Shown: positions 1-64,000 of the stretch, in pieces | How the letters are laid out: every line of letters starts with the position of its first letter | Numbering within the stretch: the stretch's first letter is position 1 | Source: a virus | Length of the DNA: 64,000 bases | Direction: 5' to 3' (one strand) | IMG/VR virus record: IMGVR_UViG_3300023208_000004 | Span: 1 to 64,000 of that record | Notes under the pieces: generated by a model | The model's input: the letters and a program-made list of their open reading frames with translations, nothing else | Database searches by the model: none | What the model was told of the DNA's origin: nothing | Position numbers and translations under genes: made by a program

Positions 1-5
1 ATGTG

Positions 6-34
6 TTTTTTTTTTTAAAAAAAAAAAAAAAAAA
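6..34. repeat. poly(T)-poly(A) tract
   Basis: Eleven T are followed directly by eighteen A, a perfect T/A inverted repeat with no loop. No gene is supported nearby (roughly 1-240). A minus-strand frame ending near 120 looks protein-like but has no convincing start. The tract may be a terminator-like element or a region prone to sequencing error. Confidence 0.5.
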
Positions 35-274
35 GAAGATAAAACAGTCACAGATTTTCAATGGTTATTGTTCCTTTTCAGACCTTTTACCAAAGAAACA
101 TATATGTGCCTCTGTCATTTTATCTCTAACGACACTTTTATGCCGAGTATGTAACTATCAAGCCATGCGCTACTGCCCATTTTTCCAGAGCGGCGTCCAA
201 GCCACGCTTCGCTTCATGCAGGCGATTGCATTAGCTCCCGGTTAAGGAGCGGGAATCTTCAAAGAACAACTAAA

Positions 275-320
275 AATTGGGGCGGGTTTTTGTCGTTTTT
301 CACGAAAAAGTTGACCCGCC
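275..320 (-). terminator. long hairpin terminator
   Basis: Inverted repeat GGCGGGT (281-287) and ACCCGCC (314-320) encloses a second A/T hairpin. On the minus strand it is followed by an AATTTTT run. It sits downstream of the small minus-strand gene at 374-505 and probably ends that transcript. Confidence 0.6.
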
Positions 321-373
321 AAAACCTCAGTGTTTCTCGTCGAACACCTAACGAATTTATCTAATTTATTACT

Positions 374-505
374 CTAATAAAAGACGTTGACTGTCCGTTT
401 GCCAGCCACGGCAGCTATTATTGCCCAGACAGCTAGGGAGGAGGCTAATGCCCGATTCGAGCCGTCGCTCTTTTGAATCGTCTGCTTAGGCTTTTCTCGC
501 AGCAT
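374..505 (-). CDS. small membrane protein, 43 aa
   Basis: Uncharacterised. An ATG frame of 43 codons encodes a basic, polar N-terminus (MLREKPKQTIQKSDG) followed by one hydrophobic stretch around residues 22-35 that could span the membrane. It lies just downstream of a near-consensus promoter (531-559) and upstream of a strong hairpin terminator, so it forms a complete small transcription unit. No family is recognised. Confidence 0.5.
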   Translation of the reverse strand: MLREKPKQTIQKSDGSNRALASSLAVWAIIAAVAGKRTVNVFY

Positions 506-530
506 CCAATTTAGCACCAACGCCAAAAAC

Positions 531-559
531 ATAATACATCCATTCTACTAGAAAGTCAA
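531..559 (-). promoter_or_regulatory. sigma-70-like promoter
   Basis: Minus strand TTGACT, 17-nt spacer, TATTAT. Drives the 43-aa gene at 374-505 with a leader of about 20 nt. Confidence 0.6.
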
Positions 560-630
560 CAAAAAGTTACGCCTATAATAGCTTGATAATCAAAGACTTG
601 CGACGCGGGCCGACCGAATTTTAAAAATAA

Positions 631-735
631 AGTGCGCGGCAGGATTTGAACCTGCAATAAATAGTCAGACTTAACCCATGCAGGAGATACCTGCCGCTGG
701 GAGTCTCTAGCGTCTTTACATTCCGCCACGCGCAC
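631..735 (-). tRNA. tRNA-Leu-like gene with enlarged core
   Basis: Acceptor strands GTGCGCG/CGCGCAC pair fully, the T-arm is GCAGG-TTCAAAT-CCTGC, and the D-arm GCG...CGC is Leu-type. Between D- and T-arms there are 54 nt instead of about 32. These contain a GCAGG/CCTGC hairpin nested in CCCA/TGGG and AGACT/AGTCT. I cannot place a 7-nt anticodon loop with a good stem; GTTAAGT (anticodon UAA) is one weak option. No CCA is encoded. It is a tRNA-like RNA of uncertain function. Confidence 0.6.
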
Positions 736-868
736 TCAAACGAAAAACTTTTCAAAACTTCTCGACGGCTTTTATCAGTTTGTGATTAGTTGGCGTTCCA
801 AGCGAGCTTTCGCTCTTTAGTTGTTTGGACTCTCTTATGGCTTATTCAGCCACTCGGAACAAATAAAA

Positions 869-1753
869 TTAGTTATTCGCCAAAACCACGGCTTTTGCAG
901 GTTGAACAATGACGGGCTTCAAAAGGGCGTCCATCACATTCTGCGAACGCGCAGCGCGATTCAACTCAAACAAGACACGGCCATTCGTGCGTTGAGCGTA
1001 TTCAAATCGCTCGCTCTCAACTTGGTGAGTGAGATAATCAGTCGCCGCATTGTAAAGATTAAACAAGTTTCGAGCCTTGTCCTCGTCGCGCTTAGGAGCA
1101 AGCCAAAGACCCTCAACGCCTTCGCGCACAGAGTCAGAAAGAATGTCCTTCTCCGTCAAATTGCGAAGAACAGTCTTACCCTGCTCGTCGCTCAAAGACT
1201 TCTCCGCTAAGAGAGAGAAAATCTCGGCTGACTTCTCGAAACCATTAACTGCACGGTCAAGAGCGTCGCCAATGAAGTCGAGAGACATCTTAGTAGAGTG
1301 CTTCTTTGTCAAAGAAAACTCCTTTTCCATTGTCACCATACCGTTAGAGCAAACAAGACGCAGAAAACCCAACGCCCACGACGCTCGCAATGAACGGTCA
1401 AAGGAATTTTGGAGAGTCAGACGGAAACCAAGTTCGTCGCCGACCTTCGGAACAGGAATGGTCTTGTCCTTGAAGTCAAATGTCGCATAGAATCGCTCGC
1501 CGTTACCAGCGACAACCAACTTCTGCGAGGACGGAGTGAGGCCGCGAGAAGTCATTGCTTCATTAGCCTTGTCCATCAAATCCTTATTCTGAATCAGACC
1601 GTAGTATTCGGTGCAAACACCAAGAGGCGCATCAACACCTTCGCGGAAGTTACCAAACCAGCCAGTTGTGCGACCGTCCTTAGTAAAGAGAGGTTGCGTA
1701 GAGACGTTGTAATCCCAATTTGCGTTAACGGATTGAAGTGTGGGGCGAGCCAT
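869..1753 (-). CDS. DUF932 (TIGR03299-like) phage/plasmid protein
   Basis: A 294-aa protein with hallmarks of the DUF932 family found in phages and plasmids: a GWFGNFREG motif near the N-terminus, a central FRLTLQNSFDRSLR segment and the motif LRLVCSNGM around residues 131-139. The biochemical role is unknown; family members are often strongly expressed early phage genes. The gene has its own promoter (1792-1820) and an A/C-rich 32-nt leader without a Shine-Dalgarno sequence. A GAGC-GAAA-GCTC hairpin lies just downstream. Confidence 0.85.
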   Translation of the reverse strand: MARPTLQSVNANWDYNVSTQPLFTKDGRTTGWFGNFREGVDAPLGVCTEYYGLIQNKDLMDKANEAMTSRGLTPSSQKLVVAGNGERFYATFDFKDKTIPVPKVGDELGFRLTLQNSFDRSLRASWALGFLRLVCSNGMVTMEKEFSLTKKHSTKMSLDFIGDALDRAVNGFEKSAEIFSLLAEKSLSDEQGKTVLRNLTEKDILSDSVREGVEGLWLAPKRDEDKARNLFNLYNAATDYLTHQVESERFEYAQRTNGRVLFELNRAARSQNVMDALLKPVIVQPAKAVVLANN

Positions 1754-1791
1754 AGTTTGTTTGAGTTTGGGTTGTTTTTGTTACTGTGAAA

Positions 1792-1820
1792 AGTATAGCA
1801 AAGACTTGGTTACTTGTCAA
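1792..1820 (-). promoter_or_regulatory. consensus sigma-70 promoter of DUF932 gene
   Basis: Minus strand TTGACA, 17-nt spacer, TATACT. Predicted start about 32 nt before the ATG. The leader is A/C-rich (repeats of AAACAAC-type sequence). Confidence 0.75.
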
Positions 1821-1823
1821 GCC

Positions 1824-2066
1824 TTACTTAATACGCGACTTCAATTCCGCCTTAATCGCACGAGCGACATCGCCGCGCCAGCTTGACGCATTGCAAAGAA
1901 AGTAACTTACGATTGAGCGTCCATCGTCAAGTCCGTAGTTGTCATCCACGGAATTCAGACAGTGCATCGCCAAAAGGTAGGGCTTCGCTCCAAAATACAC
2001 ATTGCGCCAGTCACGCGAAATGAGGGCTGCGATTGACGCGAGGTTCATGCTTTTAATGTCGGGCAT
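1824..2066 (-). CDS. small conserved-looking protein, 80 aa
   Basis: Unrecognised 80-aa soluble protein with the motif ISRDWRNVYFGAKPYLLAM and a central YGLDDGRSIVSYFLCN. The composition is ordinary coding and the start sits exactly where a leaderless transcript from the 2073-2100 promoter would begin. No function can be assigned. Confidence 0.65.
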   Translation of the reverse strand: MPDIKSMNLASIAALISRDWRNVYFGAKPYLLAMHCLNSVDDNYGLDDGRSIVSYFLCNASSWRGDVARAIKAELKSRIK

Positions 2067-2072
2067 GATTTA

Positions 2073-2100
2073 ATTCTAGCACGTTTTTCTAAGATGTCAA
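2073..2100 (-). promoter_or_regulatory. promoter for leaderless gene
   Basis: Minus strand TTGACA, 16-nt spacer, TAGAAT, then 6 nt and the ATG of the 80-aa gene. Confidence 0.7.
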
Positions 2101-2253
2101 GCTCTTCGTAAGTGCTTAATCATCAAACTCTTGCGTGGCGTGCCATCGGAATTATAAATCCTTAAAAATCAACAACTTAAAAAACATTTTAATTACTTGA
2201 ATTGATTATTTGGAAGCTTATTTGATAGGTATAGATTCTGAGGGGATTATTTG

Positions 2254-2329
2254 TGGCCGGTCAAGTCCGAATCGAACGGACACCCTCGCTTCTTCAGAGC
2301 GTTGTGCAGACCACCTACACCATTGACCG
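2254..2329 (-). tRNA. tRNA-Phe(GAA)
   Basis: Full cloverleaf: acceptor CGGTCAA/TTGACCG, anticodon loop CTGAAGA, T-arm GTCCG-TTCGATT-CGGAC, encoded CCA. Confidence 0.9.
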
Positions 2330-2335
2330 TTTATT

Positions 2336-2417
2336 TGGCGCACCGAGAAGGAGTCGAACCTTCATGTAATTCCAATTAGCCTTTCTATCGGTTCGTAGCC
2401 GAAGGGCATACCGGCGC
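2336..2417 (-). tRNA. tRNA-like gene, non-canonical core
   Basis: Acceptor GCGCCGG pairs with TCGGTGC (two G-U pairs), T-arm GAAGG-TTCGACT-CCTTC is normal and CCA is encoded. The interior is odd. A good anticodon-type hairpin TCGG-CTACGAA-CCGA (anticodon ACG, Arg) starts only 7 nt after the acceptor stem, leaving no room for a D-arm, while a TAAT-TGGA-ATTA hairpin lies between it and the T-arm. It is either a degenerate tRNA-Arg or a rearranged tRNA-like RNA. Confidence 0.55.
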
Positions 2418-2424
2418 ATATTTC

Positions 2425-2500
2425 TGGTCGCAACGGCAAGAATCGAACTTGCGGAAGCTTCCTTATGAGAGAAACCTGAGTAACCAACGCTCTCGCTGCG
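2425..2500 (-). tRNA. tRNA-Met(CAT)
   Basis: Acceptor CGCAGCG/CGTTGCG, D-loop with TTGGTTA, anticodon loop CTCATAA, T-arm GCAAG-TTCGATT-CTTGC, encoded CCA. CAT could also be an Ile2 tRNA after lysidine modification; a second CAT tRNA occurs at 3537. Confidence 0.85.
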
Positions 2501-2526
2501 CTCTTAGTCGTATTACACTACAAAAC

Positions 2527-2555
2527 ATTATAGCAGAAAAATAAACAAATGTCAA
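2527..2555 (-). promoter_or_regulatory. promoter of tRNA cluster 2254-2500
   Basis: Minus strand TTGACA, 17-nt spacer, TATAAT (perfect hexamers), ending 27 nt before tRNA-Met. Confidence 0.75.
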
Positions 2556-2596
2556 CAAATTATCCATATCGAACCTTAATGCGCGTATTGTCTATT

Positions 2597-3457
2597 ATGA
2601 ACAGAAAACATTCATTAGAAACCCGTCAAAAAATTCGTATCGCTAGAAAAGCCTACCTTGCCGGGACAACAAAAAGGTCATGGCAAGTTAAACAAGCTGG
2701 CAAATCTATCCCTTGCGAAAAATTTAAAGAAATCTTAAATAAAAACAAAATTAATTACATTCCAGAATTCGAGCCCCTTCGTGAAATGGGTAGATATTAT
2801 TCGATTGACGTGTCATTTCCAGACAAGAAAATAGGAATAGAAATAAATGGAAGACAACACTACGACTCTTATGGAAACCTCGCTCCTTATTATCAACTCA
2901 GACACGACCTAATTGAAGCCTTTGGTTGGAAACTATACGAAATCCCATATCACATGGCCTTCGACGAAGAAAAAATGATGAATCTTGTATTATTAATCCT
3001 TAATTCAGAAAATAAAATTGAATTTAATTATAAATGCTACTCTCCACCCAAAAAGAAAACCTACATTGCAAAACGCCCAAATAACATTAAATATAATTAC
3101 CCACCTTACGAACAGCTTAAAGAAATGGCAGAGTCTATGTTTTTAAAAGAATTAGTCGTTAAACTAAACATTCCACAAAAGGCTCTGTGGTTGCATTTAG
3201 CAAAACGAGGAATAAAAACAAAAAAATACACAAAGCCTATCAAATTCAAAAATCCAAACAAAAACAGGCCATCACAAAGAAAAGTCCCAAGACCTTCCCC
3301 AGAGGAACTCCAAGAGCTAATAAAAAAACATCCAATGACTGTTCTCGGGAGAAAATTCGGAATATCTGACAATGCAATCAGAAAATGGTGTAGGTCTTAC
3401 AACATAGACCTACGCAAGAAAAAATTGGTAGTTCCGACGGGACTCGAACCCGTATAA
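2597..3457 (+). CDS. putative homing endonuclease (Vsr/EDxHD-like nuclease)
   Basis: Starts with a NUMOD3-like DNA-binding motif (HSLETRQKIRIARKAY). A nuclease core follows with FPDKKIGIEINGRQHYD and a downstream RHDLIEAFGWKLYEI, typical of Vsr-like/DUF559-type PD-(D/E)XK nucleases. Two C-terminal helix-turn-helix-like repeats end in AKRGIKTKK and RSYNIDLRKKK. I chose ATG 2597 because an upstream in-frame ATG (2549) lies inside the tRNA promoter. It is the only plus-strand gene here, inserted between tRNA clusters, and its stop lies inside the antisense of tRNA-Ile. It is likely a selfish element targeting tRNA DNA. Confidence 0.75.
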   Translation: MNRKHSLETRQKIRIARKAYLAGTTKRSWQVKQAGKSIPCEKFKEILNKNKINYIPEFEPLREMGRYYSIDVSFPDKKIGIEINGRQHYDSYGNLAPYYQLRHDLIEAFGWKLYEIPYHMAFDEEKMMNLVLLILNSENKIEFNYKCYSPPKKKTYIAKRPNNIKYNYPPYEQLKEMAESMFLKELVVKLNIPQKALWLHLAKRGIKTKKYTKPIKFKNPNKNRPSQRKVPRPSPEELQELIKKHPMTVLGRKFGISDNAIRKWCRSYNIDLRKKKLVVPTGLEPV

Positions 3458-3528
3458 TTCCCACATCTAGGGAGAGCTTTCGCTTGCTGATTATAAGTCA
3501 GCTATGTTACCAATTACATCACGGAACT
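3426..3528 (-). tRNA. tRNA-Ile(TAT) with 32-nt variable region
   Basis: All arms are excellent: acceptor AGTTCCG/CGGAACT, D-arm ATGTAATTGGTAACAT, anticodon arm GCTGA-CTTATAA-TCAGC, T-arm ACGGG-TTCGAGT-CCCGT, encoded CCA. The variable region is 32 nt instead of 5 and folds into two extra hairpins, AGC-GAAA-GCT (GNRA tetraloop) and TCCC-TAGATGT-GGGA. This is not a normal Ile architecture. It borders the homing endonuclease gene. Confidence 0.8.
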
Positions 3529-3536
3529 AATAAACT

Positions 3537-3610
3537 TGGTAGCGGATTCTGGACTCGAACCAGCCCTTGAGCTTATGAAACTCAAATGCAACCTCTTACA
3601 CCTTTCCGCA
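3537..3610 (-). tRNA. tRNA-Met(CAT)
   Basis: Anticodon arm TGAGT-TTCATAA-GCTCA, T-arm CTGG-TTCGAGT-CCAG, encoded CCA; acceptor has mismatches at both ends (TGCGGAA/ATCCGCT). Could be Met or Ile2. Confidence 0.75.
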
Positions 3611-3617
3611 AATCATT

Positions 3618-3691
3618 TGGAGCAGTATGCCGGAATCGAACCGGCACATAAACTATGGCAAAGTTTCAGGCTTCCACTACATCAATACTGC
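3618..3691 (-). tRNA. tRNA-Gly(GCC)
   Basis: Acceptor GCAGTAT/ATACTGC, anticodon arm AAACT-TTGCCAT-AGTTT, T-arm GCCGG-TTCGATT-CCGGC, encoded CCA. Confidence 0.9.
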
Positions 3692-3697
3692 ATTATT

Positions 3698-3773
3698 TGG
3701 TGGAGCCGTGGAGAGTTGAACTCCAAACCTTCTCGGTGCAAACGAGACGCTCTGCCAGTTGAGCTACGGCCCC
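3698..3773 (-). tRNA. tRNA-Ala(TGC)
   Basis: Acceptor GGGGCCG/CGGCTCC with a G3-U70 pair, anticodon arm TCTCG-TTTGCAC-CGAGA, T-arm TGGAG-TTCAACT-CTCCA, encoded CCA. Confidence 0.93.
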
Positions 3774-3784
3774 AAAAAAGAACA

Positions 3785-3860
3785 TGGCTGCTAGAGCAGG
3801 AGTCGAACCCGCACCGTTTCCGTTAACAGCGGAAAGGACTACCAATTATCCCACCTAGCA
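3785..3860 (-). tRNA. tRNA-Asn(GTT)
   Basis: Acceptor TGCTAGG/TCTAGCA, anticodon arm TTCCG-CTGTTAA-CGGAA, T-arm GCGGG-TTCGACT-CCTGC, encoded CCA. Confidence 0.92.
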
Positions 3861-3865
3861 ATCTT

Positions 3866-3940
3866 TGGAGCCAAATGGAGGAATCGAACCCCCGTTTCAA
3901 AGATACAAACCTCGCGTAATAGCCACTATACGAATTTGGC
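3866..3940 (-). tRNA. tRNA-Thr(TGT)
   Basis: Acceptor GCCAAAT/ATTTGGC, anticodon arm CGAGG-TTTGTAT-CTTTG, T-arm GGGGG-TTCGATT-CCTCC, encoded CCA. First gene of the 3940-3426 tRNA operon. Confidence 0.9.
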
Positions 3941-3950
3941 GTCTGTGAAT

Positions 3951-3979
3951 ATACTACACTACCCCTAAACAAAAATCAA
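3951..3979 (-). promoter_or_regulatory. promoter of tRNA operon 3426-3940
   Basis: Minus strand TTGATT, 17-nt spacer, TAGTAT, ending 10 nt before tRNA-Thr. Confidence 0.65.
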
Positions 3980-4019
3980 GAAAAAACAATCTAATCTCTT
4001 TCTTATCTATTCCTTTTCC

Positions 4020-4457
4020 CTATTCACAGAAGTCAATAATCACAGGTTTTCCATCGTGGAAACGGACATTGGAGCGGCGAATGTCGTCAATCAAATTGTA
4101 TCCATTTTCTTCGCAAAAAAACTCAATTTCTTTCAAGGCTTTTGCGCTTGAACCACCGATTCCATTGGCTTTTATTTGAACGAAGAAAAACTTCCGTTCG
4201 TAAATTGGCCACAAAAAATACTTTTGAAATTTTGGAGATATACTGGCGCGAGCCGTTTTGAAACAGTCAACGTCACGGTCGTTTTCATCCTTCCAAACCT
4301 TAAAAACATATTCAGGAAAATCTAGATGATAATACACCCACTTGAATGCACCAGAAAACAAAAACTTAAATCCTAATTTTTTACACTGTTGTCTTACCTT
4401 AATTGGCGAATCCAAACAAGGAAGACTCAACAGAGCAATGGCGGATTTGAATTTCAT
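4020..4457 (-). CDS. protein-kinase-like fold protein, 145 aa
   Basis: Unnamed phage protein. The N-terminal half has YVFKVWKDEND, resembling the beta-strand and lysine region of kinase-like folds. The C-terminus has LIDDIRRSNVRFHDGKPVIIDF, which matches the D-x-x-x-x-N and D-F elements of small kinase/aminoglycoside-phosphotransferase-like proteins. At 145 aa it is far shorter than a full kinase, so a reduced or inactive pseudokinase is likely. The call rests on motif similarity only. Confidence 0.55.
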   Translation of the reverse strand: MKFKSAIALLSLPCLDSPIKVRQQCKKLGFKFLFSGAFKWVYYHLDFPEYVFKVWKDENDRDVDCFKTARASISPKFQKYFLWPIYERKFFFVQIKANGIGGSSAKALKEIEFFCEENGYNLIDDIRRSNVRFHDGKPVIIDFCE

Positions 4458-4534
4458 CTATTTAATAGTATCTTGATTTTTCGGGAAAAGCAAGCTCCAA
4501 CACTTTAAGCAAAACCGCTGATATTCAAGGACTT

Positions 4535-4903
4535 CTACTTCAAAACACAGGAGACACCATTTCTTATGATAGATGGGTTTTTGGGTGTCGTATTTAGATT
4601 TATGAAACATACGGTAATATGCAACGGCCAAAAAGGATTAGAAGAAAGGCCCAATTCGCGTCGTATTTCGGCGACTTCTGGACACTCTATCACAATCCAA
4701 AAATACCCGTCGTCATCACACCGTATTACACCGTCATAAAAGAATGAGAGTTTTTGTCCCTCAAATTTTCCCCAAGAGGGATGGGAAGAAACATTGTCGT
4801 ATTTGCCCGCTATTAAGGTAGCGTGTGAACCGTGAAGGGGTAGCGTAGCTTTCTTCCAAAGAAATTTCTCCACCCACCATTTATAATACTCGCTTTTTGC
4901 CAA
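4535..4903 (-). CDS. 2H phosphoesterase-like protein (C-terminal part, frameshifted)
   Basis: Contains two H-x-T motifs, HATL (about residue 27) and HITV (about residue 95), the catalytic signature of the 2H phosphoesterase superfamily, which hydrolyses 2',3'-cyclic or oligonucleotide phosphodiester bonds. Phage T4 57B/Acb1 (anti-CBASS) belongs to this fold. This frame opens with a TTG and overlaps the preceding frame. Adding one T to the TTTT run near 4907 would fuse the two into one protein of about 170 aa, so the gene looks frameshifted in this sequence. Confidence 0.6.
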   Translation of the reverse strand: MAKSEYYKWWVEKFLWKKATLPLHGSHATLIAGKYDNVSSHPSWGKFEGQKLSFFYDGVIRCDDDGYFWIVIECPEVAEIRRELGLSSNPFWPLHITVCFINLNTTPKNPSIIRNGVSCVLK

Positions 4904-5094
4904 AAGATTCTTTTATTGATTTCGTCTTTGAATTTTCCGGCGTATTGGTTCGGAGCAACCTCTAAGAGAGTCCATTCGCTTAGGACATCAAACTCAGAAA
5001 TAAGAAGTCTTTTTCTTATTAAATTTTCCCAATTTGCTTCAATCATAATTAACTTGTAAAAAAATGTGAACCACCAATGATAATCGTTAGCCAT
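4813..5094 (-). CDS. N-terminal part of the frameshifted 2H phosphoesterase gene
   Basis: Residues such as LIRKRLLISEFDVL and YAGKFKDEINKRI form a helical N-terminal region. After INKRI the frame continues into FWQKASIIN and then stops; the neighbouring frame gives the more protein-like FLAKSEYYKWW and the H-x-T motifs. I interpret both as one ancestral gene. An internal ATG at 5046 is an alternative start. Confidence 0.45.
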   Translation of the reverse strand: MANDYHWWFTFFYKLIMIEANWENLIRKRLLISEFDVLSEWTLLEVAPNQYAGKFKDEINKRIFWQKASIINGGWRNFFGRKLRYPFTVHTLP

Positions 5095-5134
5095 AGCGCG
5101 TCACGTATAACACTTACATCTTTTACAAAACACG

Positions 5135-5413
5135 CTAATTTGTCATGGAAATACCAAAATCCCTGACCTTAAATTCGGGCGAAAGGGAATTGGGTAGATG
5201 CACTTCAAATGGAATATTTTCATTGCCAGCCGCAACATGAGCGTCCCAAGCGTTAGAACAAAGCTCCCGAATGGCTGTTTGGATTTTGTTGGAATATAGC
5301 TTGGAACTGAGTAACCCTAAAATGTGCGCCGTTTCTTCCCGGTCAATGCGAAAAGCGGCGGTATTGATGGTGCCGCTTTGCTCAACCTCGTTGCGACGTT
5401 CTTCAATAATCAT
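5135..5413 (-). pseudogene. truncated rIIA-like GHKL ATPase
   Basis: The 92 aa cover only the start of an rIIA-like protein: IRELCSNAWDAHVAAGN is the N-box of GHKL ATPases and FKVRDFGISMT matches the following ATP-binding segment of the full-length rIIA-like protein at 15010-17208 (VIREYSSNAYDAHIANGN, FKIRDFGVGLS). The frame stops at once after that motif, so the ATP lid and all later domains are missing. Its promoter (5420-5448) is intact, so a short peptide may still be made. Confidence 0.75.
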
Positions 5414-5419
5414 AAATGA

Positions 5420-5448
5420 AGAATAGAGAATTCCCCGTGCGTTGTCAA
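5420..5448 (-). promoter_or_regulatory. promoter of truncated rIIA-like gene
   Basis: Minus strand TTGACA, 17-nt spacer, TATTCT, then 6 nt and ATG (leaderless configuration). Confidence 0.7.
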
Positions 5449-5452
5449 GGAT

Positions 5453-5617
5453 TTACTTTTCAATTCGTAAAGTGAGATATACTAAAAATCCGAAAAAACC
5501 ACCGAGCAACACGGGAGAAAGCGTAATGAGTGTTCGGTTTTTGAAAATCATGGCTAAACCGAGGGTGATTAGCCAACAAATCAACAGCCCAAGCAAAATT
5601 TTGTTCTCTTTTGTCAT
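5453..5617 (-). CDS. small two-TM membrane protein, 54 aa
   Basis: ATG frame of 54 codons with two hydrophobic segments (about residues 8-24 and 31-50) joined by FKNRT, so a small hairpin membrane protein with both ends on one side. A promoter lies directly upstream with the start codon at the expected transcription start. Unknown role. Confidence 0.55.
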   Translation of the reverse strand: MTKENKILLGLLICWLITLGLAMIFKNRTLITLSPVLLGGFFGFLVYLTLRIEK

Positions 5618-5624
5618 GTAGTAT

Positions 5625-5652
5625 ATCCTATCAAGATTTTAACCGCCGTCAA
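5625..5652 (-). promoter_or_regulatory. promoter of 54-aa membrane gene
   Basis: Minus strand TTGACG, 16-nt spacer, TAGGAT, ATG 8 nt from the -10 edge. Confidence 0.5.
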
Positions 5653-5654
5653 CT

Positions 5655-5711
5655 AAAAAAAATCAAGCCCCTTCGCTTATTAAAACTTTCGTGCCGCGTT
5701 TCATATCTCTT
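5655..5711 (-). ncRNA. candidate short transcript with its own promoter and terminator
   Basis: A good promoter (5718-5746) predicts a transcript beginning near 5711. It carries only a 13-codon frame (MKRGTKVLISEGA) and ends in a small AAGC/GCTT hairpin followed by eight U. It could be a small RNA or a micro-peptide gene. The hairpin is weak. Confidence 0.35.
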
Positions 5712-5717
5712 GATTAG

Positions 5718-5746
5718 AGTATAGGGGAATTCTCTAAGAAAAGCAA
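5718..5746 (-). promoter_or_regulatory. promoter of short transcript
   Basis: Minus strand TTGCTT, 17-nt spacer, TATACT. Confidence 0.5.
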
Positions 5747-5754
5747 GAAAATTT

Positions 5755-5830
5755 TGGAGCAGTATGCGGGACTCGAACCCGCTGTCTTCACGTTGGAAGC
5801 GTGATGTGTGGCCAGTTACACCTATACTGC
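5755..5830 (-). tRNA. tRNA-Gly(TCC)
   Basis: Acceptor GCAGTAT/ATACTGC (same as tRNA-Gly(GCC) at 3618), anticodon arm TCACG-CTTCCAA-CGTGA, T-arm GCGGG-TTCGAGT-CCCGC, encoded CCA. Confidence 0.93.
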
Positions 5831-5834
5831 ATTT

Positions 5835-5910
5835 TGGTGGGCAAGGCAGGATTTGAACCCGCGACTTCTTCGGTGTAAACGAAGCACTCTGGCCGCTGAG
5901 TTACTCGCCC
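5835..5910 (-). tRNA. tRNA-Val(TAC)
   Basis: Acceptor GGGCGAG/CTTGCCC, anticodon arm CTTCG-TTTACAC-CGAAG, T-arm GCGGG-TTCAAAT-CCTGC, encoded CCA. Confidence 0.93.
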
Positions 5911-5913
5911 AAA

Positions 5914-5991
5914 TGGTCTGAATGGAGGGATTTGAACCCACGTTATTCTACGCCCCAAACGTAGTGCCATGCCAAGCTAGGCGACACTCAG
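5914..5991 (-). tRNA. tRNA-Pro(TGG)
   Basis: Acceptor CTGAGTG/CATTCAG, anticodon arm CTACG-TTTGGGG-CGTAG, D-arm GCC...GGC, encoded CCA. Confidence 0.92.
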
Positions 5992-6003
5992 ATAAAAGAA
6001 CTT

Positions 6004-6089
6004 TGGCGGAAGCAGAAGGAATCGAACCCTCGACCCACATAGGAGCAACTGTTTTCAAGACAGCATCCTCGACCAGCCGGACTACTTCC
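6004..6089 (-). tRNA. tRNA-Ser(TGA)
   Basis: Normal class II tRNA: acceptor GGAAGTA/TGCTTCC, anticodon arm GCTGT-CTTGAAA-ACAGT, long variable arm, T-arm GAGGG-TTCGATT-CCTTC, encoded CCA. This normal class II tRNA contrasts with the enlarged Leu-like genes. Confidence 0.92.
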
Positions 6090-6098
6090 AATTGATAT

Positions 6099-6127
6099 AT
6101 CTTACACAAAATTTTGAGATTTGTCAA
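6099..6127 (-). promoter_or_regulatory. promoter of tRNA operon 5755-6089
   Basis: Minus strand TTGACA, 17-nt spacer, TAAGAT, 9 nt before tRNA-Ser. Confidence 0.65.
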
Positions 6128-6135
6128 GAAAAACG

Positions 6136-6272
6136 TGCGGGAGGTGGGACTCGAACCCACAAGCCTTTTAAGGGGCGACGGATTTTAATGGTTAGGACTT
6201 TCGAGAATCGAACTCTTATGCGCCTTTACGCTCGCCCTCGTCCATTGTGTCTGCCAATTCCACCACTCCCGC
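6136..6272 (-). tRNA. tRNA-Leu-like gene with about 90-nt core
   Basis: Acceptor GCGGGAG/CTCCCGC, Leu-type D-arm GTGGAATTGGCAGACAC and T-arm GTGGG-TTCGAGT-CCCAC are canonical. About 84 nt separate the D- and T-arms, including an AATGGAC...GTCC..CCATT stem that encloses a second T-arm-like hairpin (GAG-TTCGATT-CTC) and a D-arm-like GCG...GCGC. A GCC/GGC hairpin with CTTAAAA (anticodon UAA if used) lies just before the real T-arm. No CCA is encoded. It looks like a tRNA carrying an intron-like or tRNA-like insert. Confidence 0.6.
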
Positions 6273-6392
6273 GAAATTTGGTTTGCGCCAATTTTTAGTT
6301 AAAGCATGACAATTACAACAAAGCAATTGTAAATTTGTCTTTTCATTATTTGTCCTTAAGGCGTTTGTCTCCTGCCATTGGACTACACAGCC
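6273..6392 (-). pseudogene. HNH endonuclease remnant fused to a tRNA 5' half
   Basis: A minus-strand frame reads TNLQLLCCNCHALTKNW, the C-terminal zinc/finger part of HNH nucleases, without the upstream catalytic histidines. The 5' portion (6352-6392) resembles the first half of the neighbouring tRNA at 6395-6472 (shared GTAGTCCAA...GGCAGGAGAC...CGCCTTA). This is a decayed homing-endonuclease insertion that brought or duplicated half a tRNA. Confidence 0.6.
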
Positions 6393-6394
6393 AT

Positions 6395-6472
6395 TGGTGG
6401 TTCGGGAGGGAGTTGAACCCACACTGTTTTGCTTCTAAGGCGAACGTCTCCTGCCAGTTGGACTACCGAACC
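6395..6472 (-). tRNA. tRNA with anticodon TAG (Leu by code), class I body
   Basis: Acceptor GGTTCGG/CCGAACC, anticodon loop CTTAGAA on stem TTCGC/GCAAA (one mismatch), variable region of only 5 nt, T-arm GTGGG-TTCAACT-CCCTC, encoded CCA. UAG reads CUA leucine codons, yet leucine tRNAs normally have a long variable arm, so the charging identity is uncertain. Confidence 0.75.
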
Positions 6473-6479
6473 ATAAACT

Positions 6480-6508
6480 ATACTACAAAAATTTTCTTTT
6501 TATGTCAA
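6480..6508 (-). promoter_or_regulatory. promoter of tRNA(TAG) unit
   Basis: Minus strand TTGACA, 17-nt spacer, TAGTAT, start predicted one base before the tRNA. Confidence 0.7.
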
Positions 6509-6520
6509 GAAAAACCATTC

Positions 6521-6673
6521 TCACCCCAAAAACTTCATTAAATTCTTAAAAAATAATGGGTTTTCAGAACAAAAGTAGCGGATACCCGTTCTCTGGATTA
6601 CCCTAAACCACCCGACTTTTCGTTGGACGCCCGCGCAACGAGCAAAAGCCGAAAACCAAGTCCCCGTTCCCAC
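6521..6673 (-). CDS. small protein, 50 aa, GTG start
   Basis: GTG-initiated frame rich in aromatic and basic residues (GWFRVIQRTGIRYFCSEN). It sits directly behind a consensus promoter (6683-6711), which would give a nearly leaderless message. G-rich DNA here could also form RNA structure, so a noncoding RNA is the alternative. Confidence 0.45.
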   Translation of the reverse strand: MGTGTWFSAFARCAGVQRKVGWFRVIQRTGIRYFCSENPLFFKNLMKFLG

Positions 6674-6682
6674 CCCAAAAGT

Positions 6683-6711
6683 ATCTTACACGAATTTTTG
6701 TTAAGTGTCAA
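6683..6711 (-). promoter_or_regulatory. sigma-70-like promoter
   Basis: Minus strand TTGACA, 17-nt spacer, TAAGAT; overlaps the stop of the next upstream gene. Confidence 0.65.
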
Positions 6712-6950
6712 GGGTTGAAGTTAAGTTTTTTAAGGCGTCGCTTGAGCTGAGTCCTAGAACCTAAAGCGTCCCAAGAAGTTTTGCGTCCAAGAATCTTCCT
6801 GACGCAAGCCATCGCGTCATAGTTTAGAAACTTTTTAACTTGAGTTTTAGAATCAAGCGCATCCAAAATTGTGACCAAATCTTCAATCTTTTGAAGAGTT
6901 TCAAGTCGCGCCTTAACTTCTTTTTCAGGTATGGTAGAAAGGTCAATCAT
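6708..6950 (-). CDS. hypothetical helical protein, about 80 aa
   Basis: Unrecognised basic, helix-rich protein (VKARLETLQKIEDLVTIL, ALGSRTQLKRRLKKL). I take ATG 6950 as start; a TTG frame extends to 6986 and overlaps the next gene. It probably shares a transcript with the 53-aa gene at 6965-7126. Confidence 0.5.
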   Translation of the reverse strand: MIDLSTIPEKEVKARLETLQKIEDLVTILDALDSKTQVKKFLNYDAMACVRKILGRKTSWDALGSRTQLKRRLKKLNFNP

Positions 6951-6964
6951 ATCTTTTAAGGAGA

Positions 6965-7126
6965 TTATCGCTCGATTAGTTCCCAATCTTGGAAATCGTA
7001 GTCCATTTCTTTGTCGGTTACTGGATGGATAATTGTCAGATTCATGTCTTCCAAAACCTCCAAAGCGGCGTCGTAATTTTCGGCCTCAATTGGGGTGGTT
7101 ATTGTGATTTTTGCGATGAATTGCAT
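6965..7126 (-). CDS. small acidic protein, 53 aa
   Basis: ATG frame starting MQFIAKITITTPIEAENYD, alternating hydrophobic strand then helix, acidic C-terminus (MDYDFQDWELIER). Resembles short phage proteins with a ferredoxin-like fold, but no family is recognised. The promoter at 7133-7161 places its ATG at the transcription start. Confidence 0.6.
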   Translation of the reverse strand: MQFIAKITITTPIEAENYDAALEVLEDMNLTIIHPVTDKEMDYDFQDWELIER

Positions 7127-7132
7127 GGGAAT

Positions 7133-7161
7133 ATCTTAACGGAAACTTGGAAACAAGTCAA
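7133..7161 (-). promoter_or_regulatory. promoter for leaderless 53-aa gene
   Basis: Minus strand TTGACT, 17-nt spacer, TAAGAT, 6 nt, ATG. Confidence 0.7.
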
Positions 7162-7178
7162 GAAAAATCAATTAAAAT

Positions 7179-7254
7179 TGGCGCAGCCGGTAGGATTCAA
7201 ACCCACATTTATCTCCTTAGAAGGGAGGAGCCTATTCATTCGAGCCACGACTGC
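7179..7254 (-). tRNA. tRNA-Arg(TCT)
   Basis: Acceptor GCAGTCG/CGGCTGC, anticodon loop CTTCTAA on CCTCC/GGAGA, T-arm GTGGG-TTTGAAT-CCTAC (TTTGAAT variant loop), encoded CCA. D-loop lacks the usual GG. Confidence 0.82.
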
Positions 7255-7263
7255 CTTATTATT

Positions 7264-7342
7264 TGGTGCTTCATTCAAGATTTGAACTTGAAACCTTGTC
7301 TTTAGGAAAGACTTGCTCTTAATCCAATTGAGCTAATGAAGC
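7264..7342 (-). tRNA. tRNA-Arg(CCT)
   Basis: Acceptor GCTTCAT/ATGAAGC, anticodon arm AGTCT-TTCCTAA-AGACA, T-arm TCAAG-TTCAAAT-CTTGA, encoded CCA. Confidence 0.9.
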
Positions 7343-7345
7343 GTT

Positions 7346-7423
7346 TGGCTGGGACGGCAGGACTCGAACCTGCGAATGACGGAGGTTCAAAGCCTCCCGC
7401 AATAGCCGCTATGCGACATCCCA
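7346..7423 (-). tRNA. tRNA-Gln(TTG)
   Basis: Acceptor TGGGATG/CGTCCCA, anticodon arm GGAGG-CTTTGAA-CCTCC, T-arm GCAGG-TTCGAGT-CCTGC, encoded CCA; variable region 7 nt. Confidence 0.9.
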
Positions 7424-7430
7424 ATACTCC

Positions 7431-7458
7431 ATTATACACAAAATTCATAAAATGTCAA
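7431..7458 (-). promoter_or_regulatory. promoter of tRNA operon 7179-7423
   Basis: Minus strand TTGACA, 16-nt spacer, TATAAT; start predicted at the tRNA-Gln 5' end. Confidence 0.7.
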
Positions 7459-7481
7459 AGAATTATCTTTCCTTCTTTGAG

Positions 7482-7853
7482 TCAACCCTTGGGTATATCC
7501 ACCCGCTTCCCCTTGCTATCAAAGCCACAAACTACCACCCTATCCCCTTGCTTGCAAACATGATAGGTGAATTCCTCCCAAACATTCTTCGTGTTCGGCG
7601 GGTAGAGATAGATATTGCCAATCTCACGCTTCAATGCCCCGACGATTTGGGCGGCAGCGCAACCCATCCCGTTAGCGTGCGTTCCGGCCCGCGCACCGCT
7701 GCCAATACCATTGATAACCTTCATCTTATCCACAATGGCCCGCAAGTCTGCCCCCATCCCTTCGGGATACCCGTCCATTTGGCGGTAGATGGTAACAATG
7801 ACGGGCGCATCCATGTCGCCGTCGTGAATGTGAGTTAGTGAACGTGTTCCCAT
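7482..7853 (-). CDS. conserved phage protein, 123 aa (MGTRSLT family)
   Basis: The opening MGTRSLTHIHDG and the following YRQMDGYPEGMG are typical of a recurrent, uncharacterised phage protein family, often described only as hypothetical. The C-terminal half is strand-rich (IGNIYLYPP, DRVVVCGFDSKGK). Predicted leaderless from the 7860-7888 promoter. Confidence 0.7.
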   Translation of the reverse strand: MGTRSLTHIHDGDMDAPVIVTIYRQMDGYPEGMGADLRAIVDKMKVINGIGSGARAGTHANGMGCAAAQIVGALKREIGNIYLYPPNTKNVWEEFTYHVCKQGDRVVVCGFDSKGKRVDIPKG

Positions 7854-7859
7854 GTAAAA

Positions 7860-7888
7860 AGAATAGGTTTTTTTGTTTGGTTTGTCAA
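7860..7888 (-). promoter_or_regulatory. promoter for leaderless 123-aa gene
   Basis: Minus strand TTGACA, 17-nt spacer, TATTCT, 6 nt, ATG at 7853. Confidence 0.75.
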
Positions 7889-8124
7889 GCGGGTATCAGA
7901 TATTTGCTTGGGATTTCAAAGAAGGGCGGTTGGTTCGGTTTTAGGGTGTAATCCCCCTCTTTGCAAGAGCCGTAGGCGGGGCCACGATAGAGATAAACTG
8001 TTTGCCCCTTACGCAAGGGCTTATCAAGCCAAAACAAAGTCTTGCGCCCCAAGTATTTGCGCGTTTTGTATTTTTCGGGCACGATGGTATTTATGCAAGT
8101 TTTAATCTTCGTCGCTCGTATCAT
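7885..8124 (-). CDS. hypothetical protein, 79 aa
   Basis: Basic, strand-rich small protein (VYLYRGPAYGSCKEGDYTL, FFEIPSKYLIPA). Overlaps the 8102-8455 gene by 23 nt, suggesting translational coupling. The downstream promoter for the 7853 gene lies over its stop. No family recognised. Confidence 0.6.
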   Translation of the reverse strand: MIRATKIKTCINTIVPEKYKTRKYLGRKTLFWLDKPLRKGQTVYLYRGPAYGSCKEGDYTLKPNQPPFFEIPSKYLIPA

Positions 8125-8455
8125 CGCTCAATCGCAACGCGCCGGATAGTCCCTTACCGTCCTGCCTTACCATTGTCCACACCGACGCGGTAACGGTTTT
8201 CTTTTTCAAATCATACAAAACATCATCACCATAACTATTCCCATCGCCCGCGCCAGAATACTCATAAACGCGCCAAACCCAAGATTCAAGGCGCTCGTTA
8301 AGGAGTGAATCAAATACACTCCTACCATTGGCATTACAACACTCAATATCCAAATATCCTTCATCGCTGCCGCCAGAAAAGGAGAGTTGAATGGTGGCAA
8401 TGTCCAGAGCAAGGGCGGCATCAAACAGGGCGCGGGGCAGGGGTTGGATTTCCAT
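8102..8455 (-). CDS. DUF6878-like protein, 117 aa
   Basis: Contains TIQLSFSGGSDEGYLD, a recurring motif of small phage/bacterial proteins resembling DUF6878, followed by an acidic aromatic region and DLKKKTVTASVWTM. Function unknown. The upstream leader is extremely A/C-rich (AAACAAC-type), like those of the DUF932 and rII genes. Family assignment is from memory of the motif. Confidence 0.55.
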   Translation of the reverse strand: MEIQPLPRALFDAALALDIATIQLSFSGGSDEGYLDIECCNANGRSVFDSLLNERLESWVWRVYEYSGAGDGNSYGDDVLYDLKKKTVTASVWTMVRQDGKGLSGALRLSDDTSDED

Positions 8456-8482
8456 AGATTTTGTTTGTTTTTTTTGTTGTTT

Positions 8483-8842
8483 TTACTGCGTTTCCAGCGC
8501 AAAAACATTGCTTTTCTTACCTACGCGAAGCATCCAGCTTTTCGGCTTCTCTTTCAAGCATAAAAGCCAATCTTGGGGCGTTGGGACAAAGCCACAATCC
8601 TCGGTAACGTGTTCTTCGGCAAGGGTTTTCGTCGGAATGAGTTGGCCCGAACTATTTTGAATGGAGTGTCCAAAGCGTTCAATAGCCCATTGAATACCCG
8701 CTGAATGGTGACGTAAAGCACGGTGCGTCCAATTTCCAGTAAATTGCTTCGTTTCGTCCAGCCAATCGTGCAGGGCGATATAATCAAGCGGTTTGCCGCC
8801 CCACTTGCGAGCCGAGCTTTCGGCGTGTTTGTAAGGCGTCAT
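8483..8842 (-). CDS. DUF6915-like protein, 119 aa
   Basis: Begins MTPYKHAESSARKWGGKP and has LHDWLDETK, HRALRHHSAG and LAEEHVTEDCGFVPTPQDW. These histidine-rich conserved blocks match a family (DUF6915-like) widespread in phages and bacteria, function unknown; the clustered His/Asp/Glu suggest metal binding. ATG 8842 is chosen because it sits exactly at the predicted transcription start. Confidence 0.7.
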   Translation of the reverse strand: MTPYKHAESSARKWGGKPLDYIALHDWLDETKQFTGNWTHRALRHHSAGIQWAIERFGHSIQNSSGQLIPTKTLAEEHVTEDCGFVPTPQDWLLCLKEKPKSWMLRVGKKSNVFALETQ

Positions 8843-8848
8843 AGATGA

Positions 8849-8877
8849 AGAATAAAAAATTTGCTGGATATTGTCAA
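8849..8877 (-). promoter_or_regulatory. promoter for leaderless DUF6915-like gene
   Basis: Minus strand TTGACA, 17-nt spacer, TATTCT, 6 nt, ATG. Confidence 0.75.
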
Positions 8878-9043
8878 GGGCTGGCCCAGCAACGCAACGC
8901 ATACAACGAACGCGGAAGTAAATCGCCACCATTCCGTCATACCAAATGGCGGGCCAGCTTGAGCAAAGAAAATCATAAAATTCTATTTCTTCTTTTTAGA
9001 GTCGAAATGTTCTGCTGCCCACCCCGCAAAAAAACCAACAATT

Positions 9044-9373
9044 TTAGAGCCTTTGCAAGCGTCCGAGGGCAATCTTAATTCCAAGCTTTCGATTGAAACA
9101 ATCTTTGAGAGAGCAGTCAGCCTGACCAACATACTCTTGCCCGTCCTTAGTTGTAAGTTGAATAAAAGTGCGCCCGCCCTTTGCGTTAATTTCCTCTGGA
9201 TTGCCGCCCTTCCTAAAGGTTGATAAAGGAACCAACGCCCGATTCTTCAATTCGGCTCGGCGAGGAAATTTCGATAGTCTGTAAAAGCGAGAGTGAATAA
9301 CCCTCACTTTATTCCCAGCCTTGCGAAGCTGTGCTATGGTTGCGTTTTGAAAATCAATGGATGTGTCGTTCAT
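9044..9373 (-). CDS. hypothetical protein, 109 aa
   Basis: Basic protein with TIAQLRKAGNKVRVIHSRFY near the N-terminus and GGRTFIQLTTKDGQEYVGQA in the C-terminal half, a strand-rich arrangement seen in uncharacterised phage proteins. ATG 9373 coincides with the transcription start predicted from the 9380-9408 promoter; a longer upstream frame overlaps the RuvB-like gene and is rejected. Confidence 0.65.
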   Translation of the reverse strand: MNDTSIDFQNATIAQLRKAGNKVRVIHSRFYRLSKFPRRAELKNRALVPLSTFRKGGNPEEINAKGGRTFIQLTTKDGQEYVGQADCSLKDCFNRKLGIKIALGRLQRL

Positions 9374-9379
9374 GTTTTT

Positions 9380-9408
9380 ATGATAGTTGAATTTTACGCC
9401 AAAGTCAA
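9380..9408 (-). promoter_or_regulatory. promoter for leaderless 109-aa gene
   Basis: Minus strand TTGACT, 17-nt spacer, TATCAT, 6 nt, ATG; abuts the stop of the RuvB-like gene. Confidence 0.75.
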
Positions 9409-10383
9409 TTACCAAGCTTCCAGATTCTTCAAGTAGGCCAAACCTTTTGCAGTAATGGCGCGACCAGAAGTTGTGATTTCCAGAAGTCCCATCTTTTGTA
9501 GATATAATTCCACGTCTTTCTGCAAGGCTTCTTTGGTCATTCCAATACTTGCGCTGAGACGAGTAAGGCTCGTTTCCTTGCGCGTGGCAAGCAAACGAAG
9601 AACCTGCAATTCGATATTCGACAAGCCTAGCGGCAGAATTCCCAACGTGCGACGGAGAGAAATCCAATCAACCTTATCAAAGGTCGTTTTCTTTTGGCCG
9701 CATAGATAGGTTTCAATGTTGCTGCTCTTTTTCTGCGCCTCACGCGCATTACCACGACAGGCCGTAGCGATTTCATTCAAGAGTTTAGCCTCGATTGGAG
9801 TCTTGATGTTGCGTTTAATCATCTCTGCCAAGTGAGAAGTGTTATATTCTTCAAGCTCAACTCGGTCAAGCCTGTCCATCAGCGCATGAAACACCTTATG
9901 AGATTCAGAAGTAGCGAGGATAAAATTTTGACGCTTAAAGTCGAAATCCACCGTATAATCATCATAACTAAAACTCGTCCTGTTCGTGTTATTCGGATTT
10001 AGAATCGTCAGCAACGCCATCGTCACATCACGCGGAATTTCAGACGCCTCATCGAAAATAAGAGTGCAATCTTTGTCATTGACAAACGGAATGATAATTT
10101 GGTTGAAGAATTGCTTCACACTTTTGACGGTCGAGCAATTGATTTCATACCAACGCTTTTGTTCGCCGCGAGTTCCGGCGATGTTCTTCATCTGTTTAGC
10201 AAGCTCACGCGCAATCATTGTTTTACCGCAGCCCTTCGGCGCGATAAGCAATGAGTGAGGCATAATGCCGCCGTTGCGGTAAGCGTCCAAGAGAAAGTTT
10301 AGCTTGGACTTAACTCGGTCTTGACCGACGATGGATTCAAAAGGAATTTCCGGTGTCGTTACTGTCGGGGTTGTTGCTGTCAT
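9409..10383 (-). CDS. RuvB-like AAA+ ATPase
   Basis: The 324-aa protein has the RuvB layout: FESIVGQDRVKSKL, Walker A (APKGCGKT), Walker B (LIFDEAS), sensor-like ATSESH, then a helical lid and a C-terminal winged-helix domain (residues about 245-324). Cellular RuvB (about 335 aa) drives Holliday-junction branch migration. The phage version probably acts in recombination-dependent replication or clamp-loader-like remodelling. Promoter 10393-10421 gives a 3-nt leader at most. Confidence 0.82.
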   Translation of the reverse strand: MTATTPTVTTPEIPFESIVGQDRVKSKLNFLLDAYRNGGIMPHSLLIAPKGCGKTMIARELAKQMKNIAGTRGEQKRWYEINCSTVKSVKQFFNQIIIPFVNDKDCTLIFDEASEIPRDVTMALLTILNPNNTNRTSFSYDDYTVDFDFKRQNFILATSESHKVFHALMDRLDRVELEEYNTSHLAEMIKRNIKTPIEAKLLNEIATACRGNAREAQKKSSNIETYLCGQKKTTFDKVDWISLRRTLGILPLGLSNIELQVLRLLATRKETSLTRLSASIGMTKEALQKDVELYLQKMGLLEITTSGRAITAKGLAYLKNLEAW

Positions 10384-10392
10384 GTTACAAAT

Positions 10393-10421
10393 ACTATACC
10401 AGAGCCTTGCGGGAAAGTCAA
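10393..10421 (-). promoter_or_regulatory. promoter of RuvB-like gene
   Basis: Minus strand TTGACT, 17-nt spacer, TATAGT, 9 nt to ATG. Confidence 0.7.
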
Positions 10422-10455
10422 CTGATTTAAGTCACCTAATTAAAAAACAATTAAA

Positions 10456-10650
10456 TCAATTAAAATAAAACTCTACCTGATAACTCCCCTTATCAAGTTT
10501 GTTGACGCTGAAGCAACACGCGACTGGCAAATCCTTTAACGCTTTTGCGGAAACAGATTGAGCGGCGCGTTTTGCATTGGAGTAAGAAGAATAATTACGG
10601 CTCTTAAACCACTTATTTATTTCGTTTTTGATATGGGTAGGAATCAACAT
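10456..10650 (-). CDS. hypothetical protein, 64 aa
   Basis: Small basic protein, helix (THIKNEINKWFKSRNYSSY) then a beta hairpin ending in GSYQVEFYFN. Start taken at ATG 10650, just after the terminator of the upstream gene. Unknown function. Confidence 0.5.
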   Translation of the reverse strand: MLIPTHIKNEINKWFKSRNYSSYSNAKRAAQSVSAKALKDLPVACCFSVNKLDKGSYQVEFYFN

Positions 10651-10656
10651 AAGAAC

Positions 10657-10688
10657 AAAAAAGCAGCAAGGGGAAACCCTGCTGCTGT
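10657..10688 (-). terminator. rho-independent terminator
   Basis: Minus-strand GCAGCAGGG/CCCCTTGCTGC hairpin followed by TTTTTT. Ends the 10706-11008 transcript. Confidence 0.85.
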
Positions 10689-10705
10689 GATTGATTGGTT
10701 TTAGC

Positions 10706-11008
10706 TTACTCGCCAGTAACAACGCCGACAGGAGCTTCGACCGCTGGTGCGGGAGTTGCCGCGACCACAGCGACAACCTGCTTGTCGTCTGCTGCGCCTT
10801 CCTTCACTTCGACGTTGGCCTCAATGGTGGCTCGCTTCAAAGTGACCATTGCGGGAGCAGTCTTCCCGACAAGACCGATACCGTCCGCCCACTTTTTGCT
10901 TACGACAACGGAAGCTGTTGCGTTGACCTTCTCCGTAAGTTCAGCAAGCGTCACTACGACGAAACTGAAGCTACCCTTTTTACGACCGCGATTTTCTGCT
11001 TTGTTCAT
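10706..11008 (-). CDS. hypothetical basic/Ala-Val-rich protein, 100 aa
   Basis: Starts with a basic tail (MNKAENRGRKKGSF), has a compact middle (KKWADGIGLVGKTAPAMVTL) and ends in a low-complexity Ala/Val/Pro tail. It has its own promoter, an A/C-rich leader containing GTTAAACAAC (also in the rIIB-like leader) and a strong terminator. It is thus a monocistronic, probably highly expressed gene. No family recognised; a DNA-binding or scaffold-like role is possible. Confidence 0.65.
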   Translation of the reverse strand: MNKAENRGRKKGSFSFVVVTLAELTEKVNATASVVVSKKWADGIGLVGKTAPAMVTLKRATIEANVEVKEGAADDKQVVAVVAATPAPAVEAPVGVVTGE

Positions 11009-11037
11009 ATTTGATTTTTGTTGTTTAACTTGATACC

Positions 11038-11066
11038 AGTTTAAGGCTTTTTTGTGAATTAGTCAA
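11038..11066 (-). promoter_or_regulatory. promoter of 100-aa gene
   Basis: Minus strand TTGACT, 17-nt spacer, TAAACT; A/C-rich leader of about 23 nt. Confidence 0.7.
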
Positions 11067-11277
11067 CATTTTTTTCTGAAAAAAAGAGGGCCATCTTTGG
11101 ATGCTTCTCGAAAGTTTCAGAGTTATTCATGTAAGATTCAAGCCTGTCGCGCACTTCTGTTAGGTCGCTGGCGTCCATTATTTCGGCGATGTGGTCGTAT
11201 ATTTCGCCGTCAGACAGGGCGATTCTAGCCGCTTCAAAAATCTCAAGTAGTTGTTCGTCAGTGAATGGGTGTTTCAT
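11059..11277 (-). CDS. small acidic helical protein, 72 aa
   Basis: Acidic, helix-rich (TDEQLLEIFEAARIALSDG, VRDRLESYMNN). Its last codons overlap the -35 of the following gene's promoter. No known family. Confidence 0.6.
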   Translation of the reverse strand: MKHPFTDEQLLEIFEAARIALSDGEIYDHIAEIMDASDLTEVRDRLESYMNNSETFEKHPKMALFFSEKNVD

Positions 11278-11283
11278 TTTTAT

Positions 11284-11475
11284 TTAAAATGACCAAGTTT
11301 TTATCCAAATGGCGACAGATATAACAAGGGCAACTATACACATCCACGTTTCGCCAGTTGTCGCCAATATCCAACCGCCGAAAACAACCGCGACAGCGAA
11401 TATAGTAAGAAGAATACGATTCCACTTGATATACCGAATAGTAGAATTCAATAATGCTCTAATATGTTTATTCAA
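11284..11475 (-). CDS. two-TM membrane protein, 63 aa
   Basis: Basic N-terminus (MNKHIRALLNSTIRYIKWN), then two hydrophobic helices (about 20-39 and 44-61) joined by TTGETW. A phage membrane protein of unknown role; overlaps the stop of the zinc-ribbon gene by 8 nt. Confidence 0.6.
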   Translation of the reverse strand: MNKHIRALLNSTIRYIKWNRILLTIFAVAVVFGGWILATTGETWMCIVALVISVAIWIKTWSF

Positions 11476-11647
11476 CGTCTGTAACAGTTAAAGTTTCAAC
11501 CCAAGTTTCCCCACAGTTTTCACATGAAACCACCCTACCAAGAGGTTCATTGTAGTCAAATTCTTCGCTCGTTATATCGGCCCCCTTACAGTAGGGGCAA
11601 TGATTGGGGTCTTTAATGTATTTGGATTTTTGGGCTTTTGTTAGCAT
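11468..11647 (-). CDS. zinc-ribbon protein, 59 aa
   Basis: Two Cys pairs, CPYC (about residue 17) and CENC (about residue 43), spaced like a rubredoxin-type zinc ribbon, followed by GETWVETLTVTDVE. Such mini-proteins are common in phages and bacteria; they may bind nucleic acid or protein partners. Same operon as 11284-11475. Confidence 0.65.
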   Translation of the reverse strand: MLTKAQKSKYIKDPNHCPYCKGADITSEEFDYNEPLGRVVSCENCGETWVETLTVTDVE

Positions 11648-11660
11648 ATTATTTGAATTT

Positions 11661-11781
11661 TAGCGCAACAAGATTTGAACTTGTAAAAACTTAAAAGTAT
11701 TCTGACAATCCGGCATCAGAAACTACCAAGTGTTTCGTTGGTTACGACTTCGCAGCGTCTCTCCGATTCCGCCATGCGCTA
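11661..11781 (-). tRNA. tRNA-Leu-like RNA with about 70-nt core
   Basis: Acceptor TAGCGCA/TGCGCTA, Leu-type D-arm GCGGAATCGGAGAGACGC and T-arm ACAAG-TTCAAAT-CTTGT are intact. Seventy nt separate D- and T-arms and fold as ACCAA/TTGGT and TTCTGA/TCAGAA hairpins; ACTT-TTAAGT lies just before the T-arm. No standard anticodon arm is visible and no CCA is encoded. Its own perfect promoter (11787-11815) starts transcription at the first base of the acceptor stem, so the RNA is very probably made. Confidence 0.65.
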
Positions 11782-11786
11782 ATTTT

Positions 11787-11815
11787 ATTTTACGAAAACT
11801 TTTTTCCCGTGTCAA
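11787..11815 (-). promoter_or_regulatory. promoter of tRNA-like RNA 11661-11781
   Basis: Minus strand TTGACA, 17-nt spacer, TAAAAT, 5 nt before the acceptor stem. Confidence 0.7.
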
Positions 11816-12047
11816 GATATTTACTCATCAATCCAAACACAACAGCCAATCCAAAAAACCATTTAGCAACACTATATTTGGCAGCCAACAAAGTCGTAGC
11901 CCCCAACATATTGAAGAAAACAGAAATCGGCCCAGCTAAAGCAAACAATACAAACATCCCAACACTTATTAAAAAATATAAAATAATCCACCCAAAAATA
12001 CAAGCCCCTTTAAAGGACTCGATGGAACTCGTCTTGTAGGTCTTCAT
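11790..12047 (-). CDS. membrane protein with two to three TM, 85 aa
   Basis: Hydrophobic segments around residues 14-40 and 47-75 with short polar turns. Directly upstream of the tRNA-like RNA; adjoins the 12047-12256 gene, sharing its stop/start region. Unknown function. Confidence 0.6.
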   Translation of the reverse strand: MKTYKTSSIESFKGACIFGWIILYFLISVGMFVLFALAGPISVFFNMLGATTLLAAKYSVAKWFFGLAVVFGLMSKYLDTGKKFS

Positions 12048-12256
12048 TAGATAATCGAATCTGACTCGGCTAAGTTTATCACATCTTTGATGAACTTTTT
12101 AACGTCGGGATGAATATGTTCCTGCCCCTTATTTCTTATAATTAAGGCTTGCATTTGCTCATTCATTTGAGAATATATCTTTTGCCACGCGGCCTCGTAT
12201 CTTTTAGCCATATCATTATTTAGAACTTTTGTTGCTATATTTGAAGATTTCAGCAT
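12047..12256 (-). CDS. hypothetical helical protein, 69 aa
   Basis: Start taken at ATG 12256 (MLKSSNIATKVLNNDMAKRY). Amphipathic helices with Gln/Lys, ending FIKDVINLAESDSII. A longer upstream frame overlaps the 39-aa membrane gene and is less likely. No family recognised. Confidence 0.5.
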   Translation of the reverse strand: MLKSSNIATKVLNNDMAKRYEAAWQKIYSQMNEQMQALIIRNKGQEHIHPDVKKFIKDVINLAESDSII

Positions 12257-12267
12257 AAAATTTGGGC

Positions 12268-12387
12268 TTATTTGCTTAAAACTCTGATAAGTATGAATCC
12301 TAAAATAGCCACAAATACAACCAAAGCCCATGCCGAGCGAGGGTCTTGGGGCCAAAAAGAAAAATAATAATTGTTAATTTGATTCAT
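12268..12387 (-). CDS. very small membrane protein, 39 aa
   Basis: ATG frame MNQINNYYFSFWPQDPRSAW followed by one transmembrane helix (about 20-36) and a short basic end. Same strand and spacing as its neighbours, so a likely member of a three-gene membrane-associated operon (12387-11790). Confidence 0.5.
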   Translation of the reverse strand: MNQINNYYFSFWPQDPRSAWALVVFVAILGFILIRVLSK

Positions 12388-12441
12388 GGACTTCGGACGA
12401 TTGCTCCAATGTCTAAATACAGGAAAAATAAGAAAAAAAGA

Positions 12442-12639
12442 TTAAAGTTCATCAACTCGAATGTCGGTCTTATTTACGGTAACAACTGACCCATCCGTAT
12501 CGAGAAGGTCTAGGAATCGCCCCCTGTCAGCCAGCAAAGGTAGTTCCCATTCGTCTCCAACTAATACGTTTTCATTTACCGCTTCCTCGTCTTGATTGGA
12601 GACGGTAACGGTTCCGTTACGAACAAAGGTCAATTTCAT
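12442..12639 (-). CDS. hypothetical beta-rich protein, 65 aa
   Basis: Short strand-rich acidic protein (MKLTFVRNGTVTVSNQDEE, LLDTDGSVVTVNKTDIRVDEL), SH3-like in appearance. Own promoter at 12652-12680 with a leader of about 6 nt. Unknown function. Confidence 0.6.
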   Translation of the reverse strand: MKLTFVRNGTVTVSNQDEEAVNENVLVGDEWELPLLADRGRFLDLLDTDGSVVTVNKTDIRVDEL

Positions 12640-12651
12640 GCTCTAGTAGAG

Positions 12652-12680
12652 ATGATACCCGTTTTTTGAGTTTTTGTCAA
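12652..12680 (-). promoter_or_regulatory. promoter of 65-aa gene
   Basis: Minus strand TTGACA, 17-nt spacer, TATCAT. Confidence 0.7.
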
Positions 12681-12993
12681 CGTTTTTTGAGGTTTTCTCA
12701 TTTTTGAGAAGTGCCAAATTCCCCACAAATTTGATAGTTTTGTCTCTTTTTTGTCGGGGTTTTAATCAATTTGATTTTAGGTCATTTTCGGGTCAAAACG
12801 CGCCCCACAATTAAAATAAATTAAAAATCAAAACATATCAAATTCCCCACAAAAACGCCACTTTTTTGAGTTTTGATGAATTTTCAAAATAAATAAAATT
12901 TTCTTAAATTGATTCAAATTAAGTCAACTTTTCCATAGGGCTGGAAACAAAATACCCCCTAGTAAGGGAGAGGGAAAGATGGTGGAGAAACCT

Positions 12994-13203
12994 TTATTTG
13001 GGTTTATTTGAGTTTTCTTTTGTTAGATTTTGAGTTGAATTGATTGAATTTTTTGAAGTTAAAAGTAAAAAAACACTGAAAAACCAGCCCTTTTTTGTTA
13101 GTTTTATTTTAAATGGTTGGCGGTTTATTTGCGGGAAATAAAAATCGCTAACAACCCCAAAAAACCAAAACAATAAAAACCAAAACCCTAATAAACTAAC
13201 CAT
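12994..13203 (-). CDS. candidate membrane protein, 69 aa
   Basis: ATG at 13203 follows GGAGAGAGGGG, one of the few Shine-Dalgarno-like sites in the window. A very hydrophobic N-terminus (LLGFWFLLFWFFGVV) is followed by a basic tail with a second hydrophobic patch. Low-complexity composition of the region lowers confidence. Confidence 0.4.
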   Translation of the reverse strand: MVSLLGFWFLLFWFFGVVSDFYFPQINRQPFKIKLTKKGWFFSVFLLLTSKNSINSTQNLTKENSNKPK

Positions 13204-13611
13204 ATTTACCCCTCTCTCCTTTTCCTTTTGTTCCCTTAGTATGTTTTCGGTCAAAAAAAGAGTAAATTTTAGAAGTTTTTTTTAAAGGAAAACCCAACAA
13301 AAATACCTGAAATTTGAATAAATTTTAAGAAAAACTCCCTTCATTTTTTCATCATAAAAACAACCATAAAATCCACCCAAAAACTACCCCAAAAAACATC
13401 AAAAAAACACGCAAAAATCCAACCCAAAATTGGTCAAAAAATACCCCATTTTAAACCATTTTTTAATAACGACACAAAACAATAACCCAAGCCTCCCTTT
13501 TTATATCCTAAAAGGCCCGAAAAGTCCCTTTTCATATATCCCATAAGGGGCAATCGCAGATATTTCAAAAATACAAATTAAACACCACGCCAAGTAAGAC
13601 TACAAATAAAG

Positions 13612-13644
13612 ACAAAAAATAAGCGGCGACAATTAAGCCGCCGC
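13612..13644 (-). terminator. rho-independent terminator of rIIB-like gene
   Basis: Minus-strand GCGGCGGC/GTCGCCGC hairpin followed by TTATTTTTT. A second perfect hairpin GACGGTT-ATG-AACCGTC at 13707-13723 lies between it and the stop codon. Confidence 0.8.
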
Positions 13645-13743
13645 CTACTTCGGTTCTCATCTTAGATGGCTTTAACGCAAGTTTTCGCCACCCTTTCCAA
13701 ACCTCAGACGGTTATGAACCGTCGTTACTTGCGAGGACTCCCA

Positions 13744-14640
13744 TCAACTGACCGCGCTAACGAACCGACCATTCTCATCACGTTTATTGTGATAACGCGA
13801 GCCGTCAGGCTTTCGACCCCATTCATCATCGGCATCGCTGACGTAATAATCCTCATTTAATGCTTCCGTCAAAGGACGGGCATACTCGCCCACGACCTTA
13901 TACTTCGACGTGCGGAGCTTTTGACAGTCACAGTCGTCAGGAACGCTTACAACGTCCGCTGGATTGATTTCGACGATTAGGAGCCTGCCGTCGCTAGGCA
14001 TAAAACCTGTTGCATACTCTAGGGAGCCAGCGTGAAGTCCGCTTGAGCAGCCTCGCGCCCTATCATCGTCAACATAGTTTCGAGAAACCTCAACTTCTGC
14101 ACCAACGCTGTTAAGAATACGGCCAAAACTATCAACCACGCCGCGAAGCACCTTATCGGCTTGTCCAGCAGTAATTGAATAAAAATCACCCTGCACGGCT
14201 TTATAGGCCAAAAAGTTACCGCTAGGAGTCAAAGGCATCTTCTTGTGTTCAAGGAACCTATAAAGCTCCTCAATTGCGCGACGGGACGGGTTGGCATCCA
14301 GCTTAACCATGAAATTCACAAGCGGCTGAAAATCAAGCCCGTCTCGCAAAAAGTCAAGAATCCTGTCGCAGACGTGGTTGTGAACCATAACGCCATTGCG
14401 GAACACGCCAGCGTCCGTCACTGACACATCGCCAGAGCGAAGACGAAAGTTTTCGGCGATTGCCTTTGCTGGTGTGAAAAGCTCGCGGAGCGAGTCATAC
14501 GCCTTTGCTAAAAGAGCCTTTTTCACGGTTTGAAAATGGGCCTGACCAAGACTTTCGGTGAAAACCTTATTGTCTGGATAAGCGACTGTTACTGAATCGT
14601 TAGTTTGAATAACGGCGCGGGGGATGTTGTTTGAGTTCAT
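13744..14640 (-). CDS. rIIB: rIIB-like protein
   Basis: The 298-aa protein carries the rIIB signature blocks: PLTPSGNFLAYKAVQ (about 137-151), VDDDRARGCSSGLHAGSLEYA (central, about 190-210) and LLIVEINPADVVSVPDD (about 219-235). In T4, rIIA and rIIB act together at the host membrane and are needed to overcome lambda RexAB exclusion; biochemical roles remain unclear. The rIIA-like partner lies upstream on the same strand, separated by a 60-aa gene. Own promoter (14674-14702) and A/C-rich leader; ends at a strong terminator. Confidence 0.85.
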   Translation of the reverse strand: MNSNNIPRAVIQTNDSVTVAYPDNKVFTESLGQAHFQTVKKALLAKAYDSLRELFTPAKAIAENFRLRSGDVSVTDAGVFRNGVMVHNHVCDRILDFLRDGLDFQPLVNFMVKLDANPSRRAIEELYRFLEHKKMPLTPSGNFLAYKAVQGDFYSITAGQADKVLRGVVDSFGRILNSVGAEVEVSRNYVDDDRARGCSSGLHAGSLEYATGFMPSDGRLLIVEINPADVVSVPDDCDCQKLRTSKYKVVGEYARPLTEALNEDYYVSDADDEWGRKPDGSRYHNKRDENGRFVSAVS

Positions 14641-14673
14641 TGTCTTTTTGTTTCTGGTTGTTTAACTGTTACT

Positions 14674-14702
14674 ATTCTAGTCTGTTTTTGAAGGAAAGTC
14701 AA
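14674..14702 (-). promoter_or_regulatory. promoter of rIIB-like gene
   Basis: Minus strand TTGACT, 17-nt spacer, TAGAAT; 27-nt A/C-rich leader with GTTAAACAAC. Confidence 0.75.
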
Positions 14703-14751
14703 GCCGAATTCTTATCGGCAATCACCGTAAATTGTTTGCCAAGTTTGACCA

Positions 14752-14934
14752 TTATCTACCGGAAATATCTTCATCCGCGCAGCCACCATAAAGAAACTCG
14801 CCCGTTTCGTCAGTCATGGCTCTTTCAAAAAAGCGAATATCTTCTTCTAAGTCTTTTTCGGGAATCTCTCTCTCACGGACAACCGTATAAACGTGCCGAA
14901 TTTTTGTTTTTTTGTTATGCTTTTTCATTTTCAT
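14752..14934 (-). CDS. hypothetical charged protein, 60 aa
   Basis: Highly basic start (MKMKKHNKKTKIRH) and acidic second half (PEKDLEEDIRFFERAMTDE). Lies between rIIA- and rIIB-like genes. Unrecognised. Confidence 0.5.
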   Translation of the reverse strand: MKMKKHNKKTKIRHVYTVVREREIPEKDLEEDIRFFERAMTDETGEFLYGGCADEDISGR

Positions 14935-15009
14935 TTTTGAATTAAAGTTTCGCGGAGAAGGGACAACCCCTTGACCCCTTCCCCGCAGGCGTCGTTAAAC
15001 GCCTAAAAT

Positions 15010-17208
15010 TTAAGGAGCGACTGAGGCCGTTTTAATTGCGTCCATTTGGTTGACATAATCGGACAATAGTTTTGACCTTTTCTTTTGCTCGTCCGAATAA
15101 TAAGGAAAATCAACAAAAGGAAGCAATGGATACGTCTCAACCATTTCCTTAGCCAACTTTTTAAGGTCGAACGAGGGCGTAAATTTCTTGACATCAAGCG
15201 ACATATTAAATTTTGACAAAAGCTGACAAATAGAATTGATTTCCTTTGCTACCGAATGGTGTTGCATTTTATCCATTGTGTCAGCCCACTTCAAAAAGAC
15301 GCTGCTTTTATCTGTAATGTTTTTTATGGACTCTGTTTTATTGTGCCAACGGGCTGCGTCGCCATTTACGATTTCTTTAAAAGAAGAGGTATCAACATAC
15401 GCTTGAGCGAGATTTTTAGTTTGAACGGTTTTATTCAATTCGTTTTTAATGTAATCCCAAAGAGAAACCATTTTGGGATTTTTCCTAGCCTTTTCAACGG
15501 AACCATTACCCGCGTTTTGAGCCAAAGATTTTTTAAAACCGTAAATAATAGGAGGAACAGGCAACTTAGCCTCGGTCAAAGATTTAATCACCGTATCAAG
15601 TTCAATCGGATGGACTTCCGAACCACTAACATTTATGTAATTAAATCCATAAATTTCAAGATAAACGCCAGAGTCCGTTTCGGGGTCAACATCAATACTT
15701 TCCCACCAATTAGAACGGTTAGAATAGCGACTAAATTTAGTTGAATTAAATTTAAATTCTTTGACCTTATGTTTGGCCTGAGCGGTTGCGCTTCCTCCAC
15801 TTTTAGACTTCGCATAGTCAGGATATTGCGACAAAACCTTATGAGGAAGAGTCGAATATGCGACGATGGGTGCGTCAAACCCATTTTTTAACCACGCCTG
15901 TTTTGTGGCGTCGTCTTTGAAATTAATTAAATAAACAGTCCGAATTGGAGAACTGGTCGCCTTGCTATCCTCAACCAATGGAACGATACGATTCAGTATC
16001 GCGTTCTTGGCATGAATGTCATTCTCAACGAAAACAATGTCAGACTTAGCCACGCAGTAAGAGTCCTCTCCCTGATTTTTAATTTGACCGTGAGAATGAT
16101 TCCAACGGGTAGCATACCTTACAAAGCGAACATCATCAGAGTTATGAAATCCATAATTAGATGAAAGTTTTTGGTTTTTCCACATCATCTTATTGGAAAA
16201 TAACTTACGCAATTGATACAACTCATTTCCAAAATCATCAACCTTGTTCAATAAACAAGCCGCCTCCCAAAGCGTAGTGCAACCAGTGAATTTCGCCGCG
16301 ACAACGGTTTCAAGCTCGGTGAGAATTTTCTTAACCTTGATTTTAATGTTTTTCTTTGTGTGGTCTGAATACTGTAAGGCTTCACGGGAAGCGGCAATTT
16401 CAACATCGCCAATTCCAAATTTAATAACAACGCCAGCACGAATAAGTTCACGCTCTAAGTCATCAAAACCATCAAGAGCATCAATATCAATAGGATAAGA
16501 CACGCATCCCATCAAAGCCGCTGAACCAACGCCAGACCCATAAAATTTCCAGTCAGTTCCCTCAAAGATAATCTTAGGAATGACGATTTTTGGGTTTAGA
16601 CCGACGAATTCGGGCATCACAGGAAACCATTTGAAGAATTCCGTTGCTTTGTCGAGAAAATAGCGTTCCTGTCCAGACTTAACAGGGATAATAATTTCGA
16701 CGCCGTTTGGCTCTTTGGTAGGCTCAGAAGAAATTAAAGCAATTTGCCCGACTTGAGTTTCGTCAATAAAGGCATTGTAACTATTCTTCGCGCCGTTGAT
16801 AAAAGAATTGATTACAAAATTATCACCATAAGCAAAGCCTGATTTTGAACCAAGTCCAAGCTGACCAACAAAGTCATTAGAACTACGCTTAGTTGAGCAT
16901 CCATAGAAAGCGTAAATTTCTTTTACGTCTTCGTGAGAAAGGCCAACGCCAAAATCCCTAATTTTGAAATAGGGATTCATTTGGACTGGTAATGTAATCC
17001 GAATAGGCTGTGAGACATTGCCATTGGCAATGTGAGCGTCGTAAGCGTTGGAACTATACTCACGAATAACAGCTAAAATCTTATCAGAATAAAGCTGATT
17101 ACGAAGAATGTGAAAAATAACGGAGAGATTTTCTGGCTTAATTCCGAAACTAACGGAATCCATTAAACCAGACGTTAAACACTGATTGCTTTTGAGAACA
17201 GGAATCAT
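15010..17208 (-). CDS. rIIA: rIIA-like GHKL ATPase protein
   Basis: The 732-aa protein, the size of T4 rIIA, starts with a GHKL-type ATPase: N-box VIREYSSNAYDAHIANGN (about 45-62), FKIRDFGVGLS (about 75-85) and a glycine-rich VGQLGLGSKSGFAYGD (about 110-125). A middle domain (IEIAASREALQYSD-like segment near 265) follows as in GyrB/Hsp90-related proteins, then a long unclassified C-terminus. Together with the rIIB-like gene it suggests an rII-type anti-exclusion or membrane-integrity system. Promoter 17257-17285; 42-nt A-rich leader. A truncated paralogue occurs at 5135-5413. Confidence 0.85.
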   Translation of the reverse strand: MIPVLKSNQCLTSGLMDSVSFGIKPENLSVIFHILRNQLYSDKILAVIREYSSNAYDAHIANGNVSQPIRITLPVQMNPYFKIRDFGVGLSHEDVKEIYAFYGCSTKRSSNDFVGQLGLGSKSGFAYGDNFVINSFINGAKNSYNAFIDETQVGQIALISSEPTKEPNGVEIIIPVKSGQERYFLDKATEFFKWFPVMPEFVGLNPKIVIPKIIFEGTDWKFYGSGVGSAALMGCVSYPIDIDALDGFDDLERELIRAGVVIKFGIGDVEIAASREALQYSDHTKKNIKIKVKKILTELETVVAAKFTGCTTLWEAACLLNKVDDFGNELYQLRKLFSNKMMWKNQKLSSNYGFHNSDDVRFVRYATRWNHSHGQIKNQGEDSYCVAKSDIVFVENDIHAKNAILNRIVPLVEDSKATSSPIRTVYLINFKDDATKQAWLKNGFDAPIVAYSTLPHKVLSQYPDYAKSKSGGSATAQAKHKVKEFKFNSTKFSRYSNRSNWWESIDVDPETDSGVYLEIYGFNYINVSGSEVHPIELDTVIKSLTEAKLPVPPIIYGFKKSLAQNAGNGSVEKARKNPKMVSLWDYIKNELNKTVQTKNLAQAYVDTSSFKEIVNGDAARWHNKTESIKNITDKSSVFLKWADTMDKMQHHSVAKEINSICQLLSKFNMSLDVKKFTPSFDLKKLAKEMVETYPLLPFVDFPYYSDEQKKRSKLLSDYVNQMDAIKTASVAP

Positions 17209-17256
17209 GGGGTTGATTTCTTAGTTGTTTGTTTTTTTGTTATCTTTACTGTAACA

Positions 17257-17285
17257 AGTGTAGCAGGACTTTTCTGACTCAGCAA
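17257..17285 (-). promoter_or_regulatory. promoter of rIIA-like gene
   Basis: Minus strand TTGCTG, 17-nt spacer, TACACT. Confidence 0.65.
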
Positions 17286-17308
17286 GCCTTTTCTTTTGCT
17301 TACGGCAA

Positions 17309-17489
17309 TTACCGATTATCCCAAATACTAAATTGATTCTTTTTACGCCCCGTTTGGGGTTGTTTAATTTGTAATCTTCTAGCTTCTGTTATCGCTTCTT
17401 CGTAAGTTCCCTCAAAATCTTTGATAAAAACCCATTTCCCTTTTGGGTAATCTCCGATGTATTTGCTAATTGGATATTTTTTTAACCAT
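17309..17489 (-). pseudogene. small gene with frameshift in an A7 run
   Basis: From ATG 17489 the frame stops after seven codons (MVKKISN). Removing one A from the A7 run gives an open 59-codon frame: MVKKYPISKYIGDYPKGKW, then FIKDFEGTYEEAITEARRL and a basic tail QTGRKKNQFSIWDNR. The downstream frame looks like an AP2/DNA-binding-type small phage protein, but that is a guess. It is either a real pseudogene, a slippage-translated gene or a sequencing error. Confidence 0.5.
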
Positions 17490-17502
17490 AATTAAATTTG
17501 TT

Positions 17503-17676
17503 TTAATCTTCCTTTTGGAATTGAAATCTAAATAAATTAAAAAAATCTACCATCTTAGAATGACATGGCTCAATTTCACTCACCAATTGTGCTGTATAAG
17601 TATCCATGTTTTCGTCAGTTACCCATACTTTCCAGACGTTTTCAGCCGGAACCAAAAGTTTGCAAAATGTTTTCAT
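17503..17676 (-). CDS. hypothetical protein, 57 aa
   Basis: ATG 17676 (MKTFCKLLVPAENVWKVWV) gives a compact acidic protein ending in FNLFRFQFQKED. Unrecognised. Confidence 0.5.
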   Translation of the reverse strand: MKTFCKLLVPAENVWKVWVTDENMDTYTAQLVSEIEPCHSKMVDFFNLFRFQFQKED

Positions 17677-17704
17677 ATTATTTGGAAGTAGCGGTGTCAA
17701 TTTA

Positions 17705-17905
17705 TTATTTGTCACTAACGATTTCGAGGGTGGTAAATCCATTAGAAGTATGATAATAGCCAACCGTCTCACCATCTATTATTAAATTTAAATCCTGCTC
17801 ACAGACGAGATATATATTTGTAGAATTATAGTCGGCAAATGAGCCAACTTTCCTTACTCTCTGTCCGGCTTTAAGCTCGTTTCCATTTTTATCAACAAAT
17901 TTCAT
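17705..17905 (-). CDS. small beta-barrel-like protein, 66 aa
   Basis: MKFVDKNGNELKAGQRVRKV followed by strands (NIYLVCEQDLNLIIDGETV) resembles SH3/KOW-like phage mini-proteins. Leaderless from the 17912-17940 promoter. Confidence 0.6.
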   Translation of the reverse strand: MKFVDKNGNELKAGQRVRKVGSFADYNSTNIYLVCEQDLNLIIDGETVGYYHTSNGFTTLEIVSDK

Positions 17906-17911
17906 ACTACA

Positions 17912-17940
17912 ATATCAGGAGTTATTTATTCAAGAGTCAA
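17912..17940 (-). promoter_or_regulatory. promoter for leaderless 66-aa gene
   Basis: Minus strand TTGACT, 17-nt spacer, TGATAT, 6 nt, ATG. Confidence 0.65.
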
Positions 17941-17951
17941 CTCTTTCACTT

Positions 17952-18305
17952 TTACAGTTTATTATCTTTTTTTACTTTCTTGTCAATGATTTTTTGAACT
18001 TCTTTTGCCGCTTTATATTGTCCAGCATTTGCCAATACAATTGGAGCCGCGCAAAACATATATTTATCTTCATTTAAGAAATCGTCTTCCTCACAAACGG
18101 CAAGTAAAAGGCCGATACTAGCTTCGCCGTCGCCAGTTATTTCAACCTCTCCCTCGAAAAATTTTTCTACGCCACGGGTAAGGACTTCCATTATTAGGGC
18201 GTCTTTATTTGGAAGAAAATCATCTGGATTTATTTCGACCTTGCCTCGCCAGTTTGCTCCTATAACAAAATAGGCTTTAAATGGAGTTTCGACTAAAGCA
18301 TCCAT
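17952..18305 (-). CDS. hypothetical acidic protein, 117 aa
   Basis: Regular alpha/beta composition with INPDDFLPNKDALIMEVLTR, ITGDGEASIGLLLAVCEEDD and a lysine-rich tail. No known family; probably cytosolic. Confidence 0.6.
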   Translation of the reverse strand: MDALVETPFKAYFVIGANWRGKVEINPDDFLPNKDALIMEVLTRGVEKFFEGEVEITGDGEASIGLLLAVCEEDDFLNEDKYMFCAAPIVLANAGQYKAAKEVQKIIDKKVKKDNKL

Positions 18306-18308
18306 AAG

Positions 18309-18485
18309 TTAAATAGAAAAATTATTTACCCTTTCCCATTCGGAAATTGGTTTTATTTCGGAAGGCCATGCGATGTTTTTCTTTTGACAAAACGGACACG
18401 CGATTCCGTAGTGCGCCCCGAAAGTGACGTTGGCTTTTTTATTTGATATAGTTTTGTGAAATTTAGGTTTTCTACTGTAAGTCAT
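18309..18485 (-). CDS. small basic protein with CPFC motif, 58 aa
   Basis: ATG frame MTYSRKPKFHKTISNKKANV, then GAHYGIACPFCQKKN and KPISEWERVNN. One Cys pair plus histidines could bind zinc. Lies directly behind the ligase gene in the same orientation. Confidence 0.5.
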   Translation of the reverse strand: MTYSRKPKFHKTISNKKANVTFGAHYGIACPFCQKKNIAWPSEIKPISEWERVNNFSI

Positions 18486-18487
18486 AA

Positions 18488-19612
18488 TTATCTGTCTCCT
18501 TTATTGTAATTGTTACAATCAAATTTAGCGTAATTGGGGATTCCGTAACCAGTGAACCCATTGTAATACAAAGTTACGACTTTGCCAATGTAATTCTTTT
18601 TGTTTTTGAGAACTTCTGTAAATTGTTCAAATGAACCTTTCAAATCGGCGGCGAAAGTCCTACCGTCTTTCATCTTACAAATTAAACGACCCGCCCGACC
18701 AGTCCTGTTACCCTCTCCTTCTTCGATGTCAGCTATTTCAAATTCGTCGTCATCTGTTGGTTTTAGTTTTAGGAGATTTTTAGAACGCTTGTTTTCATAG
18801 GCGTCGTTGGTGCGAATAATCGCGCCTTCATATCCATCCTTCAAAAACGAATCATAAATTTCAAATAATTCATTCTTATCTTTGGCTGTTTCGTGTTCTA
18901 CTAATGTGATATATTTTACTCCTTTAAGGATTTTCCTAAGAGCCTTACGCCTTTCTAAGAATGGCGTTTCTTGAGTAATCCCTTCAAAACCATATCCATC
19001 ATAAACGTAGTATTTAACCTTTTGTTCGCTTTCGGCCAAAGATTCGGCAGTTATATGAACTGTGTCACGAACCAGTCTAATAATTTCGTTTAGCTTGTAA
19101 CGATATTCGTGATTGTAGAGTTCTCCATCAATTACAAGAGACGGATATTTCTCAAATAAGTGCTTTAATGAATTAAAAACGTGCGGAGCCGAAACAATAG
19201 CTTCGCCCTTCCTCGTAAAAGCTCCCTTTGAATGAGTAACCTGCCTCATTCCATTATATTTACGGTCAACCGAAAGTGGGTAATTAACATCATTCTCATA
19301 GTCAAAAAACTTCTTGGCGAGCATTGGTTGGATATATTTTGTTCCACCTAGCTTATTTTTAGACTTGTAGTATTTGAGCTTGAGTTGTTTTTTGTATTTG
19401 GCGTTGATTTCCAGCGTGGCTTGTTCTTCTGGAGAGGTTTCGTTTATCTTTCCAAGATTCTTACCTTCACATTCAGTCCAAGCTAAAGTTATTTTTTTTC
19501 CATCGTCCTGTCCGCTAATCGTCCTGTATTTATTTCCAGCTTGTTCGAGTCGCCAAGTTTGGATTGCGCCAGTAGAAGTTAAAGAATAAAGAATGGGGTA
19601 TGTTTTCTGCAT
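18488..19612 (-). CDS. ATP-dependent DNA ligase with N-terminal WGR-like domain
   Basis: Residues 1-85 form a WGR-like domain (TWRLEQAGNKYRTISGQ, TSPEEQATLEI). The ligase core follows: motif I DRKYNGMRQ with catalytic Lys (about 119), motif III LVIDGELYNH, motif IV EGAIIR, motif V LLKLK, then an OB-fold with RTGRAGRLICKMKDG. It seals nicks using ATP in replication and repair. At 374 aa it is typical of phage ligases with this N-terminal fusion. Confidence 0.92.
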   Translation of the reverse strand: MQKTYPILYSLTSTGAIQTWRLEQAGNKYRTISGQDDGKKITLAWTECEGKNLGKINETSPEEQATLEINAKYKKQLKLKYYKSKNKLGGTKYIQPMLAKKFFDYENDVNYPLSVDRKYNGMRQVTHSKGAFTRKGEAIVSAPHVFNSLKHLFEKYPSLVIDGELYNHEYRYKLNEIIRLVRDTVHITAESLAESEQKVKYYVYDGYGFEGITQETPFLERRKALRKILKGVKYITLVEHETAKDKNELFEIYDSFLKDGYEGAIIRTNDAYENKRSKNLLKLKPTDDDEFEIADIEEGEGNRTGRAGRLICKMKDGRTFAADLKGSFEQFTEVLKNKKNYIGKVVTLYYNGFTGYGIPNYAKFDCNNYNKGDR

Positions 19613-19617
19613 ACTAA

Positions 19618-19854
19618 TTAATCTAAAAATTTGTAAGTTGTATTTACGTTATTCTCTTTTACTGTAAAAGTTTTAGTTTTCTTATCTAAGACCACTTTTT
19701 CTATATCTTTAAATGTTACTAGAAAAGCGAATTCTTCACCGCAAACCTCGACTTCTTTTGAGTTTCGGGAGAAAAGATTACAAATTTCCCTATTTTCTAC
19801 CAAAGCCGCTGGTTTGGTCACAATCATTTTTTTAAAGAGTTGTAAGTTGTTCAT
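19618..19854 (-). CDS. hypothetical protein, 78 aa
   Basis: ATG 19854 gives MNNLQLFKKMIVTKPAALV, then a strand-rich part (EFAFLVTFKDIEKVVLDKKT). Unrecognised; tightly spaced between the ligase and phosphatase genes. Confidence 0.55.
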   Translation of the reverse strand: MNNLQLFKKMIVTKPAALVENREICNLFSRNSKEVEVCGEEFAFLVTFKDIEKVVLDKKTKTFTVKENNVNTTYKFLD

Positions 19855-19856
19855 AC

Positions 19857-20327
19857 TTATATTCCTTGTTTGATGTCTAGTATTTGTTGTAGAGAACAGT
19901 CTGGATGTGCCTTGCACAAATATAAGAATTCATTTATATCTGAGGGTATATGTCCCCTTTCTACGTTTCTATCGTAAAAGTGAGGCAATCTTGAATTATG
20001 CACTAAATTCATTTTGACTTTATCAATGTCCCCATCAAATTCAGTTCTAAGAACTGCCCAAGCTATTGTTGGCGACCTGTTTATGCCTGCGAAACAATGA
20101 AAATAAAACGGTGAAGAGTTATTTTTAAAATTCTGGTAAATATGCCAAGCAAAATAAAAAGGCCCATAGCCCCATTGGGAATTTTCTACTATCGGATACC
20201 AAAAGTAATTAGTAGAAAGTCTTAAATCTTTCTTATTTGGAGGACTATCATTAAAACTTAGCACGGCACAGAAATTTTCTCGCTTAAAAAGCGGAGACGC
20301 AGATGGAATCGGGCCGACAGTTATCAT
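19857..20327 (-). CDS. dual-specificity/tyrosine phosphatase-like protein
   Basis: The 156-aa protein has the PTP-loop HCFAGINRSPT (C-x5-R-S), the catalytic Cys-Arg signature of dual-specificity phosphatases, preceded by a strand-turn region with YPIVENSQWGYG where the general-acid Asp would lie. Family members dephosphorylate phospho-Tyr/Ser/Thr or sugars and RNA 5' triphosphates. Substrate here is unknown; the neighbours are a cupin protein and ligase. Confidence 0.8.
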   Translation of the reverse strand: MITVGPIPSASPLFKRENFCAVLSFNDSPPNKKDLRLSTNYFWYPIVENSQWGYGPFYFAWHIYQNFKNNSSPFYFHCFAGINRSPTIAWAVLRTEFDGDIDKVKMNLVHNSRLPHFYDRNVERGHIPSDINEFLYLCKAHPDCSLQQILDIKQGI

Positions 20328-20328
20328 G

Positions 20329-20706
20329 TTACGATTTCCTCCAATAACGGAAACTGTCTTCGTCTCTATGAAACGTGCTGAACTCTATAATTTGAGAGTC
20401 TTCTAGCGCAAGAACTTCATGCGGAAGTAATCTATCTATTTTAAGGATTTCTCCTTGACTTAGGACTTTTTCGTGAAGTGATGCGTCACGGGTGTCAATT
20501 AGCCATACTTTTATTTTTCCTCTAGCAACCAAGAAGGTTTCGCGCTTTTGGTCGTGCGAGTGCATAGAAAATCTAGCACCAGCATTAAAATTTAATAATT
20601 TTCCACAATAGTTATTTTTCTCATCATTGACGATAATTTCTTCGTGTCCCCATGTTTTTTCTATACGTTGGCTTTTAAGAAGTTTATCGGCAAAAAAATC
20701 GCTCAT
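20329..20706 (-). CDS. cupin-domain protein (sugar-metabolism type)
   Basis: The 125-aa single cupin: motif 1 ARFSMHSHDQKRETFLVARG with two His and a Glu for metal binding, motif 2 LLPHEVLALEDSQIIEFST. The layout (EKTWGHEEIIVN start) resembles the cupin half of mannose-6-phosphate isomerase/GMP type and lyxose isomerase-like proteins. Possible role in sugar-nucleotide chemistry with the glycan genes elsewhere in the window; inference only. Confidence 0.75.
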   Translation of the reverse strand: MSDFFADKLLKSQRIEKTWGHEEIIVNDEKNNYCGKLLNFNAGARFSMHSHDQKRETFLVARGKIKVWLIDTRDASLHEKVLSQGEILKIDRLLPHEVLALEDSQIIEFSTFHRDEDSFRYWRKS

Positions 20707-20707
20707 A

Positions 20708-21019
20708 TTATTTATTATTAATAGCGTTACGCCTGACGAGTTCGGCCCGAATGTTTTTTAAGAAAAGCGGTAATTCTTTTGCGGCTCTTTTGGCGATGTG
20801 TTGGAGTTGAAAAATGCTCTTTGTCTGTAAGTTAATTTGTTTGTATTTTTTAACAAGCTGAATAAAGAATTGAGATACGGCAAAATCCTTAGCCAATTGC
20901 TCTGGAGATTTTACGGGCGTTTGTCCGGCCACCGCTTTTGTTGAATTGTCTGGTGAGACATCGTTAAAGTCGTTTGGGTCGTTAGTTAAAGTTGGATTAT
21001 TTGCGTTTGATGGTTCCAT
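20708..21019 (-). CDS. hypothetical protein, 103 aa
   Basis: Disordered Asn/Asp/Pro-rich N-terminus (about 1-38), then helices (DFAVSQFFIQLVKKYKQIN, RAAKELPLFLKNIRAELVRR). Could be a small scaffold or regulatory protein; no family recognised. Overlaps the next gene's end by 23 nt. Confidence 0.55.
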   Translation of the reverse strand: MEPSNANNPTLTNDPNDFNDVSPDNSTKAVAGQTPVKSPEQLAKDFAVSQFFIQLVKKYKQINLQTKSIFQLQHIAKRAAKELPLFLKNIRAELVRRNAINNK

Positions 21020-21254
21020 ATTTGTTTTTGTTTAAATTCCAGTCGTTGTAAAGTTGTTCGTCCGTTTGGTTAATTTTTAATTCAAAACAGGTCGGACGTT
21101 TATGTTCTTTTTCATTCCATAGCACTCGCAAGTATTGTTTCCCGCCATCAATAGAAACCGCTCTGCAAGAACAAGAATGATAATCATGTTGGGCGCGACT
21201 AAATATCGTATCCCCGCATTTTTCACAGGTAATTGCTAATACTTTATTTTTCAT
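20997..21254 (-). CDS. zinc-finger-like phage protein, 85 aa
   Basis: ITCEKCGDTIFSRAQHDYHS followed by CSC and SIDGGKQYLRVLW. This C-x2-C ... H-x-C-x-C pattern with IDGG recurs in uncharacterised phage/bacterial proteins (DUF7695-like). Likely zinc-binding. Confidence 0.6.
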   Translation of the reverse strand: MKNKVLAITCEKCGDTIFSRAQHDYHSCSCRAVSIDGGKQYLRVLWNEKEHKRPTCFELKINQTDEQLYNDWNLNKNKYGTIKRK

Positions 21255-21265
21255 TTTTTATTCGG

Positions 21266-21469
21266 CTAGTCTTCGTTTGGAAGGCTCATTACGTCGTAAA
21301 ATGCCATGTCTCTTTCTATAATTTCGATATAAGACTCTAAAGCGACCACGGCACATTCCAATTCATTTAATGCTTCTTCTTCGTTATTTTCGTCATAGAA
21401 TTTATACCGCAAAGAGTCAATTAACTTTATCAAACGATTGACTTCGGTTTGATTATCGGACAAATTCAT
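21266..21469 (-). CDS. acidic helical protein, 67 aa
   Basis: Nearly all-helical (NRLIKLIDSLRYKFYDEN, LNELECAVVALESYIEIIER). Leaderless from the 21475-21503 promoter. Unknown function. Confidence 0.6.
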   Translation of the reverse strand: MNLSDNQTEVNRLIKLIDSLRYKFYDENNEEEALNELECAVVALESYIEIIERDMAFYDVMSLPNED

Positions 21470-21474
21470 AAGAC

Positions 21475-21503
21475 ATTCTAGCGCGAATTTATTTACTTGT
21501 CAA
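21475..21503 (-). promoter_or_regulatory. promoter for leaderless 67-aa gene
   Basis: Minus strand TTGACA, 17-nt spacer, TAGAAT, 5 nt, ATG. Confidence 0.72.
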
Positions 21504-21957
21504 GGCTAGGCGGGTCGGAACGCCCCTTATCAGAAGGGAAAAAACGGCAAGCATATTCTTTTCCATTGTCTAAGAGCGTCACAGAAATCTCTTTATTATC
21601 TGAGCAATATAGGGCCACTTGATATAAACATTCGTGACATACGCAATCAGATTTTACTGTCTCTTTTGGCGTTTGGCACAAAAACCTAAAATATAGTAAT
21701 TTCTTGACATTTTTTAAGATTTCGTAATGCTCCTTTGTATAGTCCATGTTACAGAATTCGCATTTTATTAGTGAATTTTTCTTTTTTAATTCAGAGGGGT
21801 GAATTACTTCTGCGACGGCTGTTATCCATTCATATTTGTCCATATATTTACCTTGAATTTCAAATTTTAGTTCTGTGTAGTTCTGAGAATTATAGACCAT
21901 TGAAGCAAAACATTTGGCAATATATTGAGCTAGAGCGGGGTCTTGTTTTATTTTCAA
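21493..21957 (-). CDS. hypothetical protein with Cys clusters, 154 aa
   Basis: CEFC (about 67-70) and CVCHEC (about 103-108) could form one zinc site. N-terminal helix DPALAQYIAKCFASMVYNS. Not recognised; the end overlaps the promoter of the following gene. Confidence 0.55.
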   Translation of the reverse strand: MKIKQDPALAQYIAKCFASMVYNSQNYTELKFEIQGKYMDKYEWITAVAEVIHPSELKKKNSLIKCEFCNMDYTKEHYEILKNVKKLLYFRFLCQTPKETVKSDCVCHECLYQVALYCSDNKEISVTLLDNGKEYACRFFPSDKGRSDPPSLDK

Positions 21958-21959
21958 TT

Positions 21960-22076
21960 CTAAGCCAGTTCATCCATGCTTAGGGCTTGAATAATAGCAA
22001 TGCCATCGTAAGTTTGAATTTCTTTTTCCCAAGCCCATTTGGTAAGACTTCTAACTAGAGACTTAAACAGTTTCAT
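21960..22076 (-). CDS. small protein, 38 aa
   Basis: ATG frame MKLFKSLVRSLTKWAWEKEI, basic amphipathic helix then acidic end. Start overlaps the RlaP-like stop by 14 nt, consistent with coupling. Low information content. Confidence 0.4.
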   Translation of the reverse strand: MKLFKSLVRSLTKWAWEKEIQTYDGIAIIQALSMDELA

Positions 22077-23175
22077 AAAGATTTATTAAATTATGATATA
22101 ATTCATTTATTTGAGTATAGTTCACTGAACGTGGAAGTTTTGTTGATTCGTAAGCTTTTTTAGCGACACGCTCCAAACTGATAAATTCATCCATCAATTT
22201 TTCATAAGACCATTCTCCGTTTTTAACAGATAAAAGCTCCTTAGCGTCTGGACGTTTTACTAAAAGTTTTCCAGTTGATAATATTTCAAGACCCATTCTA
22301 CTCAATCTCAGAAGATGGCAACCATGCTTGGTGTCGTAACCATGTTTAGAATCTACAATAGCCCGTTCTGGATTTCTGTTTTTCTTCCAGTTTAAAAACG
22401 ATTTCCACTGTTCAGAATCTATTTTGTATTGCTTTTCTCGTTTGATTAGAGAAACAATATCTTCATTGAGATTTAGTTCTTTTGAAAGTTTATTTAGGGC
22501 AATAAAATAGTATTTATGATGCCAATTATCAAAGCCAACATCGGTTTCCTTGAAAGATTTTATCAAATCCCATATTTTTTCTTTTAAGTCGTTTTTAGCA
22601 AGCTCATCAAGGGGCAATGTAGAAAAATCCCAAAAATTGATTTGAGACTGTATTGCTCTATCAATTTCGTCTATATTTTTATTCTTAACGTCTGTAAGGC
22701 CGTAATCTTTTCTTAAAGGTTCTGAAATGTCTTTTTGAAGCCATTTGCGGTGGCGTTCAATTTTTGCCGCTTGGCTGTAAGCGTATCCAAAAAAAGTAAA
22801 ATAAGCCCTAGAAGATAAAAACAAATCTCTATGTTCTACCAACACTCTTCCAATTTTAGATAATACAAGAAAATCATCTACGAATAAAAGTTCAATGACG
22901 TTTGGATTTACAGCCGCCGCCAATTGCATGAACTTTTCCAAAGAAAAAATGGTAGATTCTAACTTTGGATTATTTGGATTTTTAAGATGAGACAGGGCTG
23001 ATTCGATTGATTTTTCATTTTCGGCCTGATAAAACTTATGAAAAAGGTCATTTCGTATATTTTGTGGCGGGATTACGACGCCACCTACGTCCGTATCAGA
23101 CGTTTGTGTATCTAGCCCATAAGCCCTCGACCCCTTCAATGTAAGCAAAATTGTATTTCCTAAAACCCAATCCAT
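22063..23175 (-). CDS. RlaP-type nucleotidyltransferase
   Basis: The 370-aa protein begins LLTLKGSRAYGLDTQTSDTD, the GS-x10-D-x-D core of the DNA polymerase beta superfamily in the form used by RlaP/YcgL-like proteins (PF10127), and ends in helical substrate-binding segments (KHGYDTKHGCHLLRLSRMG is characteristic). The family is linked to RNA repair. Given the many tRNAs, tRNA end or break repair is a reasonable guess. Leaderless from promoter 23182-23210. Confidence 0.82.
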   Translation of the reverse strand: MDWVLGNTILLTLKGSRAYGLDTQTSDTDVGGVVIPPQNIRNDLFHKFYQAENEKSIESALSHLKNPNNPKLESTIFSLEKFMQLAAAVNPNVIELLFVDDFLVLSKIGRVLVEHRDLFLSSRAYFTFFGYAYSQAAKIERHRKWLQKDISEPLRKDYGLTDVKNKNIDEIDRAIQSQINFWDFSTLPLDELAKNDLKEKIWDLIKSFKETDVGFDNWHHKYYFIALNKLSKELNLNEDIVSLIKREKQYKIDSEQWKSFLNWKKNRNPERAIVDSKHGYDTKHGCHLLRLSRMGLEILSTGKLLVKRPDAKELLSVKNGEWSYEKLMDEFISLERVAKKAYESTKLPRSVNYTQINELYHNLINLYETV

Positions 23176-23181
23176 GACTAA

Positions 23182-23210
23182 ATTTTACCAAAACAGCCCA
23201 ATTTTGTCAA
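23182..23210 (-). promoter_or_regulatory. promoter for leaderless RlaP-like gene
   Basis: Minus strand TTGACA, 17-nt spacer, TAAAAT, 6 nt, ATG. Confidence 0.75.
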
Positions 23211-23223
23211 GCGCAAAAGTCAC

Positions 23224-24198
23224 CTACCCAACTCCGTAATTGTAGTAATGATACTTGACCCCATTAAAAGCGTTTAAATTATTCCCGCCCGCATAACTTA
23301 TACTCGACTGTAGGGTTTGTTTTATTTCTTCCATTCTATCTAAATAACTACAAGAGGACTGCATTTCTACGAGGCGTCCTTCTATGTGTTTGTTATGTTT
23401 TTTAGCTTGTATTGAAGTAGAGCCGAAGTATTGTTTTTGACCATTGAGTATTTCGGCAGGGGAATCAATACAGGAGGCGAAAAACGCTCCACTCATTACC
23501 ATTTTTGCACCCAAAACCAGCGCTTTTGCAACATCACCAAAGTATTTGCAGCCCCCGTCCGCAATTATCGGCACATTAGAAGGAACCGCTGCCAATTTAC
23601 AATCAGCGACGCAATAGCCCATTGGGACATGGAAGCCGGTTTGTAATTTTGTCGTGCAAATTGAGCCGCCACCTATTCCAACTTTTATGGCATCTGCGCC
23701 CCATTTTATTAGTTCTGTCGTGGCCAAATGGTCGGCGACGTTACCGGCGATTATTTTCGCACTCGGGAAATTTATCTTCAAATAAGCTATTTTCTCCTTG
23801 ACTTTTGAGTGAAACCCGTGGGCGACATCTATACAAATCGCGTCAACGCGCCAATTATTCGACTTGATTATTTCCAAATCGTTCCGCGAATCTGAATTAA
23901 CTCCTGTGCTTATGCTGATTAGGGGCCAATTTTCTTCGTTTGCGAGTCTCGCTAAATTAACGGTTATGGATTCACCAGATTCAGCGAACCCAAATCTGTG
24001 CATGATATAAAAATATCCATTATTTGCCAATAGTCTGCAAATTTTAGAATTTATAACAGACTGCATATTTGCAGGAATGACAGGCAACTTATAAAGGCGT
24101 CCCAAAAAATTCACAGACGGGTCGGCATTTCCCCTTGAACCCAAATCCGAAAATCGGGGAATTAAATGAACGTCATCATAAGTGAAGGAATTATACAT
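23224..24198 (-). CDS. guaC: GMP reductase / IMPDH-family enzyme
   Basis: The 324-aa TIM-barrel protein: FTYDDVHLIP near the N-terminus, PVIPANMQSVI, the active-site Cys loop KVGIGGGSICTTKLQTG and IIADGGCKYFGDVAKAL. The length and lack of CBS domains fit GMP reductase (GMP + NADPH to IMP + NH3) better than IMPDH. In a phage this would salvage guanine nucleotides toward IMP/AMP. Only 25 nt precede the RlaP-like promoter region. Confidence 0.85.
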   Translation of the reverse strand: MYNSFTYDDVHLIPRFSDLGSRGNADPSVNFLGRLYKLPVIPANMQSVINSKICRLLANNGYFYIMHRFGFAESGESITVNLARLANEENWPLISISTGVNSDSRNDLEIIKSNNWRVDAICIDVAHGFHSKVKEKIAYLKINFPSAKIIAGNVADHLATTELIKWGADAIKVGIGGGSICTTKLQTGFHVPMGYCVADCKLAAVPSNVPIIADGGCKYFGDVAKALVLGAKMVMSGAFFASCIDSPAEILNGQKQYFGSTSIQAKKHNKHIEGRLVEMQSSCSYLDRMEEIKQTLQSSISYAGGNNLNAFNGVKYHYYNYGVG

Positions 24199-24218
24199 TT
24201 GATTTTTCTTTTAATTGT

Positions 24219-24401
24219 TTATGTAGAGATTGTATTTCTTTGCTCATTCGATACTCTCCCGATTGCTCTTAGACAATCGTTTTCTTTTTGAAGTTCATCG
24301 AGTTTACCGTTAATGGCGTCGTTTTGAATTTCGGAAATTAAAACCTCCCACGGTTCTTTGCTATTTTGAACACGAACCGACCATTGCTCTGCTGTTTTCA
24401 T
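24219..24401 (-). CDS. hypothetical protein, 60 aa
   Basis: MKTAEQWSVRVQNSKEPWEV opening is shared by short uncharacterised phage proteins; then a coiled-coil-like LDELQKENDCLRAIG. Overlaps the preceding gene by 4 nt (ATGA-type coupling). Confidence 0.55.
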   Translation of the reverse strand: MKTAEQWSVRVQNSKEPWEVLISEIQNDAINGKLDELQKENDCLRAIGRVSNEQRNTIST

Positions 24402-24667
24402 TTAATAACTTCTCCTAACTCGCGCAGTCTTCTTTTAAAAAGAGATTTAAATTTAGATTTTGTTTTTACTAATTCAAGAGGCCCAAATACTTCTTGCCAA
24501 ATGTCTTGTAAAGCGTCCACTGCTTCGCAAGACATCTTGCAATTCAGTTTTACTGGAAGACAGGCGTAATCTGGATAATCGGGAACAAAATTTTCATCAA
24601 AATAAAAATAAAAATCACGATGCTCCCAATAGAAATCTGTTATTTCGTTGAAGGTTTTTAAGTCCAT
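24398..24667 (-). CDS. hypothetical protein, 89 aa
   Basis: Aromatic-rich N-terminus (ITDFYWEHRDFYFYFDENF), two Cys (KLNCKMSCEAVD) and a basic C-terminal helix (FKSLFKRRLRELGEV). Unrecognised. Confidence 0.55.
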   Translation of the reverse strand: MDLKTFNEITDFYWEHRDFYFYFDENFVPDYPDYACLPVKLNCKMSCEAVDALQDIWQEVFGPLELVKTKSKFKSLFKRRLRELGEVIK

Positions 24668-24668
24668 G

Positions 24669-24800
24669 TTATGCTAAGATAGATTTTTCTGAAAATATTT
24701 TTTCAGTCACAATTTGATTAAGGCAAAGGTCACATAAATCTACAATTTTTATGAATGTAATTGTGTCTGGTTTTTCCACCGGCTCATTAGAGCATATCAA
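24669..24800 (-). CDS. candidate small protein, 43 aa (TTG start)
   Basis: TTG-initiated frame with CSNEPVEKPDTITF and CDLC, a possible zinc site. No ATG and no clear promoter; supported mainly by filling the gap between neighbours in the same orientation. Confidence 0.35.
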   Translation of the reverse strand: MICSNEPVEKPDTITFIKIVDLCDLCLNQIVTEKIFSEKSILA

Positions 24801-24820
24801 ATGTTTATTTCAAAGTCAAT

Positions 24821-25396
24821 CTATTTTTCTTGAAAATAGCTTGGTTTTAAATCATAAAATATCCACTCTTGACTTTGGCTTTCGCTACCAGAGCCTTTGG
24901 AGCTTTTATTGTCTTTCTCTTTCTGTCTATTATTAAAGCCTTTAACTAGCGTGCCGCGAACTATTTGACCCCGCTGCGTCCTACGAATGACGCTTCTTTC
25001 GCCATCTTTGGATAATTCTTCGTGCAATTTTCGACTGTAAGGCAATGAAAAAAGACGGAGTTCGCTTTCTTTGACGTTATAGCCAAATATTTTCAACGTA
25101 GGCTCTTGATATTTTAGTGTTGGCTGCTCAATAAGAAAATAAATTAAACCGGCGTCTTTTGAGGTTGGGTTCGGTTCTTTAATAACGACAGACCTTATGC
25201 TTAAAATTTCAGGCAAATACTTACTAGACGCTCCCCATCCTAAATAAGTGGGAATCGCCTGCGCCAAAATAATCGTAAATGCAAAGAAACTAACAATAAG
25301 GGCCGTTTTTATTTGCCACTTAACTTTTGAAGAAGATAAAATCCAAAAACTAAGAACAAAAAGACAAAGAAGAAGAACGGATAAAGAAATACTCAT
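24821..25396 (-). CDS. membrane protein with two N-terminal TM, 191 aa
   Basis: Helices at about 4-22 and 29-46 are followed by a large, probably periplasmic, strand-rich domain (EILSIRSVVIKEPNPTSKD, LKIFGYNVKESELRLF) and a Ser/Gln-rich disordered C-terminus. It is the last gene of the operon after the ExbB- and ExbD-like genes, so likely a partner in the same envelope complex. Confidence 0.6.
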   Translation of the reverse strand: MSISLSVLLLCLFVLSFWILSSSKVKWQIKTALIVSFFAFTIILAQAIPTYLGWGASSKYLPEILSIRSVVIKEPNPTSKDAGLIYFLIEQPTLKYQEPTLKIFGYNVKESELRLFSLPYSRKLHEELSKDGERSVIRRTQRGQIVRGTLVKGFNNRQKEKDNKSSKGSGSESQSQEWIFYDLKPSYFQEK

Positions 25397-25421
25397 ATTG
25401 TGCGCTTTTTATTTTTTATGT

Positions 25422-26006
25422 TTATCTCGAACCGTTTTGAGCAATCAGTTCTTGCATTGTGTTAATGTTCACAGCTTTCCCATCTTTGTCAAGACTAAAG
25501 CGAAAAAACGTAATTTCATCCCCGACAGTAATGAAGGTATTTGTTTTACATACAACTTCTAGGAATGGTTTTATTTTTATCAGTTTAACTGAAACTGGCG
25601 TCGGAGAGGCGTCGTCTTTTCTGTAACAATGAACATTAACAACATATTCCCCCACGGTTGAGCCTCTAAGGGTTATAATTTCTTGATTTACTTCCAAAGT
25701 CGCTCCTTGCTGGTTTTGCGACCGACCTAAATTGTCGTGGGCAAGGCTCATAAGAGAGCCTTCGCCACCCTCTCTTCTGTTGAACCCAACTATATGCCCA
25801 TAAGAATCCTTAGTCCATAAATCCATATCGTCATTTGACTTAGCTGGCCATTCCATAATAATAGAATAAACAGCTTGATATTTTAGCGCGGCTTCTGATT
25901 CATTCGGTTTATGGTTGACAACTAAGATAACGGCCAAACAACACAACAACAATGAAAACAAAACGTCCAAAAATGGAGTGACGGATTGATGTCCCTTATA
26001 TTGCAT
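25422..26006 (-). CDS. ExbD/TolR-like membrane protein
   Basis: MQYKGHQSVTPFLDVLFSLL has the short cytoplasmic head and single transmembrane helix with an embedded Asp (FLDVLFSLLLC) that conducts protons in ExbD/TolR. A periplasmic domain of about 150 residues follows, longer than the usual 110. Start ATG 26006 immediately follows the ExbB-like stop (TAATATG), so the two are translated as a pair. Confidence 0.7.
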   Translation of the reverse strand: MQYKGHQSVTPFLDVLFSLLLCCLAVILVVNHKPNESEAALKYQAVYSIIMEWPAKSNDDMDLWTKDSYGHIVGFNRREGGEGSLMSLAHDNLGRSQNQQGATLEVNQEIITLRGSTVGEYVVNVHCYRKDDASPTPVSVKLIKIKPFLEVVCKTNTFITVGDEITFFRFSLDKDGKAVNINTMQELIAQNGSR

Positions 26007-26007
26007 A

Positions 26008-26466
26008 TTATCCTTCCAGAGCTTGTTCGGCGACAAACATTTGTAATCTAAGAATAAAATTCGCCACCATTCCGACAAGAGTAGGGATGAAGGCAGTGCT
26101 TAATCCGTTTTTAATTGCACCAATCAAAGAAGAAACATCATTGCCCATTCCCAAGAACATTAAAACAAGCCCAATAATCGTCGAAAGAAGCCCCAAATCA
26201 AAACACGACTCTGCGGCATATCTTACCCTTGCTATTCTATTTAAAATTTCTAATTTATTGAAGTTAGGTTTATCTTTGTTCCAATCTATATCTTGACAGA
26301 CTTTGCCCATGTAAATTGTCGAGATAACAGCTAAAACAAAAATTGCCAACCCTAAATATGAACTGTCATATTTAATAAGTCCAGTAAATCCTCCCGCCAT
26401 AAAAGTAAAAGAGCATCCAGTCATTGTTGCCGCGAAAATTATTAACCATCTTGTATATGTCGTCAT
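26008..26466 (-). CDS. ExbB/TolQ/MotA-like proton-channel protein
   Basis: The 152-aa protein has three to four transmembrane helices. The C-terminal pair carries the family pattern ESCFDLGLLSTIIGLVLMF and STAFIPTLVGMVANF. ATG 26466 is chosen because it follows the lipoprotein stop region closely. With the ExbD-like gene it should form an ion-driven stator that transmits energy to a periplasmic partner. Confidence 0.72.
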   Translation of the reverse strand: MTTYTRWLIIFAATMTGCSFTFMAGGFTGLIKYDSSYLGLAIFVLAVISTIYMGKVCQDIDWNKDKPNFNKLEILNRIARVRYAAESCFDLGLLSTIIGLVLMFLGMGNDVSSLIGAIKNGLSTAFIPTLVGMVANFILRLQMFVAEQALEG

Positions 26467-26467
26467 A

Positions 26468-27229
26468 TTAATTATTTGCTCTGGGGGTTGAGTTTGTGGT
26501 TTCCGGAACCATGAGAATTTGTATAACTGGACGAATTGGGTCGCCCAAATAGTCTCTATTATAATGCCAAGGTGGGCCAATCCCTACGTCAAAAGCGACT
26601 TTTTCTATCATTTTTTTATATGGTTTGTTGGCGAATCTTTCTGTTTTAAATAAAAAAAAGTTACTAACTCCAACAGCACAGTAAAAATCATAACTCATAT
26701 CAACTGGACGTTCTATTTTTGCTCGCACTAATGATTCAATATCTAAATTACTTGCATGAAGACATTCGTGGATTATTACCAATCCAAAATCTCTCATTGC
26801 ATTTAAATCGTGAATCGTCGGCGGTTTTAGAGAAGAAGTTACACCTATATAAGCTCGCCAAGATTCCCTGTATTCATAAAAAACCGTCATGCCAAGTAAA
26901 GAAGAATTTGTCCCCATGCTTCTCAACATATCGTCTGACCAATACATATTCTGGTAATTACAATTATAACGAAGTCCAGAAATATTTTCAATAAATGAAA
27001 CCGCTAGTTTGGCAAGTTCTATATCTTCATTTGAAAATTTCCTCGAAAATGTCCAATTTATCTTAGAAAATTCATCAATAGAAATTGATTGAATTTTTAC
27101 GTCTGACATTTTTTTACCTGTTACGTCAGCCAATTGAACGAAATTTGGGTTTGGACTTAATGGAATGATAATTTCACGCTTTGAACATCCGACAAACATT
27201 AAAATAAACGCCAAAAAAAGACTCTTCAT
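26468..27229 (-). CDS. lipoprotein with HExxH metallopeptidase motif
   Basis: Signal peptide with lipobox (FLAFILMFVGC-S, Cys about 15) indicates a lipid-anchored exported protein of 253 aa. The motif VIIHECLHASN (about 151-161) is the HExxH zinc-peptidase signature. First gene of the operon followed by ExbB-, ExbD-like and membrane genes. Possible role in cell-wall or envelope protein processing driven by or linked to the ion-powered complex. Confidence 0.72.
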   Translation of the reverse strand: MKSLFLAFILMFVGCSKREIIIPLSPNPNFVQLADVTGKKMSDVKIQSISIDEFSKINWTFSRKFSNEDIELAKLAVSFIENISGLRYNCNYQNMYWSDDMLRSMGTNSSLLGMTVFYEYRESWRAYIGVTSSLKPPTIHDLNAMRDFGLVIIHECLHASNLDIESLVRAKIERPVDMSYDFYCAVGVSNFFLFKTERFANKPYKKMIEKVAFDVGIGPPWHYNRDYLGDPIRPVIQILMVPETTNSTPRANN

Positions 27230-27265
27230 AAATTATGATAGTGTCATTTTATGATTTATATTAGA

Positions 27266-27430
27266 TTATAAATACCCATAAGAGCCTCCGCAAACGGGGC
27301 AATATAATCCTTTAATTTTTATAACAAAGAAACCGTTTGTAGTTTGAAACGAGTCCCCAAGTTTCATGCGTTTTAATTTGGCTTTATTACATTGCCAATT
27401 TGTGCATTTTATTTTATTAGCGGTATTCAT
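27266..27430 (-). CDS. zinc-ribbon protein, 54 aa
   Basis: Start at ATG 27430. Cys pairs in CTNWQC (about 9-14) and CPVCGGSYGYL at the C-terminus suggest one zinc ribbon. Overlaps the deoxyribosyltransferase-like gene by 14 nt. Confidence 0.55.
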   Translation of the reverse strand: MNTANKIKCTNWQCNKAKLKRMKLGDSFQTTNGFFVIKIKGLYCPVCGGSYGYL

Positions 27431-27953
27431 GTCTGAGTAGTCTCCACCTCTTTGAGTCAATTTCTACTTGACCAGAATCAATTTTTTTTATCATTTCTAA
27501 AACTTCTTCCAATGAATTATAGATATACTTGTGAGGTAGCTGCCCCATTATCCAAAATGGCGTGTGTTGTTTGCCGCCCTCAATAAAAACAAAAATTGGT
27601 TTTTTCATTCTTACAAAAGTTGTTAATTCTTCTGCGCTTCCCCAAGAAGCGACCTTGGGTATTATCTGAACGATGGCGAAATCGCTAACGTCGCAAAGCC
27701 TCAAGTCGTCAGACCTAACTTGTTTCATTCTTTCTGCAACTTTGTCGTATTCTTTAGCGTTCATCCAGCTTTGGAGTTGTTGGCGAGCCTCTTCGTCTTC
27801 TTTGATTTCGTTAATAAAGGGCTTTTGATAAGGATTAAAAACCTTTATACCTAAAGGACTCAAAGAGTCAATAACACGCTGCCGCCAATTTTGGCCATCT
27901 GCATACTGCATGGTTCCTACAACATAGACCCTTGTGTTTTTTAGTAAATTCAT
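27417..27953 (-). CDS. nucleoside 2-deoxyribosyltransferase-like protein
   Basis: The 178-aa protein opens VYVVGTMQYADGQNWRQRVI, then IKVFNPYQKP, LRLCDVSDFAIVQIIPK and WGSAEELTTFVRMKKPIFVF. This Rossmann-like pattern with acidic and Glu catalytic positions matches nucleoside 2-deoxyribosyltransferase-like proteins (PF15891/PF05014). Could exchange or hydrolyse bases on nucleosides or NAD-like substrates. Confidence 0.72.
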   Translation of the reverse strand: MNLLKNTRVYVVGTMQYADGQNWRQRVIDSLSPLGIKVFNPYQKPFINEIKEDEEARQQLQSWMNAKEYDKVAERMKQVRSDDLRLCDVSDFAIVQIIPKVASWGSAEELTTFVRMKKPIFVFIEGGKQHTPFWIMGQLPHKYIYNSLEEVLEMIKKIDSGQVEIDSKRWRLLRHEYR

Positions 27954-27957
27954 AAAA

Positions 27958-28173
27958 TTAACTTGGGACAGCCGGAATATCCATCCAATATTTAATATCT
28001 TTAGGACAGATTCTTTGCCCGCGACGAGTCATATAAGGCTCTCCGTTTTCGTCAGTAACGCGACCGAAAAATTTACAAGTGGCTCCCATATCTATGATAT
28101 TATGATTGTCAACCCAAAGGAATAATCCATTTGGTTTTGCGTCTGAAAGCTTAGTCCAAGTAGTGCGTTGCAT
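27958..28173 (-). CDS. DUF551-like protein, 71 aa
   Basis: TTWTKLSDAKPNGLFLWVDN at the N-terminus and DIKYWMDIPAVP at the end follow the DUF551 plan of small phage proteins. ATG 28173 is used as start; the longer frame overlaps the next gene. Confidence 0.55.
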   Translation of the reverse strand: MQRTTWTKLSDAKPNGLFLWVDNHNIIDMGATCKFFGRVTDENGEPYMTRRGQRICPKDIKYWMDIPAVPS

Positions 28174-28186
28174 ATTCTTTAATTTG

Positions 28187-28441
28187 TCAAAGCGGTTCCT
28201 CTCCAAAAATTTCTCGAAGGGCTTGCTCTTCTTTAAGAGAAACGTCTTTATATTCTTCTGGAAGCGCGGCTCTAATTTGCTCGCGGTCTTGCGTTTTTAA
28301 CCATTCGCCAAATTTATCAAAATCGGCACTGCATTTTTCACAACTTTGAGCGTTACAATAAGTCCCCGTGCAATAAGGACATCCAATAATCAAAGTCCGA
28401 CAGTGGCCGCAATATTTTATTTCATAATTTTTAAATTTCAA
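28187..28441 (-). CDS. Cys-rich zinc-binding protein, 84 aa
   Basis: YCGHCRTLIIGCPYCTGTYC and SCEKCSADF give about eight cysteines in the first 40 residues, consistent with two zinc ribbons, then an acidic helical tail. Unknown role. Confidence 0.6.
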   Translation of the reverse strand: MKFKNYEIKYCGHCRTLIIGCPYCTGTYCNAQSCEKCSADFDKFGEWLKTQDREQIRAALPEEYKDVSLKEEQALREIFGEEPL

Positions 28442-28466
28442 TTAAAACCTCCTAAGAGAAAGGGTT

Positions 28467-28979
28467 CTATTTTTTATTTCTAAAATCTGCCATTGCTATT
28501 CCAGCAGCGGTGGAAACATTTATAGACCTGACTGTTCCGTATGCTGGAATTGTAACAATATTTTGGCATTTTGTCAAGACTTCATCAGGAAGTCCAAGCG
28601 TTTCTTCTCCAACAATCAAACATGGGCTGTTTGGCCATTTAAATTCAAATAAATTTTCTGATTTGAATTTTATATTATTTTCTAGGGCTATTGGCGTATA
28701 GCGATTTTGAATATATGTAAAAAATTCTTGAATTGTCTTAAAATGAGTCAGTGGAGTATAATGATATGTTCCAACTGCCGCTCTCTTATCCCATCTTTTA
28801 CTTCCGCCAATATAAAACGCTTCTCTAAATCCAAAAAAATTAGCATTTCTTAAAACAGAACCTAAATTAAAATCTCCAGAAACATGAGTCATAGCTACGG
28901 CAGCAGGAACAGATTTGTAAGCGTAATCTCCACAAATAGCTTCGACTTCCATGTTTTTGTAATGGTCAAGGACATTCAT
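28467..28979 (-). CDS. SpoU/TrmH-family RNA 2'-O-methyltransferase
   Basis: The 170-aa protein has all three SPOUT motifs: motif 1 FNLGSVLRNANFFGF, motif 2 CLIVGEETLGLPDEVL and motif 3 IPAYGTVRSINVSTAAGIAM. It transfers methyl groups from SAM to ribose 2'-OH in tRNA or rRNA. Adjacent to many phage tRNAs in the genome, tRNA is the most likely substrate. Confidence 0.85.
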   Translation of the reverse strand: MNVLDHYKNMEVEAICGDYAYKSVPAAVAMTHVSGDFNLGSVLRNANFFGFREAFYIGGSKRWDKRAAVGTYHYTPLTHFKTIQEFFTYIQNRYTPIALENNIKFKSENLFEFKWPNSPCLIVGEETLGLPDEVLTKCQNIVTIPAYGTVRSINVSTAAGIAMADFRNKK

Positions 28980-29034
28980 AAATAACTACAATTTCTGGCC
29001 AATCGCCTTCGTAGTAACAATTACTAAAATCTAA

Positions 29035-29173
29035 CCTAAAAATGAATTTTTTCAAATTCTTTAGAAGATACATCAGCTTCTTTTAGCTGTTCTAGGATGT
29101 GCTAAGGAGCGGCAATTGATTCCTTTTTTAGTAGTTTTATTTTTCTGCTTTTTTCATATAAATTATGGAACAA
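29035..29173 (-). pseudogene. decayed small gene
   Basis: A minus-strand frame reads KSRKIKLLKKESIAAP, an in-frame TAG, then HILEQLKEADVSSKEFEKIHF and stop. A one-base change in the adjoining T5 run would continue as RLDFSNCYYEGDWPEIVVIYE into the SpoU gene start. Two lesions suggest a genuine pseudogene filling the 250-nt gap. Confidence 0.4.
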
Positions 29174-29232
29174 AATTTAAATTACTAATTATCATTTTCG
29201 ATATAGAGTGAGAAACGTGCGGTAGAAATTTT

Positions 29233-29442
29233 TTAATTGTTCTTATTTTTGCTCGATTTTCCAAGTCTCTTGTCGAAAAGAGCCATGAATTCCGTTTTAT
29301 TGAGAATAAAGCCAGTATTGTGTTGCAAGTCTAAAACCTCGTCTATCCAATAGATTTTTTCTACAATTGTTTTTATTGACTCGGCTTTTAGCAGCATCGA
29401 AGCTGCGTCCTTCCATTTGGACCTCCAAAACAGGCTCTCCAC
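29233..29442 (-). CDS. hypothetical helical protein, 69 aa
   Basis: Helical, mixed charge (DAASMLLKAESIKTIVEKIY, ILNKTEFMALFDKRLGKS). Unrecognised. Confidence 0.5.
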   Translation of the reverse strand: MESLFWRSKWKDAASMLLKAESIKTIVEKIYWIDEVLDLQHNTGFILNKTEFMALFDKRLGKSSKNKNN

Positions 29443-29488
29443 ATTTCTTCATGTGAAAAAAGCCAAATGATAAAGGTAATTTGGAATT

Positions 29489-29746
29489 TTAGCTTTTGCG
29501 GTTTTTAAATTTGTGTTTAAATTTTTTTGCCCATTTAAGTCGTGACTCTTCATCTGTGCCATCATTTTTATTCTCAAATCTTGAGCCAAAGACATACTTT
29601 CCTTCGCACTCAACAGACCTCCTTAGCGCGTCGTAAACGGCAGCGTAGAAATTTTCTACCAACGGTTCAAAGACTCGCTTTATTTTTTTGTTCCCGATTG
29701 TATGTAAAAATTTGGATATTATTATTAGAATATGCCTCCCTGCCAC
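29489..29746 (-). CDS. hypothetical protein, 85 aa (GTG start)
   Basis: GTG-initiated frame (ILIIISKFLHTIGNKK, FEPLVENFYAAVYDALRRS, basic tail). It overlaps the 29667-29849 frame by 80 nt; deleting one T from the T5 run near 29755 would fuse the two into about 119 aa. It may therefore be the C-terminal part of one gene. Confidence 0.4.
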   Translation of the reverse strand: MAGRHILIIISKFLHTIGNKKIKRVFEPLVENFYAAVYDALRRSVECEGKYVFGSRFENKNDGTDEESRLKWAKKFKHKFKNRKS

Positions 29747-29849
29747 AAATCCAAAAATACAAATGATTTAAGGCATAAAAATCATAAAACGTCTTTAAAA
29801 TATTTCTTGCATGAAAGGCGTGGTTTTTTCTCCTAAGACCTTTTCTCAT
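29667..29849 (-). CDS. hypothetical basic protein, 60 aa
   Basis: First ATG after the 29858-29885 promoter, leaderless-like spacing. MRKGLRRKNHAFHARNILKT then aromatic residues. May be the N-terminal portion of the gene continuing at 29489-29746. Confidence 0.4.
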   Translation of the reverse strand: MRKGLRRKNHAFHARNILKTFYDFYALNHLYFWICGREAYSNNNIQIFTYNREQKNKASL

Positions 29850-29857
29850 ATATCACA

Positions 29858-29885
29858 ATTCTATTATGAGTCTATAGAAAGTCAA
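29858..29885 (-). promoter_or_regulatory. promoter of 29849 gene
   Basis: Minus strand TTGACT, 16-nt spacer, TAGAAT, 8 nt, ATG. Overlaps the terminator of the Ro60-like gene. Confidence 0.6.
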
Positions 29886-29920
29886 GAAAAAACGCGGCGA
29901 GAGAAAGGTTCCCACCGCGC
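29886..29920 (-). terminator. rho-independent terminator of Ro60-like gene
   Basis: Minus-strand CGCGG...CCGCG hairpin followed by TTTTTT. Confidence 0.8.
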
Positions 29921-29975
29921 AGATTATATTGCTATTTGTATTTACTTGTGACAGCGCAACATAATCGAAACTTCA

Positions 29976-31496
29976 TTAAACTCCCAAAGCTTTATATCTT
30001 TCGGAGTTTAATACCTTTAGCATGAATTGATATGGAGTTGTTCCATTCATTACGTATTGGAAGACGCTTGGAGAACATCCGCTTAGTAAAACAACTCCTA
30101 CATCATTCGTTTTAGCGGGAGACTGTCCAACTGTCGCATTTACGTTCCAAAAAACTAACTTAGGCATAGAATATCCGAAGTTTTTATATTGACGAGCTAT
30201 TTCTTTAAAATTTGTTGCGTCATTGTTGCTTGTAGCGGCGTCAAACTGCATATCAGAAACAATATAAATCACAGACGGCATTTCTTTTGCTGGGACTTTA
30301 TTTGCCTTAGCTGTATTTAAAATACGATTAAAAACAGACTGCAAATTTGTATTCATCCCCCAATCTGCGTCATTAATATTGTTTATCTTTTCTTTAATTG
30401 TTGAGCCTTCTACTTTGACCAATTCAGACTCAGCAGAAAACGTCATAAAATAACCGTTAAATGCTCCAACATTCTTTTCGGCAAAATACAAAGCCAAAGA
30501 CACAGATACATCAATTGGGGCTACCGAACCTTTAGTAGAGGTCATTGAACCGGACACATCAGCAACCACCAAGCCATTGTGGGGGTTTTCAGCCAAAAAG
30601 TCTGGCAAATTATTCCACAACAATTCAAGAGTTTTTGAATCGTCGCCCTTACGTAATTTAGCTACAACGTCATAAGGATAAAGCGCCCCGGCGTTTACTT
30701 TGGCTTCTCCTTTTTCTACGGCAGACTGCCAAGTTTGGTAGCCATCGGCATCGTGGCGAGCAAAAGCTTTACAATAAATCATTGAGGCGCGAGAAGGCAC
30801 CTGTTCATAATTTATGACATTCCAATTTCCGCCGCACATCTTTTGTTCTACAACATTTAAATAAGAACGCAAATAACTAAGCGTGTGACGATATTTCTTT
30901 TCAGAAAATCCTAAGTCTTTCGCCAGCATTTTAGCGAGCTTAACGGTTTCTTTGCTGGAGGTATTGATAGAAGGCATCCATTTTGCTAACAATGAAACGG
31001 ATGATTTCTTGTTGTTTTCAACTGCGATATTCCAGTCTTTGATAAGTTGTTTTTTAAGTAAATGGACCACATGAGGCCAAACAATTAAATTTCCTTTAAG
31101 CGCAAACAAATCATCCCAACGTCCATAAAACGGAACATTTTTTAAATTACGAATAACCAAATCTGGATAATTCTTAGCGAGGGCATTTAAGCCAACCCTA
31201 AAAGTTCTGCGTTCTCCCTGTCCTCCTCTTATGTCTCGAAGATAAAAAAGACATTTAAATGCCAACTCAAGATTTTCCTTTGCGGCATTTGAAACTAAAT
31301 CAACAATGACTTCTTCTGAATTTTGACGCAAAGCACCACCTTGCGAAAATAAATCCAAAACATCTGAATTCGATGTAACTGGTGTTAGAGCGCCATTTTC
31401 CGTTGTGGTAAATGTTTGTGAGCGAACGGTTTTCTTCCGTTCGTATGCTGTCACTCCCCCTTGCTCTTTGGTGATTGCCTTTATTAGTTTATTCAT
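29976..31496 (-). CDS. TROVE/DUF2828 (Ro60-like) protein with VWA domain
   Basis: The 506-aa protein. Residues about 55-130 match the TROVE-type helical repeat (FKCLFYLRDIRGGQGERRTF, VPFYGRWDDLFAL). The C-terminal half is a von Willebrand A domain with MIDAS motif LVVADVSGSMTSTKG (about 308-322) and the DUF2828 hallmark VIYIVSDMQFDAATS. Ro60/Rsr proteins bind misfolded RNA and Y RNAs in a ring. It is a monocistronic gene with promoter 31639-31667, a structured 136-nt leader and a strong terminator. Confidence 0.85.
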   Translation of the reverse strand: MNKLIKAITKEQGGVTAYERKKTVRSQTFTTTENGALTPVTSNSDVLDLFSQGGALRQNSEEVIVDLVSNAAKENLELAFKCLFYLRDIRGGQGERRTFRVGLNALAKNYPDLVIRNLKNVPFYGRWDDLFALKGNLIVWPHVVHLLKKQLIKDWNIAVENNKKSSVSLLAKWMPSINTSSKETVKLAKMLAKDLGFSEKKYRHTLSYLRSYLNVVEQKMCGGNWNVINYEQVPSRASMIYCKAFARHDADGYQTWQSAVEKGEAKVNAGALYPYDVVAKLRKGDDSKTLELLWNNLPDFLAENPHNGLVVADVSGSMTSTKGSVAPIDVSVSLALYFAEKNVGAFNGYFMTFSAESELVKVEGSTIKEKINNINDADWGMNTNLQSVFNRILNTAKANKVPAKEMPSVIYIVSDMQFDAATSNNDATNFKEIARQYKNFGYSMPKLVFWNVNATVGQSPAKTNDVGVVLLSGCSPSVFQYVMNGTTPYQFMLKVLNSERYKALGV

Positions 31497-31632
31497 TTTT
31501 TACCTTTCTTTAAAAAATCAAGACGCCCCTTTGTATGGGCTATACATATTTTAAGTTGCTGTAGGCACCTTTCATTAAACACGATACGTTTTTTTCTATG
31601 TTGAGGTAGATATAATCTGCTGTTAGTATCGT
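31497..31632 (-). promoter_or_regulatory. structured 5' leader of the Ro60-like gene
   Basis: The predicted transcript begins at 31632 with ACGATAC, which pairs perfectly with GTATCGT at 31587-31581, closing a domain of about 50 nt. A second hairpin GCCC-atacaaa-GGGGC lies nearer the start codon. A 136-nt leader is unusual in this genome, where most are 0-40 nt. Could be an autoregulatory site or a Y-RNA-like ligand. Confidence 0.45.
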
Positions 31633-31638
31633 AACATT

Positions 31639-31667
31639 ATTCTAGTAGGGTCTTGTAGATTTGTCAA
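31639..31667 (-). promoter_or_regulatory. promoter of Ro60-like gene
   Basis: Minus strand TTGACA, 17-nt spacer, TAGAAT. Confidence 0.75.
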
Positions 31668-31689
31668 ATCTTTTTTCCAGAAATCAATA

Positions 31690-32031
31690 AAAAGTGTAAT
31701 TTATGAGGGTAAAGATTATGGTTTTGGATATAGTGGGGCCGTTGGATACGTCGCTTCTGGAGATTTTACGAGTGGACAATTCTTAACGCCAACCAATGCG
31801 GACAAAAAAACTGTTATTTCTGATATTTTCTTATCATCTCAATTGTCTAATATCTTTACAATTACCGATAATGCTGGCGCAAATTATGCGAAACTTTATG
31901 TTCCATCAGAAGGCTCAATGCAAATTACTCCAAGACTACAAATTAAATTAGACCAAAATACAAGATTGAAAGTGACCTCCGACGCTACTGGTAATGCGTC
32001 TTGTTCTGTTTTTTATTTCTTAGATAACTAA
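31690..32031 (+). pseudogene. fragment of a virion (head/tail) protein
   Basis: A plus-strand frame without a start codon reads YEGKDYGFGYSGAVGYVASG, TSGQFLTPTNADKKTVISD and ends in a jelly-roll-like segment (LYVPSEGSMQITPRLQIKL). Such composition is typical of phage structural proteins. It lies in a region where all real neighbours are on the other strand and overlaps the Ro60 promoter, so it is a displaced C-terminal remnant; a TTG at 31843 could start a 62-aa peptide. Confidence 0.5.
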
Positions 32032-32040
32032 AGAAGAATT

Positions 32041-32163
32041 ATGTATCGTATTTTCCATTCAAGGTTATTGCTATGGGGCAATTCTTTACGAGTTTTGCTG
32101 CTAGAAAGAACTCCTTCTGAAGCAATATTGACAGAAAATAATTTGCCATTCTTACTCGAATAA
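32041..32163 (+). CDS. small protein, 40 aa, in the structural remnant island
   Basis: ATG frame MYRIFHSRLLLWGNSLRVLL, ending ENNLPFLLE. It sits 9 nt after the fragment above and 2 nt before the collagen-like frame, as in virion gene clusters. Function unknown; may be a leftover. Confidence 0.4.
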   Translation: MYRIFHSRLLLWGNSLRVLLLERTPSEAILTENNLPFLLE

Positions 32164-32165
32164 CT

Positions 32166-32430
32166 ATGACAACTAAAGTAAAAGAATTTCAAGTCGAAGT
32201 AGATGTATATAACGGAGCAACTGGCCCTACTGGGCCAACCGGGGCGACCGAACCCCGCGCAAACCGCATCTGGCAACCACGGCGGCGTGACCATTGCCGA
32301 GTATTACAACGGCGGTGGACTGGCCTCCAACATTCATGTTACCGAGCTTCTGCTTTACGGAGTGAACCATACATCCGAGCAGGCAGACGAGGTGTTTGAT
32401 TACCTGAACGACAAGTTTGCGGTTTACTAA
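32166..32430 (+). pseudogene. collagen-like tail-fibre remnant fused to a lectin-like end
   Basis: Opens MTTKVKEFQVEVDVYNG, then the collagen-like GATGPTGPTGAT. The frame is then lost. A different frame continues to the stop with GGVTIAEYYNGGGLASNIHV and YLNDKFAVY, the end pattern of LamG/concanavalin-type domains. The DNA after about 32,245 is clearly richer in G+C than what precedes it, indicating a recombination or deletion joint. Confidence 0.6.
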
Positions 32431-32463
32431 AACCTCTGAGCGATTCCCGTAGAGATGACGGAT

Positions 32464-32937
32464 TTAAAGCTTACAAACAAACAAATCTTGTGCCATTTGT
32501 GAATGAGAAGAATCTTCAAAAAAATACTCAAAAATTGAACGCACGATTTTCCATTCTCCACCAGCAAGGCTACAACCAATTTTATATGGGATTGCAACTT
32601 TTTTTATTCCAAGTTGAATGGTGTCTTTTTGCGCGAGTTCAATTGATTGATAGAAGGCTTCGTAGTTTAATTGACGGGAGTTTCTAGCGAAACTTCCATA
32701 ATGATACTGTCCATAGAGATTATATATCATTTTTTCATCTTTTGTTTTAGCAGATGAAAACTTACCTAACTTACCTTTGTCTCCACAAACGGTCCGACTA
32801 TCGGCACCAAAGGCTTCTGGATATTTTGATTTAACGCTCAATGCGACCCCCGCCCCCATCGTATTAAAGCAATTACAGCAATGAAAGACCGCTCCAACTG
32901 GAATCTCCAATACGTCAAAGTTTACTTCTGTAATCAT
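32464..32937 (-). CDS. macro-domain protein (ADP-ribose binding/hydrolase)
   Basis: The 157-aa single macro domain: HCCNCFNTMGAGVALSVKSK carries the catalytic N-x-x-G-x-G-x-A/V loop of Appr-1''-phosphatase/ADP-ribosyl hydrolase types, followed by NLYGQYHYG and VAIPYKIGCSLAGGEW. Such enzymes remove or process ADP-ribose, counter DarT-like toxins, or handle RNA-repair products. Fits the RNA/NAD-repair theme of the window. Confidence 0.85.
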   Translation of the reverse strand: MITEVNFDVLEIPVGAVFHCCNCFNTMGAGVALSVKSKYPEAFGADSRTVCGDKGKLGKFSSAKTKDEKMIYNLYGQYHYGSFARNSRQLNYEAFYQSIELAQKDTIQLGIKKVAIPYKIGCSLAGGEWKIVRSIFEYFFEDSSHSQMAQDLFVCKL

Positions 32938-32941
32938 AATT

Positions 32942-33121
32942 TTATAGGTTGATGCTCCATAAATCAGGTCTAACTCTAAATAATTCTAAGACTTGTGATT
33001 CTTCGAGAGTTTTTTCAATTGGTAAACGCGAAAAAAAGTCAACTTCAATTTCGCCATCTTTGGCAGAAACGATGATTTCAAGCCCAATATTTGTTTTAGT
33101 TTGTTTGACTTTAAGTGTCAT
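32942..33121 (-). CDS. hypothetical protein, 59 aa
   Basis: ATG frame MTLKVKQTKTNIGLEIIVSA, then EIEVDFFSRLPIEKTLEES. Sits in the gap between the macro-domain gene and AAA ATPase; start overlaps the ATPase stop region. Unrecognised. Confidence 0.5.
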   Translation of the reverse strand: MTLKVKQTKTNIGLEIIVSAKDGEIEVDFFSRLPIEKTLEESQVLELFRVRPDLWSINL

Positions 33122-34309
33122 CTATCTTCCTCCAAAACCGAATCCAACTTGTTTTTCTACTTCTTGGAAGTTATTGTTATCTCTTAAATTGTAAATTTCG
33201 CCGATGGACATTGGGGCCGTAACCTTGAATTCAAATCCTAGAGAATCTATGCATTTTTGCGCGTCTTTTATCGGCAGTTTATTGAAATAATAACGATATT
33301 TTAATCTTCCCTTCCTGAGAATTGCTTTGTCTATATTTTTTATATCAGTGTTATATGTTACTAAAAAAGTGACATTTAAAATATCATTAAGAATTCCATC
33401 TGATAAGTTCAAAATATTAAAAATCAAAGAATTATTATCGGTATCTCTCTGTAAGATTGCTTTTTCTGCATCTTCCAAGACGAAAACTGGGCTCTCTTTC
33501 TCAGAGATAAGAGATAAAAAAGTTGGGGCAGAGAGATTTTCCGTCATACAGCTAGGGATAAAGATGAAATCTCTATTTATTTTCGATGTTAGGTGTTTAA
33601 TATAAGTAGTTTTCCCAGTTCCCGGCGGACCATCAAAAATAAAAATACCACCATTTTCATTTTGAAGTTTTTCTTTGATTTTTTGGTCATGCTCTACAAA
33701 TCCTTCTCCATAATTTATTCCTAAATCAATTTTGAGTGGTTTTAATTTAAAATTGTTGATTTCCAATCCCCTACCGGCTTCAACCAAAAGTCCAATTTGA
33801 TGAGATTCTTCTGTTTTTTGAGAAAACTTGTTAAATGTTTCAATTAGATGGTCTAGTTCTTTTTTTGTTGCGTTGTCTTTTAGGGCTTCGATAGGATAGT
33901 TTAAATTAACTGTCAAAAAATCTCTTTTGAAGACAGCAATAAGATAAACAAAAAAAATCTTAGATAAATCAACCCGGTAATATCTCTCTATCGAAGGGCG
34001 GCCACCGTCAAAAAAATCGTAAGATTCTTCTTTTTCTGTATCAAAGTTCAAATAGCTGTTATTATTGGCGGCATATATTAGTGAGCATCGTTTATTTTTT
34101 TCTAAAAATGATAATGTTCTATTAATATCACAATAATTGAAACGAATTACAGATGGAGTAGTTCCATATTTCAACGCAAACTCTTGTATAAAATAACAAT
34201 GCGGACTATTCGGGTCGCGGTTTATATTTTGGATAATAGAACTCATATTACTGTTATAAGGTATTGTTTTTGGGAAAACCAAGCTTTTTCTACGAATAGT
34301 CCGTGCCAA
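33122..34309 (-). CDS. AAA+ ATPase (BCS1/26S-like)
   Basis: The 395-aa protein has an unclassified N-terminal domain (about 1-200) and one AAA module: Walker A IFDGPPGTGKTTYIKHL, Walker B VFVLEDAEKA, sensor 1 VTYNTD and arginine/sensor 2 RKGRLKYRY. The layout resembles remodelling ATPases found in T4-like and jumbo phages. Substrate unknown. The start overlaps the 76-aa gene by 20 nt; ATG at residue 22 is an alternative. Confidence 0.75.
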   Translation of the reverse strand: MARTIRRKSLVFPKTIPYNSNMSSIIQNINRDPNSPHCYFIQEFALKYGTTPSVIRFNYCDINRTLSFLEKNKRCSLIYAANNNSYLNFDTEKEESYDFFDGGRPSIERYYRVDLSKIFFVYLIAVFKRDFLTVNLNYPIEALKDNATKKELDHLIETFNKFSQKTEESHQIGLLVEAGRGLEINNFKLKPLKIDLGINYGEGFVEHDQKIKEKLQNENGGIFIFDGPPGTGKTTYIKHLTSKINRDFIFIPSCMTENLSAPTFLSLISEKESPVFVLEDAEKAILQRDTDNNSLIFNILNLSDGILNDILNVTFLVTYNTDIKNIDKAILRKGRLKYRYYFNKLPIKDAQKCIDSLGFEFKVTAPMSIGEIYNLRDNNNFQEVEKQVGFGFGGR

Positions 34310-34520
34310 ATCTATACAAATTAACTAAATTTAAAAAGATATTTGCATTTTGGGGCGTTTTTTCTCTGTGAACTCTATATTTATCAGAAGAACAAGAGGG
34401 CGAACTTCTAAAAATTGAAGTTAATGCTCCTAATTGTTCGGTCGCCCAACTCCATTCTTCGTCGTCATAGGCCCACATCAGGGCTGTGATTTCTCCAAAA
34501 AGTTTTTGTTTTTCGTTCAT
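34290..34520 (-). CDS. hypothetical protein, 76 aa
   Basis: MNEKQKLFGEITALMWAYDD start with acidic/aromatic helix, Ser-rich middle, basic segment. Overlaps the AAA gene and is probably co-translated. No family recognised. Confidence 0.5.
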   Translation of the reverse strand: MNEKQKLFGEITALMWAYDDEEWSWATEQLGALTSIFRSSPSCSSDKYRVHREKTPQNANIFLNLVNLYRFGTDYS

Positions 34521-34536
34521 TACTGGAATTTAAGAA

Positions 34537-34790
34537 CTAATATCCTGATTGACTATCTTCCTGACATCCTCTCGTGCAGAAAAAAATATATACAATAATT
34601 CCCAATAAACAAACCATTGTAGATAAACAAAATCCTACACTTATATAAGTAATACGCAAATTGCCGGTTTCAGAAACGGTCGGAGAGTCAAGAACCAAAT
34701 TTTGAGCGAAACATCCGACATAATTAAAAAATATACAGCTATTATCGTTAAAAACAAATAAAAAGCAAATTTTAGAAAAGGATTCTTCAT
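34537..34790 (-). pseudogene. membrane protein gene interrupted by a T6-run frameshift
   Basis: ATG 34790 starts a clear signal/TM segment (MKNPFLKFAFYLFLTIIAVY). In the current frame it ends after 49 codons. One extra T in the T6 run would continue as NYVGCFAQNLVLDSPTVSE and a second TM (MVCLLGIIVYIFF) to a stop at 34537. The promoter 34797-34825 is well formed. Confidence 0.5.
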
Positions 34791-34796
34791 AAGAAG

Positions 34797-34825
34797 AGTT
34801 TATCGAAAAATTATTGTTTAGTCAA
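34797..34825 (-). promoter_or_regulatory. promoter for leaderless gene 34790
   Basis: Minus strand TTGACT, 17-nt spacer, TAAACT, 6 nt, ATG; the -35 overlaps the stop of the PDG gene. Confidence 0.65.
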
Positions 34826-35312
34826 TAGTTTTTGTTGGCCAAAAATAGGGAATATCATTCGTCTCTTTCCAACCGAAAGAACTATACCAACCGGGGTCTT
34901 TTCTCAAAAGATTTGACCTGTGGCTCGCGTGTAATCGCTCGTCACCTAGCCAGCTAGGTGTAGGTTCCCTTTGGATAATTAGTGGACTAAACGGTAATTC
35001 TCCGACGAAGATATATTCTGGATAATAACTATGTATTTTATTAAAAAGAGAGTCTTTATACCCTCGACTTATCCACTCTTGACATATGAAAAGGCCATAT
35101 ACTACTAAACACTTTTCATAGCCTTTCCACATTTGAGTGCATGGATGATTATACCAAGGAGTTTTTCGTATTTTATCACCACGAATTGATTCTGGCCCGA
35201 TTTTTAGAGCCTTTAGCATTTGAAATACTTCTACTCTTTGCTTGCCTAGCCTTTTAGTGTCTAAGACTTTAGCACACGAAGAGAAAAGGGCGTGTGGCAA
35301 AAACGTTTGCAT
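34818..35312 (-). CDS. pyrimidine-dimer DNA glycosylase family (MSMEG_6728-like)
   Basis: The 164-aa protein: MQTFLPHALFSSCAKVLDTK, RLGKQRVEVFQMLKAL, PWYNHPCTQMWKGYEKCL and EWISRGYKDSLF match the Pyr_excise (PF03013) family. The family includes T4 endonuclease V (DenV), which excises UV dimers. This subgroup is longer and has little experimental characterisation. Confidence 0.82.
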   Translation of the reverse strand: MQTFLPHALFSSCAKVLDTKRLGKQRVEVFQMLKALKIGPESIRGDKIRKTPWYNHPCTQMWKGYEKCLVVYGLFICQEWISRGYKDSLFNKIHSYYPEYIFVGELPFSPLIIQREPTPSWLGDERLHASHRSNLLRKDPGWYSSFGWKETNDIPYFWPTKTID

Positions 35313-35770
35313 TATATTAATGTTTTATTATAAATCACATACGCGCTAAGAATTGGAAAATTCATAACGTCATAAAAACTAGCTTGAGATACTCTAAAAT
35401 TATGAAACGTCAATCCATTCCAAGTCACAAACCATGAAGCTTCATTCCTCAACATGAGTTGAGAATATAAAACTAGATTCTCGTTTCTAATTTTATAATT
35501 AAATGTTTCTAGCTTTTGGTTTGTCAAGTTACTTTTAGTCGCTCTGAAAGCTCTAAATCCATGACTTCGTAGGAAGTCTAGCATTATTCTGTCAGAATAA
35601 TTGGGTCGTCTTTTGATTTTGTTGGGGTTCACTCCTGTAATAAGGGATAGGGCAGTTGCACCGCAACCGGCTCTTTCGTATTTTCCTATATCGAAAATAT
35701 GCGCGGCAAATTTCTCCATTCGATATTTAGAGAAATCAGTATTCCCGGCTCCGTATGTTCCATTTTCCAT
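35312..35770 (-). CDS. papain-like/C39-like cysteine protease fold protein
   Basis: The 152-aa protein: ERAGCGATALSLITGVNPNK provides a Cys at the start of a helix, and WFVTWNGLTFHNFRV a His in a strand, the order expected for C39/papain-like peptidases. No signal peptide. Could be a small peptidase, deubiquitinase-like enzyme or inactive relative. The call is based on motif order, not on a family match. Confidence 0.5.
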   Translation of the reverse strand: MENGTYGAGNTDFSKYRMEKFAAHIFDIGKYERAGCGATALSLITGVNPNKIKRRPNYSDRIMLDFLRSHGFRAFRATKSNLTNQKLETFNYKIRNENLVLYSQLMLRNEASWFVTWNGLTFHNFRVSQASFYDVMNFPILSAYVIYNKTLI

Positions 35771-35771
35771 A

Positions 35772-35800
35772 AAATTAAAAGGCCCGCTTGCGCGGGCTTG
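35772..35800 (-). terminator. rho-independent terminator
   Basis: Minus-strand GCCCGC-GCAA-GCGGGC hairpin followed by CTTTT. Ends the 39-aa gene transcript. Confidence 0.8.
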
Positions 35801-35803
35801 AAC

Positions 35804-35923
35804 TTAACTGGCGCGGAGACTTGGAAGACGAACGCTCGAAGTCTTTTTTGGAGCTTCGGGAGTATTGTCCTTTACAGGAGTGACTTCCTTTGTTTCGGCC
35901 TTTGTTTTGTTTTTCTTTGGCAT
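35804..35923 (-). CDS. small basic protein, 39 aa
   Basis: MPKKNKTKAETKEVTPVKDN then TPEAPKKTSSVRLPSLRAS: lysine-rich, Pro/Thr-containing, disordered. It has a complete unit of its own (promoter 35933-35960, terminator 35772-35800), arguing that it is a real, well expressed gene. Confidence 0.6.
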   Translation of the reverse strand: MPKKNKTKAETKEVTPVKDNTPEAPKKTSSVRLPSLRAS

Positions 35924-35932
35924 AACAAAATT

Positions 35933-35960
35933 ATTTTAGCATGGCTTTAGTAGTTGTCAA
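35933..35960 (-). promoter_or_regulatory. promoter of 39-aa gene
   Basis: Minus strand TTGACA, 16-nt spacer, TAAAAT, 9 nt to ATG. Confidence 0.65.
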
Positions 35961-36322
35961 CTTTGTTTTTCAGTATTTTCCATATTTATGTAATTTTTAA
36001 TTCGCTCAACTACTTCTTGACTTGTATGACCATCCCATTTTGGGGCCAACGACAAGACTCTTGCACCCGTTTTATTCGCTAATTCCCACATACTCACAGG
36101 CAAATGATAGGTTATGTCTCCAGTCGGTAAACAAATCCCACCGATAAACCAGCCCTTATAACTTGAACCGTCATCATGGAGAAGGCTTATCCAAGACCAT
36201 CCCGGCACGTTTTTCATAAACGCCAGAAAAAGAGAACATCTATGGTCATAAAGCTCATTAAAGGTATGAATCCCATCGGAGACTTCTCCTGTATCACAAG
36301 GAATTATAAGGCTATTATTCAT
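35957..36322 (-). CDS. conserved phage protein, 121 aa
   Basis: TGEVSDGIHTFNELYDHRC, WFIGGICLPTGDITYHLP and APKWDGHTSQEVVERI are blocks of a recurrent uncharacterised phage family. Role unknown. Overlaps the thyX C-terminal frame by 8 nt. Confidence 0.7.
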   Translation of the reverse strand: MNNSLIIPCDTGEVSDGIHTFNELYDHRCSLFLAFMKNVPGWSWISLLHDDGSSYKGWFIGGICLPTGDITYHLPVSMWELANKTGARVLSLAPKWDGHTSQEVVERIKNYINMENTEKQS

Positions 36323-36728
36323 GTTTTTTAACTCTTGGGTCTGAAAGATTTTCGTCGCTGAAGAATTTTCGATATTGTTTCCAAGATTTGAAATTTCCGT
36401 AGTATTTACCGTCGTCTATACAGCAAGCGCTGTGTTCTGCTGGCGAAAGATGACGCGGAATAGAACCAAATAATCTATCGCAAAGTTTGATGTCGGCTTC
36501 ATAATCGTCTTTACCTTCAAAGTTATGGTAAGAAATTCTAGCGCAGCGGGCGACGGCTATTTTTCTTTTTAATTCGTCTATGCTTTTATGCCAGTCTGGA
36601 GAATCTATATCCACGTAGTTATTATTCAATGCAATCAACCTAGACTCGTTCATTTTATCTCCGAAGGGTATGTGCCACTGACCTTTTTCTATTTTCTTTG
36701 GGATTGACGAATTATAAAGCTCTAACAT
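36315..36728 (-). CDS. thyX: ThyX, C-terminal part (split by frameshift)
   Basis: Contains VARCARISYHNFEGKDD and FGSIPRHLSPAEHSACC, conserved ThyX substrate/FAD regions. Its first codons (MLELYNSSI) continue the sequence of the 36722-37279 frame if one T is added to the T6 run near 36786. See that entry. Confidence 0.75.
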   Translation of the reverse strand: MLELYNSSIPKKIEKGQWHIPFGDKMNESRLIALNNNYVDIDSPDWHKSIDELKRKIAVARCARISYHNFEGKDDYEADIKLCDRLFGSIPRHLSPAEHSACCIDDGKYYGNFKSWKQYRKFFSDENLSDPRVKKHE

Positions 36729-37279
36729 TCTTTCTGCGAGAATCCTGAATTCGGGCTGGGCGTCTTCATGTGCTCGCAGAGCAAAAAATTCTCGTAATCT
36801 GTTCCACTAAAAATGACCCTAATATGAAACCAAGGCTCCAAAATGCGATTAACGATTTGCTTATGAAGACCAAGTTGATTAAGAAGAGTCGCCTGCTCTA
36901 TAGCTTTATTTCTAGCCTGTAGCCAAAGCCTCTTTGATTTTTCCATCGGGGTTACTTTTTCTGTTCTAGCTTCGCTGGCTCCGCCGCCAAGATACTCCTC
37001 ATAATAAAAATCTTCAGTTTTATTTGTATTGTCCAATTCTTGATGCGCTTGCATCCCGCGCTGATTCGCCCCCCAAAATTCAGGCATGGCTGGGTTATTT
37101 TTAATTTGTTCAACGAATTTTTCAAATGGTATTGCGCGGGAACTCGCCGCGTTCTTAGAAAAGACTCGGTGCGTCATAAGTTCACTATGAATAAATCTTG
37201 GATATTCTAAAATAAACGTAGTCAATCTAACCCCACTAGGAGATATAGAATCGGTAATTATTTCTGTTTTAATTGGCAT
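36722..37279 (-). CDS. thyX: ThyX, flavin-dependent thymidylate synthase, N-terminal part
   Basis: RLTTFILEYPRFIHSELMTH, then RVFSKNAASSRAIPF, is the large-form ThyX N-terminus with the RxxS motif region. ThyX makes dTMP from dUMP using FAD and methylene-tetrahydrofolate. The frame ends in an unlikely FLLCEHMKTPSPNSGF; the alternative frame gives ALRAHEDAQPEFRILAERML, which is ThyX-like. A single-base deletion in a T6 run splits the gene in this sequence. Confidence 0.8.
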   Translation of the reverse strand: MPIKTEIITDSISPSGVRLTTFILEYPRFIHSELMTHRVFSKNAASSRAIPFEKFVEQIKNNPAMPEFWGANQRGMQAHQELDNTNKTEDFYYEEYLGGGASEARTEKVTPMEKSKRLWLQARNKAIEQATLLNQLGLHKQIVNRILEPWFHIRVIFSGTDYENFLLCEHMKTPSPNSGFSQKEC

Positions 37280-37285
37280 ATTATT

Positions 37286-37501
37286 TTAATATACTCCAGT
37301 AATCCCACAAGGAAATTCATATCTTCTATATACACCGCTTACTGTTTTTATATTTGGGATGTAGTAATCGTTTAGTTTAACTTTAGGCGACTCAGGTTCC
37401 ATTACTTCGGCATTTTTATTTTTTTTAATAACAGGAACTACAAAACTAGCGAAGAGTGCTTTAAGGAATCCTCGACGACCGGGCTTTTGTTGTTTATTCA
37501 T
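37286..37501 (-). CDS. small exported protein with Tat-like signal, 71 aa
   Basis: The N-terminus PGRRGFLKALFASFVVPV fits the twin-arginine consensus (R-R-x-F-L-K) followed by a hydrophobic core. A mature part of about 45 residues (NDYYIPNIKTVSGVYRRYEF) follows, with a Cys near the end. Export of a folded phage protein by the host Tat system is rarely described. Overlaps the HAD-like gene by 8 nt. Confidence 0.6.
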   Translation of the reverse strand: MNKQQKPGRRGFLKALFASFVVPVIKKNKNAEVMEPESPKVKLNDYYIPNIKTVSGVYRRYEFPCGITGVY

Positions 37502-37997
37502 ATTTTATTTTCTTTTTGGGGGAAAGCCCATTCTCATCTAAATCTTCAAAACGATGTTCACAAAAAATCATCAATTTTTCGCGTATTTCTGGCCAGTGTT
37601 CGATTTTGTAATAATTTTTCATTTTACTAGAGTATTCCTGCACTTTTTCAGGTTTTGGTCTAAATGCCAATTTAAGAACTTGGTCTGGAAAATGAGAAAG
37701 CACTTCTGGATGGTCGTCTATAAATACGTCGAAGGAAAAAGCTTTGCCGAAAATCGCCTTATCTTTCCGCTCCCAACAATAATATAAATTATCAGGTTTG
37801 ATTCCGGTTTTTTGGAAAAACCCAAATTTTTCAATCCACTCTAAAGATTTAGCTCTTTGTTCGGAATTTACCCTAGATATAATCCAAATTTCATGCCCGT
37901 CTTCTACTAGATTTTTTATTACCTCTAAGGCTCGTGGGTATGCTTCTCTAGTTGGGTTATGGACAATTGTGTTGCCCAAGTCTATTCCAATTTTCAT
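37494..37997 (-). CDS. HAD-superfamily hydrolase-like protein
   Basis: Opens MKIGIDLGNTIVHNP, a HAD motif I in which the second Asp is replaced by Gly. Motif II-like IWIISRVNSEQRAKS and motif IV-like FDVFIDDHPEVL follow. HAD proteins of this size in phages are nucleotidases or polynucleotide 3'-phosphatases; the missing acid/base Asp may reduce activity. Confidence 0.7.
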   Translation of the reverse strand: MKIGIDLGNTIVHNPTREAYPRALEVIKNLVEDGHEIWIISRVNSEQRAKSLEWIEKFGFFQKTGIKPDNLYYCWERKDKAIFGKAFSFDVFIDDHPEVLSHFPDQVLKLAFRPKPEKVQEYSSKMKNYYKIEHWPEIREKLMIFCEHRFEDLDENGLSPKKKIKYE

Positions 37998-38302
37998 TTA
38001 ATTTTACCTCCAAGAAAATAATGTCCAATAAACCCATGAATTACTGGCAAATTTAATTTTTGTCTTAAAAAGTTCTCCAACATTGTTAGCGGGCAGTTCC
38101 AACGATTCACAGACAAATTCAAAACAAAACTAATAACTGGAAAACAAACATACCAAGGAGCCAAGTATAACAGCCAAAATATTGACAATACATTCATTAC
38201 TACTACAAAAGCGTGACTAAAAACGGTTAACCCAAAGAAGATTCGGTAGCCGATATTGATAAGAGTTTCGCGTCTTTTTTTCCATCTTGAAGTTTGAACC
38301 AT
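37994..38302 (-). CDS. membrane protein, 102 aa
   Basis: Two to three hydrophobic segments (FFGLTVFSHAFVVVMNVL, LLYLAPWYVCFPVISFVL) and the motif CPLTMLENFLRQKLNLP, similar to small DUF2784-type membrane proteins. N-terminal 25 codons overlap the 38227 gene, so the true start may be internal. Confidence 0.55.
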   Translation of the reverse strand: MVQTSRWKKRRETLINIGYRIFFGLTVFSHAFVVVMNVLSIFWLLYLAPWYVCFPVISFVLNLSVNRWNCPLTMLENFLRQKLNLPVIHGFIGHYFLGGKIK

Positions 38303-38409
38303 ACTCTTAGCGTTTCATTGTCAACATAATAAAAACCAATTAATTTTGCGCCGATTGGTATGAATTTTATTAAGTTTTCTGCTTGTTTTTCGTTAGGTTT
38401 GTGAATCAT
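38227..38409 (-). CDS. hypothetical protein, 60 aa
   Basis: MIHKPNEKQAENLIKFIPIG and a strand pair (FYYVDNETLRVWFKL). Overlaps 37994-38302. Unrecognised. Confidence 0.45.
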   Translation of the reverse strand: MIHKPNEKQAENLIKFIPIGAKLIGFYYVDNETLRVWFKLQDGKKDAKLLSISATESSLG

Positions 38410-38624
38410 TAAACTTTAACTACGACCTCAACAAATTTTGTTATCTTTGGCGAGCCTTCGGAAGATAAAATTTCTGAGTGAGTTAATCTCACACCATCTA
38501 CAAATGTGGTCGTAAATTTACTCTCAAATTCATGGATAAGTAAAAGAATTTTCCGCGCCAAATTATCTCGTTCGTTTTGAAAATCTTTTACCGATAGCTC
38601 GGTGGAAATTTGTGCTGTTTTCAT
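38409..38624 (-). CDS. hypothetical protein, 71 aa
   Basis: MKTAQISTELSVKDFQNERD, then helix-strand pattern (LARKILLLIHEFESKF). Shares its stop/start base with the downstream gene. Unknown. Confidence 0.5.
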   Translation of the reverse strand: MKTAQISTELSVKDFQNERDNLARKILLLIHEFESKFTTTFVDGVRLTHSEILSSEGSPKITKFVEVVVKV

Positions 38625-38803
38625 TTGTTTAATTCTATATCCTTTATGTTAGCGTAAATTTCCTTATTGTCAATCTCTAAAATATATACAAATTCACTTT
38701 TATCGCCGTAGTTGTTCGTTACAAGCCGAACTGGACAAATTGCGCCAGCTTCTATTTTTTGGCCGCATTCTGTTCTAAGTTTTTTCTTGAGTGTTGCTGT
38801 CAT
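38621..38803 (-). CDS. hypothetical protein, 60 aa
   Basis: MTATLKKKLRTECGQKIEAG, then strand-rich (FVYILEIDNKEIYANIK). ATGA-type overlaps with both neighbours indicate an operon 39129-38409. Confidence 0.5.
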   Translation of the reverse strand: MTATLKKKLRTECGQKIEAGAICPVRLVTNNYGDKSEFVYILEIDNKEIYANIKDIELNK

Positions 38804-39129
38804 TTTATTCTGATTGTTGGGGTTGGCAAGTTTGGGACTTCGATGGTCGGCTCGTATTTATATTTGATTATATTTGATGGTTTACCTTCTTTTTTATTTT
38901 TGTCATAGGGAATAATGAAGAATATGTATTGTTTGTTTTCTGACACGTCTAACGTCAATCTATCAACCCTGCCTATATCTCTCCTTATCGAGAGGCCAGA
39001 TTCGCTTTTGATTTCAAAAAAATATCCAACAATGTCCGATTTAGGCAGATTTTGCCAACAAACCGTTACTTCTCTCCCAAAACAATCAAACCCCAAAAAC
39101 AAGCAGAAAATTAATATAAATTTTTTCAT
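38800..39129 (-). CDS. secreted fibronectin-III-like protein, 109 aa
   Basis: Signal peptide MKKFILIFCLFLGFDCFGRE, then a single beta-sandwich-like domain with VTVCWQNLPKSDIVGYFFEI and TLDVSENKQYIFFIIPYD, an Fn3-like pattern. Likely periplasmic. Could bind envelope sugars or proteins. Confidence 0.55.
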   Translation of the reverse strand: MKKFILIFCLFLGFDCFGREVTVCWQNLPKSDIVGYFFEIKSESGLSIRRDIGRVDRLTLDVSENKQYIFFIIPYDKNKKEGKPSNIIKYKYEPTIEVPNLPTPTIRIK

Positions 39130-39130
39130 T

Positions 39131-39763
39131 TTAGAAATACATGACGTATGTTGATTTTTTGTGTTTTTTTGCCAAAAATAATGAGTGCGCCGTTCCTTTA
39201 CTTTCTCCGTCCCATGCTGCCAGAACGATGTCTGAATTGATAATTATATCTTCGTTTCTTTGAAAACCAGCACTTTTGCCAAGGTTTTTCCAGTGAGCAG
39301 GAAATTCAACAAGCCTAAGAGAATTTTCTCTGGCAAATTTCGCTCCCAATGAGTCGGCTCCATTGGCCCCACCAGAAATAATAATGGCTTTTTTTTGAAA
39401 TTTGGCCGAGATAAAGCCGGTTTTAATGGCTTCAATTACTTTAAATAGTCTTTTCTCGTCGGAGAAAGACCTAGAACCAATAATCGCTAATTTCGGACTA
39501 ATCAGTAAATCTTCCAAAACTTCTCCGTGACACAATTTTTCTCCGCACCAACACCCTAAGACTTTCCCTTTAAGGGAATAAAGATTTTTGAGGATTTGAG
39601 GTTGAGAAAAAATCCAACTAGCATATTTTTCAACGACTTCTTCCCTTGTCCCGTCCTGTCCTATAATAAACGGATTGCCCCAAACTCCTTCTAATCCCGT
39701 GTTTGGACAGTTCCCTCTTCCAATATAAACGTCATAGGGTAATTTTTTACAGTGAACTATCAT
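39131..39763 (-). CDS. DUF4326 + SLOG/YspA (DUF2493-like) fusion protein
   Basis: Residues about 8-85 match DUF4326 (YDVYIGRGNCPNTGLEGVWG, NPFIIGQDGTREEVVEKY, GCWCGEKLCHGEVL). Residues about 90-210 form a SLOG-type Rossmann domain: LAIIGSRSFSDEKRLFKVIE, ISGGANGADSLGAKFA, DIVLAAWDGESKGTAHSL. SLOG domains bind nucleotides, often in ADP-ribose/NAD or nucleotide-signalling contexts. The fusion suggests nucleotide-derivative sensing or processing. Confidence 0.75.
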   Translation of the reverse strand: MIVHCKKLPYDVYIGRGNCPNTGLEGVWGNPFIIGQDGTREEVVEKYASWIFSQPQILKNLYSLKGKVLGCWCGEKLCHGEVLEDLLISPKLAIIGSRSFSDEKRLFKVIEAIKTGFISAKFQKKAIIISGGANGADSLGAKFARENSLRLVEFPAHWKNLGKSAGFQRNEDIIINSDIVLAAWDGESKGTAHSLFLAKKHKKSTYVMYF

Positions 39764-39777
39764 GTAATTTTTAATAA

Positions 39778-40167
39778 TTAAAGCTTTTTAAGCTTTCCCC
39801 AAGGTTTATAGTAAATGTTCTGCCCGCCTGCGCCAACAACAAATTGGGCGTATTCGATTCTGTTTCCAGTTTCAGCGTCAATAAAGAATCCTGATTTGTA
39901 TGGATTATAAGTTGCTTTGCGATATTCAAGCAGTAAATTAACCAGCGGAGTTTGTTCTCCAATCGTTTCTTTTAAAGAGCTTTCTTCACCCTCAACAAAA
40001 GCGTGAACATTTTTTTGTTTTTCTCGCAAAACTCTTTTTCTTCCAACCTCGGATACTTTGAATTTACAATCTTTAAGATAGATAACGTCCTTATGAGCAA
40101 TGACCCGGCCCTTGTATAACACGGAAAAGCATTTATTTCGTAAATTTCTATAAATTTTGATTTTCAC
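39778..40167 (-). CDS. conserved phage protein, 129 aa
   Basis: N-terminal SVLYKGRVIAHKDVIYLKDC followed by RKRVLREKQKNVHAFVEG and an end YYKPWGKLKKL. This order recurs in uncharacterised phage proteins. No function known. Confidence 0.6.
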   Translation of the reverse strand: MKIKIYRNLRNKCFSVLYKGRVIAHKDVIYLKDCKFKVSEVGRKRVLREKQKNVHAFVEGEESSLKETIGEQTPLVNLLLEYRKATYNPYKSGFFIDAETGNRIEYAQFVVGAGGQNIYYKPWGKLKKL

Positions 40168-40650
40168 TTATGTAAGTTTAGTTTGATTTTGTAATTTGTC
40201 AATAATGTTCGTTGTAGAAATGCCTTCTATATATGAAATTATATTAATTTCGGACCCAATTTTATTAAGGGTAGAATATTCTTGACGGTTAAGTGTATGT
40301 ATTTTGTAATCTCCACCCTTTACATAAATATCTGGCCACGCTTTTTCTAAAAAATCACACGCTAATACATCGTCAAAAACACAAACAAAATCTATCATTT
40401 TTAATGAATCTAAAACTTCCGCCCTATCAAGCTCTGGATTAACTGGGCGATTTTCCCCTTTGAGAATTCTAGTCGCCCTATCTGAATTTATCCCAACGAT
40501 AAGATGAGAGCCAAGTCTTTTTGCTGTTTTTAAATAAGACACATGGCCACGATGTAAAATATCGAATACTCCATTCGTGACGACAACTCTCGCTCCGTTA
40601 AATAGTCCAGATTGCCTTATTATTCCAAGAGTTTTTAAATTAATAACCAT
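40168..40650 (-). CDS. HldE C-terminal-type heptose-1-phosphate adenylyltransferase
   Basis: The 160-aa cytidylyltransferase-fold protein: VVTNGVFDILHRGHVSYLK has the nucleotide-binding H-x-G-H motif, LIVGINSDRATRILKGENRP and IYVKGGDYKI complete the RfaE/HldE domain II pattern. It would join D-glycero-beta-D-manno-heptose 1-phosphate and ATP to ADP-heptose. The matching kinase domain is encoded separately at 50694-51548. Confidence 0.82.
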   Translation of the reverse strand: MVINLKTLGIIRQSGLFNGARVVVTNGVFDILHRGHVSYLKTAKRLGSHLIVGINSDRATRILKGENRPVNPELDRAEVLDSLKMIDFVCVFDDVLACDFLEKAWPDIYVKGGDYKIHTLNRQEYSTLNKIGSEINIISYIEGISTTNIIDKLQNQTKLT

Positions 40651-40665
40651 AACTTAATACGACGC

Positions 40666-41070
40666 TCACTGAAACGGCAAAAGATTTAATTCTTTAGCAT
40701 GACTCTGGCAAACGGTTTTGAGTAAGGCTCCATCTTTTTGTTTATGTAGGACTCCAGTTTCACCACACACCTCGCAAGTCACAAATGATTTTCTTTCCGC
40801 CGCGATAATTATTTTGTGAGCGTCAATAGTCCGGCTGTTTTTGGTATAAAATCTAAGTCCTCCGAATTTTTCTTTTACTTGTTCGGCTATGGTTTGTTCT
40901 GCGTTTTGAGAATCGGTAAGATTCTGAATGCTTCTGCACAAATCAAAAATAATTTGATACCATCCATCATCACAAGAAATTCCATATTTCATACAAGAAT
41001 CTGGATTATCATGTTCGCTAAAAATCTTCGGGAAAATAGAATATAGAGAATTTTGTTTTTGGGGACTCAT
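40666..41070 (-). CDS. conserved phage protein, 134 aa
   Basis: ISCDDGWYQIIFDLC, QVKEKFGGLRFYTKNS and CEVCGETGVLHKQKDG with a final CQSH form a recurring phage/bacterial family with a C-terminal zinc site. Function unknown. Confidence 0.65.
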   Translation of the reverse strand: MSPQKQNSLYSIFPKIFSEHDNPDSCMKYGISCDDGWYQIIFDLCRSIQNLTDSQNAEQTIAEQVKEKFGGLRFYTKNSRTIDAHKIIIAAERKSFVTCEVCGETGVLHKQKDGALLKTVCQSHAKELNLLPFQ

Positions 41071-41073
41071 AAT

Positions 41074-41700
41074 TTAATGGTGGTCGAATGACGTTATTTG
41101 CTTTTTATCCATAATGGCTTTTATTACGTCAAAAGAAACCGGCCCGTGAAACACGTCAAATCCGACATCCAAAAGTTTTGAATTTAGATTAGATTCTTTT
41201 GAGTCCTCACAGTTTCCGTGTGAGTGCCCGCACAAAGCCCAAGAGCCTTGATTTATTTTATTCCATACTTTTATTGGATAATGAAAATTAGTAATTAATT
41301 GATTATTCACTATAACCTCTAAATAATCGCCAAAGAAAAAGACATTATTCCAATTGCGACATTCTCTTCCCATAAATATCGAAGGGATTGCGTTTTCCTT
41401 ATAAATGGTAGAAACAGCAGATTCGTGATTTCCGTTAATATAAATCACATTGCAAGGAATTCTTGAAAGTAAAGATTTTACTGATTCTACGCAGCTATTC
41501 AAGGCCAAATCCCCAAGGTAAATAAGCGTGTCCGTAGGACGCAAAACACTTAGCGAATTCAAGATAGCGGCATCATTCTCTTGAAATGAATTAAAACCCC
41601 TTGGACGCCAAATAAAGGGCTGGATATGATTATAATGAAAATCAGACGCCCAAAAAACACGGGCTTCGTCGGAATGTGATAGTTTAATTGGTTTGAACAT
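41074..41700 (-). CDS. calcineurin-like metallophosphoesterase
   Basis: The 208-aa protein: ASDFHYNH (D-x-H), LIYLGDLALN (GD), INGNHES (GNH) and ALCGHSHGN (GHSH) are the metal-ligand motifs of calcineurin-like phosphoesterases. Such enzymes cleave phosphomono- or diesters, including cyclic or capped nucleotides. Substrate unknown. Confidence 0.85.
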   Translation of the reverse strand: MFKPIKLSHSDEARVFWASDFHYNHIQPFIWRPRGFNSFQENDAAILNSLSVLRPTDTLIYLGDLALNSCVESVKSLLSRIPCNVIYINGNHESAVSTIYKENAIPSIFMGRECRNWNNVFFFGDYLEVIVNNQLITNFHYPIKVWNKINQGSWALCGHSHGNCEDSKESNLNSKLLDVGFDVFHGPVSFDVIKAIMDKKQITSFDHH

Positions 41701-41703
41701 TTT

Positions 41704-42000
41704 TTATGAAAACTTCTTTTTATTGCGGATTTTATTTCTTTTTGTTTTATAATATGTTACGTTTGGCTGTTTGTCAAGCCACTTTTTGAAGCGTTGGTAT
41801 TCTTGGGTTTGCTTGATTAGCTCTACAGAATTTAAGATTTCTGCCAATTGACTATTACTCCAAGTCGAATGGATAAAATCTTCACAAGACGGGCAGGTAG
41901 AAACGGTTTCTTTGCCTCCCTGCGAACGTGGAATAAAATGATGCTGTTCTACTGAGTCCGATTCTCTTTCACAATAAACACATTGGTTTTCCTTTTCCAT
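41704..42000 (-). CDS. HNH-like zinc protein, 98 aa
   Basis: CVYCERESDSVEQHHFIPRS, then CPSCEDFIHSTWSN: two Cys pairs plus the HH of an HNH fold. The motif is the small stand-alone type seen in bacteria and phages. Basic C-terminal tail. Probably a nuclease or its degenerate relative. Confidence 0.65.
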   Translation of the reverse strand: MEKENQCVYCERESDSVEQHHFIPRSQGGKETVSTCPSCEDFIHSTWSNSQLAEILNSVELIKQTQEYQRFKKWLDKQPNVTYYKTKRNKIRNKKKFS

Positions 42001-42217
42001 AAACTCTTATATATCTTTTTCTTTTGATTATCTTGATTTTTAAACCAAAAATTTCATTGATTCCATTATTAATTGGTATTGTGAGAAAGTAATTTTTTCG
42101 TTCTGATAGTTCTTCTTTTAATTGTGAGATATTCTCAAATCCCAAAGAAACAATATTCGGCTCGTGACCAAATTTATAATAATATTCAGTTATTTTTTCT
42201 TTGATTGTATTTATCAT
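41969..42217 (-). CDS. hypothetical protein, 82 aa
   Basis: Helix-rich then strand-rich basic end (LKIKIIKRKRYIRVYGKGK). Overlaps the HNH-like gene by 32 nt and the deaminase by 4 nt. Unrecognised. Confidence 0.5.
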   Translation of the reverse strand: MINTIKEKITEYYYKFGHEPNIVSLGFENISQLKEELSERKNYFLTIPINNGINEIFGLKIKIIKRKRYIRVYGKGKPMCLL

Positions 42218-42807
42218 TTATTTAATTGAATTAATTCTATTTTGTATTCTCCAGCTAATTGAAGGGCAAAGTTGTCTTTATCATAAATTTCTTCAAATAC
42301 AATCCTTTTAATTCCGTTCGCGGCAATTGCCTGCATACAATTCCTACATGGTAGTAAATTACAAGCTAACAACCATCCCTCTCTTGGCTTGAGCCAAGCT
42401 AGGGCGTTTATTTCTGCATGAATAACTCTTTTGCGCCGTTCATCCCTGTTACTCCAATCAATTTCTATTCCTTTAGGAGCGCCATTATACCCTAATGACG
42501 CGACTGATTTATCTTCTCTCAAAATGCAACATCCTGTAGTTTTCCACGGGTCTTCGCTTCTTAAAGCTGCTGTTTTAGCAAGAAGAAGCGCATACTCTTC
42601 CCAAGAAACCCTTGGTTTTGCGGTAATGATTTGACTTACTTCTAATTTTGGCCATTTTTGCCATGTTATTTCTTCAAAATCGGAGTCACCACCACATCTG
42701 CATATACACATTGAACCACCAAACATTTCAGGTGTTATAGGTTTTTTAACGCCATGACAAAGGCCGTGGTTATCTTTTTGGCATTCTTCACATAAATATA
42801 CGTCCAT
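42214..42807 (-). CDS. dCMP deaminase with N-terminal zinc-finger extension
   Basis: Residues 1-45 hold a Cys/His-rich extension (LCEECQKDNHGLCHG, MCICRCGG). The deaminase domain has SWEEYALLLAKTAALRSEDP, the catalytic HAEINAL and LPCRNCMQAI zinc ligands. It converts dCMP to dUMP, feeding the ThyX reaction. The extra zinc-finger-like head is unusual for phage dCMP deaminases. Confidence 0.85.
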   Translation of the reverse strand: MDVYLCEECQKDNHGLCHGVKKPITPEMFGGSMCICRCGGDSDFEEITWQKWPKLEVSQIITAKPRVSWEEYALLLAKTAALRSEDPWKTTGCCILREDKSVASLGYNGAPKGIEIDWSNRDERRKRVIHAEINALAWLKPREGWLLACNLLPCRNCMQAIAANGIKRIVFEEIYDKDNFALQLAGEYKIELIQLNK

Positions 42808-42811
42808 AATT

Positions 42812-43114
42812 TTAGTTTGGTTTATTTTCGATTGGCTCTATTGTGACTTTAAAACATTTGCCCAATTCGCAATTTTTAATCATATCGTGACATAATGGTA
42901 AAACTAATGATTTTTCAATTCTATGGTCGTCTAAAACTCCGTATCCCTTCATTAAGCACGAAGGAAAATAAAATACATTAGAAGAATATTCCATGCTTGT
43001 TAAATAAAAAAGGAACTGCAATTTTTTACTTTTTTGCCAACTTATTGAATCAAAATTATCTCTAAATTTTTTCGAAAAACAATTCCTTGGGGAATCTCCT
43101 TTACCATTTTGCAT
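42812..43114 (-). CDS. hypothetical protein, 100 aa
   Basis: MQNGKGDSPRNCFSKKFRDN is a start shared by several uncharacterised phage/plasmid proteins. Mixed alpha/beta with Cys residues. Function unknown. Confidence 0.55.
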   Translation of the reverse strand: MQNGKGDSPRNCFSKKFRDNFDSISWQKSKKLQFLFYLTSMEYSSNVFYFPSCLMKGYGVLDDHRIEKSLVLPLCHDMIKNCELGKCFKVTIEPIENKPN

Positions 43115-43116
43115 AA

Positions 43117-43299
43117 TTATTTTAAATCTTTTCGTTGATAAATGATATTTGTATTTATTGGGGTTAAGGCTTTCATAAGCTTCAGTCTTTTAAGACAGTC
43201 GGATTTTTTATTAGAACAGTATGGTGGAGCGATTGGTATGAATTCGTCTTCTGAATTTCTAAAATAAGATTGAACTAAAAATCTAGGAATCTTCTTCAT
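43117..43299 (-). CDS. hypothetical protein, 60 aa
   Basis: Small basic protein (MKKIPRFLVQSYFRNSEDEF, SDCLKRLKLMKALTPINTN). Leaderless from the 43306-43334 promoter. Confidence 0.55.
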   Translation of the reverse strand: MKKIPRFLVQSYFRNSEDEFIPIAPPYCSNKKSDCLKRLKLMKALTPINTNIIYQRKDLK

Positions 43300-43305
43300 G
43301 TGAAG

Positions 43306-43334
43306 ATGGTAAAGTAAACTTCTCTTTACGTCAA
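43306..43334 (-). promoter_or_regulatory. promoter for leaderless 60-aa gene
   Basis: Minus strand TTGACG, 17-nt spacer, TACCAT, 6 nt, ATG. Confidence 0.6.
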
Positions 43335-43375
43335 GAGAAAAGAACCCCGTAATAAATAGATAGGTTATAGCCTAT

Positions 43376-43393
43376 AAAAAGAGGAAAGACCTC
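43376..43393 (-). terminator. rho-independent terminator
   Basis: Minus-strand GAGG-TCTTT-CCTC hairpin followed by TTTTT, downstream of the 43425-43649 gene. Confidence 0.65.
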
Positions 43394-43424
43394 GGACTTT
43401 GCCAGTTTTCTATCTTTCCTATAA

Positions 43425-43649
43425 TTACACTTTAAGGTAGGATGATACTCTTTTATTATTTACTTTTTGTAAATCCCTATCGAGGGCGAAACCAAAAAGT
43501 GTATTATGCAAGCTGACTAGCCGGTAGCCGTTATTACACATTTGTCTTGCTCTTACGGTAAGACCTTTGAAGTCGTAAAGACATCCGGCTCTTACTGTGT
43601 TTTTCTTTGCAAACTGTCCGTTTTTGTTTCTAACGTTGTGATAGTTCAT
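43425..43649 (-). CDS. small basic protein, 74 aa
   Basis: MNYHNVRNKNGQFAKKNTVR (the RNKNGQFAKK start is common in small phage DNA-binding-like proteins), then FKGLTVRARQMCNNGYRLV. KOW/SH3-like strands; possibly nucleic-acid binding. Confidence 0.55.
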   Translation of the reverse strand: MNYHNVRNKNGQFAKKNTVRAGCLYDFKGLTVRARQMCNNGYRLVSLHNTLFGFALDRDLQKVNNKRVSSYLKV

Positions 43650-43656
43650 ATATTCT

Positions 43657-43797
43657 TTAGAGTCGTGGAGGGTTGCGTTTATTCAGGTATTCTTTAATTT
43701 TTTCAAAGAAATATCCGAACGATTCAAAAGTAAAAACGCCCACTATTAAAGCTCCCAAAAGACAACAAAAAATTATAGCTAAAATAGCATAAATCAT
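43657..43797 (-). CDS. small membrane protein, 46 aa
   Basis: ATG frame with one long hydrophobic helix (AILAIIFCCLLGALIVGVF) and a basic tail (KIKEYLNKRNPPRL). Located beside the divergent lysis genes; could be a holin accessory or antiholin, but this is positional guesswork. Confidence 0.5.
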   Translation of the reverse strand: MIYAILAIIFCCLLGALIVGVFTFESFGYFFEKIKEYLNKRNPPRL

Positions 43798-43837
43798 AAC
43801 TTCTTAATATTATACATAAGAATCAGTGTAATTTGAT

Positions 43838-44293
43838 ATGAACAATTTAACCAATACAAATAATATGATTCCTTTAGAAGTCTTTACTATGTTAGGAGGC
43901 AGTATTACTGGATTTTTGTTCCGTTTTATAGCGGAAAGAGCGAAGGACCGACAAGAACAATTTAAAATGATGATAGACAAGTTCAAGGCCGAAGAAGATT
44001 CTCGCAATTCTGCCGTCCAGAGAGTCCCACTTGACGCTGGAAAATGGGTGAGAAGATTGATTGTAGTTTCAATACTTTTTGGCGTTATTCTTGCTCCGTT
44101 TATAATGGCCTTGATGGGAAATTCTGTCATAGTAGAAGTTCAGGAGCGGCATGGGTTTTTCCGTAGTTTATTTTCGTCTGGAACAACGACTAAATTTGTA
44201 GAATTACAAGGTTATCTATTAGTTCCAGAGGTCAGACAAACGCTGACAGCTTTGGTCGGGTTTTACTTTGGACAAAGTGCGGGAAAATGCTAA
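43838..44293 (+). CDS. holin-like membrane protein, 151 aa
   Basis: Three hydrophobic segments: ITGFLFRF (about 22-30), LIVVSILFGVILAPFIMALM (about 73-93) and a C-terminal LTALVGFYFGQSAG. A charged helix (AERAKDRQEQFKMMIDKF) follows the first. The layout resembles 3-TM phage holins, and the next gene has spanin architecture. Stop overlaps the spanin start (TAATG). Confidence 0.6.
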   Translation: MNNLTNTNNMIPLEVFTMLGGSITGFLFRFIAERAKDRQEQFKMMIDKFKAEEDSRNSAVQRVPLDAGKWVRRLIVVSILFGVILAPFIMALMGNSVIVEVQERHGFFRSLFSSGTTTKFVELQGYLLVPEVRQTLTALVGFYFGQSAGKC

Positions 44294-44925
44294 TGAAAAA
44301 AATATTAACAATATTTCTTATATCGTTTTTGACGGGCTGCTCTAGCGTTAAAACTGAGGGCAAACGTGTTGGCGTATTAGATTTAAAGAAAAAAAGCCCA
44401 AGTGTTGCAATCGGAGTTTCCACAATTCAAAAACAAGAATCCAAGCAAGCCCAAAACGCGGTTACAAACAAATCTAATACTATTGTTGCAAAACCTATAA
44501 GTCGCCCACAAGAACCCAAAAAGGGCGCAGAAGTTTTAATGGAACTCGCAAGTCGTTCCCAAATACAAAAAAAAGAAGAAAATAAAACGGCCCAACCAAT
44601 TGTCCCGTCAACCCCTCAATCTCAAAAAAGTGCAACAAATGCAAATATCTCTAAAAACGAAGAAAAAAGCCCAATTAATCTAATAAAAATTGACTCTGAA
44701 AATCAAAATAAAGAAATCGTGAAAGTAGGAGTTTTTGATGTAAATTTAACAAAATTATTGTTATTTTATTTAATTGCATTTTTGGGAGTGGCTGCGGCTT
44801 ATTTTTTAACCGTCTTTGTTTCTAGCTGGTTACGCATTAATAAATTAAAAAATCCATTTAAGAAAAGTCCTTCATCTGACGCTGAGAATCCTTTGGGTGG
44901 GTCTTCCGGTGACGTGGCAGTTTAA
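44293..44925 (+). CDS. u-spanin-like lipoprotein
   Basis: N-terminal signal with lipobox (ILTIFLISFLTGC-S) anchors the protein in the outer membrane. A long Gln/Lys/Ser-rich periplasmic linker (about 20-150) follows, then a transmembrane helix (LLLFYLIAFLGVAAAYFLTV, about 155-175) and a short cytoplasmic tail. An outer-membrane lipid anchor plus C-terminal inner-membrane helix is the architecture of unimolecular spanins such as T1 gp11. It disrupts the outer membrane at lysis and works with the upstream holin-like protein. Confidence 0.7.
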   Translation: MKKILTIFLISFLTGCSSVKTEGKRVGVLDLKKKSPSVAIGVSTIQKQESKQAQNAVTNKSNTIVAKPISRPQEPKKGAEVLMELASRSQIQKKEENKTAQPIVPSTPQSQKSATNANISKNEEKSPINLIKIDSENQNKEIVKVGVFDVNLTKLLLFYLIAFLGVAAAYFLTVFVSSWLRINKLKNPFKKSPSSDAENPLGGSSGDVAV

Positions 44926-44960
44926 CATAGCTGCCGAATTTTAACATTCTTTCAGTTTCC

Positions 44961-45575
44961 TTATCGCGGCGAGGGGCTTTCTTTTTCATATTTTTTAATG
45001 AGTTTTTGTATTTTTCGTCTTGTAAAAAAGACTCTACTCATAACTGTCCCGATTGGGCAATTCATTTGCTTGGCAGTATCAGAGTAGGACAACCCTTTAC
45101 AAAAAATCATGTCAAAAATTTTTATTTGATTGTGGTTGAGTTTTTCTCTTATAAAGAAAATCTTTTCGTTTACTGAAGATAAACTCTCTTGAGCAGCTAG
45201 AATTGAGGCTGGGGTTTCCTTAACAATAAGCATTGGGTCAATGACAGAAGAATCATCCCTAGAATCTTCTGAAAAATCAGAAAAGTTCTTGTATTTTTTT
45301 GAAGATTTAATGTGGTCGAGAAAACAATTATAAGCAATTCTATTTAACCAAGTCGAAAATTGCGCTTCATTGTTTTTAAATTTTTTTAAGTATTTCCAAG
45401 ACTTGACAAAAGCTTTTTGCAGAATATCTTCTAAATCCGCTGGTTGTAAAAACTTATTTTTTGAATAAATAAATTTTTTAATAAAGTCTTTGTTTCTTTT
45501 TAAGAGAGTATCAAAAGCCTCTGTGTCCCCGGCTTGAGCCTTAATTACTAGCTCTTTACTGGATATTTCAGTCAT
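44961..45575 (-). CDS. sigma-70 family (ECF-like) sigma factor
   Basis: The 204-aa protein: region 2 QKAFVKSWKYLKKFKNNEAQ and FSTWLNRIAYNCFLDH, linker, then region 4 HNQIKIFDMIFCKGLSYSDT and CPIGTVMSRVFFTRRKIQKL. It should redirect host RNA polymerase to phage promoters. No regions 1 or 3 are visible. Downstream of the DUF3127 gene. Confidence 0.82.
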   Translation of the reverse strand: MTEISSKELVIKAQAGDTEAFDTLLKRNKDFIKKFIYSKNKFLQPADLEDILQKAFVKSWKYLKKFKNNEAQFSTWLNRIAYNCFLDHIKSSKKYKNFSDFSEDSRDDSSVIDPMLIVKETPASILAAQESLSSVNEKIFFIREKLNHNQIKIFDMIFCKGLSYSDTAKQMNCPIGTVMSRVFFTRRKIQKLIKKYEKESPSPR

Positions 45576-45576
45576 G

Positions 45577-45990
45577 TTAAAACACGGGCTCTTCTGTTAG
45601 GGTTTCGACTTCTGGTGTTTCTACGGCGCTCGGTTGCACGGGAGCTGGCGGCGCTTGTTTTGTTGTTGAGGGTTTCGCTGCTGGCTTACTGGTAGGTTGT
45701 TTTATTCCCGTGTTTTTCTTTGCGTTGATTTTCCAAGCGCGAAGGTTGTTATAATAATTGCCATTATATTCCCTACCCCTTACCGAGAAAAAAACCTCTA
45801 CCTCTTGCCCGACACGCAAACCTTCTAGGATTCGGATTCTATTTTCAAAAACTTCAAACTTAACTGACTGAGGATACTCTTCTTTTGTCTGAACGACAAA
45901 TTCTTGGATTTTGTATTGGCCCGCCGCTTTTGGGTCAAAAACGGCAAGAATGTTTCCTACGACGCTGAATGAGTTATTTTTTGTTTCCAT
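45577..45990 (-). CDS. DUF3127 OB-fold (SSB-like) protein
   Basis: Residues about 5-90 match DUF3127: IQEFVVQTKEEYPQSVKFEV, GQEVEVFFSVRGREYNGNYY and NNLRAWKI. The fold is OB-like and proteins of this family resemble single-strand DNA-binding proteins, with the usual Pro/Ala-rich tail ending in acidic residues (ETLTEEPVF). Likely the replication SSB. Leaderless from promoter 45997-46025. Confidence 0.78.
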   Translation of the reverse strand: METKNNSFSVVGNILAVFDPKAAGQYKIQEFVVQTKEEYPQSVKFEVFENRIRILEGLRVGQEVEVFFSVRGREYNGNYYNNLRAWKINAKKNTGIKQPTSKPAAKPSTTKQAPPAPVQPSAVETPEVETLTEEPVF

Positions 45991-45996
45991 ATTGTT

Positions 45997-46025
45997 ATAT
46001 TACTGTTTGTTTATCTCGAAGTCAA
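45997..46025 (-). promoter_or_regulatory. promoter for leaderless SSB-like gene
   Basis: Minus strand TTGACT, 17-nt spacer, TAATAT, 6 nt, ATG. Confidence 0.72.
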
Positions 46026-46315
46026 CTGTTATTTTGGATATATTTGTATTTTTCCTCCCAAGAGGCGTCTCCCGTATCTATACACGACACAATCCTAGAG
46101 ATATTATCACAAGATTCTATTCCAAATCCAGAATCGGCTCCAGAAAGTGTTTCTTCCCAGATTTTATTATTAAAATAATAAACAAAAAGGGTATTTTCAT
46201 TGACTTCTAACTGTAATTTATTGCCATCCGTCCCTAGTTGAAAATCAATTAAAACAACTCGTCCAGTCATACAGGCTATAAAATGAAGTTCTCTTATTAA
46301 ACCAACCGTTATCAT
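46022..46315 (-). CDS. hypothetical protein, 97 aa
   Basis: Strand-rich (MTGRVVLIDFQLGTDGN, LEVNENTLFVYYFNNKI) with acidic end. Its stop overlaps the SSB-like promoter. Unrecognised. Confidence 0.5.
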   Translation of the reverse strand: MITVGLIRELHFIACMTGRVVLIDFQLGTDGNKLQLEVNENTLFVYYFNNKIWEETLSGADSGFGIESCDNISRIVSCIDTGDASWEEKYKYIQNNS

Positions 46316-46494
46316 ATACCACGCGACTCTTCTTCTATTAGTTTTTTTAGGTTATTGAGGTGGAATTCCCAAAAACCCTGTCCCACTTTAAACATTTTTT
46401 GTTTATTAATTTGATTTTCTAGTTCAAACATCTTGTCGTCGAATTTTGAAGCTTCAGATATAAGGCTTTTGAGGTATTCCTTAGATTTTTTCAT
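46312..46494 (-). CDS. coiled-coil-like protein, 60 aa
   Basis: Helical throughout (LKSLISEASKFDDKMFELEN, LNNLKKLIEEES). ATGA overlap with the next gene. Unknown. Confidence 0.5.
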   Translation of the reverse strand: MKKSKEYLKSLISEASKFDDKMFELENQINKQKMFKVGQGFWEFHLNNLKKLIEEESRGI

Positions 46495-46753
46495 TGAAAA
46501 AGATTTTGTATTTGTTTATAAATGTTGAAATATTTTTATCTTCTATTGAGGCTCGTTGTATAAGGGTCTTTAGTTCATTATACAGTAATTTTATCTTTTC
46601 TTCGTCTGGAAGAAGTTTTTTTTCTTCTTTTTCTATGTTTTGGATGCACTTGGCAATTCTCATCTCCCACCAAGCGACATTTTTATGAATTAAAAGCGCT
46701 TCTTCAAGAAGCTTTTCTTTAATAGAAAGAATTGTATCGTTGGTTTTTAGCAT
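46481..46753 (-). CDS. coiled-coil protein, 90 aa
   Basis: Helix-rich (IEKEEKKLLPDEEKIKLLYN). Overlaps the previous gene by 14 nt. The pair may form a complex, but no family is recognised. Confidence 0.5.
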   Translation of the reverse strand: MLKTNDTILSIKEKLLEEALLIHKNVAWWEMRIAKCIQNIEKEEKKLLPDEEKIKLLYNELKTLIQRASIEDKNISTFINKYKIFFNEKI

Positions 46754-46757
46754 AAGA

Positions 46758-47396
46758 TTATCTAAATAAAAAATGTTTCCATGTGTGGTGGTTTATTCTT
46801 TCTGTTATAAAAGAAGATATAAGTGTAGCGTGTGGCTTGGATGGCTTTTTAATAAGTTTAAGACCTACCTCTTCTGGTAGTTTATCTTTCTTTTTGTCGT
46901 TAATAGACTTGTCGCACCATACCATGTTGTCCCAAGTGTTTTTTCCACCACGGGAAATAGGAATAACGTGGTCAACGTTTCCTTCTCTTTCTTTTAGTTG
47001 GCGATTGGTATATTGGCAGATACCCTTGTCACGAATACGCACATTTCTTTTAGTGAGTTTGGGTTCCCTAATAATTACCTTACAAAAATGCCTTGTAGCA
47101 ATCACAGTTGGCACTCTAATTTCTTTCTTAGCGGAGCTAATTGTTAAATCGTATGGTCTAATTGGGAGATTTACCCATTCGTCCCAAGTCACGGGGTTTG
47201 CATAGGAATATTCAGTAAAGTTCCATTCCTCATCCTTGCCCCTTAAATATTCTATATCAAATGCAAACCACTTGTGTTCTCCGTGGTCGTCTGTGGAACT
47301 TAGGGCAATAATCGCATCCTTAACTGTCTTGTAGCCTATCTTTCTATAGATAGAGTCTAGGCACAAACATAGCAATTTATCTTGTATTCCTGTCAT
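46758..47396 (-). CDS. HNH endonuclease domain protein
   Basis: The C-terminal half has RDKGICQYTNRQLKEREGNV, DHVIPISRGGKNTWDNMVW and CDKSINDKKKDKLPEE, an HNH domain of the McrA/Cas9-like type with zinc-binding Cys partly replaced. N-terminal about 110 aa (WDEWVNLPIRPYDLTISSAK) is typical of this bacterial/phage HNH family. May be free-standing DNA-processing nuclease or homing enzyme. Confidence 0.75.
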   Translation of the reverse strand: MTGIQDKLLCLCLDSIYRKIGYKTVKDAIIALSSTDDHGEHKWFAFDIEYLRGKDEEWNFTEYSYANPVTWDEWVNLPIRPYDLTISSAKKEIRVPTVIATRHFCKVIIREPKLTKRNVRIRDKGICQYTNRQLKEREGNVDHVIPISRGGKNTWDNMVWCDKSINDKKKDKLPEEVGLKLIKKPSKPHATLISSFITERINHHTWKHFLFR

Positions 47397-47405
47397 CTAA
47401 CTATG

Positions 47406-48080
47406 TTATTCTACCTTTGCGAAAAAATCAAGAGATACATTTTTGTGTGACGCATAGCCAGAGACAAAATTTGTTGTGGCCATTCTTAAATTTTTAAAAG
47501 CTTCATTATTTCCAATAGAAGAATTTACGTAGGCGCAAGTATTTGACTCACTTATTCCTATCGAAGAGGCGTATTGTTTAACCTCTACAATGCCGCCAGC
47601 CCCTACAAATGTAAAAATAAACTTTCCATCTTCCGATAATTGTTTAATCATTTTCTGAATCTGCTCGTGCGACCAACTGCGCGAAGAGTTTTCTTGTCCA
47701 TCTGTAAAAATAGTAACAAGGACTTTTACGTTTTCATTTTCTAAAATATTATTTAGATTTTTTTGTAGTCTCGTCACTGAATAACCGATGGCGTCCCTTA
47801 GTGGGGTGCCGCCATCTGGAACATAACTCTCATATTCAATAAGGGGAACCTTATTAATATCTTTATTGCACACTAAGTAATCAAACCTGTTTTCAGCCAA
47901 AGAATCAAACAACATAATTGTTAATTTCGTTAAAAGTCGCTCATTCTTAGCAGACTCTTTTAGTGTTTTTATTTGTTCGTTGATATTTTTTACAGTCTGC
48001 TCTCGAACCGCGCTCATTGAACCAGACCTGTCAATTAAAAATAAATAATAAAGAATAGGAGTATTTTTTTGTTTTTTCAT
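47406..48080 (-). CDS. VWA-domain protein
   Basis: The 224-aa single von Willebrand A domain: MIDAS DRSGSMSAVREQTVKNI, then VPDGGTPLRDAIGYSVTRL and VTIFTDGQENSSRSW. Stand-alone VWA proteins of this type occur in tellurium-type and phage contexts and usually pair with partner proteins; the next gene (48087) could be the partner. The Ro60-like protein carries a second VWA domain. Confidence 0.75.
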   Translation of the reverse strand: MKKQKNTPILYYLFLIDRSGSMSAVREQTVKNINEQIKTLKESAKNERLLTKLTIMLFDSLAENRFDYLVCNKDINKVPLIEYESYVPDGGTPLRDAIGYSVTRLQKNLNNILENENVKVLVTIFTDGQENSSRSWSHEQIQKMIKQLSEDGKFIFTFVGAGGIVEVKQYASSIGISESNTCAYVNSSIGNNEAFKNLRMATTNFVSGYASHKNVSLDFFAKVE

Positions 48081-48086
48081 AAATTT

Positions 48087-48971
48087 TTATGGGATGGGGC
48101 AATATTCGCTCAAGTCTCCAAAAGCTTTCGGAAGGGGTTCTTCTACATACACCTTCTTAGAGTTGCAAAAATCTATGCCCGCTTTTATTAAACTGTCCCG
48201 GCTTGCATAATACAAAACGATGTCAAAGGCTTCGTTGCTTTTATTGAAGGTCGTTTTTATAACCTTGTCTTGGATTTTTTCTCCATAAGTTGTTCCAAGT
48301 TCAAACTTTGGAATTTCTTTGGAAGTATTGTCTGAATGGAATGTTTGCCGCGTCTTGCAGGAGAACATCGCTAGCGGCGTATCGCAAGTGTTCCAAATTG
48401 GCGATGAGTAGGGGTCGTAAGGAGGACAATCGTAAGGAGGACAATCGTAAGGAGGACAATCGTAAGGAGGACAATCGTAAGGCGGGTAGATACGCGGCCA
48501 ACGCTTCCTGAACGGAATAGGGTTTAAAGTATAGGGAGCATCTATTTGTTCGTCTTCTATTTCTGGTTCTTTTTCAAGCGTAATCCTCGCACCAATAACT
48601 CCATTGTTTTTTGTTGTTTTTTTGGTGCCGCCTTCTGTTTTGGCTCCTATCGTATTTGCGTAGCTTTTAAAGCCATCAGAAAAAACAAACGCCGCCACTT
48701 CTTCGTCTGAAATGCGATAACCTTTTACTTCTATTGTTGAATATGGGTCAACGATGTATCCGCTTTGTGCGTCTTCGCCACGCCGTCCCTTTATTACATC
48801 TATCCCATCTAAACTTAATATGGCCAAAGCTTTTCTGTTTGACTTGTTTTTGAGTTGAATCGTATAGTTCGTGCCCTTTCTGGCCTCAATATACGTTTGG
48901 GAGTTATGCAGGAGTTCTTTAACTGGTCGTCCATTAACCAGCACTTGCAATTCAAAGGCATTTTTATACAT
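48087..48971 (-). CDS. jelly-roll-like protein with PPYDC repeats
   Basis: N-terminal about 110 aa (FELQVLVNGRPVKELLHNSQ, YTIQLKNKSNRKALAILSLD, YIVDPYSTIEVKGYRISDEE) match a conserved strand-rich bacterial/phage family. Residues about 163-188 are a tandem repeat of PPYDC encoded by a 15-bp unit. A C-terminal domain of about 100 aa follows. Cys-rich Pro/Tyr repeats suggest an extended or cross-linked linker, perhaps on the virion. Confidence 0.65.
   Translation of the reverse strand: MYKNAFELQVLVNGRPVKELLHNSQTYIEARKGTNYTIQLKNKSNRKALAILSLDGIDVIKGRRGEDAQSGYIVDPYSTIEVKGYRISDEEVAAFVFSDGFKSYANTIGAKTEGGTKKTTKNNGVIGARITLEKEPEIEDEQIDAPYTLNPIPFRKRWPRIYPPYDCPPYDCPPYDCPPYDCPPYDPYSSPIWNTCDTPLAMFSCKTRQTFHSDNTSKEIPKFELGTTYGEKIQDKVIKTTFNKSNEAFDIVLYYASRDSLIKAGIDFCNSKKVYVEEPLPKAFGDLSEYCPIP
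48406..48495. repeat. 15-bp tandem repeat
   Basis: Four perfect copies of GGAGGACAATCGTAA (48421-48480) with degenerate copies at both sides. In frame with the 294-aa protein, so copy-number change adds or removes PPYDC units. Confidence 0.95.
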
Positions 48972-49028
48972 ATTTTTATTCCTTAACTAGCCGCACAATG
49001 CGGACTTCAAGGATATTATGCCGAAGTT

Positions 49029-49376
49029 TTACGTTTTGTTCAAGTATTTTTTCTGGATATTTTGAAAATGGATAATTTGTCCCAAAATTTCATTAAAATT
49101 AACAAAGGTAATTCTGTCTGTAACAATTGTGTAGGGTTGATGTTTTTGAATGTCTAGTCTAATTCCATTAACTTGAAATTCTGGATAAATTATATCGTCA
49201 ATATAGTCGAAAACCCCCATTTTCTGCATATATTTGAAGTAAAAGTCTTGAAATTCTTTGGGACATTCTACTAATACGTCTAAGGCTAGGTTTTCTTTTG
49301 AAATAAGGGTTAGGTGTCTAAACGGAAGAGATTCTGTTGGTGGTTCACAAAGCCCTCCAACGATTACTAGATTCAT
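49029..49376 (-). CDS. hypothetical protein, 115 aa
   Basis: Starts MNLVIVGGLCEPPTESLPFR; alpha/beta with RLDIQKHQPYTIVTDRITFV. No family recognised. Confidence 0.55.
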   Translation of the reverse strand: MNLVIVGGLCEPPTESLPFRHLTLISKENLALDVLVECPKEFQDFYFKYMQKMGVFDYIDDIIYPEFQVNGIRLDIQKHQPYTIVTDRITFVNFNEILGQIIHFQNIQKKYLNKT

Positions 49377-49390
49377 GTATTAATATACAC

Positions 49391-49993
49391 TTATCTTAAT
49401 GGGGTCAGAAACTTACATATGCTTGAAACACAATAAAGAAAAATAGCAACAATGACATGAACTAATCCATTCAATGCCCAAACCGTATGAGTATAGGGTC
49501 TGTATAGCCACTTATACCACCACTTAGACTGCCTTTCGATAAAGGGACGAATTTTCTTTTGTAATTTTTTAATAGCTTCTTTTCTTGGGCCGCTTTCCAT
49601 TTTTAGCTCTTTTTCTAAGGTAATTTCGTGAAGTTGCCCCTTCAGGAAGACGGCTTTAAATTCAAGTATAAAATCTTCCTCTTCCCCGTCAATGATAAAT
49701 ATATCTCCGAAATAGATTTCTCCTGTAAAGTCCTCTATTTTTTCTATTTTTAGGTTTTTAGAATCCACCCTAACTCCAAACGGCGATTCTGAGTCTTTGA
49801 CGAGAACTCTGTCGTGAATTTCTTTATACAGTCCCGCCTCGGATAATGTATAAATATTCGAAGTTTCCGAGTGGGGAAATCCTGTGCAAATAAATGTATG
49901 ATTGTCTAATGTTTTTTTGAGGATTTTTCGAGTCTCTTCTGAGACGGGTAAGGGAAGTTCACAGGTTAGTTCGCTGTATGCTTGGAAGTTCAT
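49391..49993 (-). CDS. hypothetical protein with C-terminal TM, about 200 aa
   Basis: ATG 49993 (MNFQAYSELTCELPLPVSEE) is preferred. A frame from ATG 50050 adds 19 aa but begins inside the tRNA-Glu acceptor. Strand-rich cytoplasmic part (EIYFGDIFIIDGEEEDFILE), basic helix (RKEAIKKLQKKIRPFIERQS) and a terminal membrane helix (LVHVIVAIFLYCVSSICKF). Tail-anchored; role unknown. Confidence 0.55.
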   Translation of the reverse strand: MNFQAYSELTCELPLPVSEETRKILKKTLDNHTFICTGFPHSETSNIYTLSEAGLYKEIHDRVLVKDSESPFGVRVDSKNLKIEKIEDFTGEIYFGDIFIIDGEEEDFILEFKAVFLKGQLHEITLEKELKMESGPRKEAIKKLQKKIRPFIERQSKWWYKWLYRPYTHTVWALNGLVHVIVAIFLYCVSSICKFLTPLR

Positions 49994-50043
49994 TTTGTTC
50001 AGCTTATCATTGCGTGACTTTACCCAAAAGTCAAACGAAATAT

Positions 50044-50115
50044 GCTCCATGAGGGAATCGAACCCTACCTTAATCCCTTGAGAGGAGACTGTCCTGACCG
50101 ATAGACGAATGGAGC
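50044..50115 (-). tRNA. tRNA-Glu(CTC)
   Basis: Acceptor GCTCCAT/ATGGAGC, anticodon arm GTCTC-CTCTCAA-GGGAT, T-arm AGGG-TTCGATT-CCCT, discriminator A, no encoded CCA. An isolated tRNA 41 nt downstream of the tmRNA. Confidence 0.88.
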
Positions 50116-50156
50116 GGGTATATTAATTTAATTTTTATTTGCATATTTAAAATAAT

Positions 50157-50542
50157 GGAGGCGGGTGGAGTTGAACCACCGTCCTAAACAAACTATATTA
50201 AATATACTACACGTTTAGTTGAGTTTTAACCACTCTCGAAGAATTAAATAAAATTTATCAACAAACATTTCAATTCTTCTATCGCTTGGTCTTAACGAAC
50301 GTTAAGCGAACTTACGCTCGTCCAGCCTGTGATTACGCCATTTTAACATACAGACTTTTGTTAAATGACGGGTAGCTATTAAGCTACAGCGAGCTTGCGA
50401 GAGGCACGGATTACTCCCTTGCCTACCGCAGCGAATAATGCTTTTTTATTAGCAGTTATTTTGGTGACTATTTATAAGCGGCCATAGTCTCCGCTACGTG
50501 CATACCTAATTTCGTCTATTCAGTCGAAACCATTACGCCCCC
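50157..50542 (-). ncRNA. ssrA: transfer-messenger RNA (tmRNA), one-piece
   Basis: The 386-nt RNA starts GGGGGCGTAATGGTTTCGAC, the universal tmRNA 5' end, and finishes with T-arm GGTGG-TTCAACT-CCACC and CGCCTCC-A. Acceptor strands pair with a G3-U70 pair, the alanine identity element. CCA is not encoded. The tag frame begins with Ala (ANKKALFAAV...) and ends ...SRKLAVA followed by TAA TAG at 50381-50376, 24 codons from GCT 50453; an in-frame ACC after TAGTC would make 28. It rescues stalled ribosomes and tags products for proteolysis. Confidence 0.93.
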
Positions 50543-50550
50543 GAAAAGAA

Positions 50551-50679
50551 CTATTTCTTCACAGCGTCAATAACGCCGTCAATTTTTGCATTAAGTTTCA
50601 GATTATTTTTACGCACAAGATAACCCAAAACAAACCCAATGCTCAAAACTAAAAAATTAATAACAATAAATAATGTCAT
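50551..50679 (-). CDS. small membrane protein, 42 aa
   Basis: ATG frame with one TM (MTLFIVINFLVLSIGFVLGY) and a basic helix (NLKLNAKIDGVIDAVKK). Its stop lies 8 nt before the tmRNA 5' end, so the tmRNA may be processed from the same transcript. Confidence 0.5.
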   Translation of the reverse strand: MTLFIVINFLVLSIGFVLGYLVRKNNLKLNAKIDGVIDAVKK

Positions 50680-50693
50680 ATACTTATATTACA

Positions 50694-51548
50694 CTATTCT
50701 TGTGCGTTTGTCAATTCGGGTTTTGTTTGTATTAAATCATATTTAGATTCTAGGTCGGCTTTTGTGACTGCAACAACTCCACGATGAGAAACGGCAATAG
50801 AGGCGGCAAGGTTTGCTTTAAATAGGGCTTTGGCGATGTTTTTGTCTTTTAGGTAAGTTAAAATAAAAGCCGCAAAAAAGGTATCTCCTGCGCCACTCAC
50901 CTCTCTGACTTCGGAAGCTATACCTTCGCACCAAGCTGATGTGTCGCCAGTATTTGTGAGCATTTTACATCCCTTTGCTCCTAATGTAATAATCAAATTT
51001 TTACAGAATTTTTCTGGTGTGCTATTTGTTTTTAAATTATCAGAATATTCTTTTTCATTAATTTTGACAAAATCTATATTTTCTGACCATTTTCCGAGAA
51101 TTTTTTTAGTGTCCATGAAAACGACCCCACCCGCCTTGTGACAGGATTCAGAAATTTTATTTATATCTTCTTCTATAAGAAGACCCTTACAATAGTCTGA
51201 AAAGATTACAGCGTCATGCTGCATTTCTTCTATAACGGTTAAGAGGTCTTCTATTTGAAGCCTCGCGCAACTATCGTTTTCGTCAACTCTTATAATTTGT
51301 TGTCCGGATTTTTCGTCAACATATCTAATTTTTTTTATTGGAGTTTCGTTTTTAACATAGTCTATAACTATTTTTTTTGAATCTCCACCTAAAGACCATA
51401 AATTTGCAAAGGTATTCCCAGCCATGCCAGAGTTTGTTTTTATTTTAATTGGGTTGAAAACTGGAACTGGAGCCTCTGGACAGAGCCTTTTACACTCCCC
51501 GTAAATAAAAACGTCTAAACACTCTTCGCCTATTAAAAGTATTTTCAT
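50694..51548 (-). CDS. HldE N-terminal-type heptose-7-phosphate kinase (PfkB family)
   Basis: The 284-aa PfkB sugar kinase: MKILLIGEECLDVFIYGECK with RLCPEAPVPVF (the RfaE/HldE domain I signature), AGNTFANLWSLGG, anion-hole VREVSGAGDTFFAAFIL. It would phosphorylate D-glycero-beta-D-manno-heptose 7-phosphate at C1. Complementary adenylyltransferase is at 40168-40650. Directly downstream of nrdJ in the same direction. Confidence 0.8.
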   Translation of the reverse strand: MKILLIGEECLDVFIYGECKRLCPEAPVPVFNPIKIKTNSGMAGNTFANLWSLGGDSKKIVIDYVKNETPIKKIRYVDEKSGQQIIRVDENDSCARLQIEDLLTVIEEMQHDAVIFSDYCKGLLIEEDINKISESCHKAGGVVFMDTKKILGKWSENIDFVKINEKEYSDNLKTNSTPEKFCKNLIITLGAKGCKMLTNTGDTSAWCEGIASEVREVSGAGDTFFAAFILTYLKDKNIAKALFKANLAASIAVSHRGVVAVTKADLESKYDLIQTKPELTNAQE

Positions 51549-51551
51549 TTA

Positions 51552-53675
51552 TTATTGGACGAATGACAGGTCGCATTTATTCCCGGCACAACTAGATTCT
51601 TCTAATAAATGAGTTTCGTCGTCAGATTCTTCCAGCTTAGAGTAATCTACGGTGTGAAAATCTTTCACCAGCTTTTCAAAAAGGACTATTTCTTCTGGAG
51701 ACGAGACAGTTTCGTTTGGTGCTTGCTTGTATTTTTTTTCTCCGTCATCGGGGAGAAATGACACCGCAGCAAACATATTATTGTTATTAAATATAAAATT
51801 TATTACGTCCACCCATTCAGAATCTTTTACGATAACCGTGCAGGACACGTTATGGGTTATGTCTTTTTTATTTGTTGATGTTGTGCCGGGAAGCACCCAG
51901 TTTTCTTGCGTAGATTTTATAATTTCAAGGTGTTGAATTGCAGTCAGGTCTTTTTTAACTAAACATCCTTTCGGGTTTTGAACTGGAAAGGTGATAACGT
52001 CTGTAGCTTTATTTTGACACCAAACGCTTTCTTCACAAACGTCTGGATTATACATTTTGAAGAATTTATAAACGTTTTCGTCTTTATTTGCTTGAATTCT
52101 TAGCAATTGCTTCTCAGAATGGACTGGGTGTATTCCAGACGCCAAGCTTCCAAGAGCCTTTGTTCCTGTTCCCTCTGGTTTAACGCAAGTAACGCGGGCG
52201 GCAGGATTTATTCCTAGAATTTTCGCCCAACGTATGTTGGTGTTTACAGCTAATTCTGCCATTTCTTTTTGAATTTGGGGATTTAATAAAAGTTCCCTGT
52301 TGGCCATGATTCCCGTCATTGACACTCCAAGGAGCGATTCTTCTTCTGTAAGTTCTTTCGACGCCTTTGTTAGATATGGAAAATTAGTATATGACGCCTG
52401 TAACGTTCCAATAATAACCTGAGCTGTAATTGCTTCCTTCAGCAGTTCTAGGCTTTTGATTTTTTGCCCGTTGAGAGTGGTTAGATTACAAAACTGAACT
52501 CCGCACCGGCCATCTTTAGTAATTGGAATAAATCCTATTTCTCCACATGGATTAAAGAGCGCATATTCGTCATTAGCCCAAATAAAGCCGGGTTCTCCAA
52601 ACATTTTGGTTCTTTCAATAATCTCCGCAAATTGTTCTTTTGTCGTTTTTCCCCTAAGTAATAAAACAGAGTTATTGCTTCTTGCCCTTTGTGGTTCGAG
52701 TTTTGTCCAATCTACTTGATTGTTTTTCTTTAAGCTTTCTACTTCCCAATCGCTAATAGTTATATAATGTCTTTGGCCTTTGTAATTGACCCATATTTCA
52801 TTTTTATTTTCTTCTGTTTTGTGTGGAACGCCATGTTTTTCAATCCGTAGCATGGTTTTTGAATTAATCATTTCCTCGTCGTCCTGTTGAAAGATTGCTA
52901 TGGTCGCAGACCTTCTCACTCCGCCAGACAATACTGCGTCTGCCGCGTGCATTAAAATGTCATATATGTCAATGTGTTTTAATCTGGTTTGTCCATTATT
53001 TTCAATTATATAATCAAGAAGGTTTTTAATTTTCACATGAGCATTTTTAAGCCCCTTGTAACCGGGAGCTTTTCCACCTCCAGTTTTTAGCTTGGTCCCC
53101 TTTTTTCTGATTTTAGAATAATCAAAAACAATTTTTCTTCCAGTTAGAGCTGTGTTTTTACAATAACAATTTAAAAGAGCTTCTAAAGAATCTGCCCAGC
53201 CTTCTATGGTGTCCTCAATAACATATGTAATCACGGTGCCAGTTTTATCTTGGGCTCCAACTAAGTCTGGAATTCTGGCGCTTAAATTCTTATGAAGACC
53301 AATGCCTACACCGCAGCCGCATAATAATAAAAAGAAAACTTCAGAAAAGGCCCGAATAGAATCAACGTGTCTAACAGAACAATTGTAGATTCTTTCGTTC
53401 TTAGCTTCAATTGCCTTTCCTCCAAATTGCATAGAACGCATTGACGGGCAAACTATTTTTTCTCTTACGAGGTCAAAGGAAGCATGAATTTGTTTTTTTT
53501 CTTCTTCTGGCAGGTGACTGAAGCGCTTCAAATGCATTAGCTCGACACGCTTCACGGCCTCTTCCCAAGTCTCTCTTCGTTTTAGTTTTTCGTTGTATCT
53601 TGCGTATTTGCTGGTAAATACGTAATTTGAAATTTCCGAAAAAATATCCACATCCTTCGTTGCGCTTTTGTCCAT
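51552..53675 (-). CDS. nrdJ: class II (adenosylcobalamin-dependent) ribonucleotide reductase
   Basis: The 707-aa monomeric RTPR type. MRSMQFGGKAIEAKNERIYN, LLLCGCGVGIGLHKN, SGGVRRSATIAIF, the catalytic-site FNPCGEIGF (about 375) and VTCVKPEGTGTKALGSLASG are all characteristic. C-terminal Cys pair (SSCAGNKCDLS) is the expected redox relay. Reduces NTPs to dNTPs with B12 from the host. No linked thioredoxin is visible here. Confidence 0.92.
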   Translation of the reverse strand: MDKSATKDVDIFSEISNYVFTSKYARYNEKLKRRETWEEAVKRVELMHLKRFSHLPEEEKKQIHASFDLVREKIVCPSMRSMQFGGKAIEAKNERIYNCSVRHVDSIRAFSEVFFLLLCGCGVGIGLHKNLSARIPDLVGAQDKTGTVITYVIEDTIEGWADSLEALLNCYCKNTALTGRKIVFDYSKIRKKGTKLKTGGGKAPGYKGLKNAHVKIKNLLDYIIENNGQTRLKHIDIYDILMHAADAVLSGGVRRSATIAIFQQDDEEMINSKTMLRIEKHGVPHKTEENKNEIWVNYKGQRHYITISDWEVESLKKNNQVDWTKLEPQRARSNNSVLLLRGKTTKEQFAEIIERTKMFGEPGFIWANDEYALFNPCGEIGFIPITKDGRCGVQFCNLTTLNGQKIKSLELLKEAITAQVIIGTLQASYTNFPYLTKASKELTEEESLLGVSMTGIMANRELLLNPQIQKEMAELAVNTNIRWAKILGINPAARVTCVKPEGTGTKALGSLASGIHPVHSEKQLLRIQANKDENVYKFFKMYNPDVCEESVWCQNKATDVITFPVQNPKGCLVKKDLTAIQHLEIIKSTQENWVLPGTTSTNKKDITHNVSCTVIVKDSEWVDVINFIFNNNNMFAAVSFLPDDGEKKYKQAPNETVSSPEEIVLFEKLVKDFHTVDYSKLEESDDETHLLEESSCAGNKCDLSFVQ

Positions 53676-53772
53676 AACATCTGTAGTATTGTATATTACA
53701 GTGGCTTTGCTGCAAAGGAAAGTTAAAACCTAAAAAATATTTTTTTTGCTAAAATTGAAAATTACAAGTGTA

Positions 53773-54258
53773 TTAAGCCCTCAAAAAAACCTCATCAAAT
53801 TTACAAAAATCTACGCTCTTAACTCTGAGGGTTTCTTTTATTTTGGGAATAATGTCGGTATTTTGATTTTGGATAAAAAAAGCCTTGTAATATTCATTCG
53901 CAAGCTCTTTTCTTTTATCTTGGCGACAATTACATCCCATATAAATAGCGTCTCTAGCCTTGACGAGCGAATCAAGAGCCTCTTTTTGGGGGGGTAAAAA
54001 CGCTTCTTTCTCTGAAAAATACCAAGAACAAAAATGCTCTAAGTCTTTAAATATAAACGCGCCTTCATCTTCTTTTTGTTTTTCTTCTAGCCCGTAGTGA
54101 AGGTCGAGCGTCCTTTTAATTACTTCTGGAGGGACCGGCTTTGCTTCTGCGTCTTCTTTATCTTGCGAGCCTTCTGTTATCTGGGCTGTTGCCGAAAAAT
54201 TCGACGAGGTCCAAAAGTTTTTTTGTTTTTCAATTCTATTTTTTATTATTTGGTTCAT
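53773..54258 (-). CDS. hypothetical protein, 161 aa
   Basis: Disordered Gln/Asp-rich N-terminus, then PPEVIKRTLDLHYGLEEKQK and SLVKARDAIYMGCNCRQDKR, the latter with a CNC motif that recurs in phage proteins. Overlaps the membrane gene by 23 nt. Function unknown. Confidence 0.55.
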   Translation of the reverse strand: MNQIIKNRIEKQKNFWTSSNFSATAQITEGSQDKEDAEAKPVPPEVIKRTLDLHYGLEEKQKEDEGAFIFKDLEHFCSWYFSEKEAFLPPQKEALDSLVKARDAIYMGCNCRQDKRKELANEYYKAFFIQNQNTDIIPKIKETLRVKSVDFCKFDEVFLRA

Positions 54259-54604
54259 TTGCCAATCTTATTAAAATAAAATACAAAACCCAAGAAATGA
54301 AAATACTGACCCCAAAACCTAAATCTATCTTTCCACCAAAAACAAGTTTCCCAAAAAAATTAAAACAAAATCCTAGCCACGTTCCTAAACAAATAGGGCA
54401 GGTTAAGAGATTGGTGAAAAAATTAGCATAACGAGTATGGAGATAGTCTAAAAAGAAAAATTTATTACTTTCATTAAATTTTTTGAAATCTTTTATGATT
54501 TGAAATTTAAAAAGAAAATCTAAATATTCAAACACCGCATTGGTATTTAAAATAATATAAACCACCACAGCGGACAAAACTCCAGCTTGAATATCTGTTA
54601 TCAT
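54236..54604 (-). CDS. DUF1360-like membrane protein, 122 aa
   Basis: Hydrophobic N-terminus (MITDIQAGVLSAVVVYIIL), the motif LLTCPICLGTWLGF (C-P-x-C-x-G-x-W, as in DUF1360-type proteins) and a final TM (VSIFISWVLYFILIRL). Common in phages, function unknown. Confidence 0.65.
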   Translation of the reverse strand: MITDIQAGVLSAVVVYIILNTNAVFEYLDFLFKFQIIKDFKKFNESNKFFFLDYLHTRYANFFTNLLTCPICLGTWLGFCFNFFGKLVFGGKIDLGFGVSIFISWVLYFILIRLANEPNNKK

Positions 54605-54616
54605 GGTTATATTAAT

Positions 54617-54724
54617 TTAATATCCTTTAATTTTCCACCAAATATTTCTTTCTCCGCTAAATAGCTGACGGACAAAGATAAAGGAAAAAATTCCCACCAA
54701 AATGAATAAAAGAATAACTCCCAT
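54617..54724 (-). CDS. tiny membrane protein, 35 aa
   Basis: ATG frame MGVILLFILVGIFSFIFVRQ then LFSGERNIWWKIKGY. Single TM. Downstream of the minus-strand member of a divergent promoter pair. Confidence 0.5.
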   Translation of the reverse strand: MGVILLFILVGIFSFIFVRQLFSGERNIWWKIKGY

Positions 54725-54735
54725 AATAGTCCACT

Positions 54736-54764
54736 ATTTTAGCACAGCGGTCTTCATCAGTCAA
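54736..54764 (-). promoter_or_regulatory. minus-strand promoter of divergent pair
   Basis: TTGACT, 17-nt spacer, TAAAAT on the minus strand; 11 nt to the 35-aa gene start. Confidence 0.65.
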
Positions 54765-54774
54765 GAAATTTGAT

Positions 54775-54803
54775 TTGACAAACGCATGAAGTTTTGCTAC
54801 TAT
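54775..54803 (+). promoter_or_regulatory. plus-strand promoter of divergent pair
   Basis: TTGACA, 17-nt spacer, TACTAT. ATG 54811 lies 7 nt after the -10 box, as in the minus-strand leaderless genes. Marks the switch to the plus-strand operon. Confidence 0.7.
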
Positions 54804-54810
54804 GATAGAA

Positions 54811-54954
54811 ATGGTATCCAATCCATTTTTGACTGCCGGGAAAAAACGGCAAGTTTTCTTGAGCTATTCCATCGAGGACGTGCTGGTGCCATCAGACATA
54901 GCGAAAAGTTGGCTTTCTGTAAATAAAACAGAAATAACAAAAAGGTGTGAATAA
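54811..54954 (+). CDS. small protein, 47 aa
   Basis: ATG 54811 (MVSNPFLTAGKKRQVFLSYS) continues to SWLSVNKTEITKRCE. An ATG at 54802 lies within the promoter. The IEDVLVPSDIAKSWL part is helix-turn-helix-like in pattern. A TGCCG-ggaaaaaa-CGGCA hairpin lies in its 5' end. Could be a small regulator or a noncoding RNA. Confidence 0.45.
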   Translation: MVSNPFLTAGKKRQVFLSYSIEDVLVPSDIAKSWLSVNKTEITKRCE

Positions 54955-55216
54955 AAATCACAAGTTACCCGCTGCGATGCTTTAAAAGGCATGGATAAAG
55001 ATTCGTAATGAAGTTCTAGCGCCCTTCTTCGACCACTGGCAACAATGGTAGAGTCTTCCTGAAAAGGTGTATATCGTCGTGTTTTGGCTGTGACACATAA
55101 AATCTTTCAGCCCTCAAGAAATTTTGCATATACTTTTTTATCCTCTTAGAGAGATTTTGTAAATCTTTCTAGGGGATATGCGTCTCATATTTGGCTAAGA
55201 AATTTCACATATTCAC
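54955..55216 (+). promoter_or_regulatory. leader region with long imperfect hairpin
   Basis: No convincing gene. GCATAT...ATCCTCTTAGAGAGATTT (from about 55130) pairs imperfectly with AAATCTTTCTAGGGGATATGC (to about 55182), a stem of about 25 bp just upstream of the dNMP-kinase-like gene. It may be a processing site or attenuator. Confidence 0.45.
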
Positions 55217-55846
55217 ATGATGACTGATTCAAAAAACACACACTGCTCGCTCCTCGGTTTAACGGGTTTAGCTGGGGCTGGTAAAGACCTTTTGTTTAGC
55301 GAGATAGCGAAATTCACCACCGCTAAACGACTTGCGTTGGCCGACAATCTTAAAATGGAAATGCAAGAATATCTCTTGAAGTGTTTTGGGATAGATATTT
55401 TACACGCGACAAGAGAGCAGAAGGAGTCTGTGAGGGATTTACTTGTTGCTCATGGGAAAGTCCGCCGCAAAATTTCAAAAGGGAGGTATTGGACTAGCTT
55501 GATTACTAAAGAGACAATAAAATACCGCAAAGAATGCTTAACAGTTATAACAGATATACGATACGCAAAATATCCCGAAGACGAACACTTCTGGCTTAAA
55601 AAAATGGGAGGAAAGCTCATTCATCTTAAAAAATTCATCATAAATGAAAACGAAGACCTTATCCCATTAAAATACCCAAATATAGATGAAGCTGAAAACG
55701 ACCCAATTTTACTCTCTTTATCTGATTACCAGATTGAATGGCCAGATATGCAGACCTGTCCAATTCAATATAAAACAAAATATGAAGAAAAATACCAAAA
55801 AGAACTTGAAAAATTCTTCTACTGGCTCAAATTCGGCTCAAAATGA
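55217..55846 (+). CDS. deoxynucleoside-monophosphate-kinase-like protein
   Basis: The 209-aa protein: LGLTGLAGAGKDLLFSEIA is a P-loop of the phage dNMP kinase type (G-x-G-K-D), followed by RLALADNLKMEMQEYL and TVITDIRYAKYPEDE as in T4 gp1-like enzymes. It would phosphorylate dNMPs to dNDPs. First gene of the plus-strand operon. Confidence 0.75.
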   Translation: MMTDSKNTHCSLLGLTGLAGAGKDLLFSEIAKFTTAKRLALADNLKMEMQEYLLKCFGIDILHATREQKESVRDLLVAHGKVRRKISKGRYWTSLITKETIKYRKECLTVITDIRYAKYPEDEHFWLKKMGGKLIHLKKFIINENEDLIPLKYPNIDEAENDPILLSLSDYQIEWPDMQTCPIQYKTKYEEKYQKELEKFFYWLKFGSK

Positions 55847-56420
55847 ATCAGACTTAAAACTTGTTCTTGCCGTTAAGAACGACCAGTGCGAAAAGAGTTT
55901 TTTAGAGTTATCTGAAAAATATTCAAACGTCTTTTATAAGATATGCCAAAAATATACCCCCGCCCTAGTAGTGTCTGTCGTATGTCCAGACGATATTTAC
56001 AAGGAAAAAACATTTATTCTTTATAAATGCGCTCTCTCTTTTGACCCGTCAAGAAATACAAAATTTTCCACTTGGCTAGGGAACTATGCAAGATATATAT
56101 GCTTGCACGCAATTAATGCAAAAAAATTTATTCTACCCTCTACAGATGAAGAAATTTCTCAATTTATTGAAGATAAACAGCAACAAATTAATTACAATTT
56201 TTCAAAGAGGGAGGAAGACTACGAGCTTGTGACCTCTTTGTTATCAAAAATAAACGACGAACGCTTTAGAAAAGTATTAACGCTCAGATACTTAGCTGAC
56301 ACAAAGAAAACTTGGAAACAAATTGCAGAAGATATGGATGTTTCAGTCCAAACAGTTATAACAATTCACAACAGAGCTTTACAGTTTTTAAAAAACAAAA
56401 TAATAAAACTTGAAAAATAA
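55782..56420 (+). CDS. sigma-70-like sigma factor
   Basis: ATG 55782 (MKKNTKKNLKNSS) overlaps the kinase end by 65 nt. Region 2-like RNTKFSTWLGNYARYICLHA and region 4-like LRYLADTKKTWKQIAEDMDV, QTVITIHNRALQFLKNKI. The length, about 212 aa, resembles T4 gp55-type or ECF factors. A second sigma factor in addition to 44961-45575, probably for late or glycan-operon promoters. Confidence 0.72.
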   Translation: MKKNTKKNLKNSSTGSNSAQNESDLKLVLAVKNDQCEKSFLELSEKYSNVFYKICQKYTPALVVSVVCPDDIYKEKTFILYKCALSFDPSRNTKFSTWLGNYARYICLHAINAKKFILPSTDEEISQFIEDKQQQINYNFSKREEDYELVTSLLSKINDERFRKVLTLRYLADTKKTWKQIAEDMDVSVQTVITIHNRALQFLKNKIIKLEK

Positions 56421-56421
56421 T

Positions 56422-57513
56422 ATGCCAAAATATTTACTAAATTTACCAGTAAACGGGGTGTCGTTCGGACAAACATCTATATTGTTACTAAGAACAATTT
56501 TCGACAATAAATATGAACAACCAGAGGGACTGTTTCCTATTGGTAATATTGACCTTTCTACAACAAACTGTCCCCATGATTTTAAACAGTGGATAGATAA
56601 TTTAATAAAAAAAGCATTTACCAATCACAACAGAGACATTCCGTGTTTTAAATTATGGCACCTTAATCCAGACTCTCTACAATCCGTAAGCGACAGAACC
56701 TTACTCATGTCATTTTATGAACTAGACGCTCCCACCCCATTAGAATTAAATGTAGCGAAAAATAACGAAACCATCTTTACGTCAGAATATACATCTAAAA
56801 TTTTCCAAAATCATAATATAGAGAGCCAATATATGCCACTTGGCTTTGATTCATACCACTTTAGCAGACTAAATAAAAAATACTTTGATGATGGCCGAAT
56901 CGTTTTTAACGTAGTTGGTAAGTTCGAGAAACGTAAACATCACGCAAAAGTTATTTCTGCATGGATAAAAAAATATGGGGGTAATCCAAAATATTTTCTA
57001 CAATGTGCTGTTTTTAATCCGTTTTTTGAAAACGCAGACAAACAATATAAACATATCGTCAACCAACTAACGAGGGGGCAACGCATTTTTAACGTCAACT
57101 TCCTCGGACACATGGTTCAAAATTCATTGTATAACGACTTTCTAAACTCTGCCGATATTGTTATAGGCATGAGTGGAGGAGAAGGATGGGGTCTTCCAGA
57201 GTTTCAGTCCGTAGCAATCGGCAAACATTCGGTTATTATGGACGCTCATGGATACAAAGGTTGGGCGACCAAAGAAAATTCAGTTTTAGTTTCTCCGTGC
57301 GGGAAAATAGACGCAACTGACGGATTTTTCTTCCAGAAAGGGGCTATGTCCAACCAAGGGAACATCTTTGACTTTAACGAAGAAGAGTTTCTCTCCGCCT
57401 GCGACAAAGCTATTGAGAGGGTAAACTTATCAAGAGTTAACACAGAGGGATTAAAACTCCAAGAAAAGTTCTCAAAAGAAAAATTCGTAGAAAATATTTT
57501 ATTAAAGATATGA
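56422..57513 (+). CDS. family 4-like glycosyltransferase
   Basis: ATG 56422 directly follows the sigma stop. VFNVVGKFEKRKHHAKVISA and IGMSGGEGWGLPEFQSVAIG (E-x7-E region) are GT4 motifs of GT-B glycosyltransferases. About 363 aa. No signal peptide, so cytosolic. Joined to the next gene by ATGA. Confidence 0.8.
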   Translation: MPKYLLNLPVNGVSFGQTSILLLRTIFDNKYEQPEGLFPIGNIDLSTTNCPHDFKQWIDNLIKKAFTNHNRDIPCFKLWHLNPDSLQSVSDRTLLMSFYELDAPTPLELNVAKNNETIFTSEYTSKIFQNHNIESQYMPLGFDSYHFSRLNKKYFDDGRIVFNVVGKFEKRKHHAKVISAWIKKYGGNPKYFLQCAVFNPFFENADKQYKHIVNQLTRGQRIFNVNFLGHMVQNSLYNDFLNSADIVIGMSGGEGWGLPEFQSVAIGKHSVIMDAHGYKGWATKENSVLVSPCGKIDATDGFFFQKGAMSNQGNIFDFNEEEFLSACDKAIERVNLSRVNTEGLKLQEKFSKEKFVENILLKI

Positions 57514-58178
57514 ATACACCTCCCCAAATTAACCTAAGAACCTTCACAAACGACCAGTGGGTTTTAGATAAAGTTCTTTATGGAAATTTTTACAAAATTA
57601 AGGGACTACCTAACGACAAAGCTGTTATGGATATAGGGGCTCATATTGGGTATTTTTCAATCCTTTCTGTGCTTAAAGGGGCGGGAAAAGTTTACGCATA
57701 TGAACCATTTGTAGAAAATTACGAACTACTAATTAACAACATCAAAGATTATAAAAAACAAATAATCCCATATTCTATAGGAGTCTATCCCACAGAATCT
57801 AATATTAAAATAAACTATCCAGTGTTTAACAAAGAAAATTACTACGACTTTAACAATCTTCCAATAGAGCAATCCCAAGATTTTTATAGGACGCTATGCC
57901 TTCCCCTCGATAAAATATTACAACAATACGACGACTCTTTTTCTTTACTTAAAATAAGTTTAGGATATGCGGAAAATGAGATTATAAGAACCTGTGAAAA
58001 TATTAACAAATTTGAGAATATCTGCTGCGAAACTCAATGCGAACCGCAAGAAGTTCAAAAAACTCTTGAATATCTTGGGTCTAAAGGTTTAAAAGACTCT
58101 TGGTTTACACAAACCGACGAAGAAACGTTCGTCTTTATGGCGTCAAAAGATAAAAAAAACAGTGTTTTTGAACTATAA
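57510..58178 (+). CDS. FkbM-family methyltransferase
   Basis: The 222-aa protein: AVMDIGAHIGYFSILSVLKG (SAM motif I), VYAYEPFVENYELLINNI and LLKISLGYAENEII. FkbM enzymes O-methylate sugars or small molecules. Starts by ATGA overlap with the glycosyltransferase. Confidence 0.8.
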   Translation: MNTPPQINLRTFTNDQWVLDKVLYGNFYKIKGLPNDKAVMDIGAHIGYFSILSVLKGAGKVYAYEPFVENYELLINNIKDYKKQIIPYSIGVYPTESNIKINYPVFNKENYYDFNNLPIEQSQDFYRTLCLPLDKILQQYDDSFSLLKISLGYAENEIIRTCENINKFENICCETQCEPQEVQKTLEYLGSKGLKDSWFTQTDEETFVFMASKDKKNSVFEL

Positions 58179-58183
58179 TAAAA

Positions 58184-58531
58184 ATGCCACAATATATATA
58201 CTCCCACCCAGAAACGAGCGAAACAATAGAAGTCTTTCAATCTATGAAAGACGTGCATGAATATATAGACGGCAAAGGAACTAAATGGAACCGAGTGTTT
58301 TTAGCTCCAACTGCATCAATAGACACAAAAATAGACTGTGATTCTTTTTCTGACTTCTCTAGGAAAACAGAAAACAAAAATATGAAACTCGGAGATATGT
58401 GGGATTTATCTGGAGAACTAAGTGACAAAAGAATTAAAAGAAAAGGTCACGACCCAATCAAAGAAAATGCAATAAAAAACTATAGCAAAAAATGCAAAGG
58501 AAAACCACACCCACAAGCGTATGAAAACTAA
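58184..58531 (+). CDS. FmdB-like conserved phage protein, 115 aa
   Basis: MPQYIYSHPETSETIEVFQS, KWNRVFLAPTASIDTKIDC and LGDMWDLSGELSDKR match a conserved phage family that resembles FmdB zinc-ribbon starts but lacks the Cys pairs. Function unknown. Overlaps the SET gene by 11 nt. Confidence 0.65.
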   Translation: MPQYIYSHPETSETIEVFQSMKDVHEYIDGKGTKWNRVFLAPTASIDTKIDCDSFSDFSRKTENKNMKLGDMWDLSGELSDKRIKRKGHDPIKENAIKNYSKKCKGKPHPQAYEN

Positions 58532-59360
58532 ACTTCACAATTGCGGCAGGCTTGAAGTAAGACAATCCTCAATAGAAGGATATGGAGTCTTTGCGACAGA
58601 AGAGATAAAACAAGGAGAAATTCTTGAGGAGATTCCTTTCATTTTATTCCCGCAATATACAGCTTTAGGTAAAAACTTCTACGAATACTTGGACGCAAGC
58701 AATTTACTTAAAGAAAACGTCAAAACGACTGAATTTCTAAGAAAAAATCTTAAATTCAAAGAGCCAGAAAAATACTACTTTAAATGGAGTCCGCCAGAAC
58801 CAAATATTAATGGAGAGAACATTACATACTGCGTATTACCTCTGGGGTTTGGTCCAATATATAATTCTTCAAACACAGAAAACAACGCTGGCTGGCAAAT
58901 TGACGACAATCTTTTTACATTTATAGCAGAAAAAGACATACAAAAAGACGAAGAAGTTCGAACCTTTTATGGATATTTCTTAGGAGATGATGGGTCAATC
59001 TGGAATGCGGACCAAGTTTTTTTCTTTGGGATGGACAAAGACGGAGAAGGAAAAGTTAGACTTAAAAGCTTGAGATTCAACAGTCAAGAGGCAGTAGAAA
59101 AATCAAAAAAAGACACGGGTTTTTCTATGCTTCAATCAATACTTGCGGAAAATAACAAAGGAGTCGTCCTTAAAAAAATAAACGGAATAACAACTACCGG
59201 AGAGAAGAAGTTTTCGTTTGAATTTCCAGAATACTACCCATTAAGGTTTTTTTACGCAAAGATAAACGAATTTAAAAGGTCAACGCTCCCAATGGTTGAA
59301 TTCTCAATCGAAAACCCAAAAGAAAAAACAATTCAATCAATTGTAATTAAAAATGGATAA
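58521..59360 (+). CDS. SET-domain protein
   Basis: The 279-aa protein. IEGYGVFATEEIKQGEILEE is the SET N-terminal G-x-G strand, LGFGPIYNSSNTENNAGW corresponds to the N-H/N-x-x-x-N SAM-binding loop and DEEVRTFYGYFLGDD to the C-terminal D-E-x-x-x-x-Y motif. The C-terminal about 100 aa are unrelated. SET proteins methylate lysines; phage copies are rare. Partner unknown, possibly a virion or host protein. Confidence 0.75.
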   Translation: MKTKLHNCGRLEVRQSSIEGYGVFATEEIKQGEILEEIPFILFPQYTALGKNFYEYLDASNLLKENVKTTEFLRKNLKFKEPEKYYFKWSPPEPNINGENITYCVLPLGFGPIYNSSNTENNAGWQIDDNLFTFIAEKDIQKDEEVRTFYGYFLGDDGSIWNADQVFFFGMDKDGEGKVRLKSLRFNSQEAVEKSKKDTGFSMLQSILAENNKGVVLKKINGITTTGEKKFSFEFPEYYPLRFFYAKINEFKRSTLPMVEFSIENPKEKTIQSIVIKNG

Positions 59361-60297
59361 TTTTAAGAATATTTCTGTTAGACTTGAAGGTGGCATGGGG
59401 GATTGTTTACTAGGAAACAGATTTATCCCAGCGATAAAAGAAGCGTATCCAAACTCTGAAATTACAGCATTTATAGATTCAGAGGGAAAAACATTTCAAA
59501 AAGAAATTTTGGACTGCTGTTATCCATCATTCTACAAAGAAATAAAGATAATTCCAAACAAAAAATATAAAGATTTTTGGGTAGATTGTCAATTCGGAAC
59601 AGACAATTACTATGGGGCGTTAGAAAACGTTCCAGACAAAATACTATCAGAGATGTTATCTTATGACAAGTTTTACGACTTACACATTGACTCTCTTAAA
59701 TGGACTAAGAATAAAACTTGGATAAAATATCATAGATTTTTTCCAAAGCCCCATGTGGAACCACTACAGACCCCAAACAGATATATTGTGCTCCACCTAG
59801 TTTCTTCAACGTCAGTTGGACACAGAATGGAAGAATGGTATATCGTAAGACTTATTAAGGAGCTTTTAGAGAGAGGGAACTTTAACATAAAAATAATATC
59901 AACCCCAGACACAAATCATTTTTACCAAAACTTAGAATCTAAAAGGGTAGAAATCATAAACGCCAATATAAAAACCATTGTTTCGATTATAGGAGGTGCG
60001 GCGGGAATGATTTCTACTGATAGCGGATTCCGCTACCTTGCTTATGGATATAGTATCCCAACCCTCATATTCTCCAAACAAAGTGTCCAGCCATTTTCAG
60101 CAATTCCTAGTCACCAGATAAGATGGCTCATTTTTCCAGAAACGTGTTTTCCGCTACATTACGACGCAACAAGGGTTTCGGAGACATTGCTAAACTGTAT
60201 AAAAAATCCGGCGCAAATTTTAGTTCCGTATGTTTCAGATTTTAATAGTCAGTGTGTTTATAGGAATTATATAATAAATACCGAAAGGACAAAATAA
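59353..60297 (+). CDS. GT9-like glycosyltransferase (heptosyltransferase-like)
   Basis: The 314-aa GT-B-type protein: VRLEGGMGDCLLGNRFIPAI opens like family 9, IIGGAAGMISTDSGFRYLAY (donor-site D-x-G/H region) closes the core. GT9 enzymes transfer heptose from ADP-heptose. The sequence is divergent and the donor cannot be fixed. Confidence 0.65.
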   Translation: MDNFKNISVRLEGGMGDCLLGNRFIPAIKEAYPNSEITAFIDSEGKTFQKEILDCCYPSFYKEIKIIPNKKYKDFWVDCQFGTDNYYGALENVPDKILSEMLSYDKFYDLHIDSLKWTKNKTWIKYHRFFPKPHVEPLQTPNRYIVLHLVSSTSVGHRMEEWYIVRLIKELLERGNFNIKIISTPDTNHFYQNLESKRVEIINANIKTIVSIIGGAAGMISTDSGFRYLAYGYSIPTLIFSKQSVQPFSAIPSHQIRWLIFPETCFPLHYDATRVSETLLNCIKNPAQILVPYVSDFNSQCVYRNYIINTERTK

Positions 60298-60884
60298 TGA
60301 AAAAAATCATTACAGCAAGCGAATATTTTTACCATCCATACAACGGAACGGTAAACAACGAAAGATGTATCGAAATCCCACTCGCGGAACGATATATCAA
60401 AACTCTCGAAGACGATATTATTGAAATTGGAGCCGTTTCCCCATATTACAGAGAGAATAAACACAAAGTTTATGACCCATACGACACGCACCCGAAATCA
60501 ACAAAACTACACGCAGAAGCTCTAAATATAAAAAGCAAGAATATTCTCTCCATATCAACGATAGAGCATTTTGGAAATACAAGAGGCTTTGGTTGTAATT
60601 TTATTACAGATGAAAAATTCGCCTCTCAAAACTTCCTTGAGAAACTTGTTGAAGAAGCGGCGTCGTTTTTTGTCAGTGTGCCAATACACGCACACCCAAT
60701 ATTTGACATTTACATCAAACAAAATCTTAAAAAATTTAATTGGTTTTCTTATGTAAAGCGGCAACAATTCCCTCCGATTTGGGAACTCTGTGAAAACGAA
60801 AGCTGTTTTAATCACAAATATGCCAGCCCGTTTGAGTGCGCCAATGCGGTAATTTTCTTAACAAAAGGGGTGGCGCTTGAATAA
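60297..60884 (+). CDS. class I SAM-methyltransferase-like protein, 195 aa
   Basis: IIEIGAVSPYYRENKHKVYD replaces a degenerate SAM motif I, YDPYDTHPKSTKLHAEALNI and ILSISTIEHFGNTRGFG resemble motifs II-IV of the methyltransferase-11/23 class. Overlaps the flanking genes by 1 and 8 nt. Confidence 0.6.
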   Translation: MKKIITASEYFYHPYNGTVNNERCIEIPLAERYIKTLEDDIIEIGAVSPYYRENKHKVYDPYDTHPKSTKLHAEALNIKSKNILSISTIEHFGNTRGFGCNFITDEKFASQNFLEKLVEEAASFFVSVPIHAHPIFDIYIKQNLKKFNWFSYVKRQQFPPIWELCENESCFNHKYASPFECANAVIFLTKGVALE

Positions 60885-61644
60885 CCTTATAGTAGGTTCA
60901 AGATGCGGAGGAATAGGTGATAATCTTGTTTTTACACCAATATTCAAGGTATATAAGGACGCAACGATACAATTATTGGAACATCCCAAAAGCCATATAG
61001 TCGCACCCATTTTTGATAATATCTGTAATGTAAAATTTACAAACGAACCAACTAACTGTCCAGAATCATCGCACCCACACACCGCGCAAAAGAAAATAGA
61101 AGGAACCGGGATTTCTCATTTGGTGAATTGTATTCCATTTATTATTCTAACAGAAAAAGAAATATCTTGGGCTCAAAATTTTTTATCAAACTATACAAAC
61201 AACCTAGATAATCTACTAGCCGTTTCAGCAGATAATAATGGAAGTAAAAACCCAAACGACCTGCACGCACATTACAGGCTACTTCCCAAAGAAAAAATAC
61301 AGAAAGTTATTGATTTTTATTCCAAAAAATATACGGTATTCCAGTTCGCAATGAGTGATAACTATACAAACCTACAGAACTGTATTCCAATCTTGGATTT
61401 AACAATAAGAGAAATGGCCGCGTGTTTCGCCATAATTAAAAGATACACAGGGATTGACACCGGACACTATCATTTGATGCTAGCAGCAGGAGGTGATGCG
61501 GTAGTTTTTGTCCCCAACCCATCCTATTTTTACAGCCATAAAGAATGGCACTACACGCCCGAGCTTTGGAAAAATGAAATTCCCAGAGTAGAATATATAA
61601 ACTTCAACAAACTACATGAGCATATTTCTACAATCCAGAATTAA
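60877..61644 (+). CDS. GT9-like glycosyltransferase
   Basis: TTG start in the stop region of the previous gene (TTGAATAA). LIVGSRCGGIGDNLVFTPIF matches the GT9 N-terminal G-G-x-G-D loop. RYTGIDTGHYHLMLAAGGDA fits the acceptor/donor D-T/S-G-x-x-H motif. About 255 aa, short for a full GT9 (about 330), so one domain may be reduced. Confidence 0.6.
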   Translation: MNNLIVGSRCGGIGDNLVFTPIFKVYKDATIQLLEHPKSHIVAPIFDNICNVKFTNEPTNCPESSHPHTAQKKIEGTGISHLVNCIPFIILTEKEISWAQNFLSNYTNNLDNLLAVSADNNGSKNPNDLHAHYRLLPKEKIQKVIDFYSKKYTVFQFAMSDNYTNLQNCIPILDLTIREMAACFAIIKRYTGIDTGHYHLMLAAGGDAVVFVPNPSYFYSHKEWHYTPELWKNEIPRVEYINFNKLHEHISTIQN

Positions 61645-62257
61645 CCTTAAAGATTTCTGTTCATTTTTTCCGTATAAATGGAAAAACGTAATGGAAATAG
61701 GAGTAGGTTCTTGGGACATGAGCCGCGCAAAATATTTTCTAAATAACGAAGACTGCAAAGTTACGCTCATTGAGCCAAACAAGAATTTTTACAACACGTT
61801 AAATAAACATAGGAACGAACATAAAAACCTTGAAATTAAAAACTTAGCTATTGGAGATAGCGTTACGTGTCTAAAATTTTACGACTATGGGCAGGAATCA
61901 TATCTGGAAGGAGTTATTCCCCCATTAAGTAAGTTCGGCCCAGCACCAACGGACAACGCTGCGCCCGTAAATGTCGTAACGATGAAAGAAATTGACGACG
62001 GCGCAATAGATATTCTCCTCGCCGACGTAGAAGGTTCTGAATGGTTTATTCTTAAAAATCTAATAAGCAGACCAAGAATCATAGCCCTAGAAACTCATTG
62101 CGAAGCAGAATACACAAATCCCAATATAGAAAAAATCTGGGACTGGATGAATAAAAATACATACAAGGTCTTATTTAAGAATACAACCGACTCTTTCTAT
62201 ATCCGAGGAGACGATTACGGATGGGGTAAAGGAGGAAACACCAATTGGCGCTGTTAA
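61616..62257 (+). CDS. FkbM-family methyltransferase
   Basis: VMEIGVGSWDMSRAKYFLNN (motif I), VTLIEPNKNFYNTLNKHR (motif II), IDILLADVEGSEWFILKNLI (motif IV). 213 aa. Start overlaps the previous gene by 29 nt. Confidence 0.75.
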   Translation: MSIFLQSRINLKDFCSFFPYKWKNVMEIGVGSWDMSRAKYFLNNEDCKVTLIEPNKNFYNTLNKHRNEHKNLEIKNLAIGDSVTCLKFYDYGQESYLEGVIPPLSKFGPAPTDNAAPVNVVTMKEIDDGAIDILLADVEGSEWFILKNLISRPRIIALETHCEAEYTNPNIEKIWDWMNKNTYKVLFKNTTDSFYIRGDDYGWGKGGNTNWRC

Positions 62258-62262
62258 ACCCA

Positions 62263-63069
62263 ATGAAAGCTTTAGGATTTAATCAAGGACAGTATGGGGA
62301 TATTGTTATGGGGATTGTAGCAGCAAAACAATTTAAAAAGACATACCCAGACAGCTCATTAACGCTTTCCGTAAATAAAAAATATTCAGATATTTTGCCT
62401 CTTTTTTTAAATAACGAATATTTTAATAAATACATCATTTGGGAAAACTATAATGATTGGCCATCTGCAAATGATTTAAAACTTTTAGAAGAGGAGGGTT
62501 TTAATGTAGTATTTAACCCAATGCCCAAACACGCGAGAGAAGACTGGTATCTTTTTAGACACCAGACTGATGAATTGTGCTTGATGCACGGATTACAAAG
62601 TCCAACAGACTCACAAATAGAATTAAAAACACACTTCAAAAGACAGCAAAAAGCAAAAAAAATCTGCCTCACCCTATCTGGAGAGACAAGGGGAAGCTGT
62701 AAATCTCTCAGTGGCGAACAGAAAATAAATCTTTGTAATAGATTAAGAAAAGAAGGATTCACATTAATACAAATCGGAGCAAAAAATGAAGAAAAATACG
62801 GAGACATTCAAATTTCTGATTTTTTTATCGGAGCAAAAACGCTAGTAGAAACAGGACTGCTACTGACCGTTGACACCTGTTGGGCGTGGATAGCGTCTGG
62901 ATACAAAGTTCCAACCGTCGGACTTTACGGATTCTCATACTATCCAAACGCAAAAACAGCAAAAAACTGGATGCCAATTAACCCAAATGCAGAATATTTA
63001 GAGTCCACAAACGTCTCAAATATACAAATAGACGAAATAATTACTTCAATTAAAAAACTTTATGATTAA
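62263..63069 (+). CDS. GT9-like glycosyltransferase (heptosyltransferase-like)
   Basis: ATG 62263 (MKALGFNQGQYGDIVMGIVA) is preferred over an upstream TTG. The N-x-x-G-Q-x-G-D loop is GT9-like. CLTLSGETRGSCKSLSGEQK and LLTVDTCWAWIASGYKVPTV mark the donor site. About 268 aa. Third GT9-like gene in the operon, consistent with several sugar additions. Confidence 0.7.
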   Translation: MKALGFNQGQYGDIVMGIVAAKQFKKTYPDSSLTLSVNKKYSDILPLFLNNEYFNKYIIWENYNDWPSANDLKLLEEEGFNVVFNPMPKHAREDWYLFRHQTDELCLMHGLQSPTDSQIELKTHFKRQQKAKKICLTLSGETRGSCKSLSGEQKINLCNRLRKEGFTLIQIGAKNEEKYGDIQISDFFIGAKTLVETGLLLTVDTCWAWIASGYKVPTVGLYGFSYYPNAKTAKNWMPINPNAEYLESTNVSNIQIDEIITSIKKLYD

Positions 63070-63412
63070 AATATCAGTAGATGAAGGGTATGCGTTTGAT
63101 TTTTTATCAATCTTAACAATTAAAAAAGACAAAACAAACAACAGACAAGCTGGAGTTTACGCCTTCGACACCGCGCTTTCCATTATTGAGCAACTTGGTG
63201 TTACAAGGTATTCGGAGATAATAGCTTCACGAGAATACAAAAATCTGAATAAAGCAAACGAATTAGTTTTTGACCTAATTAACAAAATAAGAGACGGCGA
63301 CGACTCTATATCAGCAAATCAAGTTGATACGGCAAATAATTTGCGTTTTGAATGTAAAAAAGACCTGCAAAAAAGATTTTTTAATACTGAAACTAAAGAA
63401 ATAAAAATATGA
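63062..63412 (+). CDS. hypothetical protein, 116 aa
   Basis: IKISVDEGYAFDFLSILTIK then helices (YSEIIASREYKNLNKANE). Similar short proteins accompany phage and bacterial glycosyltransferase loci, but I cannot name a family. ATGA overlaps at both ends. Confidence 0.55.
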   Translation: MIKISVDEGYAFDFLSILTIKKDKTNNRQAGVYAFDTALSIIEQLGVTRYSEIIASREYKNLNKANELVFDLINKIRDGDDSISANQVDTANNLRFECKKDLQKRFFNTETKEIKI

Positions 63413-64000
63413 AACAATTTGGTATAAGAATGGACGGATGCGAAGAGCCAATTGAACAGTTAATAAAAGAACGGTTATCGAACACCGAAAAAGAATTTAA
63501 TTATCTCGAAATAGGCGTCGCAGAATGCAAAACGCTATTAGCCGTCACGCAAATTATTTTAGAAAATAAATTTAATAAAAATTTTACAGTGATTGGATTA
63601 GACCTACCAACCTGCGGCTACGTTATGGACAATTTAACAAATATTTCAAAAAAATTTCAAGAAATAGCCGATTTCTCCATTCTTTTTGATAACTCAAACG
63701 TTCAACCAGACACAGTATCTTTAATTTTAAATAAAAACCCAAGAGAAGAAATAATCCCAAAATTAAACTGTGACCTAGACTTTGTGTTTATAGATGGATG
63801 CCACGGACGGAATTGTGTCGTTAGTGACTTTTTAGCGATAGAAAAAAAAGTAAAACAAAACGGAATAGTCCTGTTCCACGATGTAGGATTAGAAGAGCAA
63901 GGAACAGACTGGCAAGACCATTGCAAGGAAAACATAAACGTCAGACAAGCCGTGATTGATTTGGGACTTTGGGACGAAACGCGGGTTGGTTGGAAAATTT
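63409..64000 (+). CDS. class I methyltransferase (Methyltransf_24-like), partial
   Basis: Starts by ATGA overlap. FNYLEIGVAECKTLLAVTQI (SAM motif I), DFVFIDGCHGRNCVVSDFLA and KQNGIVLFHDVGLEEQGTDW are Methyltransf_24 motifs typical of sugar or glycan methyltransferases. Runs off the right edge at about 197 codons. Confidence 0.7.
   Translation, partial: MKQFGIRMDGCEEPIEQLIKERLSNTEKEFNYLEIGVAECKTLLAVTQIILENKFNKNFTVIGLDLPTCGYVMDNLTNISKKFQEIADFSILFDNSNVQPDTVSLILNKNPREEIIPKLNCDLDFVFIDGCHGRNCVVSDFLAIEKKVKQNGIVLFHDVGLEEQGTDWQDHCKENINVRQAVIDLGLWDETRVGWKI

Follow-up and report, generated by a model that had tools for sequence, protein, structure and literature searches.

The B-D-C module of phages and bacteria, a probable family of stator-type, ion-driven membrane energizers

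In a viral sequence of 64,000 nucleotides (the window, part of a record of 164,097 bp), three adjacent genes, B, D and C, encode a short channel subunit of the MotA/TolQ/ExbB family, a protein with a single transmembrane helix carrying a stator-type Asp, and a protein with two transmembrane helices; the same genes, in the same order and with recurring topologies, are widely conserved in bacteria and in a large number of mutually unrelated phages. They probably constitute a family of ion-driven inner-membrane energizers in the class of MotAB, ExbBD and TolQR, which phages would use for remodeling or protecting the host envelope. Family databases and open-licence papers on 5:2 motors and relatives of MotAB hold no description of these genes, and we conclude that, judged against these libraries and papers, the module is undescribed and is common to phages and bacteria. 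The original prediction of a phage-encoded, ion-driven, stator-type membrane complex is supported by the family of B, the Asp of D and the conserved neighborhood; the molecular activity is well supported by the anatomy of the subunits, and the role in infection is one that we infer.

Known ion-driven machines of the stator type (Mot, Tol, Ton, Gld, Agl and Zor) provide the power for motility, for the uptake of nutrients, for maintenance of the outer membrane and for defence. In MotAB, ExbBD and TolQR, ions move between the ring of A subunits and an Asp on the inner helix, as a result of which parts of the complex turn or shift.

The locus and its surroundings

All four reading frames of the locus are open and lie on the minus strand in the order HExxH lipoprotein, B, D, C, with gaps of 1 bp (lipoprotein to B), 1 bp (B to D) and 25 bp (D to C); the four adjacent, tightly spaced genes that had been proposed are thus borne out. 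Gene calls are based on open reading frames throughout. The features are:

27229-26468, minus strand: predicted HExxH lipoprotein, 253 aa, accessory, outside the conserved core
27185..27187, minus strand: Cys15 of the lipoprotein, predicted lipidation site in a lipobox-like FVGC/S (LLGC in the related contig L002)
26756..26770, minus strand: HECLH, a zinc-peptidase-type motif at lipoprotein residues 154-158, conserved in L002
26466-26008, minus strand: gene B, 152 aa, short four-helix channel subunit of the MotA/TolQ/ExbB family
26179..26181, minus strand: Thr96 of B in the third transmembrane helix, counterpart of the pore Thr of ExbB/TolQ
26080..26097, minus strand: residues 124-129 of B (TAFIPT) in the fourth transmembrane region, with Thr124, Ala125 and Thr129 nearly invariant
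26006-25422, minus strand: gene D, 194 aa, one transmembrane helix with a stator-type Asp and a predicted periplasmic β-sandwich
25965..25967, minus strand: Asp14 of D at the cytoplasmic end of the transmembrane helix, nearly invariant
25396-24821, minus strand: gene C, 191 aa, two transmembrane helices and a predicted periplasmic domain, variable linker and conserved C-terminal motif

Both 1-bp junctions consist of a stop codon, a single base and an ATG. The most likely starts are the ATG at 26466 for B (giving 152 aa), rather than the TTG at 26580, and the ATG at 26006 for D (giving 194 aa), rather than the TTG at 26078. A profile search finds one copy of B in the whole record, and no Rfam RNA lies near the module in the window.

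Several other genes of the window are of note. Two vWA-type proteins are encoded at 29976..31496 and 47406..48080 (minus strand), the first of them Ro60/TROVE-like by eye; the genes at 15010..17208 and 13744..14640 (minus strand) by eye resemble T4 rIIA, a GHKL-type ATPase, and rIIB, with a second, short rIIA-like frame at 5135..5413. Also by eye, a heptose-kinase-like gene (50694..51548, minus strand), a cytidylyltransferase-like gene (40168..40650, minus strand) and a run of heptosyltransferase- and methyltransferase-like genes (55217..63412, plus strand) possibly form a phage-encoded set for the modification of LPS or glycans. Two overlapping genes on the strand opposite to their surroundings (43838..44293 and 44287..44925, plus strand), one for a small membrane protein and the other for a predicted lipoprotein, could be a lysis pair of the holin/spanin type. 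The window also holds 15 tRNAs and, beside a tRNA-Glu, a phage tmRNA (50156..50542, minus strand) with an unusually long tag, ANKKALFAAVGKGVIRASRKLAVA. Shine-Dalgarno-like motifs are few (12% against 7% in shuffled sequences, over all window frames of at least 120 aa) and upstream regions are A-rich, a pattern that might point to a host able to do without Shine-Dalgarno sequences, for example one of the Bacteroidota.

Anatomy of the three subunits

B belongs to the MotA/TolQ/ExbB family, as had been predicted: the window protein scores 30.7 bits against Pfam PF01618 (MotA_ExbB; cut-off 22.9), and a profile built from seven phage B proteins retrieves 21 PDB matches, all of them MotA, PomA, ExbB, TolQ or ZorA chains or chains with a MotA/TolQ/ExbB domain. 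The Pfam cut-off is also passed by the B proteins of six other loci (L005, L007, L008, L025, L084 and L122), Rhizobium phages and bacteria among them; p038 of phage 16-3, at 12.4, lies below it. Four transmembrane helices are predicted in 27 of 34 members, and the most positively charged loop is the one between the second and third, which is the arrangement of MotA, at a length of only about 25 residues. In the alignment of these 34 sequences G95, T96, T124, A125 and T129 are nearly invariant, so that B has two pore-lining helices with conserved Thr and Ala residues, as in the PF01618 family. Searched as single sequences, B and C retrieve no relatives either from 50,697 phage records or from IMG/VR, D being the sensitive bait; B, D and C are all without a PHROGs family.

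D combines a stator-type helix with a periplasmic domain of another kind. All 37 aligned members have one transmembrane helix, and the Asp at its start is present in effectively all of the 146 D proteins; a script scores it in 142, the four misses being, by eye, effects of start codon, window choice or truncation. One bacterial D (locus L221, genome G387; genes at 1063-1686 and 1699-2753) has lost the Asp of its helix (DPITAVLF) and is accompanied by two C genes in tandem. When D is compared by hhalign with the ExbD proteins of genomes that also carry B-D-C, only a segment of 14 residues around the Asp aligns, SVTPFLDVLFSLLL to DITPMLDVVFIMLI, with an E-value of 0.005; the probability is only 7% because the aligned segment has just 14 columns. 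The AlphaFold2 model of D, built with 37 related sequences (pLDDT 88), has a helix at 10-31 and an all-β domain at 47-182. A fold search with this model gives no confident match in the PDB (the best is DUF4425, E 0.014), Foldseek returns no ExbD, TolR or MotB among the matches listed, and the matches in BFVD are distant and mostly to unnamed proteins. Pfam ExbD (PF02472) matches no D from the window, from Rhizobium phages or from bacteria. Membership of D in ExbD/TolR is rejected on the lack of a PF02472 match, the all-β periplasmic model and a domain that does not align with ExbD; a relation to TerD is also rejected (hhalign E 0.05, probability 1%). Since the alignment with ExbD is confined to the Asp helix and the model is all-β, D would be stator-like in its helix and unlike ExbD, TolR and MotB in the periplasm. 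Of the ExbD/TolR-like partner originally proposed, the single helix with its Asp thus stands, while the periplasmic part has to be given up, the modeled domain lacking the mixed α/β fold of ExbD/TolR.

The closest sequence relation of D is to DUF2135/YfaP, to which it appears weakly related, at or just below threshold. In a six-frame search PF09906 (DUF2135) scores 22.3 with one bacterial D, against a cut-off of 22.0, and three others are weaker; whole-protein scores of D remain below the cut-off and, reciprocally, the D model matches a YfaP-like protein.

These properties also bear on the possibility that the phages have acquired an ExbBD or TolQR pair from their hosts, which then feeds host TonB or TolA. 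The membership of B in the same Pfam family and the shared Asp segment of D would fit this, but D has no ExbD match in Pfam and, outside that segment, fails to align with ExbD, its predicted β-sandwich already contradicts such an origin, C is specific to the family, and host genomes with B-D-C carry separate ExbD genes of their own; we therefore consider it very improbable.

C has two predicted transmembrane helices in 36 of 36 members, in keeping with the two-helix protein first proposed as the fourth gene of the locus. Charges are absent ahead of the first helix, and the short loop that joins the two helices has about two positive residues, so that by the positive-inside rule the C-terminal part is predicted to be periplasmic. 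The tail has a variable linker of Gly, Lys and charged residues, after which most members end in a conserved motif such as YxLPxxxxxxK. Neither Pfam and NCBIfam nor PHROGs and PADLOC give C a match of meaningful score, and the PDB has none either, whether searched by sequence or by fold (no fold match below an E-value of 0.7).

Among known systems, B-D-C resembles MotAB and PomAB in its four-helix A subunit with conserved pore Thr and Ala, the best PDB matches of B being MotA chains; it differs in that B lacks the torque-generating cytoplasmic domain, D lacks the OmpA-like peptidoglycan-binding domain, and there is a third gene, C. With ExbBD-TonB and TolQRA-Pal it shares the combination, in one operon, of an ion-driven A subunit, a one-helix Asp partner and further envelope proteins, and the working principle is likely to be the same; however, the periplasmic domain of D is a predicted DUF2135-like β-sandwich, and C is not recognizable as TonB or TolA. 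DUF2135 proteins of the YfaP type are linked to D by the borderline reciprocal matches, whereas L222, the YfaP-like member that was read, is secreted and has no stator helix. To Zorya the likeness lies in the MotA-type A subunit, ZorA profiles being the nearest named defence match of B; the long ZorA tail, the peptidoglycan-binding domain of ZorB, and ZorC, ZorD and ZorE are all missing. Membership in Zorya is rejected, as PADLOC gives a weak ZorA match for B and none for D, C or the lipoprotein.

Distribution in viruses and bacteria

A relative of the locus is found in a viral contig of 174 kb (L002), which has all four proteins again at 63-69% identity, although other genes have come to separate B from D and D from C; one of those between B and D encodes another envelope-active enzyme, a polysaccharide deacetylase (PF01522, 9906-10604). 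With D as bait, 27 of 50,697 phage records give significant matches, all from phages of Rhizobium or Sinorhizobium; Xanthomonas and Pseudomonas matches (E 4-8) are rejected as noise. The isolates include T4-like Pootjesviridae (RHph_N34, AF3), RHph_I1_18 (171 kb), RHph_N3_19 (68 kb) and the temperate phage 16-3, where the module corresponds to p038, p040 and p042. Each of five Rhizobium and Sinorhizobium phages that were read has B-, D- and C-like genes in order, none of them with an annotated function; under the names searched, the module genes go unmentioned in a publication on AP-16-3, a 16-3-like phage. In RHph_I1_18, a gene annotated as vWA lies some 2 kb downstream of C.

In IMG/VR the D profile identifies 64 loci classed as viral, in the order B-D-C; B accompanies D in 63 of them and C does so in 62, and the missing genes are mostly cut off at contig ends. 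The neighbors of the putative stator are thus conserved, and stator pairs, which had been taken to be rare in phages, occur as B-D-C in dozens of contigs classed as viral, and in bacteria as well. Recurrence in L002 and in these viral and bacterial loci is more than chance would give. The median gaps, -7 and 0 bp, are typical of translational coupling. The genes around the module differ between viral groups and belong to DNA replication, structure or lysis; B, D and C therefore travel as a unit, and these mixed neighborhoods indicate no single role. In one group of contigs (L016-L023, L027, L030), DnaK, Hsp20, ClpS and NifU/SufT-like genes are seen by eye beside B-D-C, and some of these contigs may be bacterial and misclassified; the case for phages is independent of this group, because isolated Rhizobium phages carry the module.

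In a collection of bacterial genomes the D profile yields 52 loci, mostly in SAR116 species and otherwise in Salinisphaera, Endozoicomonas, Oceanobacter, Parathalassolituus and Devosia; B lies next to D in all 52 and C in 51. D is present in 40 of 289 alphaproteobacterial and 28 of 229 gammaproteobacterial genomes sampled, or about one in eight. The three genes are in order in the regions inspected, with B in 20 of 20 and C in 19 of 20 from alphaproteobacteria (one C is lost at a contig end) and the complete module in five of five from gammaproteobacteria. Except for one locus on an Azospirillum plasmid, no bacterial locus entered the building of the B, D and C models, and the linkage in bacteria is therefore an independent result. 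In a concatenated tree of B and D, obtained by a quick method and with long branches, there are at least three changes between phages and bacteria, and the SAR116 copies group with one phage clade (99% SH-aLRT), which makes a past transfer of the module between hosts and phages probable. In the SAR116 loci compared (L084, L099, L107, L110 and others) its position is the same throughout, next to a luciferase-like monooxygenase, which suggests a core cellular role there.

This distribution is relevant to the view that B-D-C is a Zorya-like device for anti-phage defence or superinfection exclusion, sensing disturbances of the envelope and responding through ion-driven movement. The patchy occurrence in both proteobacterial classes, the movement between phages and bacteria and the varied positions in phage genomes are all common for defence genes, and ZorA profiles are, besides MotA, the nearest named ones to B. 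Yet no gene resembling ZorB, ZorC, ZorD or ZorE adjoins the module, D and C have no match in PADLOC, B lacks the long cytoplasmic tail, and the constant chromosomal place in SAR116 is unlike that of a defence island; on balance we regard this explanation as unlikely.

Exported partners and proposed function

The position immediately upstream of B is occupied by a gene for a predicted exported protein in 7 of 21 dereplicated viral loci, against 10 of 351 genes elsewhere (Fisher p 9e-6, from counts that rest on a crude signal-peptide script). The proteins concerned are mostly unrelated to each other, comprising the HExxH lipoprotein, an Rz-like spanin and small periplasmic proteins; there is therefore no single conserved partner. 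In phage 16-3 a Trypsin_2 protein, missed by the script, is encoded close upstream, and in seven bacterial loci C is followed, directly or at a short distance, by a member of a DUF3108-like lipoprotein family. As further observations, the upstream exported protein of L065 is ClpP/SppA-like by eye and has no Pfam match, and a vWA protein (PF00092) is encoded directly upstream of B in L031 (1303-2349). We infer that B-D-C has exported partners that are interchangeable.

The HExxH lipoprotein has no significant family in Pfam, PHROGs or PADLOC, and it is found only in the window phage and L002, both of which have the HECLH motif. A peptidase as a conserved fourth member of the module is rejected on this ground, and the pairing of the stator with a lipoprotein protease, put forward originally, does not hold as a general property, there being a single relative. 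The lipoprotein might even be an unrelated neighbor of a core that acts without it, possibly in the handling of small solutes or metals. Its confinement to two viruses would agree with this, as would the genomic surroundings in several alphaproteobacteria, where the module is near genes of PQQ-dependent alcohol dehydrogenase systems (TIGR03863, TIGR03864, TIGR03866, TIGR03075), within about 11 kb in G004, G086, G163 and G237; the phage-like class of D co-occurs with TIGR03866 in 14 of 21 alphaproteobacterial genomes, against 23 of 268 others (Fisher 2e-9, in a test that ignores phylogeny). Against it stand the translational coupling of the lipoprotein to B across 1 bp, its retention directly upstream of B in L002 despite the genes inserted further down, and the enrichment of exported proteins in this slot. 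An unrelated lipoprotein would not conflict with the energizer reading of the core and, judged separately, is a serious possibility, if somewhat short of an even chance.

The spanin brings lysis into consideration. In one viral group an Rz-like spanin lipoprotein (phrog_812, E 1e-11) is encoded directly upstream of B, as would be expected if the module were a lysis aid that, by ion leak or force, collapses the membrane potential or disrupts the outer membrane together with spanins. In most groups, however, the module is away from recognizable lysis genes; bacterial chromosomes carry copies outside any phage context, at a constant place in SAR116, which argues against a lethal leak, and a simple leak would not require the conserved periplasmic domains that D and C possess. 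A function in lysis thus seems distinctly improbable, less credible even than one in defence.

For an ion-driven energizer of the envelope, the reading we favor, the following mechanism can be proposed. B, probably a pentamer, would form the ring and, with its conserved Thr residues, the path of the ions; D, probably a dimer, would be located inside this ring, with the Asp of its helix as the ion-carrying residue and its β-sandwich in the periplasm; and C would be a third, family-specific subunit contributing a periplasmic domain and tail. B and D possess what such a mechanism requires; the flow of ions would move D, together with C, against B, and the force would reach a periplasmic or outer-membrane partner through the β domain of D and through C. 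In the window phage the best candidate for this partner is the HExxH lipoprotein, whose gene ends 1 bp ahead of B; in other members it may be one of the other exported proteins in the same slot. The most likely use to the phage would be to remodel or protect the envelope of the host during infection, which is our first choice of role, with anti-phage defence second and lysis third. Points against an energizer are that B has no stator cytoplasmic domain, that the D of G387 has lost the Asp and that no single partner is conserved.

More tentatively, B-D-C might be a self-contained new class of ion-driven complexes that serves phages as an auxiliary module, exerting force on or remodeling the host envelope through varied exported partners, among them a zinc-peptidase lipoprotein, a trypsin-like protease and a spanin as plug-in components; this fuller picture is possible and, as a whole, rather doubtful.

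A further stator family with second and third subunits of its own would widen the list of Mot, Tol, Ton, Gld, Agl and Zor, and would raise the tractable question of why a virus needs an envelope motor of its own. Since the module is present in isolated phages of Rhizobium and Sinorhizobium, including the classical temperate phage 16-3, this question is testable now.
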